Part shown: positions 1 to 64,000 of the stretch, piece by piece
Position numbering within the stretch: the stretch's first letter is position 1
How the letters are laid out: every line of letters starts with the position of its first letter
Assembly (NCBI GenBank): GCA_021817005.1
Contig: JAKAWJ010000001.1
Coordinates: forward strand, 62,001 to 126,000
Direction of reading: 5' to 3'
DNA: 64,000 bases
From: an archaeon
Lineage (GTDB): Archaea; Thermoproteota; Thermoprotei_A; Marsarchaeales; Marsarchaeaceae
Made by a program: the position numbers and the translations under genes
Notes under the pieces: model-generated
Database searches by the model: none
What the model was told of the DNA's origin: nothing
Seen by the model: the letters and a program-made list of their open reading frames with translations, nothing else

Positions 1-450
1 TTCCTTCAGCACATCAAGAACGAATGAGGTATTGCTCCTCTCTACCCCTTCAACTTCGGTGAATTTCTGTATGGTATCCTCAAGTTGCTCGCGAGTTCTT
101 GCCCTGCTGAGAACTATGAAGTCATTCTCCCCCAGCACAAAGTAGACCGCCCACACTCCCTTTATTGCTGCAAGCTTGGTGCCAACAAACTTTTGATAGT
201 CCGGGCCATATCTTGCTCTTATCAGAGAAACCGCGGTGATTGGTTCTCCAAGTTTGTCGAAATCCAGCCAAGGGAGGAAACCTTTCAACACACCCGACTT
301 CCTGAGTTTGTTGAGCCTATTGTGCACGGTCGATTTGGATACGCGGGCTTTGTCAGAGATGTGCTTCAGGCTCAGGTCGCCATTTCGAACAAGCGCGGCG
401 AGTATTTTCATGTCAACCGAATCCAGCTCTCTGAATTCTTCGCTTGGCAC
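1..450 (-). CDS. Lrp/AsnC family transcriptional regulator (3' end beyond window)
   Basis: The minus strand is open from a GTG at 450 to the left edge (150 codons, no stop). The product begins VPSEEFRELDSVDMKILAAL, and residues about 10-60 form a winged helix-turn-helix of Lrp/AsnC type (LSLKHISDKARVSKSTVHNR). The rest resembles the RAM-like sensor domain (AVYFVLGENDFIVLSRA). Such proteins bind DNA as dimers or octamers and often respond to amino acids, which would suit the peptide and amino-acid genes elsewhere in the window. An internal ATG at D-M-K is an alternative start. The ATG at about 474 is followed at once by an in-frame stop, so it is not used. The C-terminus and regulon are not visible. 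Confidence 0.8.
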   Translation of the reverse strand, partial: MPSEEFRELDSVDMKILAALVRNGDLSLKHISDKARVSKSTVHNRLNKLRKSGVLKGFLPWLDFDKLGEPITAVSLIRARYGPDYQKFVGTKLAAIKGVWAVYFVLGENDFIVLSRARTREQLEDTIQKFTEVEGVERSNTSFVLDVLKE

Positions 451-592
451 AGTTGGAACTACCCATCCGCCATAAAAAACGCTACGTAAACTTGCTACCC
501 TCGGTCTTTATTAGCGTGGTCTCAGCCCGCAGTCGCGCAGTCCTTCCCCCCACAACCCCTCAACGCTGGTCGTTGCGAAGTGTATGGCGTAG

Positions 593-600
593 CTTATATT
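593..600 (+). promoter_or_regulatory. TATA box of the TRAM-domain gene
   Basis: CTTATATT lies 30 bases before the ATG at 630. This spacing is typical for an archaeal promoter giving a leaderless or nearly leaderless transcript, and it supports 630 over the longer upstream reading frame. Confidence 0.55.
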
Positions 601-629
601 CATGCTCGGCAAACCCGCTTGCACCTACA

Positions 630-887
630 ATGAGCCAAGGTTCAGAAGGCGGTTTCGGACACGGCGGCAGACGTCCTTTCGGCCCTAAACCGGTTGAGGA
701 AGGAAAGGAGTACGAGGTTGAAGTAACGGAGATTTCACGAAGAGGCGACGGAGTCGCAAAGATTGAGGGCTTCGTGATATTCGTGCAAGGCGCGAAGGTG
801 GGACAGAAGGTTCGGATAAAGGTCGACAGGGTTGGACCTCGATTCGCGAGCGCTTCGGTCGTAAATTCGGGCCAAAGCTCTGAATAA
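630..887 (+). CDS. Small TRAM-domain protein
   Basis: An 85-residue protein with a Gly/Arg/Phe-rich N-terminus (about residues 1-25) followed by a TRAM domain covering most of the rest (EEGKEYEVEVTEISRRGDG, then GFVIFVQGAKVGQKVRIKV). TRAM is a beta-barrel RNA-binding module. Stand-alone archaeal TRAM proteins are small, abundant and proposed to act as RNA chaperones. The open frame extends upstream, but the TATA box at 593-600 and the start of domain similarity favour ATG 630. A T-rich stretch at about 921-930 (CCTGTTTTTATCC) could terminate transcription. The function in this organism is inferred from the family. Confidence 0.85.
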   Translation: MSQGSEGGFGHGGRRPFGPKPVEEGKEYEVEVTEISRRGDGVAKIEGFVIFVQGAKVGQKVRIKVDRVGPRFASASVVNSGQSSE

Positions 888-1041
888 GCTCCTGAGCTTC
901 GGGTTATCCACTTTTCAATTTCTCCTGTTTTTATCCTTTAGCCAATTTTGCGCTGGCCGGTTCCGGATACCCTCTGCCTGCGGAGCTTCCTGGGCGCGAA
1001 GCGATTTCGGGCTACCGAAGATGCAAGTTCAGTTTCGCGCT

Positions 1042-1051
1042 AAGTATTTAA
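1042..1051 (+). promoter_or_regulatory. TATA box of the SCP2-like gene
   Basis: AAGTATTTAA ends 25 bases before the GTG start at 1076, the distance expected for a leaderless archaeal transcript. Confidence 0.55.
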
Positions 1052-1075
1052 CAGCCTTCCCGGCTCAACCACTGC

Positions 1076-1408
1076 GTGACAGAACTAAGCTCAGCCTTTG
1101 CCGCGGAAGTGGAGAAAGCAAATAGAAGCGAAGCGATAAAGCAAAAGATTGCGGGCTGGAACAAAACCTTCCAGCTCAAGCCGGCTGACTCGGATCCGTT
1201 CCAGGTGATAATCGAGGGCGGCTCTGCTCGCGTAGAAATGGGTTTGGCAGGCGCTCCCGTGGCTACTCTGATCATGAGCAGCGCTGACATGCTTTCGATG
1301 ATTCAGGGAAAGCTTGATCCGGTGCAGGCGTTCTTTTCCGGTAAGCTGAAGATTGAAGGAAACATATTCGAGGCCCAGGCTCTGCAGGCGGTACTCTCCG
1401 GGGGTTAG
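1076..1408 (+). CDS. SCP2 sterol-binding-domain protein
   Basis: A 110-residue protein that is almost entirely one SCP2 (sterol carrier protein 2-like) domain. The diagnostic region is in the C-terminal half: TLIMSSADMLSMIQGKLDP followed by QAFFSGKLKIEGN. SCP2 domains form a hydrophobic pocket for lipids or acyl groups. Single-domain archaeal members have no assigned ligand. No signal peptide or membrane helix is visible, so it is probably cytosolic. The GTG start at 1076 is set by the TATA box at 1042-1051. Mevalonate kinase follows 64 bases downstream on the same strand, a loose hint at lipid metabolism only. Confidence 0.85.
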   Translation: MTELSSAFAAEVEKANRSEAIKQKIAGWNKTFQLKPADSDPFQVIIEGGSARVEMGLAGAPVATLIMSSADMLSMIQGKLDPVQAFFSGKLKIEGNIFEAQALQAVLSGG

Positions 1409-1472
1409 CGATTCGCTCGTCTATCTCTGGACAAATCGCAGTTAATGCGCCACCAGAACTGTCATGCACTGA

Positions 1473-2513
1473 TTGGGTGTCAGGTTGACGCGCTTGGCCT
1501 CGGTTGCTGCCTCAGCCCCAGGTAAGGTCACCCTATTCGGGGAGCATGCCGTAGTGTACGGCCAACCTGCAATAGTGGGCGCCATTAATCGCAGAGTGAC
1601 CGTCTCTATTCAAGAGACGGGTGACGCAACATTCAGGCTGCGCATGCCTGACGTGGGTGAAGGGGAAGCGATACTGCGGCTCCGGAATGGCGAGGTGAAG
1701 CTGCAGTCATCGGAGCCCAGGCTCAGGATGGCAGCGCTGCTGGTTAGCGCCGCGATGAGTCAGGTTCTTCAAGAGCCCGAGAAGCTACGTGGAGCCTCTC
1801 TTAGAGTGACTTCCGAAATGCCGGTAGGCGCGGGCCTCGGAACCTCAGCCGCACTTGTTGTTGCAACTATAGCTGGTTTCTCAAGCTTGCTCGACGAGAA
1901 ACTAGATACAAAGACAATGGTCGAGCTCGCTAGGAGAGCGGAGCTCTCGGTTCAGGGCAGTTCCAGCGGAATGGATGTCTGTGCTTCGGTGGTGGGAGGA
2001 ATGAACCTCTTTCGCCGGACTCGCAGCTCGATTCAGTTCAAGAAACTTCAGCCCCGCGAGGCGCTTCCAGTCGCTGTCGGATTCACACCGAGAATACTCG
2101 ATACAGCCCAAACGGTGAGAAAGGTCGCGGAATTTAGAAAGAGAAAGCGAGCGCTCGTGGACGCGATATTCGAGTGCATCGGGCTTGTCTCGAACCGTGC
2201 CGTGCAGGCGCTACGTGATTCCGACCTCGAATCGCTCGGCGAACTGATGAACGCAAGTCACGGGCTTCTATCAGCTCTTGGAATCTCCACGAGGGAGCTC
2301 GACGAAATGGTGAACGCCGCCCGGGGCGCCGGGGCGCTCGGAGCAAAACTCACGGGTGCTGGCATGGGCGGGTGCGTGATGTCTCTTGCTCAGTCATTTG
2401 ATAAAGCTCGCAAAATCGACCGGGCGCTGGAATTGGCGGGGGGTCACCCACTCAAGCTATCTTTCTCTCCTGTGGGCGTGAGAGTGGAAGAGGCCACTTC
2501 CGAGAGGATGTAA
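1473..2513 (+). CDS. mvk: Mevalonate kinase (GHMP kinase family)
   Basis: Phosphorylates mevalonate to 5-phosphomevalonate with ATP, feeding archaeal isoprenoid lipid synthesis. Three GHMP motifs are visible: SAPGKVTLFGEHAVVYGQ (about residues 14-31), MPVGAGLGTSAAL (about 116-128, the ATP-binding loop) and GAKLTGAGMGGCV (about 290-302). The GEHAVVYG sequence is typical of mevalonate kinase rather than homoserine or galactokinases. SSSGMDVCAS (about 163-172) carries the probable catalytic Asp. Length (346 residues) is normal. The start is uncertain: TTG at 1473, 1485 and 1494 are all in frame and no clear TATA box decides, though the protein needs little more than residue 10 onward. Confidence 0.9.
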   Translation: MGVRLTRLASVAASAPGKVTLFGEHAVVYGQPAIVGAINRRVTVSIQETGDATFRLRMPDVGEGEAILRLRNGEVKLQSSEPRLRMAALLVSAAMSQVLQEPEKLRGASLRVTSEMPVGAGLGTSAALVVATIAGFSSLLDEKLDTKTMVELARRAELSVQGSSSGMDVCASVVGGMNLFRRTRSSIQFKKLQPREALPVAVGFTPRILDTAQTVRKVAEFRKRKRALVDAIFECIGLVSNRAVQALRDSDLESLGELMNASHGLLSALGISTRELDEMVNAARGAGALGAKLTGAGMGGCVMSLAQSFDKARKIDRALELAGGHPLKLSFSPVGVRVEEATSERM

Positions 2514-2540
2514 GCCCAGCAGAACATTTTGTACGGGCGA

Positions 2541-2550
2541 GATTTAAATT
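2541..2550 (+). promoter_or_regulatory. TATA box of the S9 peptidase gene
   Basis: GATTTAAATT lies 22 bases before GTG 2572 and supports that codon as the start of a leaderless message. Confidence 0.55.
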
Positions 2551-2571
2551 CAAGAAACGAATGAAACAGAC

Positions 2572-4356
2572 GTGTTTTCATCAGAGAGATACGACCTTCT
2601 CAGATACTATTCCTTTAGAAGCGCACACGACCACGTATCAATGAGTGATGGTGACCAGCTCTACTTTATAGCCGACATCTCGGGTAAGCCTGAAATCTGG
2701 AGGCTTGACCGACCCGGAGGATTTCCAGAACAGGTCACATTCCTAGAGTATGGCGTCTCGAACCTCAAGCCGTGGAATGACCGGCTGCTCTTCCAGATGG
2801 ATGTAGGAGGCTCAGAGGAATACAAGATAGCTGAACTGAATCGCGGTGGTTCTATTCGCGTAATACTGGACGAGGAAGGCACAATTTTCCGTTTGGGGGA
2901 GCCGTCATCGGATGGTTCATTTTCCTTCTCGAGCAACTCTCGCGACAGAAGATGTTTCGATAGCTATCTGAGACGGGCCGATGGCTCAGTTGTAAAGGTG
3001 CTGGAACTCGAAGGCACGAGTCTGCCGCTGGGATTCGATTTCGAGTCTCGCAGGCTTCTCGTCTCTGTTTCCAATTCAAACCTGGATAACGATATTTTCC
3101 TCGTGGAACTTGCTGAATCTGGACCGAGCGCCCCGCGCAAAATAGTTCCACACAGGGAAGAGGCGTTGTTCCAGTACTGCAAATTTGGAAAAGATGACCT
3201 TGTATACTTTGCCTCCAACCTGGGGGGCGAGTTTCTGCAGCCTATGGTGTATGATCCATCGACAGCGCATACAAAGGCGCTGGCCTCGGGCAACTGGGAC
3301 GTATGCGCGATGGATGTATCTAGGGATGGCCTCCTCGCGTTTGCACGTAATGCGGACGGATCATCAGACCTAACAATTTTCGGGCCGGATTTTGGCAAAC
3401 TATATCACGAAATTTTTGAAGGCGTGATCTCTGAGCTGAAGTTCACTCCCGGGAAAGCACGTCTTGACTTTGTATATTCGGATTACGGGAGTAACCAGAA
3501 TATACGCTCACTCGAGCTGGGCTCTAAATCGGTCACAGCACTCACACGTGTATCGCCTGGTCATCCTGGACCGGCGGTCAAACCCGAGCTTATCAGATAC
3601 GAGACGTTTGACGGAAGAAAAATTCCGTGCTTCGTTTACTCTGCTCCGTCGGGAACTAACCAACTCCCACCGGTGGTTGTGTATGTCCACGGGGGACCCG
3701 AATCTCAGAAGACTTCAGAGTATGACGGACAGATTCAGTTCTTTCTAAGTCGGGGATTGGCAGTTCTTACGCCAAACGTGAGAGGTAGCACGGGCTACGG
3801 CAAATCATACGTCCATCTTGATGACGTAGAAAAAAGGCTGGATAGCGTTAAGGATTTAGCGTGGCTCGCGAAATGGATACGCGCGTCAGGACGGTTCGAT
3901 GCAGAGCGCGTATGCGTGATGGGCCGAAGTTATGGAGGCTACATGGTGCTTGCGTCGCTCGCGTTCTTTCCCGAGTACTGGAGATGCGGAGTTGAAAGCG
4001 TAGGCATAGCGAACTTCGAATCTTTCTTGAGAAACACCTCAGTCTGGAGAAGAAAGCTCCGCGAGGTAGAGTATGGCTCGCTAGAGAGAGATACAGAGCT
4101 CTTCCGCCAAATTTCTCCCATACACTTTGTGGACAGGATACGCGCTCCCCTTCTCGTGCAGCACGGCACAAACGACCCCCGGGTTCCAATCGATGAATCG
4201 AGACAGATTGTTCATGCGATAAAGTCAAGGGGAGGCTACGCCGACCTTGTTGTGTTTGAAAATGAAGGTCACATGAACCAGAACCTTTCCAGCAGAATAA
4301 AATGGGCAGAAAGGGTATGGGAGTTTCTGAAACTTCACCTACTCTCAAACGGCTAG
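2572..4356 (+). CDS. S9 family prolyl oligopeptidase / acylaminoacyl-peptidase-like
   Basis: A 594-residue serine peptidase of clan SC. The N-terminal half (about residues 20-340) looks like a beta-propeller with repeated strands of the type YFIADISGKPEIWRL. The C-terminal half is an alpha/beta hydrolase domain beginning near VVVYVHGGPESQ. The triad is visible: nucleophile Ser in VMGRSYGGYM (about 453), Asp in HGTNDPRVP (about 534) and His in NEGHMN (about 567). No signal peptide is seen, so it probably trims peptides in the cytosol, in keeping with the M20 hydrolase downstream (convergent) and the peptide importer at 25-31 kb. Oligopeptidase versus acylaminoacyl-peptidase specificity cannot be read from the sequence. 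Confidence 0.9.
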   Translation: MFSSERYDLLRYYSFRSAHDHVSMSDGDQLYFIADISGKPEIWRLDRPGGFPEQVTFLEYGVSNLKPWNDRLLFQMDVGGSEEYKIAELNRGGSIRVILDEEGTIFRLGEPSSDGSFSFSSNSRDRRCFDSYLRRADGSVVKVLELEGTSLPLGFDFESRRLLVSVSNSNLDNDIFLVELAESGPSAPRKIVPHREEALFQYCKFGKDDLVYFASNLGGEFLQPMVYDPSTAHTKALASGNWDVCAMDVSRDGLLAFARNADGSSDLTIFGPDFGKLYHEIFEGVISELKFTPGKARLDFVYSDYGSNQNIRSLELGSKSVTALTRVSPGHPGPAVKPELIRYETFDGRKIPCFVYSAPSGTNQLPPVVVYVHGGPESQKTSEYDGQIQFFLSRGLAVLTPNVRGSTGYGKSYVHLDDVEKRLDSVKDLAWLAKWIRASGRFDAERVCVMGRSYGGYMVLASLAFFPEYWRCGVESVGIANFESFLRNTSVWRRKLREVEYGSLERDTELFRQISPIHFVDRIRAPLLVQHGTNDPRVPIDESRQIVHAIKSRGGYADLVVFENEGHMNQNLSSRIKWAERVWEFLKLHLLSNG

Positions 4357-4387
4357 TTGGAGCTCCCCCGCAAGCCGAGGTGCGCGG

Positions 4388-5545
4388 CTATTTTCTTCCC
4401 TCGAATTCGAGCTTGACTCTCTGAAGAAAGGCTGGCTCGTCCAGCAACCTTTGGGCCACCTTTGAGAGAGCATCTGAGGCGATTCTGAGAGCAACCCGTC
4501 CTTCCTCGGACGAGGCGGCCCTTGCTGACATTTCCGAATGCCAGGGCGTTCCTTCTGGAGCGATTTTGGAGGTGATTTCGAGAGAAGGAACGCGCTGTGA
4601 GATGTTCGCGAAGTCTGTGGAACCCTTTGGAATTTCTGCTGTAGATTCCGCCAAAGATTTGGGTTCTATTCCGAGCGAGCGCAGCGCTTCTTCTCCCGCT
4701 TTCATCAGTTCGAAACTGAATTTTGTCGAGGAGAACATGGGGCCAATCATGTCAATTGTATAGCTGGCGTTGGTTGCGAGCGAGCAGCCCTGCACAATCA
4801 ACCGGAACTTCTTTATGAGCTCTTCAAGGTAGTCGCTGTCCGAGCTACGAAGGCCATAGACGAGCACCGCTTTGTCCGGAGTGACATTGGAAGCCTGACC
4901 TCCTTCCCTTATCACGCCATGAATCACGACATTCATGTCGCGTCTTACGTGCTGGCGCATCATGTTCACAGCCGTGTAGGTCAGGATGGCTGCGTCGAGT
5001 GCGCTCACTCCCTTTTCGGGTGAAGCCGCCTCGTGGGAAGCATATCCTTTGAACGTCACGCGCAGGTCCTGGACTGCCAGCGATGGACTGCCCAGGCTCC
5101 ACGAGGTTCCGGGGTGGGTCATCAACGCCGCGTCTACACCTGCGAAGCAGTTCTTCTCCGCCAAAAGGATTTTCGACCCCGCGAATTCTCCGCTACCCTC
5201 TTCATCAGGCGTGCCATAGACGGCCACGCTTCCGTGATGGGCGGTTCTTGAGGTCTTGAGAGCGGCTAGTACCGCGGCGACAGCTATTATGTTATGGCCA
5301 CAAGCATGACCCACGCCGGGCAGTGCGTCGTACTCCGCAAGAAATGCAACGGTGGGCCCCGGACTGCCGAGGTACTTGGTAGCGCGAAATGCCGTGGGTA
5401 TACCCGAGTAGCCTCTTTCTACGGTGAATCCTTCCTTTTCCAGCAAATCTTCGAGAATCTTCGAGGATTCATACTCTTTGCTTCCTGTTTCTGCGAGCTT
5501 GTGTATTGCGAGTGCCATCGCCCAGCCTTCATCATCAGAGAACAT
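4388..5545 (-). CDS. M20 family metallohydrolase (aminoacylase / amidohydrolase, M20D-like)
   Basis: A 385-residue binuclear zinc hydrolase. Metal-binding motifs are AEYDALPGVGHACGHN (about residues 70-85) and GTPDEEGSG (about 111-119), with DEE as the usual catalytic-base region. The sequence is closest in style to the AbgB/M20D amidohydrolases, which hydrolyse N-acyl amino acids, p-aminobenzoyl-glutamate or small peptides. The substrate is not decidable. It lies convergent to the S9 peptidase. The ATG at 5545 is preceded on the minus strand by a TATA box at 5566-5574. No signal peptide. Confidence 0.88.
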   Translation of the reverse strand: MFSDDEGWAMALAIHKLAETGSKEYESSKILEDLLEKEGFTVERGYSGIPTAFRATKYLGSPGPTVAFLAEYDALPGVGHACGHNIIAVAAVLAALKTSRTAHHGSVAVYGTPDEEGSGEFAGSKILLAEKNCFAGVDAALMTHPGTSWSLGSPSLAVQDLRVTFKGYASHEAASPEKGVSALDAAILTYTAVNMMRQHVRRDMNVVIHGVIREGGQASNVTPDKAVLVYGLRSSDSDYLEELIKKFRLIVQGCSLATNASYTIDMIGPMFSSTKFSFELMKAGEEALRSLGIEPKSLAESTAEIPKGSTDFANISQRVPSLEITSKIAPEGTPWHSEMSARAASSEEGRVALRIASDALSKVAQRLLDEPAFLQRVKLEFEGRK

Positions 5546-5565
5546 GAAAGTCAGTTCTGGGCATA

Positions 5566-5574
5566 GGATATAAG
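5566..5574 (-). promoter_or_regulatory. TATA box of the M20 hydrolase gene
   Basis: The minus strand reads CTTATATCC about 21-29 bases upstream of the ATG at 5545, typical archaeal spacing. Confidence 0.5.
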
Positions 5575-5773
5575 ACTGATTAAGCTCGGTGTGGAACGGT
5601 TAGAGACCTGCGAAATCTATAAGAGCAGCAGCCGGGCTCCCAAGCGAGTTGGAAGTTAGAATCCGAAAACTGGCAGTATTGCCGTTTGGCTGTGGTATTG
5701 GCTCTTTACACGCTTCCGCATCAGTGAACAATCTTGGTCTATGCCGACCGACTGCGTGTGGTGTTGCTGGAGC

Positions 5774-8700
5774 ATGAAAACTTTCAGGCTCCTAGCAGCC
5801 ACTCTTCTTGCACTGTGGCTCGCGCTCTTCGTTGCCGGAATGAGTGTCGCATCATCTGGCGCGGACTCGACAGTGGTACAACCTCAGGCTGTCTCATTTA
5901 ATCCTTCAGGAGCAGAGATAAAATCTATTGGCTCGCAGCCCGGACTAGGATATCCCGGACTTGGTAGCGCGACTTCTCGGGGCGTAACAACGCCCGTCGC
6001 GGGCGCTCAATCTCCGGCTGAAGGGGGAAATGGTGCGCCACCCACTTATCCGTCGACCCTAGGTTCGCTTACAGGGCCGGCACCCGGCACGCCCGGCTCT
6101 TGGACTCCAATAGGTCCCCAGCCTATCGGATATAACAGCGCGTATAACTATGGCACTCGCTGGGGGGTCGGCCCGTTCTCGGGGAGAGTTACGGCGATTG
6201 CAGTAAATTCATCTGACCCGGATATAGTGTATATCGGTGGGGCTCAGGGCGGAGTCTGGAAGTCCCAAAACGCGGGATTGACTTGGACCCCCTTGACTGA
6301 GTATGGCCCAAGCTTGGCGATTGGCGCACTCGTAATATCACCCGATGGTCACACGCTGTATGCCGGCACTGGTGAAGGCGACCCGGCTTATGGAAGTTAC
6401 TACGGCGAGGGGATACTCGCTTCTAGCGATGGAGGAGAAACCTGGAGTCTTCTCGGTCAAAGCACATTCGCCGGCCTGGCCATCTCTTCAATAATCATCA
6501 ACCCCTCGGACCCTTCCCAAATAATGGTTTCGACAGTGAGCGTCGTTTGCTGTCTCGGAGACACAGCTGCTCCCTCCAATTCGCCTGGCGTGTACGTTTC
6601 GCTTGACGGGGGGCAAACCTGGAGCCTTTCGTTGAGTGCGCCGGAGGGGGTAGGCAGCCTCACAGCCGCACCGCAGAGCGAGACAGGGGGCGCAACCGCG
6701 GTTCCTCTTGCGGGGACCTTTGCTGGTCAGCTGTGGACCTACGTGACTCCCAGCCTTTCGAGCGCAGGCGGAGAATCCAGCTGGACGGGTGGTAACTGGG
6801 TGGACTCTCTCTACCTTAACGACCCAGGTTGCAAAACCGCAAGCATTGAAGTGTGCAGGGTGGCAGTGGCTTCGACACCTGCATTGCCAGACCATGTATA
6901 TGTGGCCTATCTCAATTCAACTGGATCTGGCGCGTTCGGGGTCATGGTGAATTATGACTTCATGACAGCGACCTACGTGCTTCTAGGGACGCCGCCGAAT
7001 ACAGTCGATCAGGCCGGCCAGGTCGAACCCCCATGCGGTTCCGACGAGCAGGGAGCACTGGATATGGTTCTCGCAGCCGATCCCACTCAGGCGAGCGTAG
7101 TCTATTTTGGATGCACTACGCTTTACGGTTCAACAGATGGCGGGCAGACATGGGTCGCCTTAGGGGGTTATACCGCGAATTCGGTGATTCACCCTGATAT
7201 GCACTCGCTCGCATTCGGCCCGGGGTCTCCGGCCGTGCTCTACAGTGGTGGTGACGGTGGGCTTTGGATGTCAAGTGACGAAGGGACAACCTGGACCAAC
7301 CTGAACGCCGGGCTCGATCTTTCCCAGCTCTACTCAATTGCAGTTTCTCCCTCCGGGAACGCTTTGTTGATAGGGACACAGGACAATGCCTGCTCCCTAT
7401 ACACCCAGAGTTTGGGCTGGGTCGAAGTTACAACCGGGGATGGTTCCGCAGTTGCATTTGATCCAGCTGATGCTAACACTATGTACTGCTCTGTCGACGG
7501 ATTTCCGAGCATTTCTCACGACGGGGGCCACACTTGGCAGGGTGACTCGTACGGGCTGTTTACATACGGCCTGGACCTAAATCCCCCGCTCGCCCAAGAT
7601 CCGAGTGCACCAGGGACGCTCTACTACGGACTATACGGCATATTCAAGTCCGAAAACTATGGCGCAAACTGGACTTCGCTAATAAATGATACGTCGCCCA
7701 TAACCGCGATAGGCGTCGCGCCATCTGATGCAAACACTCTCTACGCAGGGGACCTTTCCGGAAATGTCATCGAGTCCACGGACGGAGGCGCCACATGGAC
7801 TCTCTTGGGCTCGATAAAAGCCGGGGGTACGCCAGTGGGTATAACCAGCATAGCAGTTAACCCCACTAATCCTGACGAATTCTATGTATCAGTTTCGACG
7901 TTTGGCGAACCGAACGTGATTCAGTTTCTTAATAACGCTGCCTCTCCTCTCAGCACATCTGGCCTGCCAGCTAGCAATGTGAACGTCCTCCGGTTTTACG
8001 CGGGTAGACTCTTTGCCGGCATGGATTCAGGAGGAGTCTACTATTTGCCACCGGGGGGAACATCATGGCTGAGACTGGGAGGCCCGATGCCGCACGTAGC
8101 CATCTTCGACATGGTAGCATCAAATCATACAATCTATGTTGCCACATATGGCCTCGGAGTCTGGAAGCTTACTACAGGGCTCGTCTCTCCTCCTGAGAAC
8201 CTGACACTCAGTTATGCGATACATGGCGGAGGCTCCGGTTTCTCTGCTCCTGCGATTTCTTATGTATATAATGGCCTTCCGCAGTCTGCGACGCTATCCG
8301 AGCAACCGAAAACATTTCAAATCGACTGGGGTAGCACGCTCAACATTTCGAATGTGTTGCCTGGCTCGAGCAGTTCTGAGAGGTGGATAACCGGTACTAC
8401 GCCGATGAACGTGACATCCTCAGAAAACCTTTCGGTAGTGTATTTCAATCAGTTCGCGATGAGCACGAGCTACTCGGTTTCGGGTGGCGGCTCTCCTTCT
8501 GCGCCAACTCTTAGCTTCTCGCAACTGGGCTCGCAAACATCTGTCAACTTGAGCACTTCTCCCGAAGTCTACTGGGCAGATGCCGGAAGCTCCTGGCAGG
8601 TGACGAGCACGTTGCCGGGCTCGTCATCAACCGAACGATGGATAACCCTTGATGTGAGTGGCTCAGTGACCAAGAGCGCCGCGATATCTCCAGTCTATTA

Positions 8701-9406
8701 CCACGAGTATTATCTAGTGTTTGGTGAAAACGAAGCAGCGGGTGGGTCCGTCACTCCAGTAACGGGCTGGTATAATGCAACGACCCAGATCCACTTAACC
8801 GCGACAGCTTCGAGCGGGTGGCGCTTCGAGGGCTGGGTGGGTAGTGGTCCGGGCGCATACACCGGTAACGCAACCTCCCAGGTCTATACCGTAGAAGGAG
8901 CAGTGTCGGAGTCGGCCAACTTCTACCCTGGGCTCGCCATTTCTGCGCAGGGCTCGGGTTCTGTCACGTATAGCTACGCATCGACAAGCGGCACCGTCAA
9001 GTCGGGTACAAGTATGACTATTTACGCTCCTCCAGGCACCGTCATAACGCTCACCTCGAATCCCTCTCTTTTCCTGTATTCGTTTTCGGGCTGGACTGGT
9101 CCGGGAGTCTCTGGTTCATCACACGAGGAGTCTCTGACGCTCAATTCTCCGGGGGAGGTTGTGGCCAAATTCGGATACAATATTCCGGTGCTGGGCGGAA
9201 TCGGAGCTGCGATCGTCCTTGTGGGTATAGGAGTCATGTTTGTGAGGGGGAGAGCCACACGGAAAGGCACCGCTCCCGCGCCTACTTCGCCTCCTTCGGC
9301 TGTTGCCGAAGCCAGTGCCCAAACCGTTTACTGCGCGAACTGTGGGCAGGTGTTGCTACCATCCGACAGGTTCTGCCCGTCGTGCGGCGCCAACAGACCC
9401 AGCTGA
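5774..9406 (+). CDS. Large surface protein: BNR/sortilin-like beta-propeller, repeat domains, membrane anchor, cytosolic zinc ribbon
   Basis: A 1210-residue exported protein. ATG 5774 starts a clear signal sequence (MKTFRLLAATLLALWLALFV); an in-frame ATG at 5741 would add 11 residues that interrupt it. Residues about 100-800 contain many Asp-box (BNR) turns, e.g. SSDGGETWS, SLDGGQTWS, STDGGQTW, SHDGGHTW and STDGGATW, implying one or two beta-propellers as in sialidases and Vps10-like proteins. Two related segments follow (SSSSERWITGTTP and SSSTERWITLDV), then InlB-type beta repeats (SGWRFEGWVGSG, then FSGWTGPG). A membrane helix (IPVLGGIGAAIVLVGIGVMF) precedes a C-terminal zinc ribbon with CANC and CPSC knuckles. 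The catalytic residues of a sialidase cannot be confirmed, so no enzyme activity is claimed. Confidence 0.82.
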   Translation: MKTFRLLAATLLALWLALFVAGMSVASSGADSTVVQPQAVSFNPSGAEIKSIGSQPGLGYPGLGSATSRGVTTPVAGAQSPAEGGNGAPPTYPSTLGSLTGPAPGTPGSWTPIGPQPIGYNSAYNYGTRWGVGPFSGRVTAIAVNSSDPDIVYIGGAQGGVWKSQNAGLTWTPLTEYGPSLAIGALVISPDGHTLYAGTGEGDPAYGSYYGEGILASSDGGETWSLLGQSTFAGLAISSIIINPSDPSQIMVSTVSVVCCLGDTAAPSNSPGVYVSLDGGQTWSLSLSAPEGVGSLTAAPQSETGGATAVPLAGTFAGQLWTYVTPSLSSAGGESSWTGGNWVDSLYLNDPGCKTASIEVCRVAVASTPALPDHVYVAYLNSTGSGAFGVMVNYDFMTATYVLLGTPPNTVDQAGQVEPPCGSDEQGALDMVLAADPTQASVVYFGCTTLYGSTDGGQTWVALGGYTANSVIHPDMHSLAFGPGSPAVLYSGGDGGLWMSSDEGTTWTNLNAGLDLSQLYSIAVSPSGNALLIGTQDNACSLYTQSLGWVEVTTGDGSAVAFDPADANTMYCSVDGFPSISHDGGHTWQGDSYGLFTYGLDLNPPLAQDPSAPGTLYYGLYGIFKSENYGANWTSLINDTSPITAIGVAPSDANTLYAGDLSGNVIESTDGGATWTLLGSIKAGGTPVGITSIAVNPTNPDEFYVSVSTFGEPNVIQFLNNAASPLSTSGLPASNVNVLRFYAGRLFAGMDSGGVYYLPPGGTSWLRLGGPMPHVAIFDMVASNHTIYVATYGLGVWKLTTGLVSPPENLTLSYAIHGGGSGFSAPAISYVYNGLPQSATLSEQPKTFQIDWGSTLNISNVLPGSSSSERWITGTTPMNVTSSENLSVVYFNQFAMSTSYSVSGGGSPSAPTLSFSQLGSQTSVNLSTSPEVYWADAGSSWQVTSTLPGSSSTERWITLDVSGSVTKSAAISPVYYHEYYLVFGENEAAGGSVTPVTGWYNATTQIHLTATASSGWRFEGWVGSGPGAYTGNATSQVYTVEGAVSESANFYPGLAISAQGSGSVTYSYASTSGTVKSGTSMTIYAPPGTVITLTSNPSLFLYSFSGWTGPGVSGSSHEESLTLNSPGEVVAKFGYNIPVLGGIGAAIVLVGIGVMFVRGRATRKGTAPAPTSPPSAVAEASAQTVYCANCGQVLLPSDRFCPSCGANRPS

Positions 9407-9565
9407 AGCGCTCTGGCGTCCGGCCCAAGCCCATGTTTATCATTAGCGGGCAGAAAGGCCAATGCGCTTGGCTGTGGGAAGACTGCGCTCATCAAGACGC
9501 CATAAGGGCACTTGAGCTTATGACAGGCTTAGACGGCTGACTTGGCTAGGTACAGGCGAGTTCAG

Positions 9566-10186
9566 ATGATGGTATACCTGGTTCGGCATGGAGAGTCTGT
9601 GAGCAATGTCGGCCGCTATTTTCCAGACGAAGACAACCCAAGTTCACTCACCGAGACGGGGCACAGACAAGCAGCCGAAATAGCGGATGTGATTTCCAAG
9701 CTGAACGTCCAGATGGTCTTCTCAAGCCCGATGCTCCGTACTCGCGAAACCGCGCAGCACATTTCAAACAAGCTTGGAGTTGAGGTCCAAGTGGCCAGTG
9801 AACTAAGAGAGGTTGGCTTGGGAAAGCTTGCAGGGAGAAAATATCCTGAAGTCCTTTCTGAGGACCCCATGTGGTACATGGAATATTTTGACTCAACGAA
9901 CAGGTACGGACTGGAGAAGTTCGGGGACGTTGTGGAGAGAGTTTCCAGTTTCATAGAACGAATCTCACCTCAGGCGGATTCGGCAGTGCTCGTGTCGCAT
10001 GTAGAGCCAATCAGAGCAGCGGTGTGTGCCTGCCTCGGAGCCCATGGAAGCTGGGTGAGGAGGCTGAGAATATCGAATGCCTCAATCACTGTGGTGCACT
10101 ATGCAGACGGCCGGTTCAGACTGGGCTCGGTCAACTGGCTGCCACCGGCTCACTACGCCAATCAGTTTCCGGTTCAGCAGAAGTGA
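9566..10186 (+). CDS. Histidine phosphatase family protein (phosphoglycerate-mutase-like)
   Basis: A 206-residue branch-1 histidine phosphatase. The phosphohistidine motif LVRHGES is at residues 5-11 when read from ATG 9566. SSPMLRTRETAQ supplies the second Arg, and LVSHVEPIRAA carries the second catalytic His. An in-frame TTG at 9542 would add eight residues before the first beta strand and is less likely; ATG 9569 is equally possible. Members dephosphorylate sugar phosphates, nucleotides or cofactors such as alpha-ribazole phosphate, and nothing here fixes the substrate. The next small gene begins 10 bases after its stop, so the two are probably co-transcribed. Confidence 0.85.
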   Translation: MMVYLVRHGESVSNVGRYFPDEDNPSSLTETGHRQAAEIADVISKLNVQMVFSSPMLRTRETAQHISNKLGVEVQVASELREVGLGKLAGRKYPEVLSEDPMWYMEYFDSTNRYGLEKFGDVVERVSSFIERISPQADSAVLVSHVEPIRAAVCACLGAHGSWVRRLRISNASITVVHYADGRFRLGSVNWLPPAHYANQFPVQQK

Positions 10187-10196
10187 TAGTCGGCCA

Positions 10197-10406
10197 ATGT
10201 TCAGGATAGTGCACATTCGAAAGGAAGTCACCACGATAGAACTTGGCGTCACGGTTGAGGGCCCGCTTACCGAGCTCGTAGAAGAATTCGACGAGGAAGC
10301 GGACTGGAAGAAGAGAATGGAAGAGCTAAAGGGATTGCAGTTCGAGATACGCGTTAAGGGTAACACCGCCTATGCGATAAAGCCAGGCGTGAGAAGGGTC
10401 ATCTAG
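10197..10406 (+). CDS. Small conserved-looking hypothetical protein (69 residues)
   Basis: Starting at ATG 10197, it encodes MFRIVHIRKEVTTIELGVTV followed by a charged middle (acidic PLTELVEEFDEEADWKKRMEE) and a basic C-terminus (AYAIKPGVRRVI). The open frame runs further upstream inside the phosphatase gene, but that part lacks sensible composition. The predicted fold is short beta strands around one amphipathic helix. I do not recognise the family. Its position 10 bases after the histidine phosphatase stop suggests translational coupling. Confidence 0.55.
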   Translation: MFRIVHIRKEVTTIELGVTVEGPLTELVEEFDEEADWKKRMEELKGLQFEIRVKGNTAYAIKPGVRRVI

Positions 10407-10481
10407 CCCAATCCAAGGACCGGTGGCGCCTGACGCGAGTTCGAGAGCAAATGCAACGCAGAGTAGGAACGCACAGAAACC

Positions 10482-10489
10482 ATTTATAC
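10482..10489 (+). promoter_or_regulatory. TATA box deciding the start at 10512
   Basis: ATTTATAC is centred about 26 bases before ATG 10512. The alternative GTG at 10500 would lie upstream of the expected transcription start, so ATG 10512 is preferred. Confidence 0.5.
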
Positions 10490-10511
10490 CGAGTCAAGTG
10501 TGGCGCGCAGG

Positions 10512-11360
10512 ATGATTGACCTTCTCGTCACCTACCTGCAGTTTGGCAGAATAAATGAAATAGACGCATACTTCGCAAAGGTGGTGGAGGCGACCAGGCC
10601 AAAGTGCGTCAGGGTCTACGTCGACGACGTTGTCGACAAGTCACAGGAGCTGCTGGCCAAGAGGCTTTACGCAGGATATGATATCAGGTGCGGCGCATGG
10701 TTCGACAGAACTTTAACACTCTTACAAATAATACAGGACGCGAAGGCTGAAGCAAGCGACCTGCTCATTGTAGACAGCGACAACATCCTACATCCGGACT
10801 TTGCAGGTTTCGATGACGCTATGGCCCGCAAGGGTTACACTTCTTATAACATAATGGAGGAAGGTTTCGTCGAGAAGGGGAAGTACGTAGCGAGGAGCCG
10901 CCTCCTCGGCTATGTCGACGTAGGAGACAGGCGAATCGATGTTTACTCATACAGGATCCCTGGCTCATGGCACGGGGTGCTGTACGTTGGCAGAAAACAA
11001 GCGGTAAGGATTGGTTCGGAACTCCTCGGGAGGCTTGACCCCGAAGTTATGACTGATATTGAGCGGGCCGTAAGAGGAGTGGACCCGCCTCTCAGACCAT
11101 TTCTGACGGACGAGACTACACTTGGGTTTCTCTACTATTACAGCGGCGTAAGGGAATTGCCATGGAGCGTGTACTCAGTCCACGCAAAGCATGGGGCTCC
11201 CACAGGAACGCGGAGGAGCACAAGGAGATTGCTTAACTCGATGGCTTTTTGCCAATTCGCAAGAGGGCTTTCAGGAAGGAAATACCCGAGATCAGTTTGG
11301 CTTTACTGGCGCTACAAAGCATCCGAGATTAGAGCTACGCTTGAAACTGTAGCAAAATGA
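10512..11360 (+). CDS. Unassigned protein, possibly GT-A-type glycosyltransferase
   Basis: A 282-residue protein without a signal peptide or membrane helix. I do not recognise a specific family. A nucleotide-sugar-transferase reading is suggested by LLIVDSDNILHPDF (about residues 93-106), where DSD resembles the metal-binding DxD at the end of a beta strand, and by its position next to glycosyltransferase genes. It has a Tyr/Arg-rich C-terminal third. Against this, no acceptor-side motif is clear, and a hydrolase or nucleotidyltransferase fold cannot be excluded. A TATA box at 10482-10489 marks it as its own transcription unit. Confidence 0.6.
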   Translation: MIDLLVTYLQFGRINEIDAYFAKVVEATRPKCVRVYVDDVVDKSQELLAKRLYAGYDIRCGAWFDRTLTLLQIIQDAKAEASDLLIVDSDNILHPDFAGFDDAMARKGYTSYNIMEEGFVEKGKYVARSRLLGYVDVGDRRIDVYSYRIPGSWHGVLYVGRKQAVRIGSELLGRLDPEVMTDIERAVRGVDPPLRPFLTDETTLGFLYYYSGVRELPWSVYSVHAKHGAPTGTRRSTRRLLNSMAFCQFARGLSGRKYPRSVWLYWRYKASEIRATLETVAK

Positions 11361-11585
11361 CGAAGCGTATTGCTCCGCCAGCACGAGGGAGTCAGTCTAG
11401 CCAGCGACTCTGCATCGCGCGTTTGCTAGTCTGAAGGTTGCACGAAGGCCAGCTATACCACTCCTTGCTCCGGCGACTGGCGCACCCCTAATTTCTTCGT
11501 TGCCGGGTGAGCGGGTGATATTCAAGAAGCTGGGGGCAAAGGCTGCGAGCCGTTTAAGAACGACCATTACTTGGGCCTGAGCGGT

Positions 11586-12754
11586 ATGCGCCAGAAACTC
11601 CGTGTGCTCGGAGTTACCGAAGACACCAGCTTTGTGGTGGCAGGCGGTCGTTTGGCCTTCTATAATTTGATGGATTCGCTTGCTTCGGTTGGAAACGATG
11701 TGACCGTGCTTAGCTGTACGGGAGCCACGGAAGATTTGGTGGACATCCGCAGACTGAACTCGATTCGACTGAAGGTTCGTCCAAGCAGAATCGTGGGCCC
11801 CATCACATTTCTAGCAAAGCTCTTTCTCCTACTCCCCAAGCGACTGCTAACATGTGACGTGTTAGTGGTGAACTCGGGTTATCCGCTTCCTGAGGTAGTG
11901 GCACTGGCAAAGATGACCGGGAAAAAGGTTGTTGTACTCCAGCACGATGCCCATAACCTGGAAACCGTTGAAAAGTTTGCCGCATCTACATCGAGAAAAT
12001 ATATGGCAATTGTAAGGTGGATACTTATGTATCCGCCACTGAGATTGGTTGATGGTATACTCTGCGTCACAGATTCGACTAGAAGAGGAGTCATGTCTCT
12101 TGGTGTTACGACTCGTGCGTTTGTGATTGGTAACGCCATAAAGGAGTAGCGCGCACTATTAGCTCCAGATAAAGCACTTAAGCGCCCGCGCGGGCTACGA
12201 GGCCGAGCATTCCGGTGCGCGTGCTAACAATCGGCATGGTGGAGAAGAGCAAAAGACCGGCGGATTTTGTCGAAATCGCCGCAAAGGTATCGAGGCGATT
12301 GGCAGGTGTCGAATTCGTCTGGGTGGGGAATGGCTCGCTTCGCGAGAAAATGATTGAAAGAGCCAGAAGTCAAGCGCTTTCAAACGTCAAATTTCCCGGA
12401 AGGCTGGACGCAGCAGCCGCGGGCGCACTGATGCAAGACTCTTCGGTCTACGTAAGTACGAGCGAAAGCGAAGGGTTCGCTCTTACCCCCGGGGAGGCGC
12501 TTTTGAAAGGTCTGCCTGTGGTGGTGTATGACCTGCCGATTTACTTGGAGGTCTACGACCATTTTCTTGTAACTGCCACACCGTTCGATGTCGACGACTT
12601 TGCGGAAAAAGTGCTGTTAGCGCTTTCGAAACCAGACTGGCTTGCTAGACAAATCCAAGCGGGGGCGGAGCACGTGCGCAGTGCCTACTCAGTGACGGCT
12701 GTCGGAAATAGAGCGGCTAGCGCGCTGCGAAGGATACTTGACAGAGACAATTGA
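11586..12754 (+). pseudogene. GT4 family glycosyltransferase, disrupted between its two domains
   Basis: Two consecutive frames encode the two halves of one GT-B enzyme. 11586-12149 gives the acceptor domain (LRVLGVTEDTSFVVAGGRLA through AFVIGNAIKE, then TAG). 12215-12754 gives the nucleotide-sugar domain (VRVLTIGMVEKSKRPADF, FVWVGNGSLREKM, and STSESEGFALTPGEALLKG, the E-x7-E-type signature). Reading through the TAG at 12147-12149 stays sensible (ALLAPDKALKRP) until a second frame change before 12215. A stop plus a frameshift therefore separate the domains. A TATA box (GTTTAAGAA, 11552-11560) precedes ATG 11586. Two sequencing errors or a genuinely split two-protein enzyme are alternatives, because GTG 12215 could restart translation. 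Confidence 0.65.
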
Positions 12755-12916
12755 ACGATTTGGCTTTGCCTTCGAAGCCAGACGAAGCCAGAAAATCCTT
12801 GGTGTCAATCTATACTGCATCGCCGGCATATAGCAACGTCCAACGGCAGGTGGAAGCCTAATATTAATAGAAAATCGAAAGAATGAATCTCAGAGCGAGT
12901 TTGACTGGCTGCAGAC

Positions 12917-13753
12917 TTAATTCAACAGATCCTCGTAAAACCCCGAGAGGATTTTTGAAACTTTTCCTACCTCATGGTTTGAGATCGCATACAGCCGGTT
13001 CGATCTGCCTTCCCTCTCAACATTTCCAGTTTCACTCAAAACCCCGACTCTTTCCTCCAAGTTCAGCTTATGTCTGTAATCTATGGTGGCTAGACCAACA
13101 CTCATGCTCTCCAGGCAAGTCTTGGAAAAGGAATCGATGGTGAACCTGTCTATGAAGATGTCGAAGTTACGCAGTAAACTCGGCATATCACGGTAGGGAA
13201 TGTTACGGTTCAGGATGTGCAGTTCGATTCCGTTACTCCTGAGCAAATCTTCCAGCCTCTCGGGAAGACGCTCATACTTTAGTATGAAGTACAGAGCCTT
13301 CGGTACCTGATTATACTTGTCCTTGGGAGCGAATTTGAAGGTATCAATGGGAGTTGGAAGGTAGTCAGCGTCATCTCTGTACTTCCTGACAGGTATCTCG
13401 AGATCTGGTGTAGCGTAGATCACTTTTTTAGCGTGTTTCAGATCTCTCTTAACCATCCAGCCGAGTGGCGAGTTCATTGTTGTCCTTACGTCTGACCCGT
13501 GTACGTGCAGAAGGTCAAGCTTCCCTTTCAGGGTGTCCACCATGAACGCATCTTGAAGGGCATAGTTCACATGGAAGATATCTCCTCTGGCCTTCAATAT
13601 GTCAACCAGAATTCCCAGAGTTTTGGAATAGCGCGCTCTGCTACGCTGTATGAAATCTATGTGGTACGACTTGCTGAGATAAGGGATGAGATCTTCCATG
13701 ACATGGGCGCAATCGTTTACTATAACTATGTGACGTTTCGCAGAAGATGCCAC
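12917..13753 (-). CDS. GT4-like glycosyltransferase
   Basis: A 278-residue protein of GT-B architecture. The N-terminal Rossmann-like part contains IVIVNDCAHVMEDLIPYLSK and GDIFHVNYALQD, then LLHVHGSDVRTT (about residues 80-91). The C-terminal part has FDIFIDRFTIDSFSKTCLES, which occupies the position of the sugar-nucleotide-binding E-x7-E region. It is shorter than typical GT4 enzymes (350-400). GTG 13753 is the start, with a weak minus-strand TATA (CATCTTTAAGT, 13802-13812). It probably transfers a sugar to a surface glycan or lipid-linked oligosaccharide together with the flippase and neighbouring transferases. Donor and acceptor are unknown. Confidence 0.7.
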   Translation of the reverse strand: MASSAKRHIVIVNDCAHVMEDLIPYLSKSYHIDFIQRSRARYSKTLGILVDILKARGDIFHVNYALQDAFMVDTLKGKLDLLHVHGSDVRTTMNSPLGWMVKRDLKHAKKVIYATPDLEIPVRKYRDDADYLPTPIDTFKFAPKDKYNQVPKALYFILKYERLPERLEDLLRSNGIELHILNRNIPYRDMPSLLRNFDIFIDRFTIDSFSKTCLESMSVGLATIDYRHKLNLEERVGVLSETGNVEREGRSNRLYAISNHEVGKVSKILSGFYEDLLN

Positions 13754-14058
13754 TCGAGTTATTACCCTGCCCCTGAATAGCTCGATTCAGTCGAATACGT
13801 GACTTAAAGATGTTGCTCTGGAATCGGGCATAAATGCTGACAGCGCCAGCCACGGAGGTGAGGCAGACTACGTTGAGTCTAAGGGTACGTGGCCCATAGG
13901 AGCAAAAAAGCCACATTTAAAGGGCTACGCAAGGGCGGCATATCAAAGGTTCAGTTGCTGTATAAAGAAACTCGCACAGGCCATGCATTGGCATTCAGGA
14001 AAAATTTCTCATGTTTTTGCCAATCAAAACCTCCACGAAGCGCATCGTTTTGCTGGGC

Positions 14059-14069
14059 CTTATAAAAGG
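14059..14069 (+). promoter_or_regulatory. Strong TATA box in a non-coding gap
   Basis: CTTATAAAAGG is one of the best TATA boxes in the window, yet no reading frame follows it. The next gene lies on the opposite strand. It appears to serve the candidate RNA at about 14090-14213. Confidence 0.5.
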
Positions 14070-14089
14070 AGCTTCAAAGGCCTGGCTTA

Positions 14090-14213
14090 CGCATAGATGA
14101 TAAGTGTAAATGGGGCGATTTGCGACCCTCAACCCTCGATTACAACTCGAGATAAGCCCCAAGGCTGGTCCGCGCCTGTTGAGGCGCTTGCCACGGTTAC
14201 TCCGGTATTTTTT
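14090..14213 (+). ncRNA. Candidate structured non-coding RNA
   Basis: The region starts about 25 bases downstream of a strong TATA box and ends in a T-run (14208-14213). It can fold: GGGGC (14112-14116) pairs with GCCCC (14156-14160), enclosing a hairpin CTCGA/TCGAG (14135-14139 with 14147-14151). This is followed by a second hairpin GCGCC/GGCGC (14172-14176 with 14183-14187). No open frame of sensible composition exists on this strand. I do not recognise it as tRNA, 5S rRNA, RNase P or a C/D-box RNA. It also lies antisense to the 3' flank of the amidohydrolase at 14258. Evidence is structural only. Confidence 0.35.
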
Positions 14214-14257
14214 GGGCGCGCTCGGTAGAACACTCACCGCGTAACTACAGGATGCAC

Positions 14258-15463
14258 TCATTTCTTAACGATACTTCCACCTTTCATCACCATAGCAACC
14301 TTTGACGCGTCGGCTATCTCTTCGAGAGGGTTCCCATTTATGCTGATTATGTCGGCATCGTAGCCCGGCGCAAGCCTACCCACCTTCTTTCCCAGCACGG
14401 AGCAGTTTCCAGTCGCGGCGCGCAATGCCTCAAGTTCGGATAATCCACCGAGTTTGTTGAGCAACACCATTTCCATCCAGTTATTACCGTAGTCAATGTC
14501 CAATCCCGTTGAGCCAATTAAGTCCGTACCCGCAAGGATTTTAATGCCGGCTTTCTGCGCCCTGGGAACCACAGTCCTTGCGTGCTGTCTGAGGGGTTGC
14601 AGCTTTTCGAGAGTCGGCTTGGGAAGTGCCCCCTTTTCACCCAACTCATTAATCTGCTCAAGTACAGAAAGTGTAGGCGTGAGCGGTATGTTCCTTTCAG
14701 CGATAAGCAGTATGGTTTCTTCGTTCGCCAGAAAGCCGTGCTCTATAAATGAAACTCCGCCCTCGATTGCATTTCTTATTCCGGCGTCCCCTTCCGCATG
14801 CGCTGCAACATAAGTACCCGCCTTCTTGGCTTCCTTTACAATTGCTCTGATTTCCTCCAGCGTGAATTGCTCATGATACGGACTGTCGCTCTGTGATAGC
14901 GCCCCCCCTGTGGTGAAAATTTTGATGAAGTCTGATCCCTGCCTGAGTACCGTTCTTGAGGCTTTAATGCAATCGTCTACGCCATCACAGACCATGCCAA
15001 AGAGTCCGCTTTGCGTTTCAGCTGGTAGCACATGCGAAAGCTCACCATGTCCGAACGTCTGGGTGAGCGGGCTTCCGGCCGCAATTATCCTCGGGCCCTC
15101 GATGTAACCGGCGTTAACTGCGTCCCGCAAGTAGACGCCATGGTAGTCTCCGCACTCCCTGACGGTGGTGAATCCCGAAAAAAGGATTTTTTTTAGAATT
15201 GGAATGGTGGATAGCATGCGCGCCGGTGCGGTCTCATAGAAAAAACTTTCGGGGATTGAGCTGAGTTTCACGCCGCTAATATGTATATGCGCATCGACAA
15301 AACCAGGAGATACAAATTCGTCACCGAGTTCGATGCGGTTGTCGCACGAAATTCCGCTGCCCACCTCAAGAATCTTTCCGTCTTTTACTAGGATTTCGCG
15401 CCTTCCGAGAAAATTTTCTCCGTCAAACACGTTGTCAGACCTAATTAAAATCTTATTCGTCAC
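14258..15463 (-). CDS. Metal-dependent amidohydrolase (imidazolonepropionase / Xaa-Pro dipeptidase-like)
   Basis: A 401-residue amidohydrolase-superfamily enzyme with complete metal ligands: the HxH motif in VDAHIHI (about residue 60), a Lys in FIKIFTTGGALS that is probably carboxylated, His in VAAHAEG, His in FIEHGF and Asp in LAGTDLIG. The closest style is the imidazolonepropionase-like/prolidase group, which hydrolyses cyclic amides or Xaa-Pro dipeptides. No signal peptide is seen, so it is cytosolic. GTG 15463 is the start, preceded on the minus strand by a TATA box at 15486-15498. The role is probably amino-acid or peptide catabolism. Confidence 0.85.
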   Translation of the reverse strand: MTNKILIRSDNVFDGENFLGRREILVKDGKILEVGSGISCDNRIELGDEFVSPGFVDAHIHISGVKLSSIPESFFYETAPARMLSTIPILKKILFSGFTTVRECGDYHGVYLRDAVNAGYIEGPRIIAAGSPLTQTFGHGELSHVLPAETQSGLFGMVCDGVDDCIKASRTVLRQGSDFIKIFTTGGALSQSDSPYHEQFTLEEIRAIVKEAKKAGTYVAAHAEGDAGIRNAIEGGVSFIEHGFLANEETILLIAERNIPLTPTLSVLEQINELGEKGALPKPTLEKLQPLRQHARTVVPRAQKAGIKILAGTDLIGSTGLDIDYGNNWMEMVLLNKLGGLSELEALRAATGNCSVLGKKVGRLAPGYDADIISINGNPLEEIADASKVAMVMKGGSIVKK

Positions 15464-15485
15464 GCGCGGTGCACGGACTTGGCTT

Positions 15486-15498
15486 CCATAAATCTTTC
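15486..15498 (-). promoter_or_regulatory. TATA box of the amidohydrolase gene
   Basis: The minus strand reads GAAAGATTTATGG about 23-35 bases before GTG 15463. Further upstream lies a small palindrome TTAGG-AGCC-CCTAA (15516-15529) that could be a regulator site. Confidence 0.45.
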
Positions 15499-15810
15499 TG
15501 GCTATACTAATATTTTTAGGAGCCCCTAACCGCCCGTTGGCTCACTAAAAATTGATTTCAACCCTCTTCAGTGGCTACAGTCCGCATCTGATCTGCTCCG
15601 CATCGGAGATTGCAGTATTGAGAAATATCTCCCAAAAACTCTCCGTGCAGAAGGGAGGGCGAGAGAGTGACACTTGGACTCACAGCTCTTGGCATGTTAC
15701 AGACAAGCAGATTTTTTTGTTCCGTCGTCGAGCGCCAACTCACATAATGCTTATTACAACAGGTTTGCGTCATTCAACGCTGCAGATTGTTTGCTAGCTG
15801 CAGTTGCCCT

Positions 15811-17061
15811 GTGAGAGTGTTGTCCAAGTACAATATTGTCGTAATCGTAATGGACACGGTGAGGCTGGATTACTTCAGGGCCGCACTCGCTGATGACCCT
15901 GAATTAAAGGAGTATGCTAGAGATTATCTTGATGCGGGTGTCTGTATTGCTCCCTCGTCTTGGACTCTGCCTTCTCACGCTTCTCTGCTCACTGGCTTAT
16001 ATCCAAGCACGCACGGGGCGCATGAAACCGAACGCGTAAAGGATCCGGATATTTCCGGGCTAAAACTGCGAGTCTCCACGATGGTTTCCGAGCTCAATAA
16101 AATGGGCTATTCAACTTGGCTGTTTACCGCGAACCCTCTTATTGCGCCAATTTTTGGCTTTGATGAATTCAAGTATTTCAGAGATATGACCGATTATTAC
16201 GAAGACCTGAATCTTCGGGGAGGGATTCATCTTGGCAGAAAGGCTCGGGAACTCGCCGAAAAGAAGTTCGGAGAAGATTCCGTGAAGGGAGACTCGGTAG
16301 GTGCAATCCTGCGCAGTTTGGTTGGGGTTGCGGGGGTTGAGGGGCTTCCAACCTTACTCAAGGTCCTTTGGGAGGGCACGAAACTGACGGTATCTCACGA
16401 TTTCAGACTGACCAAGTTGAGGCTCGGGTCGGGTCTCATGCTTGAGAAAGGAGGGAAGAAAATAAAGAAAGCCATACAGAGCACCAGCTTCACAGAACCG
16501 TTTTTTGTTCTCGTGAATCTCATGGAAGCACACGAGCCTTATTTTTACAGAGATCAGTATGCCTGTGAGTACAACTTCAAGACCTTCCCGGCGTCCTTTC
16601 CGGGAGAAAATTTGCTCAATCGGTGGAAGCAGAGTTACACCATGGCGGTCAAACAAAGTGCTAGGAATGCGTTTGAGATTGCCAATTGGTTCAGGAGTCA
16701 TTACCGCAGAAATACTTTGGTAGTGCTCACGTCAGATCATGGCCAAGCGTTCTTGGAACACGGCTACCTCGGACACGGCACCGTGCTCTATGACGAGTTG
16801 GTCAAAGTACCCTTCCTTGTTTCGTCAACTGGCACGATTGGCGAGCCACGTGTCGGGGGCTACGCGAGCCTTGTGAACTTCAAGAGGTTTGCCCTCTCTG
16901 CCTCTGCAGAGAATCCAGACTTCAGTCTGTTATTCTCGAAGGAGGTGCGAGCGGAAACATTTGGAACCCATTTGCATCCGCCAAGGACGCCCTTTGATCT
17001 CGGGAAGTACAGAGGCCTTAACAGGCCACAGACACGGGTTTTTAATTGGGCTGATAGCTAG
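15811..17061 (+). CDS. Sulfatase / alkaline-phosphatase superfamily protein
   Basis: A 416-residue protein with the fold signatures of sulfatases: NIVVIVMDTVRLDYF near the N-terminus (first metal Asp), SSWTLPSHASLLTGLYPSTH (about residues 50-70) and LTSDHGQAFLEHGYLGHG (about 315-332, further metal ligands). The formylglycine site of true sulfatases is C/S-x-P-S-R. Here the aligned stretch is SWTLPSHAS, so the nucleophile is probably Ser or Thr, more like phosphodiesterase or phosphoethanolamine-transferase relatives. GTG 15811 is chosen because the domain starts about 10 residues later. TTG 15787 and GTG 15817 are alternatives. No membrane helix is seen. It may modify or trim a surface glycan. 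Confidence 0.75.
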   Translation: MRVLSKYNIVVIVMDTVRLDYFRAALADDPELKEYARDYLDAGVCIAPSSWTLPSHASLLTGLYPSTHGAHETERVKDPDISGLKLRVSTMVSELNKMGYSTWLFTANPLIAPIFGFDEFKYFRDMTDYYEDLNLRGGIHLGRKARELAEKKFGEDSVKGDSVGAILRSLVGVAGVEGLPTLLKVLWEGTKLTVSHDFRLTKLRLGSGLMLEKGGKKIKKAIQSTSFTEPFFVLVNLMEAHEPYFYRDQYACEYNFKTFPASFPGENLLNRWKQSYTMAVKQSARNAFEIANWFRSHYRRNTLVVLTSDHGQAFLEHGYLGHGTVLYDELVKVPFLVSSTGTIGEPRVGGYASLVNFKRFALSASAENPDFSLLFSKEVRAETFGTHLHPPRTPFDLGKYRGLNRPQTRVFNWADS

Positions 17062-17495
17062 TCACTACGCTGAATCACTCCCGGGCGGAAGCCACGAGAG
17101 ACGAAGGGTTGAATTCGATTGGATTCTTAGACCTTTTTTCGGGGGTGAAGCATGACTTCCAGAGCCGCCGGAGGTCCTCCCATACCTGCTAGGGGCCGCG
17201 TTGGGTGCACGACTACACCAGTGCCTTGATGAGCATTGGGGGCTGGCTGAATTCCGCCGCAATGTTTTCGGCGGCAATACGTGCCCGACTAATAGAAGTA
17301 AGAAAATCGCGCTTTTTGCTCGTCGTAGGTTCTGGCGCTTGACCAATAGGAGTCCCCCTTCGTGGGTCGACTGAGCTGAGTTCAGTCTGGGCCCGCTGTT
17401 GTGGTCAGGTTAGATAAGAAAGCAAAGCGCCGCAGCTCTGTCAGAAGCGGAAGCCGAGTGAAAGGCTTTTACCACACGCGCTCGAGATTTGACAC
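17062..17495. other. 434-base gap without a gene
   Basis: No supported reading frame. It contains a T-run (GACCTTTTTTCGG, about 17130-17142) after the sulfatase gene that may end transcription. A GC hairpin CCGCCG/CGGCGG with a 9-base loop lies at 17254-17274. The TATA-like GGCTTTTACC at about 17464-17473 probably serves the DUF929 gene at 17496. Confidence 0.5.
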
Positions 17496-18464
17496 GTGCC
17501 CGGTAAGAAGCTAAGAAAGAAGGAGCAGAAGCAGGCCAGAAAGACCCGAAATAAGAGGGCGCTCTATTTGTCCGTGCTAGCGGGAGTAGTAGTAGTCGTG
17601 ATAATACTCGCAAGTGTCTGGTCCAGCCTCTTTCCGCCGGCAAAAAGCCTGGCAGCCTACATTGACACCCCGATTTCTTCATCGCTTTACTCTTCCCTTC
17701 AGCAAATAGCCAGCACCCCAACCTCATACACGAACTCAAGCTATGCAAAGGATATCGTCTTCTATAACCATACCCCTTGGTTTGTCGGTGGAAAGCCATT
17801 GGTTGTATTCATAGGCGCGGAGTACTGCCCCTATTGTGCCTCGTTGAGATGGTCGCTGATACTTTCTCTCATGAAGTTTGGGAATTTCACCGGCCTGGAA
17901 TACATGCTTTCTAGTTCGTCGGATATTGCGGGGAATACCCCAACTTTTACTTTTGTGAACGCAACTTACACGAGCCCGTATGTGGCGCTGCAGACCTTTG
18001 AGAACAAGAACAGAGACTACCAACTGCTCCAAACTGTGCCTTCGAACTATACCAACGTTTGGGATGGCTTCGCGAGCAGTATTGGGAGCCAACCTGGATA
18101 CCCCTTTGTCATATTCGCTGACGAGTACCTGCTCCCTACGTTTTTCATTACGCCATACCGCTATGACGCTTACAACTGGACCCAGATAGTAGCCCAGATT
18201 CAGGATAACACCACACTGGGGGTCATGATTCAGGCAGGGGCAAACCAGATTACTTCAGTTCTGTGCAAGCTCGACAACAACAAACCCGCAAGCGTATGTT
18301 CGGCTTCGGCCATTCAGAGCCTGGAGGCAGGACTCCCAGGCGGTCATTCAGGTTCTGCCGAAAGCTTGGCCACCGGTAAAACCAACACGAGCGCGCAGAT
18401 GTGGGTCGCGGTGCAGTATACGCAGATTGCGTGGATGAGAAATATTTCGGAGAAGATAAGGTAG
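17496..18464 (+). CDS. DUF929-family exported protein with thioredoxin-like CPYC motif
   Basis: A 322-residue protein with a very basic N-terminus ([17 protein letters not shown]), then one membrane helix ([19 protein letters not shown], about residues 24-42), then an extracytoplasmic domain. [20 protein letters not shown] (about 102-121) gives a CxxC active site at the end of a beta strand, as in thioredoxin folds. DUF929 is an archaeal family known mainly by sequence. A role in disulfide formation or repair outside the membrane is inferred from CPYC and from the VKOR-type oxidase encoded convergently next to it. GTG 17496 follows a TATA-like GGCTTTTACC by about 25 bases. Its last 121 bases overlap the antisense VKOR gene. 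Confidence 0.8.
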
Positions 18465-18751
18465 CCTACGAAGACTGCGCCCATGACCCACAGCGGAAGA
18501 AGAAATTCCTTCAGGGAGCCTCCCCCCAAGCCCAGAGCGAGCACTGCTACGAACCATAAAAGTCCCAGCCCAGCCACGGGAACCCCGAGCAGCCTGCTGT
18601 AGGGGCTTGAAGTTACCTTGGCGCAGTTGATTACGCCGGTCGAAGGGCAATTGAGGGGGATGTGGGGGTCTAGGGATTGGAGCGTGAGGTACGCAGAAAG
18701 AGCCATCCCTGCCACGGCAAGAGCAATCAGCATGCCCTTGGTCCATTTCAT
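18344..18751 (-). CDS. VKOR-family thiol oxidase
   Basis: A 135-residue integral membrane protein with about four helices. It carries the VKOR cysteine pattern: loop cysteines in [14 protein letters not shown] and the catalytic pair in [10 protein letters not shown] near the C-terminus. Prokaryotic VKOR homologues re-oxidise a thioredoxin-fold partner and pass electrons to quinone, replacing DsbB. The obvious partner is the DUF929 protein encoded opposite. An in-frame GTG at 18775 exists, but the TATA box at 18777-18787 adjoins it, so transcription should start near 18755 and ATG 18751 is preferred. The 3' ends of the two genes overlap by 121 bases in antisense. Confidence 0.85.
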
Positions 18752-18776
18752 TACTAGTTCACGCTTCAACTCCACA

Positions 18777-18787
18777 CTCTATAAAGG
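18777..18787 (-). promoter_or_regulatory. TATA box of the VKOR gene
   Basis: The minus strand reads CCTTTATAGAG. It is 26-36 bases before ATG 18751 and too close to GTG 18775, which decides the start codon. Confidence 0.55.
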
Positions 18788-18825
18788 TGTGATTTGAAGG
18801 GATTTAATCAGGCAATACATAAACG

Positions 18826-20520
18826 CTAGTCGACACCTTGAGGTGATCCGCTCTTCTGCAGGTGTGCGAGTCGCCAGCGCGTCAAATTTTTGTAGTAAAT
18901 CACGAGCGCTGTCACCACTTTGTTTATCACAGGTAAGCCGCTGGTCGACTCAAGTATCAGGTTGGCATCTATGTCGCTCACACTTCCGAGAAGCCCGGCC
19001 AGAGTTACGTATGCGAAAACATAGAGCAGAATCAGGAGCGTGAGAATGCCAGCTCCGGCTAGGCCGACAACTTTGAAATTCAATCCTACGAGATACGTAA
19101 CTGCGCACGCTGAGATGGATGCGAGGTAAACGCTAAGAAGCGGCCGAGCCGGCAAGGCTGCCCGGTACTGACGCTTGACCACCGAATAGTGCGCGTATAT
19201 TGTCTGCGTAATGATTCCGGCTGTAGTGGCTGCAGCTACGCCCCATACTCCGTATTCAAAGCCAAGGCCGACTGAGAGCGCGACTACGGTTAAGCTTGAT
19301 ACTACGGCCATCTTTGTGTTTACGATATTGTTGTTCAGACCGGAAAAGAATGAACCCTGCACCTGACTCCCCATTCCCACGACTAGGTAACCCAGTGCAA
19401 GAATTGTTAAAATCGTAAAGTACGAGTAATAGCTATGACCGTAGAATACGTCGAACACGGGTCTGGAGAGGGCGATTAGGAAGAAGCCGGCGGGCGTGAT
19501 CAGGATGTTGCTCACTTTTAGCGCCCTCAAATACGAATGGGAGATACCTTCGGGGGACCTGTTTGCCGAGATGACAGAAAACGTGGGTAGCATTATCGCA
19601 GACAGGGGGAATGAAAGTATCGTCATGAATGCAATCAGGTTTAGCGAGGCGCTATACGCTCCAAGAGCCGAACTGGTAGCAAGCCCAATGGGAATCAACG
19701 CGGCGAGTATTATCAGCTGCCCCTGTCTGGTCAGCCCGTTTAGGAGGTTTGCTGCGTAGTTAGGCAGGCTGAACGCCAGAATGGTCCTAAGTTTCGGCCG
19801 GAAATCTGAAGGTCTGCTAACTCCAACCATAAAGAGCAGGCCAAGCCCGAAAACTCCCGACGCCGCATAACCTACTATGAGCCCGTAAACTGCGCCCGTA
19901 GTTCCAAGGCCGGCAATTATCAAACCTATTGAGAGGCCCGTCTTTACAAAGGCTTGAAGGACAATCACAGCTGAAGCAAGACCAGTTCTAAAGAACCCAG
20001 AGAGCGTACCTACTGCAAAATTTGTGAGCGCCTGAAAGACGATGTTCACACTAGCGATTTCGGCAAGGCTTGCTAGCTGAGGGTAGTGCAGCGCAGAGCC
20101 CACAATGTAGGGCGCTAGCGCGAATGACGCAGCGGCTATTGCGATATGTGTCAGCAGGAAGAACGTAAGGCCCACACCGACGAATTCCCTCGCCTCCTGT
20201 AGTTTTTGCTGACTAGAATAGAAGGCTACGTAGCGGGAGACCGCGATGCCCAGCCCCAGCTGAGTGAATACGTAGGCAGTCGCTGATGGTATGAGCACAA
20301 TCGCGTAGAGTCCAAAATTGGTTGCTCCGAGGAGCCTCGCGATTGCTATTGTGCCGATCCCGGAGATTAGAAGCGAGACCGCATTACCAACAAACAGGTT
20401 GCCTGCACCTCTCGCAGCTCTTGATCCGATGGAACCTCCTGGATGGGGCTCGGGATTTGCATCTCCGCGGTCACCTGGCTCAGTTGCGCGGAGTGCGTCG
20501 GAATCATTTGCCAGAAACAT
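18826..20520 (-). CDS. Polysaccharide / oligosaccharide flippase (MOP superfamily, Wzx-like)
   Basis: A 564-residue protein with about 14 hydrophobic segments, beginning after a hydrophilic N-terminus of about 35 residues. Typical features are GNAVSLLISGIGTIAIARLL and GATNFGLYAIVLIPSATAYV, the first helices of Wzx/RfbX-type exporters. Such flippases move lipid-linked glycans across the membrane for N-glycosylation or surface polymers. This fits the glycosyltransferases at 10.5-13.8 kb, though it is not in the same operon. ATG 20520 is the start. No clear TATA box is visible before it. Confidence 0.85.
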   Translation of the reverse strand: MFLANDSDALRATEPGDRGDANPEPHPGGSIGSRAARGAGNLFVGNAVSLLISGIGTIAIARLLGATNFGLYAIVLIPSATAYVFTQLGLGIAVSRYVAFYSSQQKLQEAREFVGVGLTFFLLTHIAIAAASFALAPYIVGSALHYPQLASLAEIASVNIVFQALTNFAVGTLSGFFRTGLASAVIVLQAFVKTGLSIGLIIAGLGTTGAVYGLIVGYAASGVFGLGLLFMVGVSRPSDFRPKLRTILAFSLPNYAANLLNGLTRQGQLIILAALIPIGLATSSALGAYSASLNLIAFMTILSFPLSAIMLPTFSVISANRSPEGISHSYLRALKVSNILITPAGFFLIALSRPVFDVFYGHSYYSYFTILTILALGYLVVGMGSQVQGSFFSGLNNNIVNTKMAVVSSLTVVALSVGLGFEYGVWGVAAATTAGIITQTIYAHYSVVKRQYRAALPARPLLSVYLASISACAVTYLVGLNFKVVGLAGAGILTLLILLYVFAYVTLAGLLGSVSDIDANLILESTSGLPVINKVVTALVIYYKNLTRWRLAHLQKSGSPQGVD

Positions 20521-20614
20521 CTGGGCTTTCTCTTCTCCTTAGAAGGGGTTCATGCGGGATTTGAAGATGGCAAGACCTAATTTGGGCTCGCTCAGGAATA
20601 TGATCTTGGTGTGG

Positions 20615-20920
20615 ATGGTGCTGAGGGACGTGTGCGGGATTGATGAACTCGAGTCAGGCTCTCCGCGCCACGCAAAAGTAGGTGATAAGGATTTGATACT
20701 TGTCAAGCTTGACGATGGCGTATACGTCTTGGACGGGATTTGCACCCACGAATATGCAGAGCTCTGGAACGGATTTGTGACCGACACTCAGATTACCTGT
20801 CCTCTGCACCTTTCACAGTTTGATCTTAAGACCGGGGCAGTCATAACTCCCCCCGCCGAGGAACCGCTCAGGGTGTATAAAGTAGAGGTCAGAGCCGGCC
20901 GGGTCTTTGTGGACGTCTAG
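20615..20920 (+). CDS. Rieske [2Fe-2S] ferredoxin
   Basis: A 101-residue soluble Rieske protein. Cluster ligands are CTH (in GICTHEYAEL) and CPLH (in ITCPLHLSQFDLKTG), giving the C-x-H ... C-x2-H pattern of Rieske ferredoxins and ring-hydroxylating oxygenase ferredoxins. There is no membrane anchor, so it is not a bc-complex subunit. ATG 20615 (MVLRDVCGIDELESG) matches where Rieske ferredoxins usually begin. An ATG at 20552 would add 21 residues of unclear value. The redox partner is unknown; neither an oxygenase nor a reductase is adjacent. Confidence 0.85.
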   Translation: MVLRDVCGIDELESGSPRHAKVGDKDLILVKLDDGVYVLDGICTHEYAELWNGFVTDTQITCPLHLSQFDLKTGAVITPPAEEPLRVYKVEVRAGRVFVDV

Positions 20921-20953
20921 ATCCGCTGAATCCCCGTTGTTTTCTTGTGCAGA

Positions 20954-23014
20954 TTACAGATGCAGCACTACGAAAAGCACTACGAACACGATTGAAATCG
21001 TGTTTAATACTTTGATTAGCGAGTTTATGCTTGGGCCTGCGGTGTCCTTGAAGGGGTCGCCAACTGTGTCACCGGACACTGCTGCAGCATGAGTCGGCGT
21101 TCCTTTTCCGCCGAAGTGGCCGGCTTCGATGTACTTCTTTGCGTTGTCCCACGCCGCCCCCGCGTTCGCCATGAGAAGTGCAAGGAAGAGTCCTGAGACC
21201 ACGCTGCCTATGAGAACGCCGCCAAGCGCAAGAGGTCCAAGAATCACGCCGACGAAAATCGGCGTCAATATCGCAAGCGCCCCGGGCGCGATGAGTTCCC
21301 TTAGCGCAGCGCTAGTGCTTATGTCAACGCACTTTTGGTAATCAGCCGCAGCCTTTCCTTCGCGCAGTCCCGGAATCTCCCTGAACTGGCGCCTGATTTC
21401 GTTTACCATTTTGAATCCTGCTCTTCCAACAGCTCCGATCAAGAAGCTTGAGAAGAAGAACGGAAGTAGCCCCCCGATAAGCAGTCCGACAAGAACGAGC
21501 GGGTTTGTGAGCAGATATGTTGGAGGAGTGTGGCCACGGCTTGCATACTGAGATGTCACTTCCGATTCGAATGCTATAAAGAGTGAAAGTGAAGCCAGGG
21601 CGGCAGAGCCAATGGCGAAGCCTTTTGTTGTGGCCTTGGTAGTATTTCCAACCGCGTCCAGCTTGTCCGTCACCTCCCGCACCCCAGTGACCCCGGCCAT
21701 CTCGACAATACCGTTCGCGTTATCTGTTATCGGTCCAAACGCGTCTATTGAGAGTATTACGCCCGTAAGGGAAAGCATGGCCATGGTCGTAATTGAGGTC
21801 GCGTACACGCCGTAATTGAACCCGTTCGCCGCCCCTCCTACGTAGTCGCCCATGGCATATGATGCGATAATTGCAATTATCAGGATTAGAGCGATCGGCG
21901 CGGTGCTTGTCAGGCCGGTCGCGTAACCCGAGAGAAAGTTAGTCGCCGAACCAGTCTGGGAAGCTTCGGCTATCTTCTGTACGGGCGAGAATTCATATGA
22001 TGTGAAGTAATCGGTAACCCTCTCAATACCCACCACCACGAGCACGCCGAGTAGAGAGGAGAGCGCCAAAACGATTGCCAGCCCGCGCTCCGCCGAGAAC
22101 ACGCTGAACGTAACAATGACATCAAGCACGATCCCGATGCCAGCCGCAATGTAAAGCGCCATGTTCAATGTGGACATGGGATTATCGCCTTTCGCGACTC
22201 CCACCCAGAGCCCTCCTATGATTGAAGCAATCAGTCCTACCCCAGCAATTGCGAGGGGATATGCTACAAGTCCAGGAGAGTTTGCAAACACTATAGTTCC
22301 AAGAAGCATAGCCGCAAGTGTTGTGACTATTTTGGACTCGTATACGTCCGCCCCCATCCCAGCACAGTCTCCTACGTTGTCACCCACGTTATCAGCGATT
22401 ACACCAGGATTCCTCGCGTCATCCTCTGGGATGCCTTCCTCTATTTTGCCAGCGATATCCGCCCCCAAATCAGCTGCTTTGGTGTAGATTCCTCCCCCAA
22501 CGCGTATGAACATCGCGATAAGGCTCGCGCCAAAGCCGAAACCGACTATGGCCGCTGCGCTCGGAAAAGCCGAATAGAAGAGCGTCATCCCGAGGATTGC
22601 CAGCCCGGCTACTGTCATCCCAAGAACAGCCCCCCCTTTGAAGGCCACGCTGAGCGCAGATGCCAGTCCTTTCTTTGCCGCCTGAGCGGTCCTCGAACTC
22701 GACCTTACTGTGGTCTGCATACTGACATAACCGGCGAGCGCCGAAAAACCCCCTCCTACCGCGAAGCCAAGCGCCACGATTCCGAGTGGTCGAACGAACA
22801 GAGCTATTATGACGGCAATAATCACTGCCAGCGGGGCGATAGTGAGGTATTCACGACGAAGGAATGCGTTTGCCCCCTCCCGAACGAAGTTTGCAAGCTG
22901 TCGCATCCTTTCGTCGCCAGGGTCAGCCGAGAGTACGCTTCGCACGAGATAAATCGCGTACCCCAGACCGATAAGAGAGGTAATTAATGCCAGTTCTTCA
23001 GTTGGATACAGCAC
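20954..23014 (-). CDS. hppA: Membrane-bound proton-translocating pyrophosphatase (K+-independent type)
   Basis: A 686-residue protein with about 16 helices. It hydrolyses cytosolic pyrophosphate and pumps H+ outward. The substrate site is clear: KAADLGADIAGKIEEG, PEDDARNPGVIADNVGDNVG and DCAGMGADVYES, with a second acidic cluster DAFGPITDNANGI. Subtype: DAVGNTTKATTKG has Lys and Thr at the two positions that are Ala and Gly/Ala in K+-dependent enzymes, pointing to the K+-independent H+ pump. GTG 23014 is the start, with a TATA-like CCTAATTATGG on the minus strand at 23049-23059. It would save energy from PPi made in biosynthesis. Oxidative Sat consumes PPi, so the two may compete for it. Confidence 0.93.
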   Translation of the reverse strand: MLYPTEELALITSLIGLGYAIYLVRSVLSADPGDERMRQLANFVREGANAFLRREYLTIAPLAVIIAVIIALFVRPLGIVALGFAVGGGFSALAGYVSMQTTVRSSSRTAQAAKKGLASALSVAFKGGAVLGMTVAGLAILGMTLFYSAFPSAAAIVGFGFGASLIAMFIRVGGGIYTKAADLGADIAGKIEEGIPEDDARNPGVIADNVGDNVGDCAGMGADVYESKIVTTLAAMLLGTIVFANSPGLVAYPLAIAGVGLIASIIGGLWVGVAKGDNPMSTLNMALYIAAGIGIVLDVIVTFSVFSAERGLAIVLALSSLLGVLVVVGIERVTDYFTSYEFSPVQKIAEASQTGSATNFLSGYATGLTSTAPIALILIIAIIASYAMGDYVGGAANGFNYGVYATSITTMAMLSLTGVILSIDAFGPITDNANGIVEMAGVTGVREVTDKLDAVGNTTKATTKGFAIGSAALASLSLFIAFESEVTSQYASRGHTPPTYLLTNPLVLVGLLIGGLLPFFFSSFLIGAVGRAGFKMVNEIRRQFREIPGLREGKAAADYQKCVDISTSAALRELIAPGALAILTPIFVGVILGPLALGGVLIGSVVSGLFLALLMANAGAAWDNAKKYIEAGHFGGKGTPTHAAAVSGDTVGDPFKDTAGPSINSLIKVLNTISIVFVVLFVVLHL

Positions 23015-23372
23015 TTTAGAGTCCTCGAAGCTGAATGCGCAACTGACCCATAATTAGGGGTTGCCACTAGGGAGAGAATGGAGCACGGGACAATCTCGGG
23101 ACCGGGTCTCCCGGGTCTTACACTCCGGAAATAGCCAGCTTTTGGAGCTGTGAGGCGAGGTAAATGATGTCAGCCTGTGGATTGGATTGCTCTAATCCCT
23201 CGTAAGAAGGTGGCCGGACTGAGGTCCAGGTTGTTCGCTTGCTCGAGCTGATTTTGTGGGGTTCGGCCGAAGAATGCACACTGTTGCGCCCGATTCAGTT
23301 GCACCAGTTCACCGCTGGCAGGGTGCGCTCGCTATGACAGTGAACGCATTCAGGGCTGATCTCAGGCAAGAT
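23015..23372. other. 358-base gap without a gene
   Basis: It holds the hppA promoter (23049-23059) and an imperfect GC hairpin (GACCGGG-TCT-CCCGGGTC, about 23100-23117). No reading frame with coding character is visible on either strand. Confidence 0.45.
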
Positions 23373-24740
23373 TCAAGCCTGTAACGAAGCAACTTTCCGG
23401 AAACCGTCGGCAGCAGCTCCAAGCACCATTTCTGCGTCCTCAGGAGAGTGCGCCGAAGAGATTGTCCACCTTTCCATATGGTCCGGGTGCAGGTAAACGC
23501 CATTCTGGAGAAGGCTCTGCTGAAATACCTGAAAGCTATGCGGGTCGGACCGTGCAGCCTCCCGGTAGTTTCTTATCTTTTCCTGGTTCGTAAAGAATAT
23601 CTGGAAAAGCGACCCGACTCCTTGGACTAGCACATCAAGGCCCGCATCATCGGCAAGCTCCTCCAGCCCCTTCATTATGAGCTCGCCGGTTGCTCGAATC
23701 CTGGATATCGCGGCGCCGCCGTCCTCCTCAAGGATCTGCAGGTTTGCCTTAGCTCCGGCGAGCGAAAGCGGATTCGCGTTGTAGGTGCCCCCGAAGCCTA
23801 TCTTACCGGGGGCAATCATCTCCATAATCTCTCGCTTACCTCCTACTGCGGCTATGGGCACGCCGCCTCCGAGCGCCTTGCCAAAGGTAACCAGGTCCGG
23901 AGTCACGCCGAAGTACTGGGGAGCGCCTCCTAGGGCAATCCTGAATCCGGTCAGAACCTCGTCAAATATCAGCAGCGCCTCATACTTGTCGGCCAGCTCG
24001 CGGAGGCTCTGCAGGAAACCCGGTTCCGGCATGATTACCCCGGAGTTTGCCATTATAGGTTCAGTTATGATAGCTGCAATACTATCGCGGTTGCGCCTCA
24101 TGATTTTCTCAAGTATTGCAGTGTCGTTCCAAGGTGCAACCACTACTGTCCTCTCTACCTCATCGGGAATGCCAGGCTGGTAGGGGCTCTTGAACGGAGA
24201 AATCTCGAGACCTGGCTGGATTGGCTCCACGCTGAAGAGCACGTAGTCGTGCTGGCCATGATAGGCTCCCTCAAATTTCAGGATCTTGCTCTTTCCGGTA
24301 ACTGCCCTTGCGATTCTCAGCGCGTTCATTGTGGCTTCGGTGCCCGAGTTGCAGAACGCAACCATTTGGGCGCCCGGGGCGATGCCTGTCACTTTCCTTG
24401 CAACCTCGACCTCGAGCTCCGCGGGTGCGCCACAAACACTAAGCTCCTGAGCCTGTGCCGAAATTGCCTGAACGATTCTGGGGTGAGAATGGCCGTTTAT
24501 GAGAGTACCAAAACCCATCAATAGGTCGGTATACTGGTTCCCATCAACGTCGACAATATGCGAGCCCCAACCTTTCTTCATGTAAATCGGGTGATCAACG
24601 AACCCCGAGAGCCGCTGCAGTGAGGACACTCCGGAAGGAAGCAGCTTTGTAGCTTCCTGGTAAAGCTCCCTCGACTTCGAGGTCTGAATACCCTTTTCCT
24701 GTGTAAGGCGCGTAACTTCGTCGTGTGCCAGAAGTGTCAT
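23373..24740 (-). CDS. Class III PLP-dependent aminotransferase (glutamate-1-semialdehyde aminomutase-like)
   Basis: A 455-residue fold-type I PLP enzyme. GWGSHIVDVDGNQYTDLLMG and NGHSHPRIVQAI near the N-terminus, FCNSGTEATMNALRIAR (phosphate-binding), LLIFDEVLTGFR (Asp contacting the pyridine N) and VTFGKALGGGVPIAA (Schiff-base Lys) are all present. The overall pattern resembles HemL, but no tetrapyrrole genes are nearby and a paralogue lies at 34069. An amino-acid or beta-amino-acid transaminase or aminomutase is therefore as likely. ATG 24740 is the start. It is divergent from the peptide ABC transporter genes with a shared 306-base promoter region. Confidence 0.85.
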   Translation of the reverse strand: MTLLAHDEVTRLTQEKGIQTSKSRELYQEATKLLPSGVSSLQRLSGFVDHPIYMKKGWGSHIVDVDGNQYTDLLMGFGTLINGHSHPRIVQAISAQAQELSVCGAPAELEVEVARKVTGIAPGAQMVAFCNSGTEATMNALRIARAVTGKSKILKFEGAYHGQHDYVLFSVEPIQPGLEISPFKSPYQPGIPDEVERTVVVAPWNDTAILEKIMRRNRDSIAAIITEPIMANSGVIMPEPGFLQSLRELADKYEALLIFDEVLTGFRIALGGAPQYFGVTPDLVTFGKALGGGVPIAAVGGKREIMEMIAPGKIGFGGTYNANPLSLAGAKANLQILEEDGGAAISRIRATGELIMKGLEELADDAGLDVLVQGVGSLFQIFFTNQEKIRNYREAARSDPHSFQVFQQSLLQNGVYLHPDHMERWTISSAHSPEDAEMVLGAAADGFRKVASLQA

Positions 24741-24882
24741 ACATATCCCCTACGTGTTCTCCAAGGCGAGGCACGGTGATTCAATCCGTCCGTGGCGTAA
24801 CCTCACATCATAAGGCGACCGTCCAGACCCACTGACAGAATGTATCATTGCTACCACGCCGGTACCTAATTACATGATTTAG

Positions 24883-24905
24883 TATTTAAACGTATCTAGT
24901 ATACG
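24883..24905. promoter_or_regulatory. TATA-like box abutting a 15-base palindrome
   Basis: TATTTAAA (24883-24890) is followed directly by CGTAT-CTAGT-ATACG (24891-24905), a 5-base inverted repeat. It lies in the middle of the 306-base divergent region between the aminotransferase (24740, minus) and the ABC importer (25047, plus). The position suits an operator controlling one or both transcripts. A closer TATA-like GCTTAAAGC (25011-25019) lies about 30 bases before ATG 25047. Confidence 0.4.
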
Positions 24906-25046
24906 AATTCCACTTATTTGCGGTAGAATTCTGCAAAAAATGGAGTAAATATGTTGTAAGACCCGGCGGTCATTCTATGCAATCCTGACCGCTTTGGATT
25001 GAGGCAGTGTGCTTAAAGCCCTGCATGATGTAGGTCTGCTCGACTA

Positions 25047-26141
25047 ATGAATATAGGCGATCAGGTGCGGCAGGGGGCCGCCTCAGGCCACGTAGTTGGC
25101 CGGTGGGACTGGCCGGGTAGTCTGCCTCAGGCTGGCTCGAGCGAAGTGATTCTTGATGTCCATGATCTAACCATAGATTTCAACTCTATCGACGGGAGAC
25201 TCAGGCCTCTCGAGAAGGTCTCAATCAGCGTTTCGAACGGCGAAATTGTAGGTGTTGTAGGCGAAAGCGGTTCAGGGAAGAGCACTCTTTCGCTCGCTTT
25301 GTTGGGGTTGCTCGATTCTCCTCCGGCGGTTTACGCTGGAGGCTCAATCTCCTTCCAGGGTACTGATTTGCTGAAAGGAAGCATGGCCGCTTTCTCGAAG
25401 GTGCGCGGCTTCAAGCTGGGTATGGTGCTTCAGGAGTCCATTGAAGCGCTCAATCCGGTGTATACGATTGGTTTTCAGATGCGCGAAGCCCTGGAAGTTC
25501 TGGCCGAGTCCACGGGCCGCCCCATCAAAAGGGAAGAGATCGAAAGCGAATGCTTGCGACTGCTCGCCGAACTCTGCATCGATAATCCCGAGCTGGTACT
25601 TACCAAATATCCCCATGAGCTTTCGGGAGGAATGCGAAAACGGGTGGCAATAGCGATGTCTGTTCTGGAACGCCCTCAGTTACTGATACTGGACGAGCCC
25701 ACCACCGGACTGGACGCATACGTTCAAAATCGAATACTGTCTCTTCTCAAGCGCATGAGCGAAGAATACGGACTTGCGATGCTCATCGTCACCCACGACC
25801 TAGTGCTAGCTTCCAGGATTTGCGACAGAGTATACGTAATGTATGCTGGCAGAATTCTTGAGAGCGGCCTTGCATCCCAGGTATTGCGCGAGCCCTTGCA
25901 CCCGTATACGCGAGTTCTGGTTTCGTCAGTCCCCGAGGGTTTCAGCGACTCTCCCGACCTTCCGGTGCAGACTGGCGAACCAGCTGACATCAGGAAATTG
26001 CCCCGGGGTTGCAAGTTTCAGGAGCGATGCCCACTCGTCCGCGAGCGCTGCAGAATGGAGGAGCCTCAGTTATTTTTGCTGCCGGAAGGCAGGACCTCAA
26101 GGTGCTGGCTGATGGAAAGTGGAATCCGCACCTATCCTTGA
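25047..26141 (+). CDS. Oligopeptide/dipeptide ABC importer, ATP-binding protein (DppD/OppD-like)
   Basis: A 364-residue ABC ATPase. Walker A is GVVGESGSGKSTLSLA (about residues 72-87), the signature is ELSGGMRKRVAIAMS, Walker B is LLILDEPTTGLD, and the H-loop is IVTHDL. The C-terminal oligopeptide-transporter extension carries four cysteines (CKFQERCPLVRERC and a later Cys), the iron-sulfur-type pattern of DppD/OppD. A roughly 30-residue N-terminal extension precedes the domain. It energises uptake of peptides by the permeases at 27149-29073. The next ATPase gene overlaps its end by 23 bases, indicating one operon. Confidence 0.92.
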   Translation: MNIGDQVRQGAASGHVVGRWDWPGSLPQAGSSEVILDVHDLTIDFNSIDGRLRPLEKVSISVSNGEIVGVVGESGSGKSTLSLALLGLLDSPPAVYAGGSISFQGTDLLKGSMAAFSKVRGFKLGMVLQESIEALNPVYTIGFQMREALEVLAESTGRPIKREEIESECLRLLAELCIDNPELVLTKYPHELSGGMRKRVAIAMSVLERPQLLILDEPTTGLDAYVQNRILSLLKRMSEEYGLAMLIVTHDLVLASRICDRVYVMYAGRILESGLASQVLREPLHPYTRVLVSSVPEGFSDSPDLPVQTGEPADIRKLPRGCKFQERCPLVRERCRMEEPQLFLLPEGRTSRCWLMESGIRTYP

Positions 26142-27147
26142 GCTCACCGGCCTCAGTGTGGTCTTTAGGACACACAGGGGGATACTGAGAGGACTCGCGC
26201 CCTCTGACGAAGTTCGGGCACTTGACAATGTCAACTTCGAAATCGGCAGCCAGGAGGTTTTCGGGCTCGCGGGCGAGACCGGCTCCGGAAAGTCTACGCT
26301 TGCGCGCACGCTTGTCGGGCTTTATTCACCAACGGCTGGTGAAGTCAGAATGCTCGGTAGAACTATCGATTACAGAAGCAGAGAGGACATAAGATATCTG
26401 AGAAAGAACGTGGGCATTGTTTTTCAGGACCCCGTGGGCTCGCTGAATCCTAGGCTTCGCGTAAAGGAGGTGATAGCCGAAGCGGCAATCGCATCAGGAA
26501 TGCCGCTCGTCGAACGGAAGCAGCGGGTGGAAGAGATTGTCCAGCTCGTGGGCTTGAGAGAGAGCGCGCTCGACGCTTTCCCCCGCGAACTCAGCGGCGG
26601 CGAAAAGCAGCGCGTTTCAGTCGCCCGCGCTCTGATAGTTCCGAAGAAACTTCTCGTGCTCGACGAGCCCACGAGCTCCCTTGACGTTTCAGTTCAGGCT
26701 CAGGTTCTGAACCTCCTCAGGGACATAAGAAGAAAACTCGAAATCTCTATTTTGTTTATCTCGCACGACCTGCGGGTGCTCAAGTACATGAGTGACCGTG
26801 TCGGCCTGCTCTTCTACGGAAAGCTTGTTGAGATAGCAGATACCAGGCGGCTGTTCAACGAACCCAGGCATCCTTACACGGTCGAATTGGTTTCTCATAT
26901 AAACGATTCCGGCTCGAGCTCGAGTAGTTCTCCTGTAGAGCACAAGCCATCAGACACAGGTTGCCGGTATTCACAGGTATGTCCAAGCAGGTTCTCAAGA
27001 TGTTCTGAAGAACCCCCGATGTATTCGATCGGCCCAGGTCACTACGCCGCCTGCCACCTTTTCGAGTCCGAACCAAGCTCAGGTAAGCTTTCAGGCGGGC
27101 TCTCTCAACTCTCAGCCATGGCCGACAGGGAAAATACATCGAACTAG
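26119..27147 (+). CDS. Oligopeptide/dipeptide ABC importer, ATP-binding protein (DppF/OppF-like)
   Basis: A 342-residue second ATPase of the importer. Walker A is AGETGSGKSTLARTLVG, the signature is ELSGGEKQRVSVARAL, Walker B is LLVLDEPTSSLD, and the H-loop is FISHDLRVLKYM. The C-terminus again has the Cys-rich OppF-type tail (CRYSQVCPSRFSRC and a later Cys). GTG 26119 lies inside the end of the first ATPase gene. Its stop is one base from the stop of the convergent permease gene at 27149, so ATPases and permeases are transcribed towards each other. Confidence 0.92.
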   Translation: MESAPILELTGLSVVFRTHRGILRGLAPSDEVRALDNVNFEIGSQEVFGLAGETGSGKSTLARTLVGLYSPTAGEVRMLGRTIDYRSREDIRYLRKNVGIVFQDPVGSLNPRLRVKEVIAEAAIASGMPLVERKQRVEEIVQLVGLRESALDAFPRELSGGEKQRVSVARALIVPKKLLVLDEPTSSLDVSVQAQVLNLLRDIRRKLEISILFISHDLRVLKYMSDRVGLLFYGKLVEIADTRRLFNEPRHPYTVELVSHINDSGSSSSSSPVEHKPSDTGCRYSQVCPSRFSRCSEEPPMYSIGPGHYAACHLFESEPSSGKLSGGLSQLSAMADRENTSN

Positions 27148-27148
27148 G

Positions 27149-28042
27149 TCAGGAATTCTCCGAAAAGACCTTGTTCCTGATAAGTATGTGAGGCCTGACC
27201 TTGATGTCAAGGCTCTCCCTTATTCCTTCGCCAAGGAAGCTGAATCCAGCTACTATGAGCAGCACTATGAGCGCAGGGAAGAGGGCTTCCCATGGATAGG
27301 TATACAGATTGTAGCTGATGGAAGAAACCATGCTTCCGAGCTCCGGGCTCGAAGGAGGCACGCCTATTCCCAGATAGCCCAGCGTGGAGAGGCTGAGGAG
27401 ACTGGTGCCCACATCCATGGTGGCATATACCAAAACCGCTGGGAGAACATTTGGAACGATGCCCTTTGCAAGAATGTAACCAAATGATGAATTCATTGCT
27501 TTCGACGCCGCGAAGTAGTCCTGCGTAGTTATGGAGAGCACGTTGCCCCTTACAAGCCGAACATATGGCGGCCACCAGACGAAAGTGAGCGAGAGCACTG
27601 CGTTTACAAGGCTTGGTCCCAGAGTGGCCGCGACCGCGAGAGCGAGTATGAACGCCGGAAACGCGAGAAACATATCCGTAAGTCTCATGATGAGTTCTTC
27701 TAGCAGTCCCCCAAAGTAGCCAGCCACTGTGCCTACAATTATTCCAATCACTGCTGACGCACTGACTATCAGCAAGGGCAATCCTATGTCTACTGGGAGC
27801 GCAGAGAGCACCCTTGAGAGTATGTCCCTGCCCTGAAAGTCTGTACCGAAGGGGTGAGACAGGCTGGGTATCGAGTTTGCATTTGCAAGATTCGGAGCTC
27901 CCGGATTATATGGCGTTAGTCTGCTTCCCGTGACGAACTCTAGGAATGCAAGCAACAAGAATACAAAGGTGCAAATCGCCCCGAAGCTCGATAGCGAGTT
28001 GAGGAAAAGCAACTGCCTGATTCTCTTAAGCCTCGTATTCAA
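27149..28042 (-). CDS. Peptide ABC importer permease (DppC/OppC-like)
   Basis: A 297-residue membrane protein with an N-terminal helix then about five more. N-terminal OppC features include HPFGTDFQGRDILSRVL (about residues 63-79). The BPD-transport loop that docks the ATPase is ASKAMNSSFGYILAKGIVPN. It overlaps the DppB-like gene by four bases (ATGA type), so the two are translationally coupled. It forms the channel with the 28039-29073 product. The C-terminus ends close to the convergent ATPase gene. Confidence 0.9.
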   Translation of the reverse strand: MNTRLKRIRQLLFLNSLSSFGAICTFVFLLLAFLEFVTGSRLTPYNPGAPNLANANSIPSLSHPFGTDFQGRDILSRVLSALPVDIGLPLLIVSASAVIGIIVGTVAGYFGGLLEELIMRLTDMFLAFPAFILALAVAATLGPSLVNAVLSLTFVWWPPYVRLVRGNVLSITTQDYFAASKAMNSSFGYILAKGIVPNVLPAVLVYATMDVGTSLLSLSTLGYLGIGVPPSSPELGSMVSSISYNLYTYPWEALFPALIVLLIVAGFSFLGEGIRESLDIKVRPHILIRNKVFSENS

Positions 28043-29073
28043 CGCGCGCCACCCAAAGCGATACGAGGGTCAAGAATAGAATACAGAACATCCGCTACAA
28101 AGTTGGCAACTACTACCCCAAGGGTGAAAACCATCACGATGGGAACAAGCGCGGGGTAATTGTCTGATGCAACAGCGGAATAGGCGAATTGCCCAATTCC
28201 CGGCCAGGCGAATATCTGCTCCACCACAACAGTGCCTGAAATCAGCCACCCAAACATTACGGCGCCCACAGTATCTACGTCAATCAGCGCATTTCGCAGA
28301 ACATGTCGCCTGCGCACGGTATTTTCTGGGACTCCCTTGGCCAGCGCGCCTTTGACATGAGTTGCCCAGCGCGCATCCAGCATAGAGCTTCGTGCTATCC
28401 GCGTTATCAGGCCGAAATTGAGAAAGGCCAGTGTGAACGCGGGCAGCGCCAAGTGATACAGTCCGGACGAGAGGTCTTGGAGTCTGCCACCGAGCAATGA
28501 GTCCAGCACAAAAATACCCGTTATCCTGGGAGGCGGAACAAGGGTGGGCGAGTACATTCCTCCCGAAGGAAATACATGCAGATAGGTGGAAAACAAGAGC
28601 ACTGCGAGTATGGCACCCAAGAATGTTGGGGTGGCCCAGGACGTAAGATAGAACACTCGTATCACAGTGTCGATTCTTTTTCCGAAATTCATGGCTCCAA
28701 GGTAGCCAAGTCCGACACCGAATACGAGGATCATTGCCAGCGCAGCAAACACTAGCTCGAGCGTGTTGGGCAGGTAGTACCCGATTTCGGCGGCAATGCT
28801 TCTACCCGTCACCGGGTCAATGCCGAAGTGACCCGAGAGATAACTCGTAATGAAATAGATGAACTGCTCTTCCAGCGGCTGGTTCAGATGATACCTTATT
28901 TCTACAGCTTGAACCGTAGAAGGCTTTGCCCTGGGTCCCGCCCAGAGGCGCGCGGGGTCATGGCTCAGAACATGGGAAATCAGGAATATTATGACCATGA
29001 CTCCTACCAGTACGAGAAGCGTAGCAAGAACTCTTTTCAAAAGAAAAATGGAAAAGGCCCGGACTGAGAACAA
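28039..29073 (-). CDS. Peptide ABC importer permease (DppB/OppB-like)
   Basis: A 344-residue membrane protein with about six helices. It starts with the usual first helix (FLLKRVLATLLVLVGVMVII) and a DppB-type periplasmic loop (HDPARLWAGPRAKPST, then RYHLNQPLEEQFIYFI). The ATPase-docking loop is THVKGALAKGVPENTVRRRH, followed by LRNALIDVDTVGAVMFGWLI. It is the upstream partner of the DppC-like gene, overlapping it by four bases, and lies 15 bases after the substrate-binding-protein gene in one minus-strand operon. Confidence 0.92.
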   Translation of the reverse strand: MFSVRAFSIFLLKRVLATLLVLVGVMVIIFLISHVLSHDPARLWAGPRAKPSTVQAVEIRYHLNQPLEEQFIYFITSYLSGHFGIDPVTGRSIAAEIGYYLPNTLELVFAALAMILVFGVGLGYLGAMNFGKRIDTVIRVFYLTSWATPTFLGAILAVLLFSTYLHVFPSGGMYSPTLVPPPRITGIFVLDSLLGGRLQDLSSGLYHLALPAFTLAFLNFGLITRIARSSMLDARWATHVKGALAKGVPENTVRRRHVLRNALIDVDTVGAVMFGWLISGTVVVEQIFAWPGIGQFAYSAVASDNYPALVPIVMVFTLGVVVANFVADVLYSILDPRIALGGAR

Positions 29074-29088
29074 GACCTGGGCCCTGTA

Positions 29089-31008
29089 CTAAGTATAGTG
29101 GACAGTGTTGTAGAAGAGGAAGTATCCCGCCCCTGAACCCGCGGCGTTTGGAATCATGCCTGTCACGTCGCTGTCATGCGCAGAGATAAAGAGAGGCACA
29201 TAGGCCCAGATGTCGGTGTAGCTATAATACATCGCCCGGGTGATGTTCGCAAAAGCAGATGCTACTGTAGCGTTGTCTAGGGACGAGCCCGCAAGAACTG
29301 TCCAGTTTATCACGGTAGAATTGTAGTAGCCCGAGAAACCGATGTAACCGTTTTCGGTGAGCGCGGTAACATAGTCAATGCTTGCAGTATAGTCTTCGCT
29401 GTAATATGTCAAACCGAACGAGTAAGTGTCGTTTGGACTAACCGAACTGTATATTATATAGTCGTATTGCTGCACAGTGAGACCGCTCGGGACCACGTTG
29501 AACCCTATCTGATTCAGCTCAGTCGCAACGTCCTGTGCCACTTCTGTCTCGGTCGACGAATCTGTGGTATAGAGGAAGCTCACTGAAGGGAATTTCTGGC
29601 CCCCGGGATTGAGAACCGTGCCGTTCGGGTATGTTGCCCTGTATCCTGCCTGAGCGAGAAGCTGGGCCGCACGCACCGGGTTGTAGGAATATGGAGAAAG
29701 CCCTGCCGTGCTCTGGTTATAGTAGGGGAAACCGGGCGGAATGGGACCAACCCAGGTTACTGCGAGGTTCTGGAATACGCTGGATATTATGCCCTGATAG
29801 TCAATACCATAGGCCACCGCTTCCCTTACGAGCGTGTTATTGAATGCGGGGAAGGACTGCGGGTCCATGAAAATGTAATAGGCGCCCTCCGAAGAACCAA
29901 ACTGCACCGGAAGTATGGAGGCATTGACTCCGGCAATTCCTTTCGCCGTGCTGTAATCGTTTGATGGCAGCTCCACAATCTGGGCTGCACCTGACTTGAG
30001 ATCTGCAAGCCTTGCGGTTGCGGACTTGTAATAAATTGTGATTGTCTGAATTATGGCAGGCTGGATAGCATAGTTCAGTTCTGAAGCCGGAAGAGAGTTC
30101 GCCCAGTAGTTCGGATTCTTGACGAGCGTGACGCTTTGACCATTTATCCAGTTTTCGAGCGTATAGAAGCTCGTTCCGACCGCGTGGGTTTCCATCCAGG
30201 AATTGGTGTTGTTGGTAGCGACACCGCCGTGCTCCATGACCACGATCGGGTCGACGGCCATCGCCATGGGGGTTGTCAGAGTCGCAAGGAACGAATTGAA
30301 AGGCGTTGCACCGTTATATCCGTAACCAAGGTGAAACGCAATCTTGTATTCGCCCAAGACCTGCACAGATTGAGCGGGATACTCCATCACAGAGAGGTTT
30401 GAGGTGGAAGGAGTGGAGTAATTTATCGAGGCAAGGGTGGTATTGGTCACCGTGAAGTTCACTCCGTTTGTCGCGGCGAGGTTCTGGCCGAGAATGAATT
30501 CGGGAGCTTGGTTCATGAGAATAGTGCGGTAAATCGAGAACCACATCACATACGCATTGAAGGGATCACCGTTGCTGAAAGTAACTCCCTGCCTTAATGT
30601 GAAGGTGTAGGTCATGCCGTCAGAAGAAACGCTCCAATTCTTGGCAAGAACTCCGACATAACTTGTCACGCTTTCGCCGTTCGGGGCTACTAAACCTTGG
30701 TAAATCTGGTCCACGATCTCCCACCCGGGGGTCTCGTAAGTAACCGCCGGGTCCAGGGAGTCAGGCTGCTGCCCTTCGTCAACTACCAGCGAATTGGGAA
30801 CGGAGCTCGTGGAACTGGAAGTGGCTGCAGAAGCCGAGCTAGTACCCACTGACTGAGAGCTAGAGGGCTGGCTGGACTGGCTGGTGGGCGAGGTTGCGCC
30901 CGGGCTGCTGGGAGGTCGGGTCACGAAATATATTCCCGTTCCTGCAACGATAATCACTATTGCAACTGCCACAAAAACAAGTCTGCTCACGCCTTTGTCT
31001 GTGTGCAC
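29089..31008 (-). CDS. Peptide-binding protein of the ABC importer (SBP family 5)
   Basis: A 639-residue extracytoplasmic binding protein. It is held by an N-terminal membrane helix (FVAVAIVIIVAGTGIYFV, about residues 11-28) and a Ser/Thr-rich linker (about 32-68), which is probably glycosylated as in other archaea. The SBP-5 fold follows, with GQQPDSLDPAVTYETPGWEI near its start and GMTYTFTLRQGVTFSNGDPF, the family hallmark. There is no lipobox Cys, so anchoring is by the uncleaved helix. GTG 31008 follows a TATA box at 31034-31047. It captures peptides for the two permeases downstream. Confidence 0.92.
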   Translation of the reverse strand: MHTDKGVSRLVFVAVAIVIIVAGTGIYFVTRPPSSPGATSPTSQSSQPSSSQSVGTSSASAATSSSTSSVPNSLVVDEGQQPDSLDPAVTYETPGWEIVDQIYQGLVAPNGESVTSYVGVLAKNWSVSSDGMTYTFTLRQGVTFSNGDPFNAYVMWFSIYRTILMNQAPEFILGQNLAATNGVNFTVTNTTLASINYSTPSTSNLSVMEYPAQSVQVLGEYKIAFHLGYGYNGATPFNSFLATLTTPMAMAVDPIVVMEHGGVATNNTNSWMETHAVGTSFYTLENWINGQSVTLVKNPNYWANSLPASELNYAIQPAIIQTITIYYKSATARLADLKSGAAQIVELPSNDYSTAKGIAGVNASILPVQFGSSEGAYYIFMDPQSFPAFNNTLVREAVAYGIDYQGIISSVFQNLAVTWVGPIPPGFPYYNQSTAGLSPYSYNPVRAAQLLAQAGYRATYPNGTVLNPGGQKFPSVSFLYTTDSSTETEVAQDVATELNQIGFNVVPSGLTVQQYDYIIYSSVSPNDTYSFGLTYYSEDYTASIDYVTALTENGYIGFSGYYNSTVINWTVLAGSSLDNATVASAFANITRAMYYSYTDIWAYVPLFISAHDSDVTGMIPNAAGSGAGYFLFYNTVHYT

Positions 31009-31033
31009 TTATGTCCTTTCGCTGACTTTTGGC

Positions 31034-31047
31034 AAATTATTTAAAGC
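31034..31047 (-). promoter_or_regulatory. TATA box of the peptide-importer SBP/permease operon
   Basis: The minus strand reads GCTTTAAATAATTT about 26-39 bases before GTG 31008. It probably drives the three-gene minus-strand operon. Confidence 0.55.
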
Positions 31048-31136
31048 TATATCTTAAGGTTAAGAAATGAATTTCTTCTTCACAGAGTCGAGAGCAAGCA
31101 CGCCCGATTACTTTGTGGCCAGCTTAACACCGAAGC

Positions 31137-31322
31137 CTAACTTTTGCTGGAACTTCGATTTCTGGGCTTCTTCTGGCGCCGCGCGACGACGCGCAGGTGA
31201 CACAGAACGAAATAACCTTCCTTTATATCGAATATTTCCCTTACCTCGTCAGGTATGGTAATCCTTCCGCCCTGAATAACTTCTGCGATGAACGGGATTT
31301 CTTCGTTTGGCGCCTCCGACAC
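31137..31322 (-). CDS. AbrB/SpoVT-like DNA-binding protein
   Basis: A 61-residue protein. IAEVIQGGRITIPDEVREIF and DIKEGYFVLC are the characteristic swapped-hairpin AbrB sequence (beta-GRITIP-helix-G-beta), with a short basic C-terminus (RRQKKPRNR). Such proteins are DNA-binding dimers acting as transition regulators or antitoxins. No toxin frame is adjacent, so a regulator is more likely. GTG 31322 is favoured; TTG 31331 is possible. It sits between the importer operon and the saccharopine-dehydrogenase-like gene, so it could regulate either. Confidence 0.72.
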   Translation of the reverse strand: MSEAPNEEIPFIAEVIQGGRITIPDEVREIFDIKEGYFVLCHLRVVARRQKKPRNRSSSKS

Positions 31323-31403
31323 TTTTTGCACCGATTGCTCTGACGTAAGAGTCGAAGTATATTAGCATATTCCGAAAGCGCTGCATTCTACAATCTCTTT
31401 CCT

Positions 31404-32666
31404 TTATTCCCGCACCAAAATCGCGCGTGGTTTTGAACCTCTTGCAGAAACACGAAAACCGGACCTGAGCGTACTCTCGCGAGCAATAACCGGAGGAGAA
31501 AGCTTTGCAAGAGACTCGAGCCACATATTACGTGATTGAATGGAGAGTTCTTCTGGTAGCACAATACCTTTTTCAGGGATTTTGCGTTTTGCTACCAATA
31601 CTGCAAAAGTCGCGGCGGTCATGGCCACGACATACGAATCGTCACTTGCCATCGGGCAAGACACGACGACTTTCCGGATTTTTGGATCGGTGACCCACAG
31701 GCGAAGGCTCTTGGCGCGGCCATTTTTTACACCCCTTACGTCAACCACCATACAGCCATGTGAATCTGTAACCATACCTCTTCGAATCATTGAAAGCAGC
31801 TCTTTCCACGTAGGCGGCTTGGGGAGCATTGAGGCCGTGAGCTTTAGAGCTTTGACTTTGGTACCATGAATATCTATGGCCCGGTCAGACAGCAGTCCGA
31901 GGTCGTAGAGGGCCTTCATTTGCTCTATCCCGCCCATCTTCAGGTCAAAATGGCGAAGCCCGGATTTGCGTAGCGTCCGCTGGAACATATAGGCCTCTTC
32001 GTGCTCATGTAGCCACACCCTTCTCGTGCCTATTCCCGGGACTGGAAATCTGAATTCCTCCTCTCCGGAGAATGGGGGTTCCTTCCTAACGATACCGCTA
32101 ACTAGCACAGTGGGAGGGAGCGCGCAATCTTCCGCGAGAGTCTGAGGTGACCAGGTGAGAATTGGTGTTTTTGCCACTAGCTCTCCAAATACCCTGATCG
32201 TTACTGAGCTCACTCTGTCCAGCCGGTCGGTTGCTCTGGCGACGAGCAGGTTAGACAGACCTGGCGTCTTCCCGGCTCCAGTTACCCCTATCAGGCCCCG
32301 GGAGGAGTATTCCCCACTGAGTTTCATTTCTTTCTCCAAATTGTCATATGGTGGCCCAAACGCCATGTCTACATAGTTCGCGCCAATTTTCAGGGCGGCA
32401 GACATCACCTGAAGATTAAACCGTGGTATCACGGCATTTACTACCACATCGCTTCCCCTGCAGGCTCTCTCGATGCTATTGGGGTCCGAGGCGTCAGCCC
32501 TGACTGCTCTCACTTTGTCGCTCTCCAGATTGGCTGCGTGCTCCTTGAGCGCGTTCGGGTCTATGTCAGAAAGAATTACCTCGTCGCAATCTTTCCTGTG
32601 TGCAAAGAAGTATGAGATGACCCTACCCTGGGCCCCGCAACCCACAACTGCCGCCTTAAAGCCCAC
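31404..32666 (-). CDS. Saccharopine dehydrogenase-family oxidoreductase
   Basis: A 420-residue NAD(P)-dependent enzyme. The N-terminal Rossmann fold starts at once (AAVVGCGAQGRVISYFF, nucleotide loop GxGxxG) and continues with VRAVRADASDPNSIERACRG and DVVVNAVIPRFNLQVMSAAL, the family pattern. GVTGAGKTPGLSNLLVARA follows the first domain. The family interconverts saccharopine with lysine or glutamate, or handles carboxynorspermidine and related imino acids; which is not decidable. ATG 32666 is the start. A second related gene lies 114 bases upstream on the same strand. Confidence 0.82.
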   Translation of the reverse strand: MGFKAAVVGCGAQGRVISYFFAHRKDCDEVILSDIDPNALKEHAANLESDKVRAVRADASDPNSIERACRGSDVVVNAVIPRFNLQVMSAALKIGANYVDMAFGPPYDNLEKEMKLSGEYSSRGLIGVTGAGKTPGLSNLLVARATDRLDRVSSVTIRVFGELVAKTPILTWSPQTLAEDCALPPTVLVSGIVRKEPPFSGEEEFRFPVPGIGTRRVWLHEHEEAYMFQRTLRKSGLRHFDLKMGGIEQMKALYDLGLLSDRAIDIHGTKVKALKLTASMLPKPPTWKELLSMIRRGMVTDSHGCMVVDVRGVKNGRAKSLRLWVTDPKIRKVVVSCPMASDDSYVVAMTAATFAVLVAKRKIPEKGIVLPEELSIQSRNMWLESLAKLSPPVIARESTLRSGFRVSARGSKPRAILVRE

Positions 32667-32780
32667 TGTCCCACTCTCTAACCGGCGGGAGAGTCAGGCG
32701 TTTACCCACTATAAAGACTTAGTGCATTTAGCCAATGATAGAAAACGACCCTGATTACCTGAGACCGGGTTCCTTCTGGT

Positions 32781-33854
32781 CTAAGTGAAGATTCTGAAAC
32801 CCCGCTTTTCGAGCTCCGAAAAGAAGCGAACAGGATCGATCACTTTTTCTGGCGGTAGCACGCCATCTCCCTTCGGCTTCAGCTGGACTGCGATGCTCGA
32901 AGGAACCCCCGCTCCGAATTCGGTGGCGTCCACTCCCCACGCTGGCACCGGAGGAGTCACTATTTCCAGCTCGGCGGATTTTTTCTCATCTCTACCAAAC
33001 TCGAAAACCACCTTAACGGACTCCCACTCATTGGGTTCGGATTTTTCATACCCGATTAGCCCTTTGCTTCTCAGAAGCTCTGCGAGATACTTTCTTGGAG
33101 ATACTCCAAAAATTTCCTTTTCATCTCCGAAACCAAGCTTCGCGAGCAGCATCGCATCCTCGAAGCCGGTACCTCCTTCCATCCAGTCTACTCTTTGCAC
33201 GCCCTCGAACGATGTCGGGAAAGTTGCGAGCTCGCTGTGGATGGTGATATATGTTCGCACGCTTCCCACAGGTTCACGGAAGTTCACTTCTTCGCTGAGC
33301 GAAAGTGGGCTTACGCTCGTGTATGCGCCGTTCTCCCAGATGGGGGCTGGCATGGTCATTTCGTCCATCTGGGTGTCAAGGCTCCAGTTAATCCTGCTTT
33401 CCGGGCTCAGATTTTTCCATCCGTTCCTTATCCGGATGGATTCGGGTAGACCCCGACTCCGGAAAAGCTGCGCAGCAGCAATGTTCGACATCCCAGGCTC
33501 TGCGCCCATTCCAATGATGGCCAGCAGGCGCTCCCTCTCGAACTTCTGGTTGAGGCTCAGCTGGTTATTGGTCATCCAGAAAAGCCCGCCGAGGTCGGTG
33601 TAATCGGTGCCCGCGATCAGGCAGGCTTCCATTGCTTTGATGTTCAGGTAATACTGTGCGCAGTTGATTACCCAGTCGCAACCTCTTATTGCCGACGCTA
33701 CTTGAGGAGGGTCGTTCAGGTCGCACTTTAAATAATCCACGTCCAAACTTGGGCGCTTTAGATCGAGCGCGATTACGTCCATGTGAGAACTTAGCAGGTC
33801 GAGCAGAGTTGCCCGAGCTACCAGTCCGGCCGCTCCGATTACGGCGACTCTCAC
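32781..33854 (-). CDS. Second saccharopine dehydrogenase-family oxidoreductase
   Basis: A 357-residue protein read from GTG 33854 (VRVAVIGAAGLVARATLLDL), where the Rossmann fold begins. The open frame continues upstream to 33992, but those 46 residues have no domain character. It shares with the downstream gene the sequence of elements YLKCDLNDPPQVASAIRGCD, then GTDYTDLGGLFW, then IGMGAEPGMSNIAAAQLFRS. The pair may be a heteromer or act on successive or alternative substrates. It is divergent from the aminotransferase at 34069. Confidence 0.8.
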   Translation of the reverse strand: MRVAVIGAAGLVARATLLDLLSSHMDVIALDLKRPSLDVDYLKCDLNDPPQVASAIRGCDWVINCAQYYLNIKAMEACLIAGTDYTDLGGLFWMTNNQLSLNQKFERERLLAIIGMGAEPGMSNIAAAQLFRSRGLPESIRIRNGWKNLSPESRINWSLDTQMDEMTMPAPIWENGAYTSVSPLSLSEEVNFREPVGSVRTYITIHSELATFPTSFEGVQRVDWMEGGTGFEDAMLLAKLGFGDEKEIFGVSPRKYLAELLRSKGLIGYEKSEPNEWESVKVVFEFGRDEKKSAELEIVTPPVPAWGVDATEFGAGVPSSIAVQLKPKGDGVLPPEKVIDPVRFFSELEKRGFRIFT

Positions 33855-34039
33855 GCTGCGGATATGGCGCAAGTGCTGAAAAGCTCTTCGGGGGCCCAGA
33901 GGAAAGTGCCGGTGGGTTCGCACAGAGAAACCCAGCTTGTTCTGCGAGTTCGCCACCAGAACAGTGGCTAAAGAGGAGTGCTCGCTCCCCATGCATTTTG
34001 CCCTGTAGTCGCGATAAAGAAATGGGCATAGGAAAAGGG

Positions 34040-34048
34040 AATATATTT
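34040..34048 (+). promoter_or_regulatory. TATA box of the second aminotransferase gene
   Basis: AATATATTT lies 21-29 bases before ATG 34069, implying a leaderless transcript. Confidence 0.55.
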
Positions 34049-34068
34049 CGGCGGGTACAGAGCCGCCA

Positions 34069-35439
34069 ATGGCGCGATATGCCGCTTACCCCGAGACTCT
34101 GGAGTTTGAGAGCAGAACCCAGAAATCGCGGGATCTATTCAAGAAAAGCAGTATTCTTGTACCATCAGGTGTGCACAGCAATTACCGACTGATTGACCCC
34201 TATCCCATTTTTTGTGTCAGGGCTCAAGGAGACAGAATCTGGGATGTCGATTCGAATGAATATATCGATTTCAATATGGCCTTCGGAACTATGCTCGCGG
34301 GTCATGCCAACCCCGAAGTGATAAGCGCCGCGACAGAAGCAATTCAGCATGGCACAATCTTCGGCTTTGAACCCGCGAGCGCCCCAGAGCTGTCTTCGAT
34401 AATTTCGAGCAGATTCCATCTGGACATGGTGCGCATTTCGACCACTGGACTAGAGGGGACTCTGAATGCCATTCGCGTAGCCCGAGCGTATACTGGAAGA
34501 AGCAAAATTCTCAAGTTTGAAGGGTGCTATCACGGCTCCCACGACGGTTTGCTCGTAAGCGTCAAGCCCTCCGAGGCCGCGGCAGGAGATGCCCGCCAGC
34601 CAAATGCCGTACCTGCCTCGAAGGGAGTGACTTCTGGGGCACTAGAGGATACACTAGTCGCGCAGTTCAACGATTTGGAATCGGTCGAACTTGTGATGCA
34701 AAAAAATGAAGGCGGAGTTGCAGCCGTCATACTCGAGCCGATCGCGATGAACATGGGCTTTGTTCAACCGGTGAAAGGGTTCTTGGCCGGCCTGAGGAAA
34801 CTCTGTGACAAGCATGGCAGCCTCCTGATATTTGATGAGGTCAAGACTTGTGGAAAGTTCTATCACGGAGCGTCTGGGCAATTCGCCGTGAGACCGGACC
34901 TTGCTGTTCTCGGGAAGGCAATTGCCGGGGGATTCCCTCTTTCAGTGCTCGGTGGAAGAAAAGAAGTGATGGAGTCGATTGTCCCCGGGAAGGTTTCAAA
35001 TGCGGGCACCTTCAACTCGAACCCCCTGTCTGTAGCAGCGGCGATAGCCACGCTCACCCGCGTCTTAAAGCAAGATGAGTTCCTGCGGCTGAGCAGGTTG
35101 AGTGGCGACATGGGGAGGGCCTATCGCGATACTCTGGTAGACGCGGGGATTGCCGGAAATGTCAGCTGGCTCGGCCCGAGTGGAGCGCTATTCTTTGGAA
35201 GAGGAGCCGTCAGGAACTGGAGAGACTTTCTGCGCTGCGATGTCGGGCTCTGGTGGAGATACTACCTTTCAATGCTGAATCGCGGGATAATTCCCTGTGC
35301 TACAGGCCCGGATGAACAGTGGTCGCTCTCCGTGATGCACACAGAGGAATCGGTTCAAAAGCATATTGAGGCTTGGAAGGGAGTACTGAGCAGGCTCAGA
35401 GGCGATGCACCAAAGATGGACCTGGTTGAGGCAGTTTAA
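34069..35439 (+). CDS. Class III PLP-dependent aminotransferase (glutamate-1-semialdehyde aminomutase-like), paralogue of 23373-24740
   Basis: A 456-residue enzyme with GDRIWDVDSNEYIDFNMAFG, ISTTGLEGTLNAIRVARAY (the phosphate-binding region has TGLEGT where the paralogue has SGTEAT), LLIFDEVKTCGKF and LAVLGKAIAGGFPLSVLGG (Schiff-base Lys). The replacement of the usual SGTEA turn and of TGFR by KTCGKF suggests a substrate different from true HemL. It lies divergent from two saccharopine-dehydrogenase-like genes and upstream of an ACMSD-like hydrolase, so a role in amino-acid breakdown or rearrangement is plausible. ATG 34069 is fixed by the TATA box. Confidence 0.82.
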   Translation: MARYAAYPETLEFESRTQKSRDLFKKSSILVPSGVHSNYRLIDPYPIFCVRAQGDRIWDVDSNEYIDFNMAFGTMLAGHANPEVISAATEAIQHGTIFGFEPASAPELSSIISSRFHLDMVRISTTGLEGTLNAIRVARAYTGRSKILKFEGCYHGSHDGLLVSVKPSEAAAGDARQPNAVPASKGVTSGALEDTLVAQFNDLESVELVMQKNEGGVAAVILEPIAMNMGFVQPVKGFLAGLRKLCDKHGSLLIFDEVKTCGKFYHGASGQFAVRPDLAVLGKAIAGGFPLSVLGGRKEVMESIVPGKVSNAGTFNSNPLSVAAAIATLTRVLKQDEFLRLSRLSGDMGRAYRDTLVDAGIAGNVSWLGPSGALFFGRGAVRNWRDFLRCDVGLWWRYYLSMLNRGIIPCATGPDEQWSLSVMHTEESVQKHIEAWKGVLSRLRGDAPKMDLVEAV

Positions 35440-35615
35440 CCGTCTTTGCTGAACTCTCAACTCAACTTCGAGCGAATTTTGACCGGCCCACGCAGCCTTC
35501 GTGGCGAAGCGCTTGCGAGGTGGGATTGCTGCGCAATTTCTTTATCGAGCGTTTTCGGGAGCTGCTCGGCGCAAAGAGCCACACCTATCAAGCGCCACAC
35601 TGGCTCGATTCGGAT

Positions 35616-35626
35616 TTGCTTATAGC
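35616..35626 (+). promoter_or_regulatory. TATA box of the ACMSD-like gene
   Basis: TTGCTTATAGC lies 29-39 bases before ATG 35655 and rejects the longer upstream reading frame that starts at 35520. Confidence 0.5.
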
Positions 35627-35654
35627 GAGCCAAGTGTGCATAAGCTCCAGCCAT

Positions 35655-36644
35655 ATGATTGTTGACTTCCACAATCACTTTTATCCAAAAGTGTATCTCG
35701 AAGAACTGGCGGCCGGCGATTCTACGGGCCGGCACCACGCCACAGTCCGGAAGGACAATCTCGGAAGAACAATTGTCGAATACTCTGGCGACTACAACGT
35801 AATCGCGGGCGCCCATGTTGACCTAGAAAGCCGACTGCGAGCCATGAAGAAGGTCGGGATAGATATGCAGGTGTTAACCCTCACTACCCCTGGCGTAGAG
35901 AGCGAAAGCATTGAGAAAGCTAGGAAGCTCGCTCGGTTGACGAATGACGAATTTGGCGCGATAACTGAGAAGCACCCGGACGAGTTTACAGCTCTTGCGA
36001 CGCTACCAATGCAGAGCGCAGCAGACGCGGTTGAAGAGTTTGAAAGGGCAGTGAAAGAGTGCGGGCTAAGGGGGGCCATGATTTTCTCGAATGTTTGTGG
36101 AAGACCCTTGGATTCGGCTGAGTTTATCCCGGTATTTGAAAAGGCAGTGAAGCTAGATGTGCCCCTCTTTATTCACCCGACCACCCCGATAAACTCTACC
36201 GCCATGGAAGACTACAGGCTTGTGCCGATAATGGGTTTCGGTGTTGACACAACTCTCGCGCTGCTTCGGCTGGTCTTTGGAGGGATATTTGAAAGGCTCC
36301 CAGACCTGAAACTCGTGATTACTCACACTGGAGGCGTATTTCCCTTCCTTAGGGGGAGAATTGAAGCCGCGTATGAGGCGTATCCGGAGTGTAAGGTAAG
36401 GCTCCATGGGCCACCGTCGGACTCGCTCAGAAAGGTATGGATTGATACCGTGTGTTATGACACGGATATTCTCACTTCCGCTTACGCCTTCTCTGGAGAG
36501 AACAAGGTCATGCTTGGCACGGACTTTCCGCACCAGATAAGCGACCTAGACCGGGCGGTCAGCCGAGTGCGCGCCATGAAAGTAGGTGAAGACGAAAAGG
36601 GCAAGATTCTGGGGGAGAACGCGCTAAGGCTCCTCAAGCTCTGA
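35655..36644 (+). CDS. Amidohydrolase-2 family protein (ACMSD / 5-carboxyvanillate-decarboxylase-like)
   Basis: A 329-residue TIM-barrel metal enzyme. MIVDFHNHFYPKVYLEELAA gives the HxH metal ligands. PLFIHPTTPIN supplies the next His, VITHTGGVFPFLRGR another His, and MLGTDFPHQISD the Asp. This ligand set is typical of ACMSD-like decarboxylases or hydratases that act on carboxylated semialdehydes and aromatic acids. Such an enzyme could follow the nearby aminotransferase and dehydrogenases in a catabolic route, an inference from position only. No signal peptide. Confidence 0.85.
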   Translation: MIVDFHNHFYPKVYLEELAAGDSTGRHHATVRKDNLGRTIVEYSGDYNVIAGAHVDLESRLRAMKKVGIDMQVLTLTTPGVESESIEKARKLARLTNDEFGAITEKHPDEFTALATLPMQSAADAVEEFERAVKECGLRGAMIFSNVCGRPLDSAEFIPVFEKAVKLDVPLFIHPTTPINSTAMEDYRLVPIMGFGVDTTLALLRLVFGGIFERLPDLKLVITHTGGVFPFLRGRIEAAYEAYPECKVRLHGPPSDSLRKVWIDTVCYDTDILTSAYAFSGENKVMLGTDFPHQISDLDRAVSRVRAMKVGEDEKGKILGENALRLLKL

Positions 36645-37609
36645 ATATTGTAGCTCACCGCGGTCAGAGTATTATAGTTCAGGCGCCAGATTTTCCTTCC
36701 TGTCACGGCGAAGTACCGGAATTTCTCTTTCCATCGGAGTCGCGAGAGCAAGTGTCGAGTAGCCAAGCGCCAAGGGTATGGATTCACTTTCTGGATCGGC
36801 TTTTTACAGGCGCTAGTCGGGTCAGGCGGCGGCCATTCGGAACGAGCTTTTACTGAATTTACGAGAGCGCAAGGTGTGAATTGCGGCTCTGAGCCGGAAG
36901 CCGTGTTAAATGTCGCGCGGGCAGGCTCTCTTAAAGCAGATTCGGGGGGCACGCACAAACTATCGTGTGCGGAGACAACTCTTGCGGGCAACTCCCAAGA
37001 CTGGGTATCAGCCATGCGTCCCTGGAACAGGAGCCTCTGATCCTTCAGATAACTGCGGTAGGAGTAATAACGTGTATGACCACGAGTTCAGGCAGTCTTT
37101 TCCTTTCGAGACATGTTCTGAATACTCGCACTGCGTTTCTAACGGTAGCGTCCATTTCCATCTTTTTCTCAGTTCTCCCTTATACTTCGTGTTCCTTACC
37201 ACTTCAGGTGATTCCTGCGAAATTAGGGCAGCTTGCCCAGTTCGTTCCGGGCGCCAACTCTTCTCTGCCTAAAGAGCGCCGTAGGTCTTCCATCGAACTC
37301 CATCCAGATTACGACCAGCTGGCTTGCACTCCCCTTGTTTAGCGTGGCGATTCTTGCTATCGTGCTTTTCAAGCCAAGACGGAGAGAGGGCTGGGCTCCC
37401 ATGTCGCAGAGGGCGAAGTCGCGGTTGCACACTGGAATTAATACTGTGGCTTTAGCTCGCTTGCTCTTACGACCGCTTGGACTATTAAGTAAAACAAAAT
37501 TCCTTCTTTGGACTCAAAGTTCCCGAAGAGGTTAGACCTCCCCCGGATCAGGTTTGTTCAGGCAGGGCTTGAGCGATAATACGTTGATTCTGACAAAGGG
37601 CGCCAGCAC
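36645..37609. other. 965-base gap, possibly with a decayed membrane-protein gene
   Basis: No intact gene can be supported. Between about 36965 and 37535 two overlapping plus-strand frames encode hydrophobic stretches (TAFLTVASISIFFSVLPYTS in one, then TTSWLALPLFSVAILAIVLF followed by KPRRREGW in the other). This could be the remains of a small two-helix membrane protein split by a frameshift, but it has no recognisable family. The rest shows no structure I can interpret. Confidence 0.35.
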
Positions 37610-39559
37610 TCATTCTTTTTCGCGCGGTTCGAATTTTTTCCGTACGCTAGCCACGAGTTGGGCGTAACGAGGGTCAATTCTAGCTTTCCTAAAGAGCGGG
37701 CAGTACATTAACCTCAAAACGTCGAGTGAATGGCTGTCCGAGGCGCGCTGCAGTAGCTCGAAAAAGGAGTCGAGGTCGCCAAGCGCGTATTGCACAAAGG
37801 CCAACCAGTTCAGCCTGGACTCTTTGCTTCCGCATTTTTTCAGTGCTCTTATAGCTCTCAGGGCACCTTGCCGGTCCCCCTGCATGCCAGCTACGTATCC
37901 GGAGAGCCAGTGGTAATAAGGGCTCACCGGGAAATCCTTCCGGGATCTTACGAGAAGCTGGGAAGCCAGTTCATAATTTCCCTTGGATGCGTAATATTCA
38001 GCCAAGTGCCTGTGCACCCGTCCGGGAAAGAGATCGGCGCTGCTCTGCCAGTGCTGGAGAGCCAGCTCATCCCTTCCGGAGTAGAGGTAGATAATTCCAA
38101 GGTCGAGCGCGTTGGTTGGGCGGAGCGGGTCAAGCTCGTAGTAAGTCTCGACAAGCTTTACTGCGCTCTCAATATCACCCCGCATTGCGGATGCGGTGGC
38201 GAGCATCGCATACGGCGCCGTGAGGTTCGGATTGAGTTCGATAGCCCTCCTCGCTTCCCTCTCTGTGCCTGGCAGGTCGTCCCCGCCGAAGTGTATGTTG
38301 GCCAGCGCGAGATGGGCCTCCGCGAGCTCACTATCTAGGCGGAGCGCTATTTTCGCAAAACGCATTGCCTTTTTCATCGATACTTTCCAGGGGGCCAAAC
38401 CTGAATCCGCTAGCTGGTAGTAGCAATTGGAGAGTTCGGAATACGCACGTGCAAATGACGGGTCAAGCCTCACAGCCTTTCCGAAAAGGCTTGTAGCTTC
38501 CTTTATATTACGTGGCCCTCCTTCCCGCATAAGCTCTCTTCCCCTGAGAAAGTGCGTATAGGCAGTGACGCTGGAAGTCTCCTCTCTTGTACTGGGTCCT
38601 GGAACGCGACCCACGAGGTTTAACCGCATGTAAGAGGCGGCCTTGCTCGCAATTTCTGACTGGATGGAGAAGATGTCGGTCAGCTTGCGATCGTAGCTTG
38701 CAGACCAGATGTGCGCCTCGCTTGCGGTGTCGATTAGCTGTACACTTACCCTGATTCGTTTTCCGGATTTTCTAACGCTACCCTCTATAACAGTGCCTAC
38801 GTTGAGCTCTCTTGCAATTTCGGCTATGCCTTTTACCCTCTTTTTATAGGTCATCACTGAAGTTCTTGCGATTACTTCGAGCCCTTTAACGAGAGAGAGT
38901 CTTGAGATCATTTCCTCGGTGAGCCCGTCCGCAAAGTATTCGTCATGCCGGGAGGGGCTTATGTTCATAAAAGGAAGGACCGCAACCCTATTCCTCGGCG
39001 TAGTGACAGGCGCGACACTCTGTGTGTCTCCCTCTTCCCATGGCATCAGGACGCGGTATAGTTCGAGAGGCAATTCGACGTTCTTGGCGGTTTTCCGGCC
39101 AAGACCCACGATTCGAAACGGGGTTTTGTTTCTTATGTCGTCGGCCACTCTTGCGGTCAAACAAACTCCTCCGGGCGGCGAGAACGCCTGCACTCTCGAG
39201 GCAATGTTCACAGCGTCGCCGTAGACGTCTCCAGCTTTGTGTATAACGTCCCCTGCGTGGATTCCAATTTTGAGCAGAATCCGGAAGTTTGGCGGGTGGT
39301 CTCTGTTACGCCGGTGCAACGCTAGCTGCGCCTCATAAGCGCACTTGGTTGCCTCAAGAGAACTGCCGAACTCAACCAGAAAGCCATCGCCCATTGTTTT
39401 AATCTCTCTTCCTCCGAACTTTGTAAACAGAGGGCGCATTATTTCGCGATGTTCCTCAAGAAGCTTCAACGCCTGTGCTTCGTCTCTTTGGCTGAGCGCG
39501 GTGTAACCGCTAAGGTCGGTGAACATGATTGCCGCAAGTCTCCTTTCGCTTTCAGCCAA
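37610..39559 (-). CDS. Class III nucleotidyl cyclase with TolB-like/TPR C-terminal region
   Basis: A 649-residue cytosolic protein. The N-terminal catalytic domain (about residues 5-170) has metal Asp residues in IMFTDLSGYT (D15) and TMGDGFLVEF (D58) and transition-state residues N118 and R122 in GDAVNIASR, so the key catalytic set is intact. A linker leads to a TolB/FlgO-like alpha-beta domain (RVAVLPFMNISPS, about 190, to IRVSVQLIDTASEAHIWSAS, about 265-285). About eight TPR-like helical pairs follow to the C-terminus (e.g. EATSLFGKAVRLDPSFARAY). The architecture is common in bacteria and rarer in archaea. The product (cAMP or cGMP) and trigger are unknown. ATG 39559 is within the GHTWQ-free, standard start region of such cyclases. 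Confidence 0.85.
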   Translation of the reverse strand: MAESERRLAAIMFTDLSGYTALSQRDEAQALKLLEEHREIMRPLFTKFGGREIKTMGDGFLVEFGSSLEATKCAYEAQLALHRRNRDHPPNFRILLKIGIHAGDVIHKAGDVYGDAVNIASRVQAFSPPGGVCLTARVADDIRNKTPFRIVGLGRKTAKNVELPLELYRVLMPWEEGDTQSVAPVTTPRNRVAVLPFMNISPSRHDEYFADGLTEEMISRLSLVKGLEVIARTSVMTYKKRVKGIAEIARELNVGTVIEGSVRKSGKRIRVSVQLIDTASEAHIWSASYDRKLTDIFSIQSEIASKAASYMRLNLVGRVPGPSTREETSSVTAYTHFLRGRELMREGGPRNIKEATSLFGKAVRLDPSFARAYSELSNCYYQLADSGLAPWKVSMKKAMRFAKIALRLDSELAEAHLALANIHFGGDDLPGTEREARRAIELNPNLTAPYAMLATASAMRGDIESAVKLVETYYELDPLRPTNALDLGIIYLYSGRDELALQHWQSSADLFPGRVHRHLAEYYASKGNYELASQLLVRSRKDFPVSPYYHWLSGYVAGMQGDRQGALRAIRALKKCGSKESRLNWLAFVQYALGDLDSFFELLQRASDSHSLDVLRLMYCPLFRKARIDPRYAQLVASVRKKFEPREKE

Positions 39560-39941
39560 CCCGAGTTACTGGCTACAAGCTCGGCCTGTGGATAAAAACG
39601 TTTGCGGGGTCTGGGCGCTACTTCTTGGCCCGTGAGTTCCACTTGAGTTGTTGTGGCTCCCGGCTTGCGTCAGGGGCCCTCGAACGCAGGGGCTACTGCG
39701 CTTGCGATGCGTAAAGACTGTTTGAGTGCAGATTCTGCGCGCTCGTTATTTCTCGCGACTTGGCTCGACCTAATATTGCGGAACAGTTCCCTTCTGAATC
39801 GTCGTCTGGCGGTTTTAGGCCGATGGTTGCAAAGAGCCACAGGCGGCGCTCGTCCACCGCAGGACTTAAGCCAGCGAGCAATTCGCTAAAGTAGTAGTAG
39901 ATTCCTCAGGGCTGTTGGGGAATTCGTAAATAAGTGTATGG
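39560..39941. other. 382-base gap upstream of tRNA-Gly
   Basis: No supported gene. An AT-rich GTAAATAAGTG (39926-39936) just before the tRNA is the only promoter-like element seen; its distance to the mature 5' end (about 10 bases) would imply a TATA box slightly further upstream or an unusual tRNA promoter. Confidence 0.4.
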
Positions 39942-40016
39942 GCGGTCGTCGTCTAGTCTGGTCTAGGACTTCACCCTGCCACGGTGGCAACCCGGGTTCA
40001 AATCCCGGCGACCGCA
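39942..40016 (+). tRNA. tRNA-Gly (anticodon GCC)
   Basis: A 75-base cloverleaf can be drawn by eye. Acceptor GCGGTCG pairs with CGACCGC, and the discriminator is A40016. The D-stem is GTCT/GGAC (with a G-T pair). The anticodon stem TCACC/GGTGG encloses loop CTGCCAC with anticodon GCC (39978-39980). The T-arm CCGGG-TTCAAAT-CCCGG is perfect. CCA is not encoded, as is usual in many archaea. No intron is present. Its 3' end borders an integrase relic, so it is probably the attachment site of an integrated element. Confidence 0.95.
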
Positions 40017-40026
40017 TCTATATCCG

Positions 40027-40076
40027 CGATACAGTTCTCTTCCTACGATACAGAGCTTGGGAAACGCACTGTATCG
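40027..40076. repeat. CGATACAG repeat cluster next to tRNA-Gly
   Basis: CGATACAG occurs at 40027-40034 and 40046-40053 (19-base spacing), and its reverse complement CTGTATCG at 40069-40076. A TCCCTC-CTTTA-GAGGGA hairpin follows at 40091-40107. The position between the tRNA 3' end and the integrase relic suits recombinase arm-type or excisionase sites. Confidence 0.45.
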
Positions 40077-40125
40077 GGGTGCCAGATCTCTCCCTCCTTT
40101 AGAGGGAAGGACTGCTTACCCTCGC

Positions 40126-40602
40126 ATGTCAGATATCCACGGATATTCGAGGCGCCTCTAGCAAGCTTTGAATCGTGCAGGAGTTTCTGAGAAGATTGCC
40201 AAGGAAGACAAGAAGCTGGTAGAGCGGTTCAGCATACACCTCCGAACACAGCGAATATCCCTGGGTCGTGTTGCAAAGTACGTGGGCCACCTGAAGATAG
40301 TCGCTGAAACTCTTCCGGTGCTCACGAAATCCAACCGAGGCACGCACTCTGCTTCCAAGGAAGAAATCGAGCTCTTGAGCATCCATATCAACGAGCTCGA
40401 AACACATAGACTCCACACGAAGAGCGATTACGCGACTGTCCTAAATGAGGTTCTACGAGCGGGTCAAAGCTCCTCCAGAAGAGTGTAATCATTGGAGGAG
40501 AAAACATCTTACCCTCCAGAGGTTGACGACCTGAAGAGCGGGATGAAGATGAACCTACAGCAACCCCTCGTTTCTGCTCAGAGATCGAGTGATTCGGAAT
40601 AA
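40126..40602 (+). pseudogene. Decayed archaeal tyrosine integrase (N-terminal core-binding part)
   Basis: Reading from ATG 40126, TAG at 40159 and TAA at 40486 interrupt one frame. The remaining sequence fits the core-binding domain of archaeal XerA/pNOB8-type integrases: KKLVERFSIHLRTQRISLGR, then VAKYVGHLKIVAETL. At about 40445-40500 the neighbouring frame continues the domain (RFYERVKAPPEE after ATVLN), so a frameshift is also present. The first frame then resumes with YPPEVDDLKSGMKMN, the linker typical of these integrases. The catalytic domain (R...HxxR...Y) is missing. Its place 110 bases from tRNA-Gly identifies the remains of an integrative element. Confidence 0.7.
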
Positions 40603-40741
40603 TGCCTCCAGCCCTCATAATGTAGAGGCACAACTACTTGCTTTCGAAAACACTTCTGCCGTTATCGCCGCATCTTGGGAAGTGGTATGCCCTTCGGAGC
40701 TCGAGTGTCTTGGAAAACGCCTAAACCTCCGTGCTAGTCAA

Positions 40742-41131
40742 TCATCCCTTGTACGTGAAAATTTTCCTAGGGATAATTTCGAAAATTAGCTGTTCGTAAT
40801 CTGGCATCTGAAATCCTTTGATATTCGCCGCTATTTCTGATAGTAGCATCTCTTTCAGTTCATTAGCTTTACCAACTAGTTTCGCTTCTCCTTCAATGAA
40901 TACAGCAGAGGAACCCTTCCCATCGGTAATAACTAAAGAAACTCCTCTGCCTCGAACAAGATTAAAGTGTGTAACGGATTTTGGACTAACACACATGTAC
41001 AAGGTATCCTTCCAGTAAGCAAACAAATCCCATGAAATATGAGGTCTGCCATTCTTATTTGTTGAGGCCGTAAAGCCGCTAGTAAACGGTTTACCCGTAT
41101 TAATCAATTGAATGACTTGGCTTGAGCTCAT
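40742..41131 (-). CDS. Pyridoxamine 5'-phosphate oxidase-like (split-barrel flavin-binding) protein
   Basis: A 129-residue protein read from ATG 41131 (MSSSQVIQLINTGKPFTSGF). The PNPOx split-barrel pattern is visible: ASTNKNGRPHISWDLFAYWK, then YMCVSPKSVTHFNLVRGRGV and FIEGEAKLVG. The frame is open to TTG 41233, adding 34 helical residues. ATG 41131 is preferred because a TATA-like box (CAAGATATAATAG on the minus strand, 41185-41197) lies inside that extension. Family members bind FMN, F420 or haem and reduce varied substrates. Base composition is AT-richer than the flanks, consistent with acquired DNA. Confidence 0.75.
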   Translation of the reverse strand: MSSSQVIQLINTGKPFTSGFTASTNKNGRPHISWDLFAYWKDTLYMCVSPKSVTHFNLVRGRGVSLVITDGKGSSAVFIEGEAKLVGKANELKEMLLSEIAANIKGFQMPDYEQLIFEIIPRKIFTYKG

Positions 41132-41262
41132 CGGTTGCCCTAAGATCTTCTTTGTATGTGCATTTGCCTTCGCAAAGGTTTGCCCTATTATATCTTGTAG
41201 TTGCTGGTTCTGCAAAGATACCTCAGTCCTCAAAAAGGTCTAGGCTAGAAGCCGAATCCCCT

Positions 41263-41727
41263 TCAGGATTTTTTACTTGCCTCGCTGATTTGATGGTAAA
41301 GATTGATCGGATTCCCATCTGGATCTGCTACGTAGGCAGAACGGAGTTCGTACTTGTTTGCATGGAAGGTGGACGGTGGAGAGAGCGAGGGCGCACCTTC
41401 GGAGATAAGGCGAGCGTAGTCCCGGTCTGGGTCGTCGGTCATGAGAGTGATTATAACGGGCCGACCATTGAGGTTCGGGTTCAACCCGTGATCGGAGACT
41501 GCGGCCTCCAGCGAGGAGACTCCGATTGTGAACTGATCCAGCGTCATCTCCACGTGAGCCGGCGTACCCTCCAGCGGTGTCCTGAAGGTCTCACGGAAAC
41601 CTAGGCGCTCATAGAAGCTAGCGAGCCGGACGACGTTGCGGGTGATAATGTTGATTGATGGGCTCCTAAACTGGTACCGATTCTTCTCGGACATTCTGAT
41701 TTGTTCTCCTTGGCTAAACTCCACCAT
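41263..41727 (-). CDS. VOC-superfamily (glyoxalase / bleomycin-resistance-like) protein
   Basis: A 154-residue metal-binding VOC protein. SINIITRNVVRLASFYERLG and FRETFRTPLEGTPAHVEMTL form the first beta-alpha-beta-beta-beta unit. SAYVADPDGNPINLYHQIS forms the end of the second. Substrates in this superfamily range from lactoylglutathione to antibiotics, and none can be assigned. ATG 41727 adjoins the stop of the small upstream gene (TGAATG), so the two are translationally coupled. A second ATG at 41694 is possible. Confidence 0.78.
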   Translation of the reverse strand: MVEFSQGEQIRMSEKNRYQFRSPSINIITRNVVRLASFYERLGFRETFRTPLEGTPAHVEMTLDQFTIGVSSLEAAVSDHGLNPNLNGRPVIITLMTDDPDRDYARLISEGAPSLSPPSTFHANKYELRSAYVADPDGNPINLYHQISEASKKS

Positions 41728-41892
41728 TCACTTCTTCGCCTTGCGCTGGACCAGTCTTACCTCGTATGGATCAGTTCTACTTCCCATATTGATTTTGCCT
41801 GTCATCTTCAATTCTGAGTCGCCTACTTTTTGGATAGTTCCTTGGTGCATTAGGCGGCCCTCGAGCTTGGATGTCGATGATAGTGCCAACAA
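41728..41892 (-). CDS. Small hypothetical protein coupled to the VOC gene
   Basis: About 54 residues with the start uncertain (TTG 41892 or ATG 41850). A minus-strand TATA-like CCAATTTAAAAC / GTTTTAAATTGG at 41922-41933 argues against longer versions. The C-terminal part (LMHQGTIQKVGDSELKMTGK, then a basic tail) reads as two beta strands and could be a fragment of a YceI-, lipocalin- or DUF-type beta-barrel, but I cannot name it. Its stop touches the start of the VOC gene, which supports it being translated. Confidence 0.4.
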   Translation of the reverse strand: MLALSSTSKLEGRLMHQGTIQKVGDSELKMTGKINMGSRTDPYEVRLVQRKAKK

Positions 41893-41943
41893 TCTGCTCG
41901 CACAAACAATGGTGGCAGTAGCCAATTTAAAACTTGTGTGCAC

Positions 41944-42806
41944 TTCTATTGGTGATGTGGCATGATCTGTGAGGGAGAATCTTGACTTCGGGCGCTACTA
42001 AGCAATTTTTTTGTGAGGAAAAACTCTTCTTGGCTTGAATGTCTCTTCTTTTGATGGCTACTTCGACGGACCCTAGGGTGCATAGAGCAATCACGGCAAA
42101 TTTTCCTTTTGAGTTGTTCAAGTAATGACGAAAAGAGGTAGCGACCTCTAAGAGAAGCTCTCAAGCAAGCATCGAACTGTTGTAGCTATCGACTGGAAGG
42201 TCCAATCTATTTGGCCGTGGGAGGATGTCAACCCCCTTCTAGTTCATGAATGCACCTGCCCAGTTTCTTTACGTCAAACTTTTAGTGATTAAAGTCCGCT
42301 GCGTTCGCATAATGCGTTCTGGACCCGCTATAAGACTCGTCCCCGCTGAGCTCGAGTAGCCACTTAATGTTTTGGCCCTCCGGGGTTCCTCAGTTCGCCT
42401 TGAGTTTGCGACGGCAGCTGTCATTTGAAGACCGTTATTCCCGGCCCATTGGTCTGGAACTTAAGGGAATCTTCCTTGCTCTTTGCGCTGATTCCAGTCC
42501 AGTTCATTCGGGGTATGTTGCGGCTCGTTGTGCCAGTGCCTATTTTAGAACAGCTGCGAACGCATCGTTTTCATGGACAACTACCTTCCAATCTCTGGAC
42601 TCTTTCTCTTTTGCCTCTTGCTGAATACTCGAGGAGAAAGCCGCATCCGTTCAGTCACTTCCCAAATCAGACACACTTTGGTTTTGCGGGAGTTGGGGGT
42701 AGATGTCGATGTTGACCCATAGCTTGGTCACAATCCCACGCTTTTTGCTTATTCATTTATGCGGCCAAGGAACGAGCTCTTCGGAGGGCGAGGATTTTGG
42801 TAGTGC
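41944..42806. other. 863-base gap between the VOC operon and the mercury operon
   Basis: Short frames exist on both strands, but none has family-like composition or a supporting promoter plus start. The segment is AT-rich compared with the regions before 39 kb and after 49 kb. It probably represents decayed DNA of the inserted element. Confidence 0.4.
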
Positions 42807-42837
42807 TTAGATATATGGCTCTCAATGTCATATGACA
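42807..42837 (+). promoter_or_regulatory. Promoter and palindromic operator of the mercury operon
   Basis: A TATA box TTAGATATATGG (42807-42818) is followed by the perfect 12-base palindrome TGTCATATGACA (42826-42837), which contains the start codon ATG 42832. An ArsR-type repressor bound there would block transcription initiation, consistent with autoregulation by the first gene of the operon. Confidence 0.6.
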
Positions 42838-43170
42838 ACTGTGTCACTTGAGCTGGTCCAGCCTAAACCCCAAGCACTGTTCTTCCAGGCCATGGCCAAT
42901 CCAGTCAGGATGCAGATTCTCAACCTGCTCAGGGAGAAGGGGAGCCTGAACGTCACACAAATCTGCGCAGGGCTCGGGATGGAGCAGACGCACGTATCGC
43001 ACAACCTCAGGTGCCTTGCCTTCTGCGGGCTGGTAACCGCGAGTAGAGCAGGCAAGTCTAGGGTATACTCAATAAACGCGGAGACAGTGCTGCCACTTCT
43101 CAAGATAGTCGACGTGCACCTGAGAAAGTATGCCGCGAATCTCCTTACCTGTGAAGGGCTGGAGAGGTAG
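42832..43170 (+). CDS. ArsR-family metalloregulator of the mercury operon
   Basis: A 112-residue winged helix-turn-helix protein. ALFFQAMANPVRMQILNLLR, LNVTQICAGLGMEQTHVSHN and LRCLAFCGLVTASRAGKSRV cover the ArsR fold. Cysteines C45, C61, C65 and C107 are candidate Hg(II) ligands. C61 and C65 occupy the recognition-helix/alpha3 area where ArsR sensors bind metal. Archaeal mer operons are known to use an ArsR-type MerR rather than the bacterial MerR family, which fits. It is the first gene of the operon, six bases before merA, with a palindrome overlapping its start. Confidence 0.85.
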   Translation: MTTVSLELVQPKPQALFFQAMANPVRMQILNLLREKGSLNVTQICAGLGMEQTHVSHNLRCLAFCGLVTASRAGKSRVYSINAETVLPLLKIVDVHLRKYAANLLTCEGLER

Positions 43171-43176
43171 ATTCTT

Positions 43177-44601
43177 GTGAGACACTTCGAACTAATTATT
43201 CTTGGGCAGGGTTCTGCCGCGTTTGCCGCCGCTATAAAAGCGAACGAGCTCGGTGTAAGCACCGCCATGATTGGCGGGAACGCGACAGAGGGAACTCTAA
43301 TCGGAGGGACATGCGTCAACGTGGGCTGCGTCCCAAGCAAGCGTCTGCTCTCAGTGGGAACATCATTCTACAATGGAGTCAGGAACACGTTTAAGGGGAT
43401 AGAATACAGAAGCGGCAAACTCAACTTCCAAAAGGTCATGCAGGAGAAGGAAAGGCTAGTCAGGAAACTCAGAAAGCAAAAGTATGCTGAAGTGCTTAAG
43501 GGCCTTGAAAAGGTAACTTATTACCCTGTCAAAGGGCGATTCGTTTCAAGAAACGAAGTAGCAGCCGGGGAAGAAAGACTTCAGGCCGAGAAATTTCTGG
43601 TAGCTACTGGGGCTCGTGCCAGCATACCTTCCATAGACGGATTAGACAGAGTGGACTACTTGACCAACGAACAAGCCCTCAGTCTGCGAGAGCTTCCCCG
43701 GTCTATGTGCGTCGTGGGAGGGCGGGCACTTGGGCTCGAGTTCGCTCAGATGTACGCGCAGTTTGGGACGAAGGTCACCGTGTTGCAGCGTAGCGAGAGA
43801 ATTCTTCCCGATGACGAGCCCGAAATCTCCAAGGCACTGATGCGCCATCTCGAGAAGTTGGGAATTGAAATCTTCACAGGCGTGACGGTGAATCGAGTCT
43901 CGCCGAAGGGAAGCGGGATTATGGGGAAGGAGGTAAGCTTCACGTCCAAAGGGAAATCTAGGAAAGTTCTCTGCGACCAGCTCCTCCTAGCTACAGGTAG
44001 GCGACCGAACACCGACGGGCTGGACCTTGAAAACGCGGGAGTAAAAACTGATGCCAAAGGATTTGTTGCTGTAGACGATAAGATGCAGACATCGGCCAAA
44101 AACGTTTGGGCCGCCGGTGACGTTACGGGTGAGCCCATGCTCGAGACCGTCGCAGCAAAGGAAGGAGCAATCGCCGTCCACAACGCATTCAGTAGCGGAA
44201 CAAAGAAGATCAATTTCGAAGAGATCCCTTCAGCGGTTTTTACCTACCCTGAAGTAGCGAGGGTTGGCTATACCGAATCGGAGGCGCTCGACAGGGGGAT
44301 AAAGTGCGCCTGTCGCGTCCTCCCGTTTGACTTAGTGCCGAAGGCACACATAATCGAAGAGACGCGCGGGCTAGTGAAGATGGTGGTGGACGGCGACTCC
44401 AAGCGGATTGTAGGAGTGCACATCTTTGGGCCTCATGCAGCCGACCTGATTCAGGAGGGCGCGCTTGCTGTAAAGAACAGGCTCACAATCGATGACATAA
44501 TCGACACGGTTCACGTCTTTCCGACGCTCTCGGAGTCGATCAAGCTTGCGGCCCAGTCTTTCTATGTTGATATCGGGAAGATGAGCTGCTGCGTAGAATA
44601 G
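43177..44601 (+). CDS. merA: Mercuric reductase
   Basis: A 474-residue FAD/NAD(P)H disulfide reductase that reduces Hg(II) to Hg(0). It has an FAD-binding start (LIILGQGSAAFAAAIKANEL), the redox-active disulfide GGTCVNVGCVPSK (C46, C51), an NAD(P)H-binding region (SMCVVGGRALGLEFAQMYAQ) and the second FAD motif (NVWAAGDVTGEPM). The diagnostic vicinal cysteine pair is at the C-terminus (MSCCVE, C471-C472), which separates MerA from lipoamide and glutathione reductases. The N-terminal HMA (NmerA) domain found in many bacterial MerA proteins is absent. GTG 43177 is the start. It is followed closely by four co-directional genes. Confidence 0.95.
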   Translation: MRHFELIILGQGSAAFAAAIKANELGVSTAMIGGNATEGTLIGGTCVNVGCVPSKRLLSVGTSFYNGVRNTFKGIEYRSGKLNFQKVMQEKERLVRKLRKQKYAEVLKGLEKVTYYPVKGRFVSRNEVAAGEERLQAEKFLVATGARASIPSIDGLDRVDYLTNEQALSLRELPRSMCVVGGRALGLEFAQMYAQFGTKVTVLQRSERILPDDEPEISKALMRHLEKLGIEIFTGVTVNRVSPKGSGIMGKEVSFTSKGKSRKVLCDQLLLATGRRPNTDGLDLENAGVKTDAKGFVAVDDKMQTSAKNVWAAGDVTGEPMLETVAAKEGAIAVHNAFSSGTKKINFEEIPSAVFTYPEVARVGYTESEALDRGIKCACRVLPFDLVPKAHIIEETRGLVKMVVDGDSKRIVGVHIFGPHAADLIQEGALAVKNRLTIDDIIDTVHVFPTLSESIKLAAQSFYVDIGKMSCCVE

Positions 44602-44618
44602 GAGGAAAGTAATTCCAC

Positions 44619-44951
44619 ATGCCGGACTCGAGAAACCAAACCAGCAATGGTGCAAGGAATCTCAACATGGACGAAGAAAGGGAAGGAGTGTCGGGGTCTC
44701 GTTTAACCCCTGTATGGTCTTTCTTAGTATTACTTGCGGCGGTAGCATGCTGCGGTCTGCCCGTTCTGATTGTAATTGCAGGCGGGTTCGCTTCTATTTC
44801 GGTGGTCGCAGGGAGGTACGAACTTTTCACTGCTGGAGCGGCTGTCTCTACTGCGATAGTGGCCGTAACCGGTATTGCGCTTAGAGTGAGAAAGAGAAGT
44901 AAGAGTCCACAAGTGGAACCGGTTGGTGATAACGGTGACGGCTCGAAGTAA
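44619..44951 (+). CDS. MerT/MerF-like two-helix membrane protein
   Basis: A 110-residue protein with a hydrophilic N-terminus and two membrane helices (about residues 33-58 and 66-90). The first helix carries a vicinal pair in AAVACCGLPVLIVIAGG (C44-C45), the arrangement used by MerT, MerC and MerF to pass Hg(II) through the membrane. A basic and acidic tail follows. It sits 17 bases after merA, preceded by a purine-rich AGGAGGAAAG that looks like a ribosome-binding site. Start ATG 44619 or ATG 44667. The mercury role is inferred from motif and position. Confidence 0.7.
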   Translation: MPDSRNQTSNGARNLNMDEEREGVSGSRLTPVWSFLVLLAAVACCGLPVLIVIAGGFASISVVAGRYELFTAGAAVSTAIVAVTGIALRVRKRSKSPQVEPVGDNGDGSK

Positions 44952-44984
44952 TTGGAATCAAATTTCGATGGAGGTCAAACTTGA

Positions 44985-45512
44985 TTGACGGCTCACAGGT
45001 TGCACCATCTTAATTACGAACGCTCTGCGCTCGAAGCCCTGTTCGGGGGGAGGGGTTACCTTCTCTTCTTTATTGCTCTTTCAGCGTCAGTTTCGGTGCT
45101 GTACATGTTCCTGCTTCCCTCGCTCCCATTGGGAGGGTTCGTGTTCTACGCAATCGAGTTCATAACTCCCATTCAGGTGGCCTTCGCGCTAATCTTCGGT
45201 GTGCTGATAGGCCTGGTCGTCACCCTCAACGTCTACGCGTTCAGATTGCGCGCGTCCTCAGCAAAGAGTCTCACGGTTGGTTCAGTACTTGCGAGCCTAG
45301 TCAACGGTCTCTGCTGCACGCCGATTATACCAAGCCTGATCGCGATGACGGGAGTCTCGACGCCGGTGCTCTACTCGATATCCCCTAGGATTCAGCTCTT
45401 CTTTGAAACCAATTCGGAATACTTCTACTCACTGTCGGTGGTGCTTCTACTCATCTCAATCCATTACCTGAGCCGGAGTATCTCCGCGTGCTGCTTGGAA
45501 AAAAGAGGCTAG
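44985..45512 (+). CDS. Uncharacterised membrane protein with Cys-Cys helix motif (paralogue of 46406-46957)
   Basis: A 175-residue integral membrane protein with about four or five helices (near residues 25-45, 50-62, 65-87, 97-121 and 147-164). The third core helix contains SLVNGLCCTPIIPSLIAMTG (C110-C111), and a second pair CC (169-170) lies at the C-terminus. It shares with the 46406 product the order hydrophobic start, L-x-LN-x-FRLR-type helix, helix with CC-x-P-I, then C-terminal helix. I do not recognise the family. TTG 44985 is the start. Its position in the mer operon and the buried Cys pair suggest metal or thiol handling. Confidence 0.75.
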   Translation: MTAHRLHHLNYERSALEALFGGRGYLLFFIALSASVSVLYMFLLPSLPLGGFVFYAIEFITPIQVAFALIFGVLIGLVVTLNVYAFRLRASSAKSLTVGSVLASLVNGLCCTPIIPSLIAMTGVSTPVLYSISPRIQLFFETNSEYFYSLSVVLLLISIHYLSRSISACCLEKRG

Positions 45513-46279
45513 TGCAGTTGGCAACGTGTAGCGAGTGCGGGAAGGAGTTTAGAACGGTTGGAGCCCTCCGCCAGCACTACTCGTCCAAGCACGCTGGGAC
45601 AGCGCCGCCACAGAATCTGGCCGGTAATGGAATGGAGAAACGAAGAAAGTCTGGGAGACGGCATAATGGAAGAGGGGGAACGAACAGAAGGCTCATTCTG
45701 ACATTTGGCGTGGTCGCCCTCTTGGTCGCTATAGGTGCCGGGGCATTGGTCCTTTATCATGGGCATTCTGCCGACGCCCCCACTGAGAGAACTCCTCCGA
45801 AGGCAGTGACGGGAATCTACGCGGGTGACAAAGCTCCGAACATGCCCCTCTATCTCACTAACGGAACGCCTACATCTCTGAGCAGTTTCCAGGGTCACAC
45901 TGTCCTCGTTTGGATAATAGCTACTTGGTGTCCGGGATGTCAGGAGACTGCTCCGATAATAGCCTCGCACTACTACTCGCAGCTGCGCTCGGAGGGCGTC
46001 ATTCTGGTGACGGTGGAGGACTACAACGACCTTGGCTACTCCGGTCCCACCATGGTTCAGTTCGCGAGCAAATACGCTGGAGGCGCTGGCAACTATCCTG
46101 GCTGGTTCTTCGCGGATACGTCCCAGAGCGCCACTTATACCTACAATCCGCAGGCTGACCTCGACATATGGTATCTCATAAGCCCATCTGGGACGGTTGT
46201 GACCAGCGGCCTTAATCTCGGCACGACCATACAAAGCGCGATATCCGCTGCGAATAATCTCCAACCGGCGACCGCGTAG
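45512..46279 (+). CDS. Membrane-anchored C2H2 zinc finger-thioredoxin fusion protein
   Basis: A 255-residue protein in three parts. Residues 6-27 form a C2H2 finger (C-x2-C-x12-H-x4-H; CSECGKEFRTVGALRQHYSS). After a basic Gly/Arg/Lys-rich linker a membrane helix follows (LILTFGVVALLVAIGAGALV, about 62-82). The C-terminal domain is a TlpA/redoxin-like thioredoxin fold (NMPLYLTNGTPTSLSSFQG, then WIIATWCPGCQETAP). With the finger inside, the CPGC site would face outward. GTG 45512 shares its first base with the upstream stop; GTG 45488 would add eight residues. It lies between two paralogous Cys-Cys membrane proteins in the mercury operon. Confidence 0.75.
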   Translation: MQLATCSECGKEFRTVGALRQHYSSKHAGTAPPQNLAGNGMEKRRKSGRRHNGRGGTNRRLILTFGVVALLVAIGAGALVLYHGHSADAPTERTPPKAVTGIYAGDKAPNMPLYLTNGTPTSLSSFQGHTVLVWIIATWCPGCQETAPIIASHYYSQLRSEGVILVTVEDYNDLGYSGPTMVQFASKYAGGAGNYPGWFFADTSQSATYTYNPQADLDIWYLISPSGTVVTSGLNLGTTIQSAISAANNLQPATA

Positions 46280-46405
46280 CAAGTGAACGAAGGAGAGTGA
46301 AACCGTATCACGGTCAAGGCTCCCCGGCAAACAGCGGCCCAAGAGAGGCATAGTATAGCTTCGCTTCTCGGGTCGATACTTCATGCACGCAGATACAAGC
46401 TTCTG

Positions 46406-46957
46406 ATGGTCGGTAGCTGGTTGGGTTACTGGTTGCTATACACCGTCTCTGGGGGTATGTTCTTCTATTATTCATCTGATATCACTCCCCTCCTCCATGA
46501 GTACGGTGTGCCCAACCCCTTTTTCTTTAACTCGTTTTCCAGCTTCTCAGGCATTTACAATTCTGCGATTGTCTGGTATCCGAACGGACACCTTCAGGTG
46601 AACATAATCTACGGACCGTTCGTCTTCTCGCTGGTTCTCGCCACGCTCTTCTCCCTGAACACAATACTGACCGTTTTCAGCCTTAGGTTCTCCCAGTTCA
46701 CAAGGAGGGCCGGGCCGTTCGGATTTCTCGCCCTGGTGCCCGCACTCTTCAGCGGAGGCTGTTGCAGTGTACCAATCGGCCTTGCACTCTTCGGTGTATT
46801 CGCCCCGACGGCCGGTCTCGTTACGTTAGTGTATGATTATCCGTACCTGACGAACCTGGCATTCGTAATTCTGATTTCGCTCTCGCTCCTTATTGTGGGC
46901 AGAAGGGTGTCCAGGATGAGTGGCAGGCAATCTGGAGCGGAGAGACAGAGTAGGTGA
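46406..46957 (+). CDS. Uncharacterised membrane protein with Cys-Cys helix motif (paralogue of 44985-45512)
   Basis: At least 183 residues with about four helices (near 4-22, 70-95, 105-131 and 148-166). LVPALFSGGCCSVPIGLALF places C119-C120 inside the third helix, matching C110-C111 of the paralogue. The frame is open and sensible upstream of ATG 46406 (SIASLLGSILHARRYKLLMV aligns with the N-terminus of the paralogue) back to about 46305, but no ATG, GTG or TTG is found there. The true start may therefore be non-canonical or lost by a frameshift from GTG 46300. Last gene of the mercury operon; function unknown. Confidence 0.72.
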   Translation: MVGSWLGYWLLYTVSGGMFFYYSSDITPLLHEYGVPNPFFFNSFSSFSGIYNSAIVWYPNGHLQVNIIYGPFVFSLVLATLFSLNTILTVFSLRFSQFTRRAGPFGFLALVPALFSGGCCSVPIGLALFGVFAPTAGLVTLVYDYPYLTNLAFVILISLSLLIVGRRVSRMSGRQSGAERQSR

Positions 46958-47305
46958 GCGGGGGGCCCCGACACTTTCCGACGCCATCTCAGATATCATT
47001 TTTGCTCCATTATTAAGGTACTGTATCTGTGCAACGAGTCTATGGGAGGCAGTCTTTTGTCTCTGAACACGAGTACCTCTGGCCGAGTTTCCAACTCAAA
47101 TATTCGAAGCTCAAGGGCGTGTGAGGATGGAAGTGATAGGGTGCAGAATCGAGGGAAGGCCCGGCGTTCAAGAGATTCGTCTGTCTGTAACTCTTTGTGA
47201 ATAGCACTGCCTAGGAGAGTAACGGGTCATGGCAAAGCGAGATACAGTGGGCTGAAAAATTGTTCGACCTTGCGTTAGGCGGTTGAATCCGAATCAAAGA
47301 GGGTG
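46958..47305. other. 348-base gap after the mercury operon
   Basis: No supported gene on either strand. It marks the end of the plus-strand operon. The next two genes run on the minus strand. Confidence 0.4.
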
Positions 47306-47680
47306 TCAGAAGAGCTCTAACCAGTTTCCGTCGGGATCCTCCACGTAGTAGATTCCCTTTACTCCATGCTTGTCAGTTGGTGCGAGAGCAGGGGTGGCTC
47401 CCTGCGAGGTCAGTCTCCTGAAAGTCGCTGCCGGATTCTGGACCTTGAAGCCTATGTGGTCTAGTCTGTCATCGGGCTCTAGCGAAGTAGAGTAAGGAGA
47501 CTCCTCGGGGTACCAGTTGAGCTCAAGCCGCTGGTGAGAACGCGGATCTTCGAGTAGTACCCACTTTCCACCGTGATACATTGTGCCCTTCCTCTTCAGC
47601 TTCAGTCCAAGTTGCTCCGTATAGAATTTCACGGACTTGTCGAGGTCGGAGACCCTTATCCCAAAGTATCTTAGCACCAT
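47306..47680 (-). CDS. VOC-superfamily (glyoxalase-like) protein
   Basis: A 124-residue VOC protein read from ATG 47680 (MVLRYFGIRVSDLDKSVKFY). LERSHQRLELNWYP-like strand residues (DPRSHQRLELNWYPEESPY) and LDHIGFKVQNP supply putative metal ligands, and YYVEDPDGNWLELF ends the domain. The spacing resembles lactoylglutathione lyase-like proteins, but the substrate is unknown. The open frame extends to 47821, yet a minus-strand TATA box (GCTTAAATC, 47703-47711) lies inside it and places the start at 47680. Confidence 0.78.
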   Translation of the reverse strand: MVLRYFGIRVSDLDKSVKFYTEQLGLKLKRKGTMYHGGKWVLLEDPRSHQRLELNWYPEESPYSTSLEPDDRLDHIGFKVQNPAATFRRLTSQGATPALAPTDKHGVKGIYYVEDPDGNWLELF

Positions 47681-47864
47681 GTTCGGAGACTCCCCGCAGA
47701 TTGATTTAAGCACGGCACACGGGCCGGAGTATAGCATTATGGAAGGATGTTGGGAGAGAGTAATTGATACTTGGGATTGTCCAGTAGTGAATTCAGGGGT
47801 AAGGTTACTCACTTTGGGCAATCTGAGTCCTGAACTGCGCGCGATGGCCCGTGCATGAATAGCT

Positions 47865-48509
47865 TTACTCGGGGCCCTTTATTTTACGCGCTATCACGCA
47901 GTAGCCATTATAGTGTCGCGCGATGCCGGAATGCATCTCCATAACTTCATAGTTCTGCAAGAACCGCAGAAGCTCCTCCTTCCTGAAAAAGTGGTGGATT
48001 ACCCCTTTTTCGGGACCGTATCCAGCTCTGATGGTTCCGGGCTCGAGCCAGGCTGTAGCCCTGGGATTGTTTCCGAAGGTGGCCTCGTAGCTTGTCACCT
48101 GAAGGAAAAGAATCCCATTCATCTTCAGAATCCGGTTGATTTCGCAGAGTATGCGGCTGATATCGGAGACCTTTGCGTGCTGGATCACCTTCGTTGCCAT
48201 CACGCAGTCGAATGTTGCAGATGCATACGGAAGCGGGTCCACCATGTCTTGCACGCGGACTTCGGCGCGAACATTTGACCTTGCTAGAGCTGACTTGAGC
48301 AGCTCTACCGCCTTAGCGGACTTGTCGAACGCTGAGACCTCGAAACCTCGGTTCGCGAAGTACAGTGTGTGCCTCCCTGCACCGCAGCCGAAGTCGAGCA
48401 CCCGGAATCGCTTCTCCGATTCAAGCAACTCTGCTAGCCGCGGAATCTCAGGCTCTACCTCTTGGGCCGAGTAGCAAAAATCCCAGGGTTCAGCTGTTCT
48501 CTCTTCCAC
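47865..48509 (-). CDS. Class I SAM-dependent methyltransferase
   Basis: A 214-residue Rossmann-type methyltransferase. Motif I is RVLDFGCGAGRHTLYFANRG (about residues 36-55), followed by VSAFDKSAKAVELLK (acidic residue for the ribose), VQDMVDPLPYASATFDCVMA and LKMNGILFLQVTSYE. It belongs to the small UbiE/Methyltransf_11-like group, and the substrate cannot be told. GTG 48509 is the start, with a minus-strand TATA box CGATATATTCC at 48540-48550. It neighbours the IS630 relic. Confidence 0.8.
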   Translation of the reverse strand: MEERTAEPWDFCYSAQEVEPEIPRLAELLESEKRFRVLDFGCGAGRHTLYFANRGFEVSAFDKSAKAVELLKSALARSNVRAEVRVQDMVDPLPYASATFDCVMATKVIQHAKVSDISRILCEINRILKMNGILFLQVTSYEATFGNNPRATAWLEPGTIRAGYGPEKGVIHHFFRKEELLRFLQNYEVMEMHSGIARHYNGYCVIARKIKGPE

Positions 48510-48762
48510 TTGAATATACTTAACAGCAATTGCCTAATGGGAATATATCGTCAGCGGAACATATCCGAACCAAGGGCATTTGCTATAAACAACAAATGAA
48601 TTGCCACAGACCGAGTTGCGCAGTAAATGAATAGGTTCAGGGCGTATATGTTAGCGGGTTAGACAACTTCTAATCGGTTGAGTAATTACAGCAACACCGA
48701 TTTCTGCGGGAGTACATACCTCTATAAGCTCTAAGAAACAAGATATTGTTTCCACACTCTAT

Positions 48763-49197
48763 GCCGTATCAATGGGATTTTAACAAAGCGTTTGGCCTCG
48801 GTCGCTCAGGGTCACTCGGCCGTACTTTTGTCCAAAGAGTGGGGGGGGGGGGAAGGCACACGACACCTTCACCACTCTCCTCGAGGAACTCCCTCACTCG
48901 TTCGGCGTGCAATCCGGCGTTATCCGTTGCTATCGCCCGCTTAAGGGTCCAGAAGTCGAAGTCCAACCCGTATTCCCGGGCCCCTTCTCCAACACTCGAT
49001 CAGCTTGGTCTTCTCTATCAGTGAACTTCTCTACTTCGCTGCTAGGTTTGGCACTCTATCTTTCCTCTCCCTACACGGCCATCCTCAGCCAATTTGAACA
49101 CTGTGTACAAGATCACGTCATGTTATCTCGCGACTTCCTCTACGCTCATCCCTGCCTTCACCTTCTTTACTGCGTTAACCATGCTCTCTTCCTCCAT
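48763..49197 (-). pseudogene. IS630-family transposase relic with internal deletion
   Basis: From an ATG at 49197 the minus strand encodes MEEESMVNAVKKVKAGMSVE EVAR, then TAA, then HDV-type helix-turn-helix residues as in IS630 N-termini. Further down, in frame with several stops, GLDFDFWTLKRAI (end of the N-terminal domain) runs directly into ATDNAGLHAERVREFLEESG. The latter is the second catalytic Asp block of the DDE domain, so the central catalytic part is missing. After a G/C run (48839-48851) a frameshifted remnant reads STAE-stop-P-stop-ATEAKR, resembling the final NPAEWPWA-K region with TGG changed to TGA. It is non-functional. Confidence 0.7.
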
Positions 49198-49411
49198 AGG
49201 TGTTGTCGAGCCTGATCTCGCGCAGCGCAATGGGCGTGCAAGTAATATTCCTCAAGCCCGCATAAACTTGTCCTCTAAAGTCTAAGGATGTATAACAGAT
49301 TAATCAGCCCGGTTCAGGGTTTGCTGTGGGAGGTTGTTGGGGTTCGGAAAAAAGGTGAGTGTGACCACCTTAGTGATTGGAGGGTATCTCATGTTTGCGT
49401 GGTTGCGGAAA

Positions 49412-49423
49412 CCTTTAAATAAT
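49412..49423 (+). promoter_or_regulatory. Promoter of the sulfur-oxidation cluster
   Basis: CCTTTAAATAAT is the last strong TATA box before the long plus-strand gene run starting at 49476. Gene spacing inside the run is so small that it may drive at least the genes to 59068. Confidence 0.55.
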
Positions 49424-49475
49424 CTGCTGGTTTACGTGCTTCAAACAGGCACGTGTCCAAGTTGACAATGTCAGG

Positions 49476-50261
49476 TTGGTGGTAGAAGCATTGTCCGTGT
49501 TAAGAAACCTTCCGGCGAGAAAAAAGGAGGAGCAAGCTGAACCCTCGATGCTCCTAGGCGGATCCCGGGACCTTGGATTGGACACCCTTAAACTCGCCCA
49601 GGACATCTACGACCAGTTCACCGCTGACCCGAGGTACAAGGAGTACGTGCTTGGATGCCTGAACTGCGGCGAATGCACAACAGGATGTCCGGCAGCGAGG
49701 TTCTACGATTTCAGTCCAAGGGAAATGCTGCAGGTGGCCATGTCAAACGACCCCTTGGTCCTGTTGAACGCCATGCACGAAAAGATTTGGGCGTGCTGCC
49801 AGTGTTACACCTGCAACATGCGCTGCAGGTTTGGCAACGACATCGCGGGTATAATCAGCGTCATGCGTGAGTTGGCTGTGAAAAATGGCCTCGATAGCGC
49901 TAAGGAGGTTCTGAGACCTTACACGAGGATCCTCCTAAAGGTGATGACAGGTGGCACACAGGTTTCCCCAGACATGATTCAGCCTGACTTCTTCGTTGAC
50001 TGGGGTCCCGACGCGGTTTCAAAGGCATCCGACCTCAAGACTCTCAGAAAGGCTATCCCAATAGACGTTCTTCAGGTTACCGATTCCGCGTGGGAGGTCT
50101 CCATGCAAACCTCCCTTGAGCTCTTCCAGATATATCAAGAGTCTGGGGTGATAGACATGGTCCGGGCGGTTGACCCCGACCTGGTTGAGATGATAACCGA
50201 CATAGTTGACGAGTGGAGAGAGGAGTTCGAGGAGATGAAGGAGAAGTACGGCGTCAGGTGA
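49476..50261 (+). CDS. shdrC1: sHdrC1, iron-sulfur subunit of the sulfur-oxidising heterodisulfide reductase-like complex
   Basis: A 261-residue protein with two [4Fe-4S] ferredoxin-like motifs, C61-x2-C64-x2-C67-x3-C71 (GCLNCGECTTGCP) and C107-x2-C110-x2-C113-x3-C117 (CCQCYTCNMRC). A helical C-terminal half is rich in acidic residues. It is the first gene of a run in the order C1-B1-A-Hyp-C2-B2, which defines the sHdr complex rather than the methanogen HdrABC. It should relay electrons from the HdrB/HdrA centres. Start TTG 49476 or GTG 49479. The next gene is 12 bases downstream. Confidence 0.88.
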   Translation: MVVEALSVLRNLPARKKEEQAEPSMLLGGSRDLGLDTLKLAQDIYDQFTADPRYKEYVLGCLNCGECTTGCPAARFYDFSPREMLQVAMSNDPLVLLNAMHEKIWACCQCYTCNMRCRFGNDIAGIISVMRELAVKNGLDSAKEVLRPYTRILLKVMTGGTQVSPDMIQPDFFVDWGPDAVSKASDLKTLRKAIPIDVLQVTDSAWEVSMQTSLELFQIYQESGVIDMVRAVDPDLVEMITDIVDEWREEFEEMKEKYGVR

Positions 50262-50273
50262 GATGGAAACAAA

Positions 50274-51548
50274 ATGGGGATTTTGAGTGCTGACCAGATA
50301 AGAGAAGTCGTCAAGGCTAGGGCTGAAAACAGATCGGTGTCCGACAAGAAGGTTTCCGACGTAAGAGAAGAAATGTGGACGCTGCATGATAGAGGCGAGT
50401 TGATCGTTATCCCGATAACCCCCGAAAACAAGCCTGTTGAAGTCGAGACGCTCTTCGGGTGGAAGAAGAGAGTTCCCACTGACAAGCTCTGGCACCACAA
50501 GTCGTGCGGGCAGTGCGGCAACATTCCGGGCTACCCCGCCTCCCTGCTGTGGTTCATGAACCAGTTTAAAACCACGTATCTGAACGAGCCTCACCAGACA
50601 TCATGCACCGCGTGGAACTACCACGGCTCGGGGACTTCCAACCCCGTCGCGCTAGCAGCCGTGGCGGTGAGGAACTGGTACAGGGCGTACGAGACAGGTA
50701 CCTATCCCCTGATACACTGCGGCACTAGCTACGGGGACTACAAGGAAATGCGCAAGGTGCTGGTCGAAAACAAGGAGGTTAGGGACAAGGTTCGCGAAAT
50801 AATGCATCATATGGGGAAGGAACTCGTGATACCCGAGGAGATAGTTCACTACAGCGAGTGGGTTCACGTCAAGAGGGACGAGATCGCTTCAATGGTTAAG
50901 TACGAACTGAAGGACGTTGTTGCAACAGTTCACGAACCATGCCACTACTATAAGATGGTGCCAGAGGATGCGATATACGACAGCAGCGTCTTGGGGGGTC
51001 AGAGGCCGGCTCCCCCCACTGCTCTCCTGCAGAAGATGGGCGTGAACGTTGCAGATTACAGCACTTGGTACGACTGCTGCGGATTCGGCTTCCGACACAT
51101 ATTGACTGAAAGAGAGTTCACCCGGAGCTTCGCCACGCTCAGGAAGATCAAACCCATGGTGGAGGAGGCTCACGCGGACGTGGCGATAACCACAGATACG
51201 GGTTGTGTGACCACTCTTGACAAGAGTCAGTGGGTCGGCAAGGTTCACGGAATGGATTTCTTGGTGCCCGTGCTCGCGGAGGTTCAGCTCGCAGCACTTG
51301 CGGCTGGTGCACACCCCTACAAGATTGTTCAGGTTCACTGGCACACGTCTCCGGTTGAGAAACTGATGGAGAAGATGGGGATAGACTACCAGTCTTACAG
51401 GAAGGACTTCACCGAGTACCTGAACCAGATAAAGTCGGGTGGAAAAATCGAGTACCTGTATGACCCCCACAGCGAAATCGAGAAGTATTTCGCAGTGAAC
51501 AAGGGTCAGGTGATTGTTGAGGAGCAGGCGCTCAAACGCGGTGAATAG
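50274..51548 (+). CDS. shdrB1: sHdrB1, CCG-domain catalytic-type subunit
   Basis: A 424-residue HdrB-like protein with two cysteine-rich regions. The N-terminal one has HKSCGQCGNIPGYP (C78, C81) and HQTSCTAWNYHG (C111). The C-terminal one follows the CCG pattern: HEPCHYYKMVPED (about C223), WYDCCGFGFRHI and TDTGCVTTLD. In HdrB such cysteines hold non-cubane [4Fe-4S] clusters at the disulfide site. In sHdr they are thought to act on sulfane sulfur bound to LbpA. ATG 50274 is the start. The length exceeds methanogen HdrB (about 300), as is usual for sHdrB1. Confidence 0.88.
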   Translation: MGILSADQIREVVKARAENRSVSDKKVSDVREEMWTLHDRGELIVIPITPENKPVEVETLFGWKKRVPTDKLWHHKSCGQCGNIPGYPASLLWFMNQFKTTYLNEPHQTSCTAWNYHGSGTSNPVALAAVAVRNWYRAYETGTYPLIHCGTSYGDYKEMRKVLVENKEVRDKVREIMHHMGKELVIPEEIVHYSEWVHVKRDEIASMVKYELKDVVATVHEPCHYYKMVPEDAIYDSSVLGGQRPAPPTALLQKMGVNVADYSTWYDCCGFGFRHILTEREFTRSFATLRKIKPMVEEAHADVAITTDTGCVTTLDKSQWVGKVHGMDFLVPVLAEVQLAALAAGAHPYKIVQVHWHTSPVEKLMEKMGIDYQSYRKDFTEYLNQIKSGGKIEYLYDPHSEIEKYFAVNKGQVIVEEQALKRGE

Positions 51549-51553
51549 AAGAG

Positions 51554-52627
51554 TTGAGTTCTCCGCGCATACTAGTAGTGGGTGGAGGGCCGGCCGGGCT
51601 TAGTGCGGCTTGGGATCTAGCAGAAGCCGGGGCAAACGTTGTATTGGTCGAGGAGGAGGGCTTCCTAGGAGGCACACCAAAGAAGCTACACTACAGTCTG
51701 ATTGCGCCGGACCTCAAACCTGTGCAGGAGGTTCTTGACCCCCTTGTGAGGAGGGTTGAGCAGTCGGGCGTCGAGGTGATGCTCAACTCCGAGGTTGCGT
51801 CATTCAAGGGTTCTGGCGACGGCTTCCATGTTGAGGTGCGTCGAAAAGGCGGGTCGCTCGAAAGCCACGTGTTTGACTCTGTGATAGCGGCTACAGGGTT
51901 CGCTCACTGGGATCCGCACAAGAAGTACGAGTACGGATACGGCGTATACCCCGATGTCTTGGACTTCAAAGATTTCGAGAGGATGCTGAGCGAGGACAAT
52001 CTTCGCAGGCCCTCGAACGGTGAGACCCCCAAAAGAATTGCGTGGCTTCTGTGCGTTGGGTCACGGGACAAGCAGGTTGGGAAGTTTTACTGCTGCAGAA
52101 TGGGGTGCGTGGTGTCTATCAAGCAGGCCATGGAGGTCAGGCAGAAGCACCCCGAGATTGATACCTACGTTTACTATATGGATATACGCACGTATGGATT
52201 CTGGGAGGATAAAGTCTACTGGCGTTCCATGGAGGAGTTCAACGTAAAGTTCGTCAGGGGTAGAATAGGCTCGATAAACAGGGGTGAGGACGGCAGGCTC
52301 GTAGCGATGGCTGAGGACACGATTCTGCAGAGACCCACCGAGGTGCCATTCGACATGCTCGTGCTGGCGACCGGCATGGAAGCGAGCAGGGGAACTGTTG
52401 AATTCGCAAAGCTCGCCGGACTGGAGCTAGAGGAACACGGATTTATTAAACCGCTTCAATCTGACTCGCTACCCGTTCACACTACGGTTGAAGGAATATT
52501 CGTGGCTGGGACCGCGACGGGACCCAAAGCTATTCCGGACTCGGTCTCTGAGGGTTCTGCAGCCGCGATGAAGGCTTTGAACTTTGCGAGGAGAAAAGCT
52601 GTTGCAGAACGCCAGCAGACACGATAG
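51554..52627 (+). CDS. shdrA: sHdrA, flavoprotein subunit
   Basis: A 357-residue FAD protein. The dinucleotide fold starts immediately (ILVVGGGPAGLSAAWDLAEA) with VVLVEEEGFLGGTPKKLHYS after it. A cysteine block CVGSRDKQVGKFYCCRMGC (about residues 172-190) matches the cluster-binding segment of HdrA-type proteins. The second FAD motif lies near the end (EGIFVAGTATGPKAIPDSVS). It lacks the extra ferredoxin domains of methanogen HdrA, in line with the smaller sHdrA. Start TTG 51554, five bases after sHdrB1. It is expected to be the central electron hub of the complex. Confidence 0.9.
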   Translation: MSSPRILVVGGGPAGLSAAWDLAEAGANVVLVEEEGFLGGTPKKLHYSLIAPDLKPVQEVLDPLVRRVEQSGVEVMLNSEVASFKGSGDGFHVEVRRKGGSLESHVFDSVIAATGFAHWDPHKKYEYGYGVYPDVLDFKDFERMLSEDNLRRPSNGETPKRIAWLLCVGSRDKQVGKFYCCRMGCVVSIKQAMEVRQKHPEIDTYVYYMDIRTYGFWEDKVYWRSMEEFNVKFVRGRIGSINRGEDGRLVAMAEDTILQRPTEVPFDMLVLATGMEASRGTVEFAKLAGLELEEHGFIKPLQSDSLPVHTTVEGIFVAGTATGPKAIPDSVSEGSAAAMKALNFARRKAVAERQQTR

Positions 52628-53315
52628 CGGAGGAGTGGAGGAGGTTTACGACTCCACTCTCGGACAGCTCTCCGAAGGCGATGTGTCCTTCCTCAGAACG
52701 TCGCTAACCAAAAAGTCACAGATTATCACGTCCTCGATAACGGGCAAGGAGCAGCTTGAAACCCCCGACTACATCACGCTGATGAAGTTGTGTTTTCCGG
52801 CGAAACGATACGCGTCAGCCATAGTGAGTCAAACCGACGCGCGCGTGCTCGAAGAAGCTTTCAAGTCTCTGCGAAACTCTAGGACCGAGCCGGAAGATGT
52901 GGTAACAAGGTTTCGGAGGTTGCAGGGATGCCCGGCGGATGTGAGCTGGGATCTGGCGGCCGAGCTGATACATTTTGTGAATCCCGACCGCTACGGCTTG
53001 GCTACGAGATGGGTTTGGAACCCCGAGAGAGGCACGGGTGCACTTGCACCACTTCTCACGGTGACTCATGAACGCTCCTTTACAAGAATACAGCTCGCCT
53101 TGGCCGAACTGAATTCCGCGATAGGAAACATGAACCGCGGCTTTACGGGGTTTTACGGGCTGACGGTCATGTGTGCGCTTACGTATGCCGGCAACATAAT
53201 AGGAGCCAAGGATTCGGCGATCAACTCGGGAGGAATGGAGGCGCTGTTCCCGGACTCGGGTACCCTTGCGCTCATGATCCTCGGCCTCGGGAGGCTTTCC
53301 TATGCCCATACATGA
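52584..53315 (+). CDS. sHyp, conserved component of the sHdr cluster
   Basis: A 243-residue soluble protein without cysteine motifs or cofactor signatures. TSLTKKSQIITSSITGKEQL and RFRRLQGCPADVSWDLAAEL are representative, and it appears mostly helical. By position between sHdrA and sHdrC2 it corresponds to the hypothetical protein always present in sHdr loci, whose role is unknown. ATG 52584 overlaps the end of sHdrA by 44 bases. GTG 52635, preceded by a purine-rich GCGGAGGAG, would avoid the overlap. Its end overlaps sHdrC2 by 14 bases. Confidence 0.8.
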   Translation: MRGEKLLQNASRHDSGGVEEVYDSTLGQLSEGDVSFLRTSLTKKSQIITSSITGKEQLETPDYITLMKLCFPAKRYASAIVSQTDARVLEEAFKSLRNSRTEPEDVVTRFRRLQGCPADVSWDLAAELIHFVNPDRYGLATRWVWNPERGTGALAPLLTVTHERSFTRIQLALAELNSAIGNMNRGFTGFYGLTVMCALTYAGNIIGAKDSAINSGGMEALFPDSGTLALMILGLGRLSYAHT

Positions 53316-53997
53316 AAAGAACTTGGTGGATAAGGATAGGCTACTCGTAAAGGAGGAAGCCAAGCTCGACGGCTTGGATGTCTCGGGTCAGTGGAGCACA
53401 TTCATCGAGCAGCGGATACTCGGAGACTATTCAACCGATGTCTTGGACGCGGTCGCATCCACCCCCGCCGGCAAAACCATAGTCAACTGCTGGCAGTGCG
53501 GCACTTGCACCGCAGGCTGCTGTATGCACACAGACTTCGGGCTGCGCGAGTTCAACCCCCGCTACTTCATTTACCTGGCGCAGAAGGGGGCTGAGGATGA
53601 GTTGAAGAAGTACGCGCCCGTAATCTGGAGGTGCGTCACGTGCAACAAATGTGTTGAACGCTGCCCGAAAGGCGTCAGGGTGGAAGAAGTTGTTCACTCT
53701 ATAGAAGGATACATGCGTTCAAAGGGCTGGATGGGCGACACCCCGGCGTCGAGATGGGATGAGGCCTTCGTTAAAAACACGTTGCAGACGGGTGTGCTCG
53801 ACGAGCTCGCGCTCACCCGCTCATATGTGAGCCGCGAAAAACTGGCGGAATTCAACAACAGGTTCATGCTCAGGATGGCACTGAAACTTGTCAGGACAGG
53901 TAGAATCAGGACCGGCCCTCTGAGGCACAGGGTTAAGGGATGGGAAAAGGTGCGTGACGTCGCAAAGGAGATACTTGAAGGCGGAGGCGAAGGTTGA
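53302..53997 (+). CDS. shdrC2: sHdrC2, iron-sulfur subunit
   Basis: A 231-residue protein with two cubane-cluster motifs: C63-x2-C66-x2-C69-x3-C73 (NCWQCGTCTAGCC) and C111-x2-C114-x2-C117-x3-C121 (RCVTCNKCVERCP). It is the second HdrC-type subunit of the locus and differs from sHdrC1 outside the cluster regions. ATG 53302 overlaps sHyp by 14 bases, and the stop is one base before the preferred start of sHdrB2. Translational coupling along C2-B2 is therefore evident. Confidence 0.88.
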   Translation: MPIHEKNLVDKDRLLVKEEAKLDGLDVSGQWSTFIEQRILGDYSTDVLDAVASTPAGKTIVNCWQCGTCTAGCCMHTDFGLREFNPRYFIYLAQKGAEDELKKYAPVIWRCVTCNKCVERCPKGVRVEEVVHSIEGYMRSKGWMGDTPASRWDEAFVKNTLQTGVLDELALTRSYVSREKLAEFNNRFMLRMALKLVRTGRIRTGPLRHRVKGWEKVRDVAKEILEGGGEG

Positions 53998-53998
53998 A

Positions 53999-54913
53999 GT
54001 GCAGGAGAAAATCGGCGGAATGGCGTTTTACCCTGGGTGTTCGCTGGACGGCTTGGGTAAAGCGTATGAGAAGTCGGCCAAAGCAGTTATCCACGACCTT
54101 GGAATCCAGGTGGAGAATATCAAGAACTACAACTGCTGCGGGGCGACCGAGGTTAAGACGGTTAACTACGATCTTTCGGTGTTCCTACCTGCGCGAAACC
54201 TAGCATTAGCGAAGAACATGGGTTCGGGCGTTGTCGTGGCGCCTTGTAACGGGTGCGTCTACAGTCTGAGCAGAGCCAACAAAGCCGTCACGGAGGATGA
54301 GTCAACCCGCCAACGCATAAACGGATACCTGGGCAAGGCGGGTGTGTCATCCTACGACGGCAGCGTGGAGGTCAAGCACCTGCTCGAAGTGATATATCAG
54401 CGAGCCGGCCCGCAGGCGGTTCGCTCTCATGTTAAGAAACCCCTGAGCGGGCTCAAGGTGGCCTGCTACTACGGGTGCCTGTATACCCGGCCAAAGGTAT
54501 ATACTGGTGCGGGGCTCCAGGAGGGCAAGGACAACCCAGAGCACCCGCACTACATGGATGATCTCCTCGAAGCAGCCGGGGCGACCGTGGTCGATTTCAG
54601 TGCGAAGACAATCTGCTGCGGCGGGGGCCATGCAGTAGCCGATAGAGAGGTCTCCCTCGGGTTTTCTGCGGCGATTCTGAACGAGGCTACCAGGGCTGGC
54701 GCAGACGTTGTGTCGACCATGTGTCCTCTGGGACATATCAACATCGAAACCAACATACCGAAGATAATTGAGCAGTACGGTGACGCAATAGTGCGGCCAG
54801 TGATGTATTTCACCCAGCTTCTGGGGGTGGCGTTCGGACATAGCAGGAAAGACGTAAGACTAGCCGACAACTTTTCAGGCGCGGACACGGCCATGCACAG
54901 GCTTGGCTTTTAG
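53999..54913 (+). CDS. shdrB2: sHdrB2, CCG-domain subunit
   Basis: A 304-residue HdrB-type protein with two complete CCG domains: FYPGCSLDGLG (C14), YNCCGA (C46-C47) and APCNGC (C83, C86), then ACYYGCLYT (C156, C160), ICCGGG (C206-C207) and TMCPLGH (C242). This is close to the canonical HdrB pattern, more so than sHdrB1. GTG 53999 (VQEKIGGMAFYPGC) directly follows the sHdrC2 stop. GTG 53954 would overlap sHdrC2 by 44 bases. It is likely the site of non-cubane cluster chemistry on the persulfide or disulfide of the carrier. Confidence 0.88.
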   Translation: MQEKIGGMAFYPGCSLDGLGKAYEKSAKAVIHDLGIQVENIKNYNCCGATEVKTVNYDLSVFLPARNLALAKNMGSGVVVAPCNGCVYSLSRANKAVTEDESTRQRINGYLGKAGVSSYDGSVEVKHLLEVIYQRAGPQAVRSHVKKPLSGLKVACYYGCLYTRPKVYTGAGLQEGKDNPEHPHYMDDLLEAAGATVVDFSAKTICCGGGHAVADREVSLGFSAAILNEATRAGADVVSTMCPLGHINIETNIPKIIEQYGDAIVRPVMYFTQLLGVAFGHSRKDVRLADNFSGADTAMHRLGF

Positions 54914-54931
54914 GAGGAGACAGATTGGGAT

Positions 54932-55381
54932 ATGGCTATAATAAATGGATGTGAACTGCCGGAGAACTTACTGTACTATCTTGAGGGAAACCAGATGACT
55001 TGGATTCGCGTGGAAGGAGAGCTGGCCACGGTGGGGCTCACCGATCCCGCCCAGACCCGCGCGGGTAAAATCCTTCATGTGAGGATGCGTTCACCCGGAA
55101 CACAGCGGGAGAGCAACAAGCCGCTTGCAACGATCGAAAGCGGTAAGTGGGCTGGGCCGGTGATGTCGCCTGTTGCAGGTGTCGTTGAGAAAGTCAACGA
55201 GAAACTTGACGCCACCCCTTCGCTCATAAATGAAGACCCGTACGGCGAAGGTTGGATAAGCCAGGTCAGGTTCTCAAATCAGGCGCAGCTCTCTTCTCTC
55301 CTCAAGGGTGGGGAGGCACTCAAGCGTTATCAGGAAATTCTTACTAGGGAAAATATCCGGTGTATAAGGTGCCAGAAGTAG
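54932..55381 (+). CDS. lbpA: LbpA, lipoate-binding protein of sulfur oxidation (GcvH-like)
   Basis: A 149-residue GcvH-fold protein. The lipoyl-lysine site is K72 in ATIESGKWAGPVMSPVAGVV. The rest of the hammerhead fold is visible (WIRVEGELATVGLTDPAQT). In glycine cleavage H-protein the site usually reads ESVKAA, while the altered ESGKWAG and the position after sHdrB2 identify the sulfur-oxidation carrier LbpA. It should carry sulfur on dihydrolipoate while the sHdr complex oxidises it to sulfite. No glycine-cleavage genes are nearby. The C-terminus ends with an unusual IRCIRCQK (two cysteines). The start is ATG 54932. Confidence 0.9.
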   Translation: MAIINGCELPENLLYYLEGNQMTWIRVEGELATVGLTDPAQTRAGKILHVRMRSPGTQRESNKPLATIESGKWAGPVMSPVAGVVEKVNEKLDATPSLINEDPYGEGWISQVRFSNQAQLSSLLKGGEALKRYQEILTRENIRCIRCQK

Positions 55382-55391
55382 CTCGCGGTGA

Positions 55392-55778
55392 GTGGTAGAG
55401 GTGTCGTCGCCCGAAGGTAAGAAGATGCTTTTCGTGATGACCACGGGTCCCGAGGACCCTGAGAAGACCTATGCTCCGCTCTATACCGCGGCTCTCTCGG
55501 CCGCCATGGAGGTTGACACATCGATGTACTTCCTAATGCACGCCCCCAAACTCCTCAAGAAGGGCGCGGCAGAGCAAGTGAAGCTGAAGAAGGGTGGCAC
55601 CCTCAAACAGTTCATAGATATGGCCATGCAGAACGGGGTCAAGTTCTACGTGTGCGAGGAAAGCTTGGTGGACCTGTGTGAAATACGTCCTGAGGAACTT
55701 GTAGGGGGCGTGAAGGTGGTGGGTTCTTCGACGCTCACCGACCTCGCGCTCGACGCCGACTCCGTGGTGAGCTTCTAG
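55392..55778 (+). CDS. DsrE-family sulfur-carrier protein
   Basis: A 128-residue DsrE/DsrF-fold protein. KMLFVMTTGPEDPEKTYAPL, TSMYFLMHAPKLLKKGAAEQ and NGVKFYVCEESLVDLCEIRP show the fold, with C88 at the usual persulfide position and a further C96. DsrE-type proteins pass sulfane sulfur between TusA-like carriers and downstream enzymes. This one lies between LbpA and the lipoate ligase, a place often taken by DsrE3-type proteins in sHdr loci. The exact subclass is not resolved. Start GTG 55392 (GTG 55401 possible). Confidence 0.82.
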   Translation: MVEVSSPEGKKMLFVMTTGPEDPEKTYAPLYTAALSAAMEVDTSMYFLMHAPKLLKKGAAEQVKLKKGGTLKQFIDMAMQNGVKFYVCEESLVDLCEIRPEELVGGVKVVGSSTLTDLALDADSVVSF

Positions 55779-55786
55779 GGGGATTG

Positions 55787-56917
55787 ATGTACACGCCCCG
55801 CCTGGAGGTAATCAGGATGGGTGCGGTCGACGGCTACACAATGACCAACACGTTCGTCACACTAGCAGAATCGGTTTCACAGGGGAGGCGGGGCGACGTG
55901 CTTGTGGTGTGCCACCCCGCCGCCCCGTTTGCAAACGTAGGCTTTCACCAGAACGCGTCCGCTGAACTCGATCTCGACTACTGTAAGGAAAACGGCATAC
56001 CCGTGGTCAGGAGAGTGATAGGCGGAGGTGCGATAGCCGACGGCCCCTGGGAGCAGGACTATTTCTTCATAACTAGGATAGGATCGCCGGCTACCTACGG
56101 TACAATAACGGATTACTATGAACGGATGCTTGAGCCTGTGCGTAGAGTGCTGGAGCGCCTCGGCGTTAGAGCAGCTAAGGAGGGGCTGAATGACCTCGCA
56201 GTGAACGGCAGGAAGATCAGCGCAAACGGCGCCGTGGACATAGGCGGCGCCCGGGTGCTAACAGGTGACATACTTCTGTCACTCAACATCCAAGCCATGG
56301 CGGGCATCCTGCGCGTGCCCGACGCAAAATTCAGGGATAAGATGGCCAAATCAATGCAGGCGTACCTGACATCTGTAAAACAGGAAACATGTTCAGAGCC
56401 GGACCGCCCCCTCGTTGAAAACCTGATTGTTCAGGAGTTCTCCTCAATCTACGAGGAAGGCTCAAGTGAATCATCACTCACCACGGATGAACTCAGGGCG
56501 CTTGAAAACCTGATCTCTGAAAAAAAGAGGCCAGACTGGGTGTTTTCAAGAGACGGCCACGCAAACGAGGTTCGGGAGTCGCTTAGCAGAAGGATAGTCA
56601 AGATCAAGGAGGGCATGTTTCTGTGCGCATCCGACTACAAGGCTCGAAAGCTCATCAGGGTAATCCTGCTTGTAGATTCGGGAAGGATAGTCGAAGCGTC
56701 GTTTTCAGGCGACTTCTTCACCGTTCCGGTGACCTGGAGCCTTTCATCCCTAGAAGAACGTTTGAAGGGGGTTAGCCTCGACCGATCCACGGTAAGCCGG
56801 GTTTTGGCGGCCGAGTTCAGCCGGTCTGGCGTCACGGTGCTAGGCGCAACGTTGGACGATTTCATAAACGCGGTGCTTGATGCCGTGAATCACCCCGTAG
56901 CCGCCCCAGCGAGATAG
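55787..56917 (+). CDS. Lipoate-protein ligase for LbpA (sLpl-type, biotin/lipoate ligase fold)
   Basis: A 376-residue protein. The ligase core (about residues 1-200) has VCHPAAPFANVGFHQNASAE, the lipoyl-AMP loop VRRVIGGGAIADGPWEQDYF (about 74-93) and the lysine region NDLAVNGRKISANGA. The C-terminal 150 residues form the accessory domain (IVKIKEGMFLCASDYKARKL). It differs from LplA in the loop (RRVIGGGA in place of RRxTGGGA), as expected for the dedicated ligase of sulfur-oxidation LbpA proteins. It would attach lipoate or its precursor to K72 of LbpA. ATG 55787 follows AGGGGGA. Lipoyl synthase genes are not in the window. Confidence 0.82.
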   Translation: MYTPRLEVIRMGAVDGYTMTNTFVTLAESVSQGRRGDVLVVCHPAAPFANVGFHQNASAELDLDYCKENGIPVVRRVIGGGAIADGPWEQDYFFITRIGSPATYGTITDYYERMLEPVRRVLERLGVRAAKEGLNDLAVNGRKISANGAVDIGGARVLTGDILLSLNIQAMAGILRVPDAKFRDKMAKSMQAYLTSVKQETCSEPDRPLVENLIVQEFSSIYEEGSSESSLTTDELRALENLISEKKRPDWVFSRDGHANEVRESLSRRIVKIKEGMFLCASDYKARKLIRVILLVDSGRIVEASFSGDFFTVPVTWSLSSLEERLKGVSLDRSTVSRVLAAEFSRSGVTVLGATLDDFINAVLDAVNHPVAAPAR

Positions 56918-56987
56918 GTGCTGGCCGACGACAACGGCACTAGAGCAGATTCTGTCAGGCGTACCCTACCCCGAACTCAACGAGTCA

Positions 56988-58112
56988 GTGACCGAATCTG
57001 GTGCGGTGCTCGGCGCCGAAAGAGATGGTGCAAGCTACCTGGTTACGCTCAGGATACCCTATCCGGGTTACCCTTTCGCGGAAGTGCTTCGTTCCGACAT
57101 AGAGTGGGCGGGGGCGAAGGCCGGCGTGGGCGTCAAGGTGAAGTTTGCCGCAGGCGACGCGACGTGGGCTGACGGCTGCCTGAGCCGGTTCAAAGTCTCC
57201 TCTCGCCCTGGGGGGCCGGAGAGAATCGAGCTTCCGGTTGCCGAATCCGGTCAACCCGTCCGCCGCGCGGGTGACTTAGCCGGGATCGACGCGCTGCCGC
57301 GCAGAGGAGTGCGGAAAATCGTTGCGGTGGCTTCGGGTAAGGGGGGAGTGGGTAAAAGCTTTGTTACGGCCTCGTTAGCCACACACCTCAGACTCCTTGG
57401 ATTCAACGTGGGCATACTGGACGCCGACATAACCGGGCCGTGCATCTCCAGAATGCTTGGCGTCACGGGCCTTCCTCGCCTGAAGGAGAACAAGATGATG
57501 CAGCCTCTTGAAACCCAGCTTGGAACAAAGGTGATGGCGGTGGACCTGATAATGGACAGGTTCAAGACTCCACTGATATGGAGGGGCCCACTGATCAATA
57601 GCGCGATCAGGGGGCTTTTCTCGGAGACGGACTGGGGGGACATCCATTACCTCCTCGTCGACCTCCCTCCCGGCACAAGCGACGCGCCGCTTACGGTGTT
57701 TCAGTCGCTTCGCCCGGACGCGGTCGTGTTTGTAACCAGTCCCATGCTCGTGGCCAAGACCGTGGTCGCGAGGGCGGTGACAATGGCCAAAGAGCTTGGT
57801 GCGCCGATCCTCGGCGTGGTTGAAAACATGTCGTACATGGCTTCCCCGAGCGGTGTGCGAGTGAACGTGTTCGGGAGAGGGGGGACCGAGGAGTCGGTGA
57901 AGGACCTTGGGGTGAGCTACCTAGGTTCTCTCCCGCTAGACCCCGCGGTGAGCGGGCTGGCGGACAGGGGGGAAATCGAATTCTACCGCAGCCCCGAGCT
58001 CTTCGCCGTCGCGAGATTTGTGAGGTTCGGGCTGATGCGTCTGGGCAAGCCCGTGGAGCCGGCATTCTGGACCCCTAAGTCCGCGGTGGCTGGCAGTGGG
58101 GGTGGCGGATGA
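56988..58112 (+). CDS. Mrp/ApbC-family P-loop ATPase with MIP18-like N-terminus
   Basis: A 374-residue protein from GTG 56988. The P-loop is VAVASGKGGVGKSFVTASLA (deviant Walker A, about residues 112-131), with ILDADITGPCISRMLG and LVDLPPGTSDAPLTV completing the Mrp core. It is an iron-sulfur cluster carrier or scaffold by family and may mature the many clusters of sHdr and Apr. Two oddities stand out. The CxxC cluster-binding motif of typical Mrp proteins is absent, because the segment reads ENMSYMASPSGVRVNVFGRG. The N-terminal MIP18 domain also begins upstream of the start (ALEQILSGVPYPELNES) without a start codon; a frameshift near 56940 would join it to GTG 56918. Confidence 0.82.
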   Translation: MTESGAVLGAERDGASYLVTLRIPYPGYPFAEVLRSDIEWAGAKAGVGVKVKFAAGDATWADGCLSRFKVSSRPGGPERIELPVAESGQPVRRAGDLAGIDALPRRGVRKIVAVASGKGGVGKSFVTASLATHLRLLGFNVGILDADITGPCISRMLGVTGLPRLKENKMMQPLETQLGTKVMAVDLIMDRFKTPLIWRGPLINSAIRGLFSETDWGDIHYLLVDLPPGTSDAPLTVFQSLRPDAVVFVTSPMLVAKTVVARAVTMAKELGAPILGVVENMSYMASPSGVRVNVFGRGGTEESVKDLGVSYLGSLPLDPAVSGLADRGEIEFYRSPELFAVARFVRFGLMRLGKPVEPAFWTPKSAVAGSGGGG

Positions 58113-58453
58113 TGGAGATACTGATGCTGCTTTTCACGACGCCTGTGCAGCACCGCAACACCGAGAGAGCCCTGATGCTGGCCAAGTCGTTCGTGGAGGC
58201 GGGGGACAAAGTACACGTGTTCCTCCTCGGCGATGGAGTGTACAACGGGTCCTCGGCTCTGATTTCGGGCGAACCAGCCGAGGCTGCGGCTCAGCTGCTC
58301 AGCCTACCATCCGTCACGGTGACAGCGTGCATCACGTGCGTAAAGGCAAGAAGGATCTCCCTTTCGCCGGGCGTATCCGCGGGCGGCCTCGACGACCTGA
58401 GCGAACAGCTTGAGCGCTGCGACACGGCGATTTCACTTACATCCGAGGCGTAG
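58109..58453 (+). CDS. DsrE/TusD-like sulfurtransferase subunit
   Basis: A 114-residue DsrE-fold protein. MMEILMLLFTTPVQHRNTER opens it, and VTACITCVKARRIS places C74 and C77 at the position of the active-site cysteine of DsrE. ATG 58109 overlaps the stop of the Mrp gene (ATGA). With the next two genes it forms a set shaped like DsrE-DsrF-DsrH, the heterohexamer that carries persulfide sulfur. A TusA partner is not in the window. Confidence 0.78.
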   Translation: MMEILMLLFTTPVQHRNTERALMLAKSFVEAGDKVHVFLLGDGVYNGSSALISGEPAEAAAQLLSLPSVTVTACITCVKARRISLSPGVSAGGLDDLSEQLERCDTAISLTSEA

Positions 58454-58456
58454 GCT

Positions 58457-58783
58457 TTGAAGTACACCGTAGCCCAGACCCACCCTCCCCTAAACAGCGC
58501 CCACGTCACAGAGTCGGTGAGGCTGTCCTACATGCTTCTGGGCTACGGACACAAGGTGGACTATGTGTTAGTCGACGACGGAGTGTACCTTCTGCTCGAA
58601 TGGCGCGGATCATCCTTTGGCAAAGAGTCGCTGAAGAGGCTCACAGCGGAATCGGGTTTCAAGCTGTTCGCGTGCACACAAAGCGCAGAGTCGAGGGCGC
58701 TTGCAATCCCAGAGCAGTGCACGCCTCTTACTCCCCCGCAGATAGGTGAAAAGCTGCTTACGTCGAAAGTGGTGGTGTTCTAG
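58457..58783 (+). CDS. DsrF/TusC-like protein
   Basis: A 108-residue protein beginning KYTVAQTHPPLNSAHVTESV, the typical DsrE/F first strand and helix with SYMLLGYGHKVDYVLVDDGV following. C83-type cysteine (FACTQSAESRALAI) and one later Cys are present. Second member of the three-gene set, starting at TTG 58457, three bases after the upstream stop. It is assigned as the DsrF-like subunit by order and size. Confidence 0.68.
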   Translation: MKYTVAQTHPPLNSAHVTESVRLSYMLLGYGHKVDYVLVDDGVYLLLEWRGSSFGKESLKRLTAESGFKLFACTQSAESRALAIPEQCTPLTPPQIGEKLLTSKVVVF

Positions 58784-58789
58784 ACATCA

Positions 58790-59068
58790 ATGAACGTGGT
58801 CTACCTCCTGACTAGGGTTTTACACAGGGATTCATCTATATGGGATATCATGGCGCACACCGCCGGGAGCCATGAGGTGACGGTGGTTGTGGTCGGCCAG
58901 GGGGTTCTTAACTACTCGGCCCCAGGACTCGGACGCGTTTCATCGGCGGGCGCGAAGGTTTACGCGCTGGACGACGGTTCAATTCAGCCGCCGCCAGACG
59001 CCGCACGCATCCCCGTCTCCGAGTTACCGGGCGTCGTAAGACGCAGCCACAGACTGATCTCGTTCTGA
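58790..59068 (+). CDS. DsrH/TusB-like protein
   Basis: A 92-residue protein: MNVVYLLTRVLHRDSSIWDI, then HEVTVVVVGQGVLNYSAPGL and KVYALDDGSIQPP. The small size, the DsrH-like strand pattern and the third position after DsrE- and DsrF-like genes support the call. No cysteine is present, so it would not itself carry a persulfide, unlike DsrH of purple bacteria. This is the last gene of the first tightly packed block. A 99-base gap follows. Confidence 0.6.
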   Translation: MNVVYLLTRVLHRDSSIWDIMAHTAGSHEVTVVVVGQGVLNYSAPGLGRVSSAGAKVYALDDGSIQPPPDAARIPVSELPGVVRRSHRLISF

Positions 59069-59167
59069 CGCGGGCGCGGTTCTGCACGCGTTGCGCTGAG
59101 CCCGCCAAAAAAAGGCAGAGCAGGAAAAAGTTAAGTTATCCCATGTTCAAGAGAAACCCGGTTGTCA

Positions 59168-59941
59168 ATGTCAACCCTGGCTAACTCTGTTTTCCACGAT
59201 CCGCTGGACTTCAGGGTTTTCGTTTTGGTGATGTTTGTGGGGATGGTGATAGGCCTAGCCTACGACGCCCTAGCTGGCGGGAAACTCGCTTTCTTCCGTC
59301 AGGAGAGAAGCTGGCGGCGAACAATGTATGGAGGCTCTTCCACAGCTTCTTCTCCGGGGCCATCTGTCGTTGCGAGCTCAGTTGTCAGGGATGTGGCAGG
59401 CGCAGCCCCCCTTCTTGGCTGCGGCTCAAAATATTCCAGGTGGGCTTCACACATACTGATGGAATGGGGATTCCTGATAACCGTGATATACACGGCTGCA
59501 AGGTTCTTCGCGTACCCCGCTTTCGCGCCGTTCGCGCTCGACTCCCCTGCTCAGTTGGCGCTAACAGCCGGCTATGCGATGATGGTGACTGGGTGCGCCA
59601 TGTTCCTCTTCCAGAGGGTCAACGTGTCGAAGGAGGGAAGGGCGGTGTTCACATATTCGTCGGGAGACAGGTTCGCGACGGGGGTGTTCGCCTACTCGGC
59701 TACAGGGCTGATCTACGAGTTCGCGTATGCAGGCTGGGGCCCGGCTGGTGGACCAGTGTATTTTTGGTTCGGAGTTTACCTTGCGGCGACAGCCTACCTG
59801 TTCTTGACAGTCCCTTGGACCAAGTTTTCACACATGTTCTACAAGGCCGTGTACAATGTTCAGCGCAGACTCGACGAGCAAGCGGGGCTGGTGCACGTCC
59901 CTGGGCCATCTGACAAGGTCTACGTCAAGGAGGGAAGCTGA
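59168..59941 (+). CDS. AprM/QmoC-like membrane cytochrome b subunit (NarI-like)
   Basis: A 257-residue membrane protein with about five helices (near residues 17-37, 93-115, 122-144, 165-185 and 193-213). The helix starting SHILMEWGFLITVIYTAARF and the end VPWTKFSHMFYKAVYNVQRR each supply a histidine, consistent with bis-His b-type haem ligation as in NarI, DsrM, HdrE and QmoC. Encoded directly before AprBA, it most likely links APS reductase to the quinone pool, the role proposed for AprM in sulfur oxidisers. ATG 59168 is preferred over TTG 59162. Confidence 0.75.
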   Translation: MSTLANSVFHDPLDFRVFVLVMFVGMVIGLAYDALAGGKLAFFRQERSWRRTMYGGSSTASSPGPSVVASSVVRDVAGAAPLLGCGSKYSRWASHILMEWGFLITVIYTAARFFAYPAFAPFALDSPAQLALTAGYAMMVTGCAMFLFQRVNVSKEGRAVFTYSSGDRFATGVFAYSATGLIYEFAYAGWGPAGGPVYFWFGVYLAATAYLFLTVPWTKFSHMFYKAVYNVQRRLDEQAGLVHVPGPSDKVYVKEGS

Positions 59942-60400
59942 TTGCCAACATTCGTGTACATGTCTTCGTGCGACGGATGCGGGAAATGTGTGGAGATATG
60001 CCCAAGCGATATAATGCACATAGACCCTCATATCCGCAGGGCGTACAACTCCGAACCCGAGATGTGCTGGGAGTGCTATTCATGCGTGAAATACTGCCCG
60101 GAGAACGCGATCGATGTCAGAAGCTATGCCGACTTTAACCCGCTCGGTCACTCGGTGACCGTTCGAAGGGAGCCCGCCAAGGGGGTGATCTCGTGGCGTA
60201 TAAGGTTTAGAGACGGGCGCGTCAAGCACTTCGTCTTCCCCACGAGAACAACAAGGGAGGATTCCATTCCCTCCTCGAGATCTTATCCTGAACCGGCAAG
60301 GGAACTTCTGGAAGACCAGGTGCTGTCTCATGAGCCAGACAAACTCATGGTTCCCAGCCTTCCCAAGCTCCCCCCAAGACCCAGTGACGGAAGGGCGTGA
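59942..60400 (+). CDS. aprB: Adenylylsulfate reductase, beta subunit
   Basis: A 152-residue ferredoxin-like subunit. Two [4Fe-4S] motifs are SSCDGCGKCVEICP and CWECYSCVKYCPENAI, followed by the AprB tail that wraps around AprA (SYADFNPLGHSVTVRREPAK, then ISWRIRFRDGRVKHFVFPTR). It passes electrons between the flavin of AprA and the membrane subunit encoded before it. Start TTG 59942 directly follows the upstream stop. Length and order (aprB before aprA) match both sulfate reducers and sulfur oxidisers. Confidence 0.93.
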   Translation: MPTFVYMSSCDGCGKCVEICPSDIMHIDPHIRRAYNSEPEMCWECYSCVKYCPENAIDVRSYADFNPLGHSVTVRREPAKGVISWRIRFRDGRVKHFVFPTRTTREDSIPSSRSYPEPARELLEDQVLSHEPDKLMVPSLPKLPPRPSDGRA

Positions 60401-60406
60401 AGGACG

Positions 60407-62245
60407 ATGCGTGTTTCGGGCAAAACCAAGGTCGTGGATACCGACATACTGGTAGTGGGCGGAGGATTTGCAGGCTGCGGCGCAGTTTACGAGTCGGCCT
60501 ACTGGGGTAGAAACCTCAGAATAACCTTGGTGGAGAAGGCCAACATAGAGCGCAGCGGCGCGGTGGCTCATGGGCTCTCAGCGATCAACCTGTACATTGG
60601 AATGCGCTGGAATGAGAACAAGCCCGAGGACTTTGTGAGGTACGCAAGAGGCGACCTTGTTGGACTGGTCCGGGAGGACCTCCTGTTCGACATAGCTAGG
60701 CACGTGGACTCCACTGTCCACCTGTTTGAGGAGTGGGGGCTTCCGATGATCTACGACAAGAACACGGGTCATTACCAGAGGGAGGGCAGGTGGCAGATCA
60801 TGATACACGGAGAATCCTACAAGCCCATCGTCGCCGAGGCGGCGAGGAGGTCCGCAACCGAGGTTTACAACCGCGTGATGGTGACTCACCTTCTGAAGGA
60901 TCCACGTATCCCCAACAGGGTCTCGGGTGCGGTGGGGTTCAATGTAAGAGATGGCTCGTTCTACATCTTCCGGGCAAAGGCTGTGATAGTCGCAGCGGGG
61001 GGTGCGTCCCACATTTACAGGCCCAGATCCGTGGGAGAGGGGGCAGGCAGAACCTGGTACCCGCCATGGAATAACGGCTCCGCGTATGCGTTGCCGATAC
61101 AGGCTGGCGCGTCGATGACCCAGATGGAGAACAAGCTGGTCGTTACCAGGTTCAAAGACGGCTACGGACCTGTGGGGTTTTACTTCCTCGCCTTGAAAGC
61201 TGTCGCGACAAATGTCTATGGCGAAGAGTACGAAAAAACAAAGTTCGAAGAGTTGAGGAAGCTTGTTGGCAAGTGGGCTGATGCAAAACCGCTTCCGACA
61301 TGCTTCAGAAACCACGTGATGCTTCAGGAGATCAAGGAGGGCAGGGGCCCGATACTGATTCACACTGAAAGGGTGACAGAGACGCCTGAGAAAGAGGAGG
61401 CGGCGTGGGAGGACTTCTTGGACATGACCATTGGCCAAGTGGGAATGTGGGCGGCCAACAACATAGACCCCAAGGACAAACCTTCCGAGTTGACCACCTC
61501 TGAGCCATACGTGATGGGTTCGCACGCCGTGGCCGCTGGGGCTTGGGTGAGCGGCCCGGCTGATCTTTCTCCGAAGGGATACTTCTGGGGATATAACAGG
61601 ATGCTCACCGTGGAGGGGCTGTTCGGGGCGGGTGACACCGTGGGCGGCAGCCCGCACAAGTTTTCAAGCGGGTCGTTCACGGAGGGAAGACTCGCCGGTA
61701 AAGCCGCGGTCAAATACGTCCTCGACCACCCCGACTACACCCCTGGAACGGATGAGTCCGTTGTCAGCCGGCTCAGAGACACGATTTTTAAGCCCCTCGA
61801 AAACTACAATCTGGGCCGCAACATGGTTGTCGCGGGCACGGTCGCGCCCAACTACATCTACCCCCGCCACGGCTTGAACAGGCTTGAAAAGATCATGGAT
61901 GAATATGCCGGTGGCGTGAGCACGTTCTACGTCACCAACGAGCAACTTCTTGCAAGGGGGCTGGACCTGATCTTGACGCTGAAGGAGGACCTGAGCCACC
62001 TTGCGGCCGAAGACCTTCACCAGCTGCAGAGGGCTTGGGAGCTCAACCACAGGGCGTGGGTTTCCGAGGCCGTGGTACGGCACACCATATTCAGGAAGGA
62101 GACACGCTGGCCCGGCTACTACTATAGAGCTGACTACCCGAAGATAGACGATGACCACTGGAACGTTTTCACAGTGTCCGGCTACGACCCCATAAGCGGC
62201 GAGTGGACAATGACCACGAAGCCCGTGATCAAGTTGGTGGACTGA
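60407..62245 (+). CDS. aprA: Adenylylsulfate reductase, alpha subunit
   Basis: A 612-residue flavoprotein that interconverts APS with sulfite plus AMP. The FAD-binding N-terminus is DILVVGGGFAGCGAVYESAY. Family hallmarks are VEKANIERSGAVAHGLSAIN, AGGASHIYRPRSVGEGAGRT and the substrate-region SEPYVMGSHAVAAGAWVSGP, followed by GLFGAGDTVGGSPHKFSSGS. Length is normal for AprA. In combination with sHdr and the membrane subunit, the oxidative direction (sulfite to APS) is inferred. The sequence alone would also permit sulfate reduction, but no DsrAB is present in the window. ATG 60407 is the start. Confidence 0.95.
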   Translation: MRVSGKTKVVDTDILVVGGGFAGCGAVYESAYWGRNLRITLVEKANIERSGAVAHGLSAINLYIGMRWNENKPEDFVRYARGDLVGLVREDLLFDIARHVDSTVHLFEEWGLPMIYDKNTGHYQREGRWQIMIHGESYKPIVAEAARRSATEVYNRVMVTHLLKDPRIPNRVSGAVGFNVRDGSFYIFRAKAVIVAAGGASHIYRPRSVGEGAGRTWYPPWNNGSAYALPIQAGASMTQMENKLVVTRFKDGYGPVGFYFLALKAVATNVYGEEYEKTKFEELRKLVGKWADAKPLPTCFRNHVMLQEIKEGRGPILIHTERVTETPEKEEAAWEDFLDMTIGQVGMWAANNIDPKDKPSELTTSEPYVMGSHAVAAGAWVSGPADLSPKGYFWGYNRMLTVEGLFGAGDTVGGSPHKFSSGSFTEGRLAGKAAVKYVLDHPDYTPGTDESVVSRLRDTIFKPLENYNLGRNMVVAGTVAPNYIYPRHGLNRLEKIMDEYAGGVSTFYVTNEQLLARGLDLILTLKEDLSHLAAEDLHQLQRAWELNHRAWVSEAVVRHTIFRKETRWPGYYYRADYPKIDDDHWNVFTVSGYDPISGEWTMTTKPVIKLVD

Positions 62246-62271
62246 GCGCTGACTAGTGGGGCCGATCCAGC

Positions 62272-63432
62272 TTGATTCCAGCACCCTACGGTGGAAAACT
62301 CGTGAATGGATACGTTGACACCGCGCACGCAGACTCTTGGAAGGAAGAGTTCGAAGAAACAACTGTCCTGAACTCGCCTGTGGACTGTGTGTACGACGCC
62401 GATAAAATCGCTTGCGGAGCTTACTCTCCGCTACAGGGGTTCATGAACGAGTCTGAGTACAGCTCGGTGATAGGCAACTCCAGGTTACCCGGCGGCCTTC
62501 CTTGGACCATGCCCATAGTGTTCCTCCCACTCGGAAACCAAGAGCAGAAGCTGAACAGCCTGAAACCCGGCGACACAGCGGGTATACGGGGTCTCGACGG
62601 CGAGCCGTTCGCACTTGTTAAAGTAGAGGAAAAATACGTGATAGATAAGGGAGAGTTCGCCCAGAAGGTGTACGGCACCAAGGATCCAGCCCACCCGAAC
62701 GTCGCGGACCTCGCGGGGACGGGTGAAACAGCTGTCGCGGGCAGGGTGACGTGCGTTGGCAAGCTGCGCGTTCCATCAGGAGATTACGAGCTCACGCCCA
62801 CGCAAACCAGAAAATACTTCGAGAGAATGGGGTGGAGAAACGTCGCGGCCTACCAGGCGAGGAATCCCCCGCACACCGCTCACGAATACATTCAGAGGCT
62901 GAGCCTTGAAAGGGAGGATGTTGACGCCCTGATGATCCAGCCAGTGGTTGGCAAACTCAAGAAGGGCGACTACAAGACGGAGGTTATCATGCGTGCATAC
63001 GCGAGATTTGTTGAAAACTACTATCCGAAGGACACGGTGCTGCTCTCATCTCTGTCAATAGCCATGCGCTACGCCGGCCCCAAGGCGGTACTGTTCTACG
63101 CCATTGTCAGACGTAACTACGGGTGCTCCCACTACATAGTCGGAAGAGACCAGGCGGGTGTCGGAAGTTACTACGACCCCTATGCGTGCCACAGGATATT
63201 CGACGAATTCGATGTAGGCGTCAAACCCCTCAGGTACAGGGAGTCGTTTTACTGCAAGGTGTGCGGCTGGATGGCTTCCTCCAAGGTGTGTCCTCATCCT
63301 CAGTCCGAGCACGTGAACACGAGTCAGACAAGGATCAGGAGCCTCCTCGCCGAAGGCAAGCCTCTGCCCCCGGAGATACTTAGGCCGGAAGTGGCGGACG
63401 TGCTCAGGCAGGGAGAGGTCATAAACGACTAG
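62272..63432 (+). CDS. sat: Sulfate adenylyltransferase (ATP sulfurylase)
   Basis: A 386-residue homo-oligomeric ATP sulfurylase. The nucleotide site QARNPPHTAHE (about residues 195-205) and GRDQAGVG (291-298) are complete. A C-terminal zinc site is present (C328-x2-C331-x8-C340-x-H342, YCKVCGWMASSKVCPHP), as in dissimilatory Sat proteins of Archaeoglobus and sulfur oxidisers. In the oxidative direction it makes ATP and sulfate from APS and pyrophosphate. No APS kinase domain is attached. TTG 62272 is the start; the gene lies 26 bases after aprA and belongs to the same run. Confidence 0.95.
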   Translation: MIPAPYGGKLVNGYVDTAHADSWKEEFEETTVLNSPVDCVYDADKIACGAYSPLQGFMNESEYSSVIGNSRLPGGLPWTMPIVFLPLGNQEQKLNSLKPGDTAGIRGLDGEPFALVKVEEKYVIDKGEFAQKVYGTKDPAHPNVADLAGTGETAVAGRVTCVGKLRVPSGDYELTPTQTRKYFERMGWRNVAAYQARNPPHTAHEYIQRLSLEREDVDALMIQPVVGKLKKGDYKTEVIMRAYARFVENYYPKDTVLLSSLSIAMRYAGPKAVLFYAIVRRNYGCSHYIVGRDQAGVGSYYDPYACHRIFDEFDVGVKPLRYRESFYCKVCGWMASSKVCPHPQSEHVNTSQTRIRSLLAEGKPLPPEILRPEVADVLRQGEVIND

Positions 63433-63446
63433 GGGCGGCTGACATC

Positions 63447-64000
63447 GTGATTCTTGCGGCTGTAAGCGATATACATGCTCCTCGATATCTCGCGGAGTTC
63501 AAGCGCACCCTAGACTCGTCCCCGCTTTCGCAGGCTGACGCCCTCCTACTTGCAGGAGATATAGTACACAACAACGACCATACCCAGGTGGACGCAGTGC
63601 TCGGGCTCATCCGCTCCCGCTACGGTGGTCCGGTGTACGCCTGCTTCGGAAACAACGAGTTCGACGGGTCTGAGCGCAATTATTTTGCGCACGAAGACGT
63701 GTGCTGGCTATGGGATCAAAAGGCGCGGCTGGAAGCCGGCGGCCGCGAAGCATACGTGGTGGGCTCCAAAGGTGTAAGGGACGTGGTCACCCCTTGGCTC
63801 GTCTGGAACACTACGCCCAACCCCGACCCGGAGGGTACAAGGAGGATTTACGCAGAGCGCATGAAAACCCTGCGCAGACTGGTTTCGGAGTGCCGGGGTA
63901 AAACAACGGTTGTTCTCACGCACTTTGCGCCGTGCTTCGACACCGTGGAGGGCGAGGACGCGTGGAGCCCGGGTGAGCTCGGGTCGAAGGAGATGGAGCA
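63447..64000 (+). CDS. Calcineurin-like metallophosphoesterase (3' end beyond window)
   Basis: Open from GTG 63447 to the right edge (184 codons). VILAAVSDIHAPRYLAEF gives the D-x-H motif. ALLLAGDIVHNNDH gives GD-x-V, FGNNEFDGSE gives GN(N/H)E, and TVVLTHFAPCFD gives the later His. These are the dinuclear-metal ligands of the calcineurin-like fold. The substrate is unknown (phosphodiester or nucleotide). It lies 14 bases after sat on the same strand, so it may be co-transcribed, perhaps only by position. Confidence 0.85.
   Translation, partial: MILAAVSDIHAPRYLAEFKRTLDSSPLSQADALLLAGDIVHNNDHTQVDAVLGLIRSRYGGPVYACFGNNEFDGSERNYFAHEDVCWLWDQKARLEAGGREAYVVGSKGVRDVVTPWLVWNTTPNPDPEGTRRIYAERMKTLRRLVSECRGKTTVVLTHFAPCFDTVEGEDAWSPGELGSKEME

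Follow-up and report, generated by a model that had tools for sequence, protein, structure and literature searches.

MerA is now thought to have originated in thermophilic archaea, which raises the question of how Hg(II) first reached the enzyme. Archaeal mer loci have been described as consisting mostly of merA alone, and Hg(II) transporters, a single MerP aside, as missing from archaea (Boyd and Barkay 2012, PMC3466566; Christakis 2021, PMC8261052). The mer operon of Sulfolobus contains merA, an ArsR-type regulator and a TRASH protein, the last of which was proposed there as a trafficking factor (PMC3466566). The vicinal cysteine pair (CC) of MerT and MerF is their indispensable Hg(II) site, and transport requires no more than MerF (PMC5500634).

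The window analyzed here, a 64,000-nucleotide stretch from a Marsarchaeota-type genome, carries at 42832-46957 a close tandem of six genes, all of which were confirmed (Table 1). As in Sulfolobus, an archaeal merA stands under an ArsR-family regulator. Here, however, it is followed by a small two-helix CC protein, a membrane-anchored thioredoxin and two further CC membrane proteins (CC-A and CC-B). We consider it fairly probable that these genes form a complete archaeal operon for Hg(II) detoxification that includes a dedicated uptake module, which would work like MerP-MerT/MerF. The unnamed CC proteins and the outward-facing thioredoxin would then probably be the means of mercury import so far believed to be missing from archaea. 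Spacing between the genes is small, as an earlier note on this DNA had it: given the ORF starts, gaps of 6, 17 and 33 bp are followed by an overlap (CC-A/thioredoxin) and by 126 bp before CC-B.

Table 1. Genes of the cluster, with positions in the window.
Feature	Position	Strand	Evidence
Metalloregulator of the ArsR/SmtB family, opening the cluster	42832..43170	+	PF01022, NF033788
merA, mercuric reductase	43177..44601	+	TIGR02053
Small two-helix CC protein (MerF/MerT-like)	44619..44951	+	Alignment, hhalign
CC-A, four-helix CC protein	44985..45512	+	12-row alignment; topology by hydropathy and charge; bacterial and haloarchaeal homologues
Membrane-anchored thioredoxin/redoxin, TlpA/ResA type	45512..46279 (mechanical ORF from 45488)	+	PF08534, PF00578
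CC-B, CC-A paralogue, four helices	46307..46957 (given ATG 46406)	+	Alignments, paralogy with CC-A

The regulator matched HTH_5 (3.6e-12, 46.4 bits against a cut-off of 22) and, also above cut-off, HTH_metalloreg (79.4 bits). MerA (474 aa), at 564 bits (cut-off 454), was the only protein in the genome to pass; it lacks an NmerA domain and has the CVNVGC active site and, in SCCVE, the C-terminal vicinal cysteines, so that the initial identification of both genes holds. The small CC protein carries C44-C45 in its first helix, and C44, C45, G46 and P48 are invariant in its alignment; a second CC at the C-terminus, frequent among homologues, is lost in the window's copy. It had been described as MerT/MerF-like, and the cysteine pair and profile likeness are in line with this (hhalign, 94% against bacterial MerF and 74% against MerT, the latter 51% with cysteines masked). 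Membership in the MerF family does not follow, as no MerF model in Pfam or NCBIfam matched the protein.

The thioredoxin matched Redoxin (5.5e-12) and AhpC-TSA (4.2e-8), both above cut-off, and scored below the cut-offs of the ResA/TlpA NCBIfam models. It combines an N-terminal C2H2 zinc finger with an ATWCPGC motif, and a charge bias around the transmembrane segment at residues 62-80 (13 K/R before, 5 after) predicts an N-in/C-out orientation. Its start is probably the GTG that shares one base with the CC-A stop (TAGTG). CC-A directly precedes the thioredoxin gene in all 12 named loci.

The cysteine pairs reported earlier in the two proteins flanking the thioredoxin are present, within a helix, at C110-C111 of CC-A and at C119-C120 of CC-B (numbered from ATG 46406). 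Both pairs lie in predicted TM3, and CC-A has a second pair, C169-C170, at its C-terminus, in a tail predicted from hydropathy and charge to be cytosolic. Neither protein matched a family in Pfam, NCBIfam or PHROG. The pair in the transmembrane segment is invariant in 12 of 12 close CC-A homologues and is kept in distant and bacterial ones; judged from these sequences, the pattern is therefore not due to chance. It is likewise invariant in the CC-B alignments, where a homologous N-terminal extension puts the likely start of CC-B some 33 codons before the given ATG, which would narrow the gap after the thioredoxin to about 30 bp. The resemblance between CC-A and CC-B noted previously is weak in a BLAST comparison (23% identity across 64 aa, E 0.03) and strong when enlarged profiles are compared (95.9%, and 93.8% with all cysteines masked), which marks the two as paralogues. 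AlphaFold models were poor (pLDDT 64 for CC-A and 51 for CC-B) and lent structural support to neither protein. A Foldseek search of the PDB with the uncertain CC-A model gave nothing (best E 2.6), nor was anything useful returned when PDB sequences were searched with a CC-A profile (7f47, E 0.41).

Among described proteins, MerF (PF11431; PDB 2M67, 2MOZ, 2LJ2, 2H3O, 1WAZ) resembles CC-A in its mid-helix CC, one more helix and a CC in the cytosolic tail, and it also occurs in mer operons. It has two helices, whereas CC-A and CC-B have four and a thioredoxin partner, and the MerF models of Pfam and NCBIfam matched neither. Alignment to bacterial MerF with hhalign gave 91-95% for CC-A (94%), CC-B and the small CC protein, values that are not independent of the cysteines; in controls, 75 membrane decoys reached at most 3% (single-sequence form) and block shuffles of CC-A and CC-B at most 36%. 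With cysteines masked, the values fell to 20% (CC-A) and 46% (CC-B) in the same register, compared with 86.5% for a MerT-MerF control, and to 1-10% for both proteins against MerT. Common descent with MerF or MerT is thus not established, since the similarity largely vanishes with the cysteines. We do not claim homology of CC-A and CC-B to MerF from hhalign values of 91-94%, which rest mainly on the cysteine pairs.

The MerT (PF02411)/MerP system likewise combines a CC in a helix with an extracytoplasmic CxxC partner and merA in the same operon. MerT has three helices, compared with four predicted in CC-A and CC-B; no Pfam MerT model matched, and of the other MerT models merT_RC607 alone responded, to CC-B (E 0.18, 12 bits against a cut-off of 130). 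The partner is an HMA protein in the MerT system and a redoxin here, except in two genomes (G308 and G372) where the CC protein adjoining merA bears a C-terminal HMA (MerP-like) domain, a fusion resembling MerTP. In the literature searched, we found no description of a redoxin within a mer operon. The coupling of a Cys-pair membrane protein to an outward-facing TlpA-like thioredoxin recalls CcdA/DsbD with TlpA/ResA. CcdA has six helices and its cysteines lie on separate ones, and CC-A and CC-B gave no match to PF02683 (DsbD/CcdA) at E ≤10. Membership in VKOR/DsbB was also rejected (hhalign 0.1-0.2%; CC instead of CxxC).

Of the 12 named archaeal loci with CC-A followed by the thioredoxin, 8 have merA no more than 4 kb away, and three of the other four genomes encode merA elsewhere. 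In a reverse test starting from merA (398 Thermoproteota genomes, 54 with merA, 56 merA loci), a CC-in-helix protein with a neighboring thioredoxin adjoined 11 of the 56 loci, in six families. Genomes with the CC type were more often merA-positive (9/11) than others (45/387; Fisher P = 4e-7, phylogeny not corrected for). Many archaea have merA without the module: in the class's principal merA-bearing family, probably Sulfolobaceae, the pair is absent from all 19 sampled merA loci, one of which has a CC protein by itself. About half of the CC-thioredoxin pairs found by profile lie away from merA. In class-wide single-sequence searches, weak matches (E 0.001-0.1, many with stop codons) were treated as noise. 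In a large, ammonia-oxidizer-like family (f18, probably Nitrosopumilaceae), relatives of CC-B show CPTC where CC would stand and lie next to no mer genes; we treated them as a branch apart.

CC proteins of this kind also adjoin merA in two Thaumarchaeota MAGs, in Haloarchaea and on plasmids of acidophilic proteobacteria. Plasmids of Acidiphilium multivorum (pACMV1 of strain AIU301) and Acidithiobacillus ferrooxidans carry merR-merA-redoxin-CC-A, and a signal peptide is apparent in the redoxin from Acidiphilium. On a Halorussus plasmid, ArsR, a small CC protein, a zinc finger/redoxin/DUF3105 protein, CC-A and a further CC protein lie in this order beside merA and merB. The annotation of these Acidiphilium, Acidithiobacillus and Halorussus clusters lists neither merT nor merP. 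Whether CC-A or the redoxin of Acidiphilium served as query, exactly the same five records were returned, and in all five plasmid records CC-A and thioredoxin lie inside merA clusters. Linkage to merA thus recurs across archaea and bacteria. The earlier proposal of a new transporter or thiol-relay family working with MerA gains support from this recurrence, with the transport step deduced; no described family matches, and homologues occur in more than mercury-free contexts.

In the proposed mechanism, for which we infer Hg(II) binding, transport direction and hand-off order, Hg(II) would derepress the operon through ArsR. The CxxC thiols of the extracytoplasmic, membrane-anchored thioredoxin, standing in for MerP, would capture Hg(II) or keep the receiving thiols reduced. 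The next acceptor may be the vicinal pair midway along TM3 in CC-A and/or CC-B, or else the small CC protein. Hg(II) would then move to the CC in the cytosolic C-terminal tail of CC-A and on to the C-terminal cysteines of MerA, for reduction to Hg(0). Tentatively, and short of even confidence, we suggest an undescribed class of mercury importer, spread among archaea and plasmid-exchanged with acidophilic bacteria and haloarchaea, in which an extracytoplasmic thioredoxin replaces MerP and hands Hg(II) by thiol exchange to a four-helix CC membrane protein unrelated by descent to MerT/MerF. The CC/thioredoxin family is a candidate answer to how Hg(II) first reached MerA. It can be tested in cultivable hosts, because A. 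multivorum AIU301 and Halorussus carry it, and would give names to mer-operon proteins that at present are labeled "hypothetical".

The main rival to uptake is a thiol-redox relay, in which CC-A and CC-B would supply the extracytoplasmic thioredoxin with electrons from across the membrane, as CcdA/DsbD does for TlpA, and so repair or protect surface thiols against Hg(II) without moving metal. CC-A and thioredoxin are inseparable neighbors, and PF02683 is absent from 41 genomes of the class, so that the thioredoxin would otherwise be without an electron donor. Pairs away from merA and the CxxC in the same helix of the f18 relatives also fit a relay. However, a vicinal CC makes a poor disulfide and is a classic Hg(II) ligand, and CC-A shows neither a Pfam DsbD match nor similarity to VKOR, of which the genome has a separate copy. 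The second, MerF-like pair in the cytosolic tail and the MerP-like domain fused to the CC protein at two merA loci also count against the relay, which we regard as unlikely.

Within the metal-handling readings, export, sequestration or sensing of Hg(II) by the CC proteins seems very improbable. Direction is unreadable from sequence, but MerA is cytosolic and consumes Hg(II), the tail CC of CC-A faces the cytosol by charge bias, and, to our knowledge, the characterized CC-helix Mer proteins are importers without exception. Handling of a different substrate among soft metals and metalloids (Cu, Ag, As or organomercury), or a broad thiophilic-metal system that merely shares merA's ArsR regulon, is somewhat less remote, although still improbable. 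The ArsR type of the regulator, distant pairs without adjacent merA and two loci (L050 and L051) with the order ArsR-small CC protein-CC-A-thioredoxin and merA elsewhere in the genome are compatible with it. Vicinal CC pairs, on the other hand, favor Hg(II) (PMC5500634), and the five plasmid records place the module within mer clusters, by MerR in bacteria and with merB in Halorussus.

At 42832-46957, all six open reading frames described in the earlier note were found with their cysteine pairs: ArsR, MerA, a two-helix MerF/MerT-like small CC protein, two four-helix membrane proteins with a vicinal cysteine pair (CC) in the third helix (CC-A and CC-B) and a thioredoxin. ArsR and MerA passed curated cut-offs in family model searches, whereas CC-A and CC-B matched no family in Pfam, NCBIfam or PHROG searches, apart from a faint match of merT_RC607 to CC-B (E 0.18) spanning the CC helix. 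From its N-terminus, the thioredoxin product has a C2H2 zinc finger, then a segment rich in lysine and arginine and a single helix, followed by a redoxin domain carrying WCPGC; based on the positive-inside rule applied to the basic segment before the helix, the redoxin domain is predicted to face outward. Its start is probably GTG 45512, overlapping the CC-A stop as TAGTG, and the CC-B start was placed upstream because an N-terminal extension is common to its homologues. Elsewhere in the window, a VKOR-family protein is encoded (PF07884, 7.8e-26; 18380-18730, minus strand). The host genome (1.93 Mb) has MAG FK5.bin12 as its nearest named relative, and Marsarchaeota G1 BE_D and Marsarchaeota G2 ECH_B_1 are among its relatives at family level.

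Features of the CC-protein/thioredoxin module and related loci
Feature	Position or loci	Strand	Remark
CC-A	44985-45512	+	Outside Pfam/NCBIfam/PHROG families
CC-B	46406-46957 as called	+	Start probably ~33 codons upstream of 46406
merA loci with the pair	Window, L121, L128, L130, L134, L148, L149, L154, L156, L165, L166		
CC protein with C-terminal HMA (MerP-like) domain	L165:2802-3587, L166:7444-8190		Beside merA and thioredoxin, two related archaeal genomes

A CC-A alignment scanned against 84,980 named genomes matched 11 of them at 12 loci; the hosts were Marsarchaeota, two Thaumarchaeota MAGs and other archaeal MAGs. The thioredoxin immediately followed CC-A at all 12, and CC-B shared the locus at eight (divergent BE_D version included). 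The earlier note had proposed checking for recurrence of the CC proteins beside merA, which was borne out at 8/12 named loci (≤4 kb) and also on plasmids. Gene order varies among lineages (merA, small CC, CC-A, thioredoxin, CC-B in REEA66; small CC, CC-A, thioredoxin, CC-B, merA in Centralia_MAG_53; CC-A, thioredoxin, CC-B-like, merA in BE_D), and hence linkage was retained through rearrangement. Three of the four CC-A loci lacking an adjacent merA are in genomes with an over-cut-off merA elsewhere; in ECH_B_1, a separate contig carries that merA, then CC-B. A second mer region in a sister genome (G001:C3) comprises merA, CC-A, thioredoxin-DUF929 and a CC-B homologue broken by two stop codons (L011:1501-1932), an apparent pseudogene. 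A further merA-ArsR pair in REEA66 adjoins a CC-B-like protein with CPCY instead of CC (L195:7850-8317; weak MerTP_fusion match, E 0.02).

Over-cut-off merA was present in 54 of 398 Thermoproteota genomes. We searched 56 merA loci (~6 kb each side where the contig permitted) for a helix-CC protein adjoining a thioredoxin, and found the pair within ~3.5 kb of merA at 11, across six GTDB families; genome G437 has it beside each of its two merA copies. Genomes with a CC-type profile match were merA-positive in 9 of 11 cases versus 45 of 387 others (p 4e-7, ignoring shared ancestry), although the positive genomes span several families. The CC-B/merA association was weaker when matches from f18 (probably Nitrosopumilaceae; CPTC, not CC) were included (6/19, p 0.03). 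Conserved among these f18 genomes is a membrane protein of ~275 aa resembling CC-B (L077:1237-2058; similar loci L071-L084), with CPTC in a helix and CC in a loop; it has no Pfam family, and its loci had no adjacent mer genes or thioredoxin. Near merA, genome G039 (f9, probably Sulfolobaceae) encodes a four-helix protein of 185 aa whose CC lies within a helix; no thioredoxin accompanies it (L158:4142-4696).

The paralogy of CC-A and CC-B claimed earlier held: enlarged profiles aligned near full length at 95.9%, and the score stayed at 93.8% with all cysteines masked. Bacterial MerF (nine sequences) scored 91-95% against CC-A, CC-B and the small CC protein, compared with ≤3% for 75 membrane-protein decoys in a single-sequence form of the test. 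With cysteines masked, scores against MerF in the same register fell to ~20% (CC-A) and ~46% (CC-B), versus 86.5% for a true MerT-MerF pair; hence, the two proteins probably work like MerF but are not classed as MerF. The small CC protein (starting at 44619) is nearer, scoring 51% against MerT when masked.

Gene content, linkage, paralogy and sequence conservation were observed; from these we infer topology, Hg(II) binding, transport direction and hand-off order as follows. Charge bias places both CC-A ends on the cytosolic side, with the C110-C111 pair midway through the membrane and the C169-C170 pair cytosolic, matching the MerF arrangement of a helix CC, the essential Hg(II) site (PMC5500634), and a cytosolic tail CC. 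Hg(II) would be captured first by the CxxC of the outward-facing thioredoxin, then pass to the helix CC, the tail CC and finally the C-terminal CC of MerA. The strongest rival is that the membrane proteins are an electron relay for thioredoxin, a reading favoured by the lack of DsbD/CcdA across 41 genomes from the class. However, the cysteines are vicinal rather than spaced, the CC proteins lack VKOR similarity, a separate VKOR is present, and some CC proteins are fused to HMA domains. Hg(II) uptake feeding MerA is an already known function class; the CC protein family and its thioredoxin partner appear to be new. Archaea were reported to be without mer transporters, one MerP excepted (Boyd and Barkay, 2012), and early archaeal lineages tend to have MerA alone (Christakis et al., 2021). 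Our literature search found no paper describing such a module, although papers outside that search may exist.

Among 72,556 plasmids, tblastn of the window CC-A matched two from Acidiphilium multivorum and one from Acidithiobacillus ferrooxidans; the Acidiphilium homologue as query added only two Halorussus plasmids, and the redoxin retrieved the same five records. In the bacterial clusters, a MerR-type regulator comes first and merA, here with an NmerA domain, precedes redoxin and CC-A; pACMV1 has a hypothetical gene between regulator and merA. The Halorussus clusters, near the window cluster in composition, have merB-merA on one side and, divergently, genes for ArsR, a small CC protein, a protein combining C2H2, redoxin and DUF3105 domains, CC-A, and a membrane protein with CCCC. 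Neither merT nor merP is annotated in the five clusters. The Acidiphilium redoxin has an apparent N-terminal signal peptide (judged by eye), supporting an outside location. On Gram-positive plasmids (H96 Metabacillus, H98 Enterococcus), merF is annotated, against its stated absence from Gram-positive bacteria (PMC5500634). Marsarchaeota G1/G2 relatives encode a thioredoxin whose C-terminal DUF929 domain contains CPYC (L035:6810-8222, L038:13628-15067, L039:8766-9950), where the Halorussus protein has DUF3105; both domains, without assigned function, may belong to mercury handling.

Follow-up and report, generated by a model that had tools for sequence, protein, structure and literature searches.

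The window, that is, the whole 64,000-nucleotide stretch of DNA analysed here, contains a mer cluster on the plus strand (Table 1). The MerA encoded in this cluster scores above the curated cut-off for mercury(II) reductase. The regulator and MerA genes are followed by genes for membrane proteins with a Cys-Cys pair, one of which directly precedes the gene at 45512-46279, the subject of this report. The entire gene order of the cluster is kept in the sister, the MAG FK5.bin12 (locus L055), in which the protein is 88% identical to the window protein. The small Cys-Cys protein at 44619-44951 resembles MerF by eye only. Because two further Cys-Cys membrane genes are present besides the one at 44985-45512, the roles within the cluster are blurred. 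On both sides, the cluster is flanked by glyoxalase-family genes on the minus strand (41263-41727 and 47306-47821). At 49476-51548, the window encodes a Fer4_8 iron-sulfur dicluster protein and then a CCG-domain protein; these resemble a heterodisulfide-reductase C/B pair.

Table 1 Features of the mer cluster and of the 45512-46279 protein, in window coordinates
Feature	Position	Strand	Basis or remark
ArsR/SmtB-family regulator, first gene of the cluster	42832..43170	+	HTH_5 3.6e-12; NCBIfam HTH_metalloreg 1.3e-22, above cut-off; kept in sister
MerA, mercury(II) reductase	43177..44601	+	TIGR02053, 564 bits (cut-off 454)
Small Cys-Cys membrane protein	44619..44951	+	ORF, sister homologue; no Pfam/NCBIfam family above cut-off
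Four-helix Cys-Cys membrane protein, putative redoxin partner	44985..45512	+	C110, C111, C169 and G50 invariant in 16 rows
GAGG, then TAGTG (stop of upstream gene overlapping GTG start)	45505..45514	+	Same layout in L055 (sister)
Finger-helix-redoxin protein	45512..46279	+	255 aa, GTG start at 45512; ORF list, Pfam, AlphaFold2, sister comparison
C2H2 finger, C-x2-C-x12-H-x4-H	45527..45592	+	Residues 6-27; Pfam, alignment, shuffles, AlphaFold2, codon comparison
Basic linker, low-confidence	45593..45691	+	Residues 28-60; AlphaFold2 pLDDT <50 at 32-61
Membrane helix	45692..45757	+	Residues 61-82; flanking charge, AlphaFold2
Redoxin domain as matched by Pfam	45821..46153	+	Residues 104-214; fold match ResA/TlpA
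CPGC	45929..45940	+	Residues 140-143; CxxC active site
Asp218, where the thioredoxin cis-proline stands	46163..46165	+	Profile alignment to ResA, row alignment
Second Cys-Cys membrane protein	46406..46957	+	Relative of partner protein found in Pelearchaeum; MerT only at E 0.18

Start site, finger and topology of the 45512-46279 protein

The original prediction described a C-x2-C-x12-H-x4-H motif, a basic linker, one membrane helix and a redoxin domain with CPGC. The motif is exact, with C6, C9, H22 and H27 as ligands, and the linker, the helix and the CPGC-bearing domain are all present. The finger has the C2H2 spacing and the hydrophobic core residues F13 and L19. Its score against zf-C2H2 of Pfam (23-position model) was 19.3 bits (E 0.0015), below the curated cut-off of 25.2 bits. 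The full signature occurs once among the 461 stop-to-stop frames of at least 60 aa in the window and in none of 300 shuffles; if only the ligands are required, there are two occurrences in these frames, against 0.197 expected. Therefore, chance does not account for the finger motif. Structure prediction, which had been suggested as a check, was performed with AlphaFold2 and gave a beta-beta-alpha finger with short strands (block pLDDT 75-82), a helix at 60-82 and a thioredoxin fold (mostly in the 70s to 80s).

The start codon at 45512 is preceded by GAGG in the window and by GGAGG in the sister; a second in-frame GTG lies upstream at 45488. That translation starts after the finger and the motif arose by chance is scarcely credible: an in-frame ATG at 45632 lies past the finger and the zf-C2H2 score is under the Pfam cut-off, but this ATG reads ACA in the sister, the in-frame starts of which (GTG, GTG and TTG in the stretch examined) all precede the finger, the GTG start is coupled to the upstream gene behind GAGG, the ligands are kept in the sister, and shuffles never gave the signature. 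Thus, of the two findings that had been named as fatal to the original prediction, a start downstream of the finger was not obtained; nor was the other, lack of conservation. When six related pairs were pooled, dN/dS was 0.089 in the fingers and 0.329 in the next 30 codons, which indicates purifying selection on the fingers; the window and sister pair alone has 2 replacement and 2 silent changes in the finger, too few to prove selection there. We also considered an antisense ORF at 45509-46384. It is open in the window (one stop, its own end) but has four stops over the same span in the sister, and was rejected.

The 30 residues preceding the membrane helix contain 9 K/R and 1 D/E, and those following it 3 and 3. 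According to the positive-inside rule, this K/R excess places the finger inside and the redoxin domain outside. The predicted topology, with a cytosolic finger and an extracytoplasmic redoxin domain in one protein, thus agrees with that originally proposed.

The redoxin domain and its putative Cys-Cys membrane partner

Relatives of the redoxin were collected from 60 near genomes, 398 genomes of the phylum, genome contigs and a plasmid collection. This gave 27 rows; the genomes are a sample, and the counts below are rows, not independent events. Duplicates (L055, identical to L038, and L072, identical to L059) were each counted once, and G195b, PelX121 and PelX174 were removed before the redoxin tree was built. 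The scan of genome contigs gave 6 loci, of which L060 was left out of follow-up. Among the viral contigs searched, there was no relative.

A Cys-Cys membrane gene adjoins the redoxin gene in 22 of the 27 rows, in both archaea and bacteria. The pairing was called by phmmer in 19 rows and by position and alignment in three plasmids (Acidiphilium, Acidithiobacillus and Halorussus). In the window, the partner is the 44985-45512 protein, a polytopic protein (four helices by hydropathy) with a Cys-Cys pair and a further Cys, which we take to be the MerT/MerF/MerC-type pattern. C110, C111 and C169 are invariant across archaeal and bacterial rows. No family of Pfam or NCBIfam, MerT, MerF and MerC included, matched this protein above cut-off, and its AlphaFold2 model failed (pLDDT 39.8). 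The Cys-Cys membrane neighbors fall into two possibly related families: comparison by hhalign (73.5%, E 2.9e-5) is suggestive of homology between them.

The gene pair is frequently found with merA. Within the fetched stretch, merA was present in 14 of the 22 paired rows and was not found in the other 8. In the phylum, strong matches to the Cys-Cys protein (E <1e-40) were obtained in 7 of the 398 genomes; MerA exceeded its cut-off in 6 of these 7 genomes as compared with 54 of the 398 overall (p 3e-5, kinship ignored). The Cys-Cys gene and merA are less than 500 bp apart in four of the seven, MerA is on another contig in two, and one has no MerA above cut-off. Weaker (A2) matches in 21 genomes, with E values from 3e-10 to 6e-5, were left out of this linkage analysis. 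Because merA was not found in 8 of the 22 rows and MerA is off-contig or missing in 3 of the 7 genomes, the pair may act on thiols or metals in general. The gene table for the three proteobacterial plasmid stretches, itself incomplete, lists neither merT nor merP within 7 kb.

An alternative assignment for the window protein would be an ordinary TlpA/ResA-like thiol reductase or oxidase, which under mercury stress maintains the proper redox state of the Cys-Cys membrane proteins or of other outer thiols, with the finger as no more than a folded, positively charged topology cap. The domain scores 46.1 bits against Redoxin in Pfam (curated cut-off 26.6), and ResA and TlpA are among its best folds. 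With TlpA, ResA and StoA (PF08534/PF00578; PDB entries of ResA; 3ha9) it shares one helix, an outward thioredoxin fold, CxxC, and a match in sequence and fold. The NCBIfam cut-offs for ResA and TlpA were not reached (37.8 vs 170 and 28.2 vs 230 bits). The window protein differs from these enzymes in its N-terminal finger, its mer context and its residue at the cis-proline position. In the profile alignment to solved ResA, the Asp of the family falls on the proline that we take to be cis. This column contains Asp 22, Glu 2, Gly 2 and Pro 1 in all 27 rows. In the 22 paired redoxins, it contains Asp 21, Glu 1 and no Pro, and in the five rows for which no Cys-Cys neighbor was detected, Asp, Glu, Gly, Gly and Pro. 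In contrast, Pro is kept in all 11 aligned fingered DsbA-like proteins from the same phylum, some of which are encoded beside VKOR. L126 was left out of this comparison: in this fingered thioredoxin-like protein beside VKOR (L126:172-831), the second active-site Cys is Tyr (CGHY). 3ha9 likewise has Asp at this position. The cis-proline of thioredoxin folds probably keeps metals off CxxC. Thus, its loss favors a metal role without proving it, and the redoxin domain bears a closer resemblance to a metal carrier than to an enzyme of the usual disulfide type. Our literature search on loss of cis-proline favoring metal binding gave nothing useful. Although fingered thioredoxin-like proteins elsewhere do lie beside VKOR or DsbB (see below), the partner of the window redoxin is neither of these nor a member of any Pfam family. 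Given these observations, we regard a thiol enzyme as unlikely, while still giving it real weight.

The finger-helix module in other archaea

A profile of the finger plus helix matched 71 of the 398 genomes at E 0.001. We followed 29 places in 27 genomes at E <=3.6e-8; 24 of these were aligned and scanned, and L052, L111, L112, L128 and L131 were read separately. The genome that contains the window has no such place besides the gene at 45512-46279. A thioredoxin-like domain is present at 18 of the 29 places (15 by a Redoxin match among the 24 scanned in Pfam, L111 by eye, and L117 and L118 via the CPNC motif only; L117 matched no thioredoxin family in Pfam at E 0.001). In ten of the 29, the outer domain is His-rich and, in those members that were scanned, matches nothing in Pfam; one place is truncated. 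Therefore, the finger-helix-redoxin protein is not a lone oddity, and fingered proteins also occur on halophile plasmids.

The C-x2-C-x12-H-x4-H spacing is found in all 24 aligned fingers; one finger Cys is lost in L131, which belongs to the His-rich set. In 22 of the 23 aligned fingers other than that of the window, Tyr-Tyr leads into the helix a few residues past the finger. The window finger, with its long linker, is thus an outlier. VKOR adjoins fingered thioredoxin-like proteins in 4 of the 17 loci examined, two of them Pfam-confirmed. On haloarchaeal plasmids, in metal islands, tblastn gave ten records of a fingered DsbA beside DsbB; six were opened and five proteins read, L086 having no intact frame. 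These proteins (on pNG600 of Haloarcula marismortui and four other plasmids) possess a cytosolic finger pair, a membrane or Tat-like segment and a thioredoxin-fold domain, and share with the window an adjoining Cys-bearing membrane partner. However, their domain is of the DSBA type, their partner is DsbB, and no mer gene is listed in their islands.

At L077:7110-7730, L078:7397-8002, L109, L112, L114-L116, L127 and L131, the finger-helix module bears an outer domain that has HxH and HTHDxTGxIHxE-like motifs and, where scanned, lacks a Pfam match. At L117:1486-3156 and L118:1-1668, the finger, helix and a GCPNC segment run into a polytopic membrane part in a protein of about 556 aa.

Among the paired redoxins, 5 of 22 are fingered: the window, the sister, two Pelearchaeum MAGs and Halorussus (four fingers). 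They do not form one clade on the domain tree, which requires 3 changes. A single clade was rejected with p-AU of 1e-4 for all five fingered rows and 2e-10 without Halorussus; the domain tree, in which G395 and G030 are long branches, thus speaks against the mer redoxins with fingers having arisen from one fingered ancestor, and we rejected that reading. Our best reading of these comparisons is that the finger is an accessory module, probably attached in at least three lineages to outward thioredoxin-like domains. In our literature search, which reached few subscription journals, no fingered membrane redoxin or redoxin/Cys-Cys mer pair was found by title or abstract start.

The original prediction allowed that the finger may itself be a Hg(II)/Zn(II) site. 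As a thiol site in a mercury path, it would have Hg(II) travel from the outer CPGC via the membrane pair to the finger cysteines and then to MerA. Mer-linked fingered redoxins occur in the window genus, in Pelearchaeum and in Halorussus; their presence in these three lineages is consistent with such a path. However, 17 of the 22 paired redoxins are fingerless, so most relatives do without it, a mer cluster was not seen around most of the fingered relatives, and DsbA-like proteins and the unrelated His-rich domain, near which merA was not seen, carry a similar module. The finger is conserved and recurrent, yet it is not tied to mercury, and we consider this path improbable.

We rate marginally lower still a transmembrane sensor that signals the outer thiol or metal state through the finger to DNA or RNA. 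The linker is basic, and C2H2 folds can bind nucleic acid; the archaeal viral protein AFV1p06, which likewise has a single C2H2 fold, binds DNA (PMC3541406, in the portion available), and in that portion no membrane or thioredoxin is mentioned. The window protein has a single finger; in the other fingered proteins, about 10 residues separate the finger from the membrane helix, which would place the finger against the membrane. The base-reading positions of the finger helix, assigned by assumed numbering, are occupied in the aligned fingers by S/T, variable, A/G and mixed residues, that is, small or mixed ones. Moreover, the regulators in these clusters (ArsR or Lrp-TRASH) are separate genes. 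Consequently, a link to DNA or RNA, also raised originally, gained no positive support. The reading that best fits all contexts seen is that the finger is a cytosolic anchor or docking module, predicted to be folded by zinc.

A candidate route for Hg(II) to MerA

We propose, at roughly even odds (about 0.5), that two proteins of this archaeal mer cluster handle mercury as a pair, the 45512-46279 protein being the extracytoplasmic one, with its finger as an inner docking cap. The redoxin domain would be held outside by one helix, and its CPGC may capture Hg(II) or keep neighboring thiols in the right state. In this domain, an acidic residue takes the place of the usual cis-proline opposite CPGC. 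Hg(II) would then be passed to the Cys-Cys pair of the 44985-45512 protein, and the third invariant Cys, near the end of that protein, could hand it towards MerA. The finger would form a zinc-folded cap in the cytosol, which might anchor or dock the protein at the inner face of the membrane. The topology, like capture, transfer and docking, is inferred.

Such a division into outer capture, membrane transfer and delivery to MerA would be similar to that of MerP and MerT, but made from other families. MerP and MerT are mercury uptake proteins, according to the available part of PMC8261052. The likeness is that an outer CxxC protein and a Cys-Cys membrane protein lie next to merA. In contrast to MerP and MerT, the window pair has no match to either family, and no MerP or heavy-metal-associated family was listed for the window protein in Pfam or NCBIfam. 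The Cys patterns compared are CxxC for MerP and a Cys-Cys pair for MerT; the fold of MerP is ferredoxin-like, unlike the thioredoxin fold of the window protein.

In the mer clusters seen, merA is present, but none of the genes scanned matches MerT or MerP; here the redoxin and its Cys-Cys neighbor offer a concrete candidate route for Hg(II) to MerA. A single residue, the acidic one in place of the cis-proline, gives a handle on the carrier reading. The finger module may be a case in which a C2H2 domain is used at the membrane instead of on DNA, in Archaea, where such fingers are little studied. More tentatively, and at somewhat less than even odds, we suggest that an undescribed pair for mercury uptake is common to Archaea and to bacteria living in acid or salt, composed of a thioredoxin-fold carrier, in which an acidic, metal-tuning residue has replaced the cis-proline, and a three-cysteine membrane protein, and that archaea have repeatedly tied outward thioredoxin folds, including that of the carrier, to cytosolic C2H2 fingers that dock at the membrane and would connect thiol chemistry on the outside with a partner on the inside.

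Two further arrangements were observed among the relatives. In the sister genome G001 (L042:6807-8222), a fingerless redoxin paralogue is fused to DUF929 and is adjoined by a Cys-Cys gene, an Lrp-TRASH-like gene and a second MerA-like gene. In the Halorussus plasmid (L081:6371-7822), four C2H2 fingers, a Tat-like segment, a redoxin domain and DUF3105 are combined in one protein, the gene of which lies within a merB-merA-ArsR cluster.

Follow-up and report, generated by a model that had tools for sequence, protein, structure and literature searches.

A candidate archaeal operon joining sHdr-LbpA and AprMBA-Sat genes for the oxidation of sulfane sulfur to sulfate

Seventeen tightly packed genes in an archaeal genome very probably constitute, judging from the genes themselves, a single operon by which an aerobic or facultatively aerobic host would carry out dissimilatory sulfur oxidation. 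They lie at positions 49476-63432 of the window, the 64,000-nucleotide stretch that we analysed (G000:C5:62001-126000), which belongs to a 1.93 Mb MAG that is 85% complete and 0.8% contaminated. All are on the + strand, as is every feature of the block given below, and they run in the order sHdrC1-B1-A-Hyp-C2-B2, LbpA, DsrE, lipoate ligase, Mrp, three DsrE/F/H-like genes, AprM, AprB, AprA and Sat. Intergenic gaps of -44 to +93 bp are consistent with a single transcription unit, and a putative archaeal TATA-like box, CTTTAAATA (49413..49421, + strand), was read from the sequence about 55 bp upstream of the first start codon. A sequence-only reading of this DNA had listed a cluster of sixteen genes; its gene names and order stand, and the count rises to 17 because its 'dsrE/F/H-like' entry comprises three genes. 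The names are backed by Pfam and NCBIfam models, except for sHdrHyp and the DsrH-like protein, which were named from position, and AprM, which was named from a QmoC-like match and synteny. The contig extends past the window, and its part just downstream carries genes for an Lrp/AsnC regulator, a DsrE3-like protein and TusA, the last of which the earlier reading had marked for a genome-wide search.

In the pathway that we propose, DsrE, the DsrEF-like proteins, the DsrE3-like protein and TusA would deliver sulfane sulfur to the type I sHdr, which with lipoylated LbpA would oxidise it to sulfite. AprBA would convert sulfite and AMP to APS, with electrons leaving via AprM to the membrane, and Sat would convert APS and pyrophosphate to sulfate and ATP. 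From the genes we infer that the operon is expressed, that its sulfur source is as given here, that sulfite is the product of its first half and that the second half runs oxidatively with a gain of ATP. At the level of genes, the earlier claim that one archaeal operon encodes an oxidative path from sHdr through Apr to Sat is borne out.

The host genome bears a full archaeal 16S gene, on a different contig from the cluster, and was placed in the phylum and class of family f9, in another order. We take f9 to be Sulfolobaceae because sHdrB1 is present throughout its genomes and the DsrE of one of them (G204) is a near-identical match to PDB 3MC3, a protein of Saccharolobus solfataricus. The suggestion that the cluster might belong to a different archaeal phylum from the Sulfolobales was thus mistaken. 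The habitat of the host is probably acid mine drainage. A haem-copper oxidase (COX1) is encoded on contig C26 of the same MAG, giving it the terminal oxidase expected of an aerobic sulfur oxidiser.

Type I sHdr is defined as shdrC1B1AHC2B2 in one syntenic cluster (PMC11582611), and the window holds this complete set in one cluster, with all Fe-S cysteines and grouping with known sHdr in a tree. sHdrC1 (49476..50261; 261 aa) has two 4Fe-4S motifs and matches HdrC models, as does sHdrC2 (53302..53997). sHdrB1 (50274..51548; 424 aa), the proposed catalytic subunit, has a CCG domain and is 55-59% identical to Sulfolobaceae-like and bacterial sHdrB1; sHdrB2 (53954..54913) has two CCG domains, matches an HdrB model and is 48-52% identical to its Sulfolobaceae-like counterparts. 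Eight cysteines in each of sHdrC1, sHdrB1 and sHdrC2 are invariant in all 19 homologues compared, and the Fe-S cysteines of sHdrB2 are invariant in 11 of 11. The flavoprotein sHdrA (51554..52627), at 357 aa shorter than HdrA and matching HdrA models at about half length, is 49-52% identical to those of f9 genomes, and sHdrHyp (sHdrH; 52584..53315), assigned by position, is 24-34% identical to Sulfolobaceae-like equivalents. Type II sHdr, with a fused shdrB3 and etfAB, was ruled out: C2 and B2 are separate and the block has no etf. The sHdr proteins appear, with modest support, to group with those of Sulfolobaceae; a tree of C1-B1-A joined them (87/83) with bacteria next, and the alternative grouping with bacteria was not rejected (p=0.18).

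The LbpA of the sHdr pathway is marked by a GcvH fold, a lipoyl lysine and two cysteines near the termini (PMC6067878), and all three occur in the LbpA of the window (54932..55381), which matches GCV_H and has its lipoyl Lys in ESGKW and Cys7 and Cys144 conserved (11/11). The adjacent DsrE-type sulfurtransferase (55392..55778; DsrE domain) is the equivalent of the Sulfolobus protein adjoining sHdr and is 45-48% identical to the sHdr-linked DsrE of f9 genomes. Lipoate assembly for sHdr involves an sLpl(AB) ligase plus LipS1/LipS2 (PMC10332631). A lipoate-protein ligase of sLpl(AB) type (55784..56917), with LplA-B_cat and C-terminal domains, is present and is 37% identical to the ligase adjoining LbpA in G195; for LipS1/LipS2 a single radical-SAM query, run without a positive control, gave no match. 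There follow an Mrp/ApbC-type Fe-S cluster carrier (56988..58112; ParA/NUBPL), a DsrE/TusD-like protein (58109..58453; DsrE Pfam, weak TusD model, Cys74/Cys77), a DsrF/TusC-like protein (58457..58783; DsrE Pfam) and a DsrH/TusB-like protein (58790..59068), which was assigned by position and size, has no Pfam match and contains zero Cys.

Apr of lineage I is recognised by aprM before aprBA, an AprB without the charged loop of sulfate reducers and a negatively charged insert in AprB (PMC2211403). Here aprM (59162..59941) lies directly 5' of aprBA and encodes a membrane anchor that matches the membrane part of QmoC with conserved His, aligns with proteobacterial AprM and is 23-39% identical to AprM preceding aprBA in other genomes; on this match, alignment and position an earlier label, 'cytb', was replaced. 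AprB (59942..60400; TIGR02060 score 179, cut-off 136) is of the lineage-I/crenarchaeal form, lacking the five-residue loop of sulfate reducers in alignments and keeping the electron-transfer Trp. The two-residue insert in its beta-sheet segment is present but weakly charged (REPAKG), a partial match to the negatively charged insert of lineage I. AprA (60407..62245) scores 939 with TIGR02061 (cut-off 642) and conserves the equivalents of the catalytic residues Asn74, Trp234, Arg265 and His398. Its tree places archaeal and proteobacterial sequences in one clade (100/99), including that of Pelagibacter, a member of oxidative lineage I (PMC2211403); Archaeoglobus, Desulfovibrio and Thermoproteales-like sequences fall outside. 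Within this clade the archaeal AprA branches outside all sampled bacterial lineage-I sequences (single archaeal clade test, p=0.20). Sat, the ATP sulfurylase (62272..63432), scores 423 with PRK04149 (cut-off 387), was assigned also on its QxRNPPHTAHE and GRDQAG motifs and PDB 8A8D, and by its identities is of archaeal form, at 61-67% to archaeal relatives and about 40% to bacterial sulfur oxidisers (SOB). Points that weigh against our reading are that the DsrH-like protein has no cysteine, the AprB insert is weakly charged, and Apr and Sat are reversible.

Among 229 genomes of the class, the AprA cut-off was passed only by G000, by a second MAG of its genus (G001) and by two further genomes of its family (G002 and G005), with a fragment in G004; strong sHdrB1 matches were confined to f9 and the family of G000. 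AprMBA-Sat is present in G002 and G005, with AprA and Sat 64-73% identical to those of the window, and the AprA fragment of G004 is 80% identical. When 398 genomes sampled from the phylum were scanned, AprA was found also in families f25 and f34, and sHdrB1 also in G396 and G456. Across both sets, sHdr and Apr occurred together only in the family of G000. The expectation that sHdr-bearing Sulfolobales lack Apr held, as no true AprA was found in the Sulfolobaceae-like (f9) genomes scanned. The supposed extension of the known range needs a qualification, in that archaea were already represented in this Apr lineage by a Thaumarchaeota MAG (G022).

Comparison with known systems shows where each half of the operon has its counterpart. 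The type I sHdr-LbpA of Sulfolobaceae (Group II, PMC6067878) shares the sHdrC1B1AHypC2B2 order, the adjoining DsrE, LbpA and lipoate ligase, and nearby TusA and DsrE3A, with B1, A, B2 and C1 48-59% identical; in contrast, its sHdr-related genes are spread over several operons and the scanned genomes have no TIGR02061 AprA. The fate of sulfite in Sulfolobaceae has been stated to be unknown (PMC11323534). Bacterial lineage I AprMBA (PMC2211403, PMC5099947) shares the aprM-aprB-aprA order, the loop-less AprB and the AprA clade, with AprA at 62-71%, and differs in that our locus has an archaeal host, an AprA branch outside the sampled bacteria and an archaeal-form Sat. Bacteria with both sHdr and aprMBA (G021, G232, G234-G237) carry the modules at separate loci, whereas here they form one operon. 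The mine-drainage Nitrososphaeria (PMC10833072; G022) share an AprMBA-Sat unit (AprA 69%, Sat 61%), but G022 is without an sHdrB1 match and has DsrA-like genes. The second half of the chemistry proposed here is shared with the APS route that enzyme activities had suggested for sulfite in Acidianus ambivalens; a review (PMC8551704) describes this APS-reductase activity, for which the gene was not identified, and mentions APS reductase genes claimed from BLAST matches in other Sulfolobales, whereas a bona fide AprBA is encoded here.

Two sister genera retain Apr-Sat but have a different sHdr. G002 repeats the order sat, Lrp regulator, DsrE3-like gene and tusA, with unchanged relative orientations for the first three, and after tusA come lipoate ligase, LbpA, DsrE and sHdr; the sHdr, carrier and Apr-Sat parts therefore remain linked between genera. 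The sHdr of G002 and G005 has C1, B1 and A together with a C2 that is shortened, a QmoC-matching membrane protein and a small protein of no assigned family; sHdrB2 was not found in either genome, and the locus showed no Hyp. This membrane-anchored form (C1-B1-A-C2-QmoC-like, no B2) departs from both published types, I and II. It is shared, with 100/100 support, by G396 and G456 from outside the class, and a single-clade origin for the sHdr of the whole family was rejected (p=3e-68). In both G396 and G456 it adjoins a Mo-oxidoreductase of the DMSO reductase family, for which no close PDB match was found at E 1e-60 in the case of G396, where an Fe-S/NrfD protein and a TauE-type sulfite exporter also adjoin. 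As unrelated sulfite-handling modules adjoin sHdr, sulfite is the natural reading of its product, which suggests that archaeal sHdr yields sulfite. Taken together, these results allow a broader account that we offer tentatively, as possible rather than probable: AprMBA-Sat would have been stable in the family while sHdr was swapped, with a Sulfolobaceae-like soluble type I in genus g1 and, in g2 and g4, a third, apparently undescribed type (C1-B1-A-C2 plus a small protein and a cytochrome b resembling QmoC, without B2), from which electrons would pass directly to quinones. As part of the same account, bacterial sulfur oxidisers may have got AprMBA from archaea, because the archaeal branch lies outside the sampled bacterial lineage-I AprA.

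Other explanations of the block fare poorly. It could serve to remove excess sulfane sulfur or sulfite, or to supply APS for assimilation, with no net energy; the hdr genes of basal Sulfolobaceae may indeed first have managed toxic sulfur compounds (PMC11323534). However, a complete operon of 17 genes with an AprM anchor exceeds what detoxification or assimilation would need, and the operon has no APS kinase, making such a role quite unlikely. Very unlikely, too, is sulfate reduction, in which Sat and Apr would run forward to sulfite and the sulfite would be reduced elsewhere. The reactions of Apr and Sat are reversible and would allow it. The published aprAB and sat of mine-drainage Nitrososphaeria, archaea of similar habitat, were interpreted in this way together with dsr (PMC10833072), and G022, with a similar AprA, carries dsrA-like genes. 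Against this, no match to dsrA (TIGR02064) was found in G000-G005, where the MAG of the window is 85% complete and its five relatives agree; a constraint placing the archaeal AprA with sulfate reducers was rejected (p=0.007); and the locus has AprM, not Qmo, in the same operon as sHdr-LbpA, in a genome with COX1. The sequence-only reading had named an AprA in the sulfate-reducer clade with dsrAB elsewhere in the genome, or a contaminant contig, as what would overturn it, and neither was found. It is scarcely credible that bacterial contamination or chimera formation brought this contig into an archaeal bin: the GC3 of the cluster is raised and G001 contains bacterial 16S fragments, but G001 (= L009) carries the cluster in an identical layout with proteins 94-99% identical, which makes a chimera unlikely, Apr-Sat recurs in two more genera of the family, and both the Sat and the TATA-like box are of archaeal form.

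Both sHdr and AprMBA-Sat are known, and their combination already occurs in bacteria; a joined sHdr-AprMBA-Sat archaeal operon had no earlier report in our search of the open-access literature, which was not exhaustive. According to one paper, oxidation of elemental sulfur is known among archaea solely from certain Sulfolobaceae (PMC11323534). The operon would give archaea a concrete path to sulfate from sulfane sulfur, with ATP formed at substrate level. The order of its host is an uncultured one within the Sulfolobaceae class that probably inhabits acid mine drainage, where sulfur oxidation generates acid. The operon also cautions that archaeal aprAB-sat need not mean sulfate reduction by default. 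The joining of both halves in one operon and the apparent exchange of sHdr would surprise specialists, but the chemistry itself is expected. The GC3 of the cluster, 0.69 vs 0.58 in the rest of the window (p=2e-6), may reflect horizontal acquisition or high expression. Elsewhere in the window, at 20954-23014, there is a membrane pyrophosphatase gene.

Four genomes of three families carry a distinct form of sHdr, which combines C1-B1-A-C2 with a cytochrome b resembling QmoC and a small, uncharacterised conserved protein. Its loci lie at L164 2597-7082 and L163 8085-12877, in sister genera within the family of the window's genome, and at L200 86-4964 and L201 6268-11102, in genomes outside the class. 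B2 is absent from these four loci and Hyp is apparently missing from them too; the form fits neither of the published types, I or II. A DMSO-reductase-family molybdenum enzyme adjoins it in L200 and L201 (11106-13907 in the latter), and the L200 region (4948-10159) additionally holds an Fe-S/NrfD protein and a TauE-type sulfite exporter. This neighbourhood may point to direct, Soe-like sulfite oxidation.

In the operon of the window, the DsrH-position protein (58790-59068) contains no cysteine; sulfur relay through the DsrEFH-like set therefore cannot be exactly the same as in purple sulfur bacteria. GC3 is 0.69 in the cluster (49476-63432) versus 0.58 in the remaining window. The second bin of the genus, G001, holds bacterial 16S rRNA fragments (contigs C59 and C61; L095, L096), indicating some contamination of that bin.

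Lineage-I-like AprMBA-Sat and DsrA-like genes occur in the Thaumarchaeota MAG FK_Sedi_A_Bin.149 (L011 8878-12990; L157, L158), and the reading of such genomes as sulfate reducers merits re-examination. Two genomes of family f34, G462 and G474 (L181, L182), carry an AprA of sulfate-reducer type that differs from the rest of the family and was likely acquired by lateral transfer.

The window also encodes a membrane pyrophosphatase (H+ or Na+; 20954-23014), which is relevant to the pyrophosphate required by Sat, and a mercury resistance-like block (42832-46957) with a MerA-type reductase (43177-44601), small proteins and a redoxin (45488-46279).
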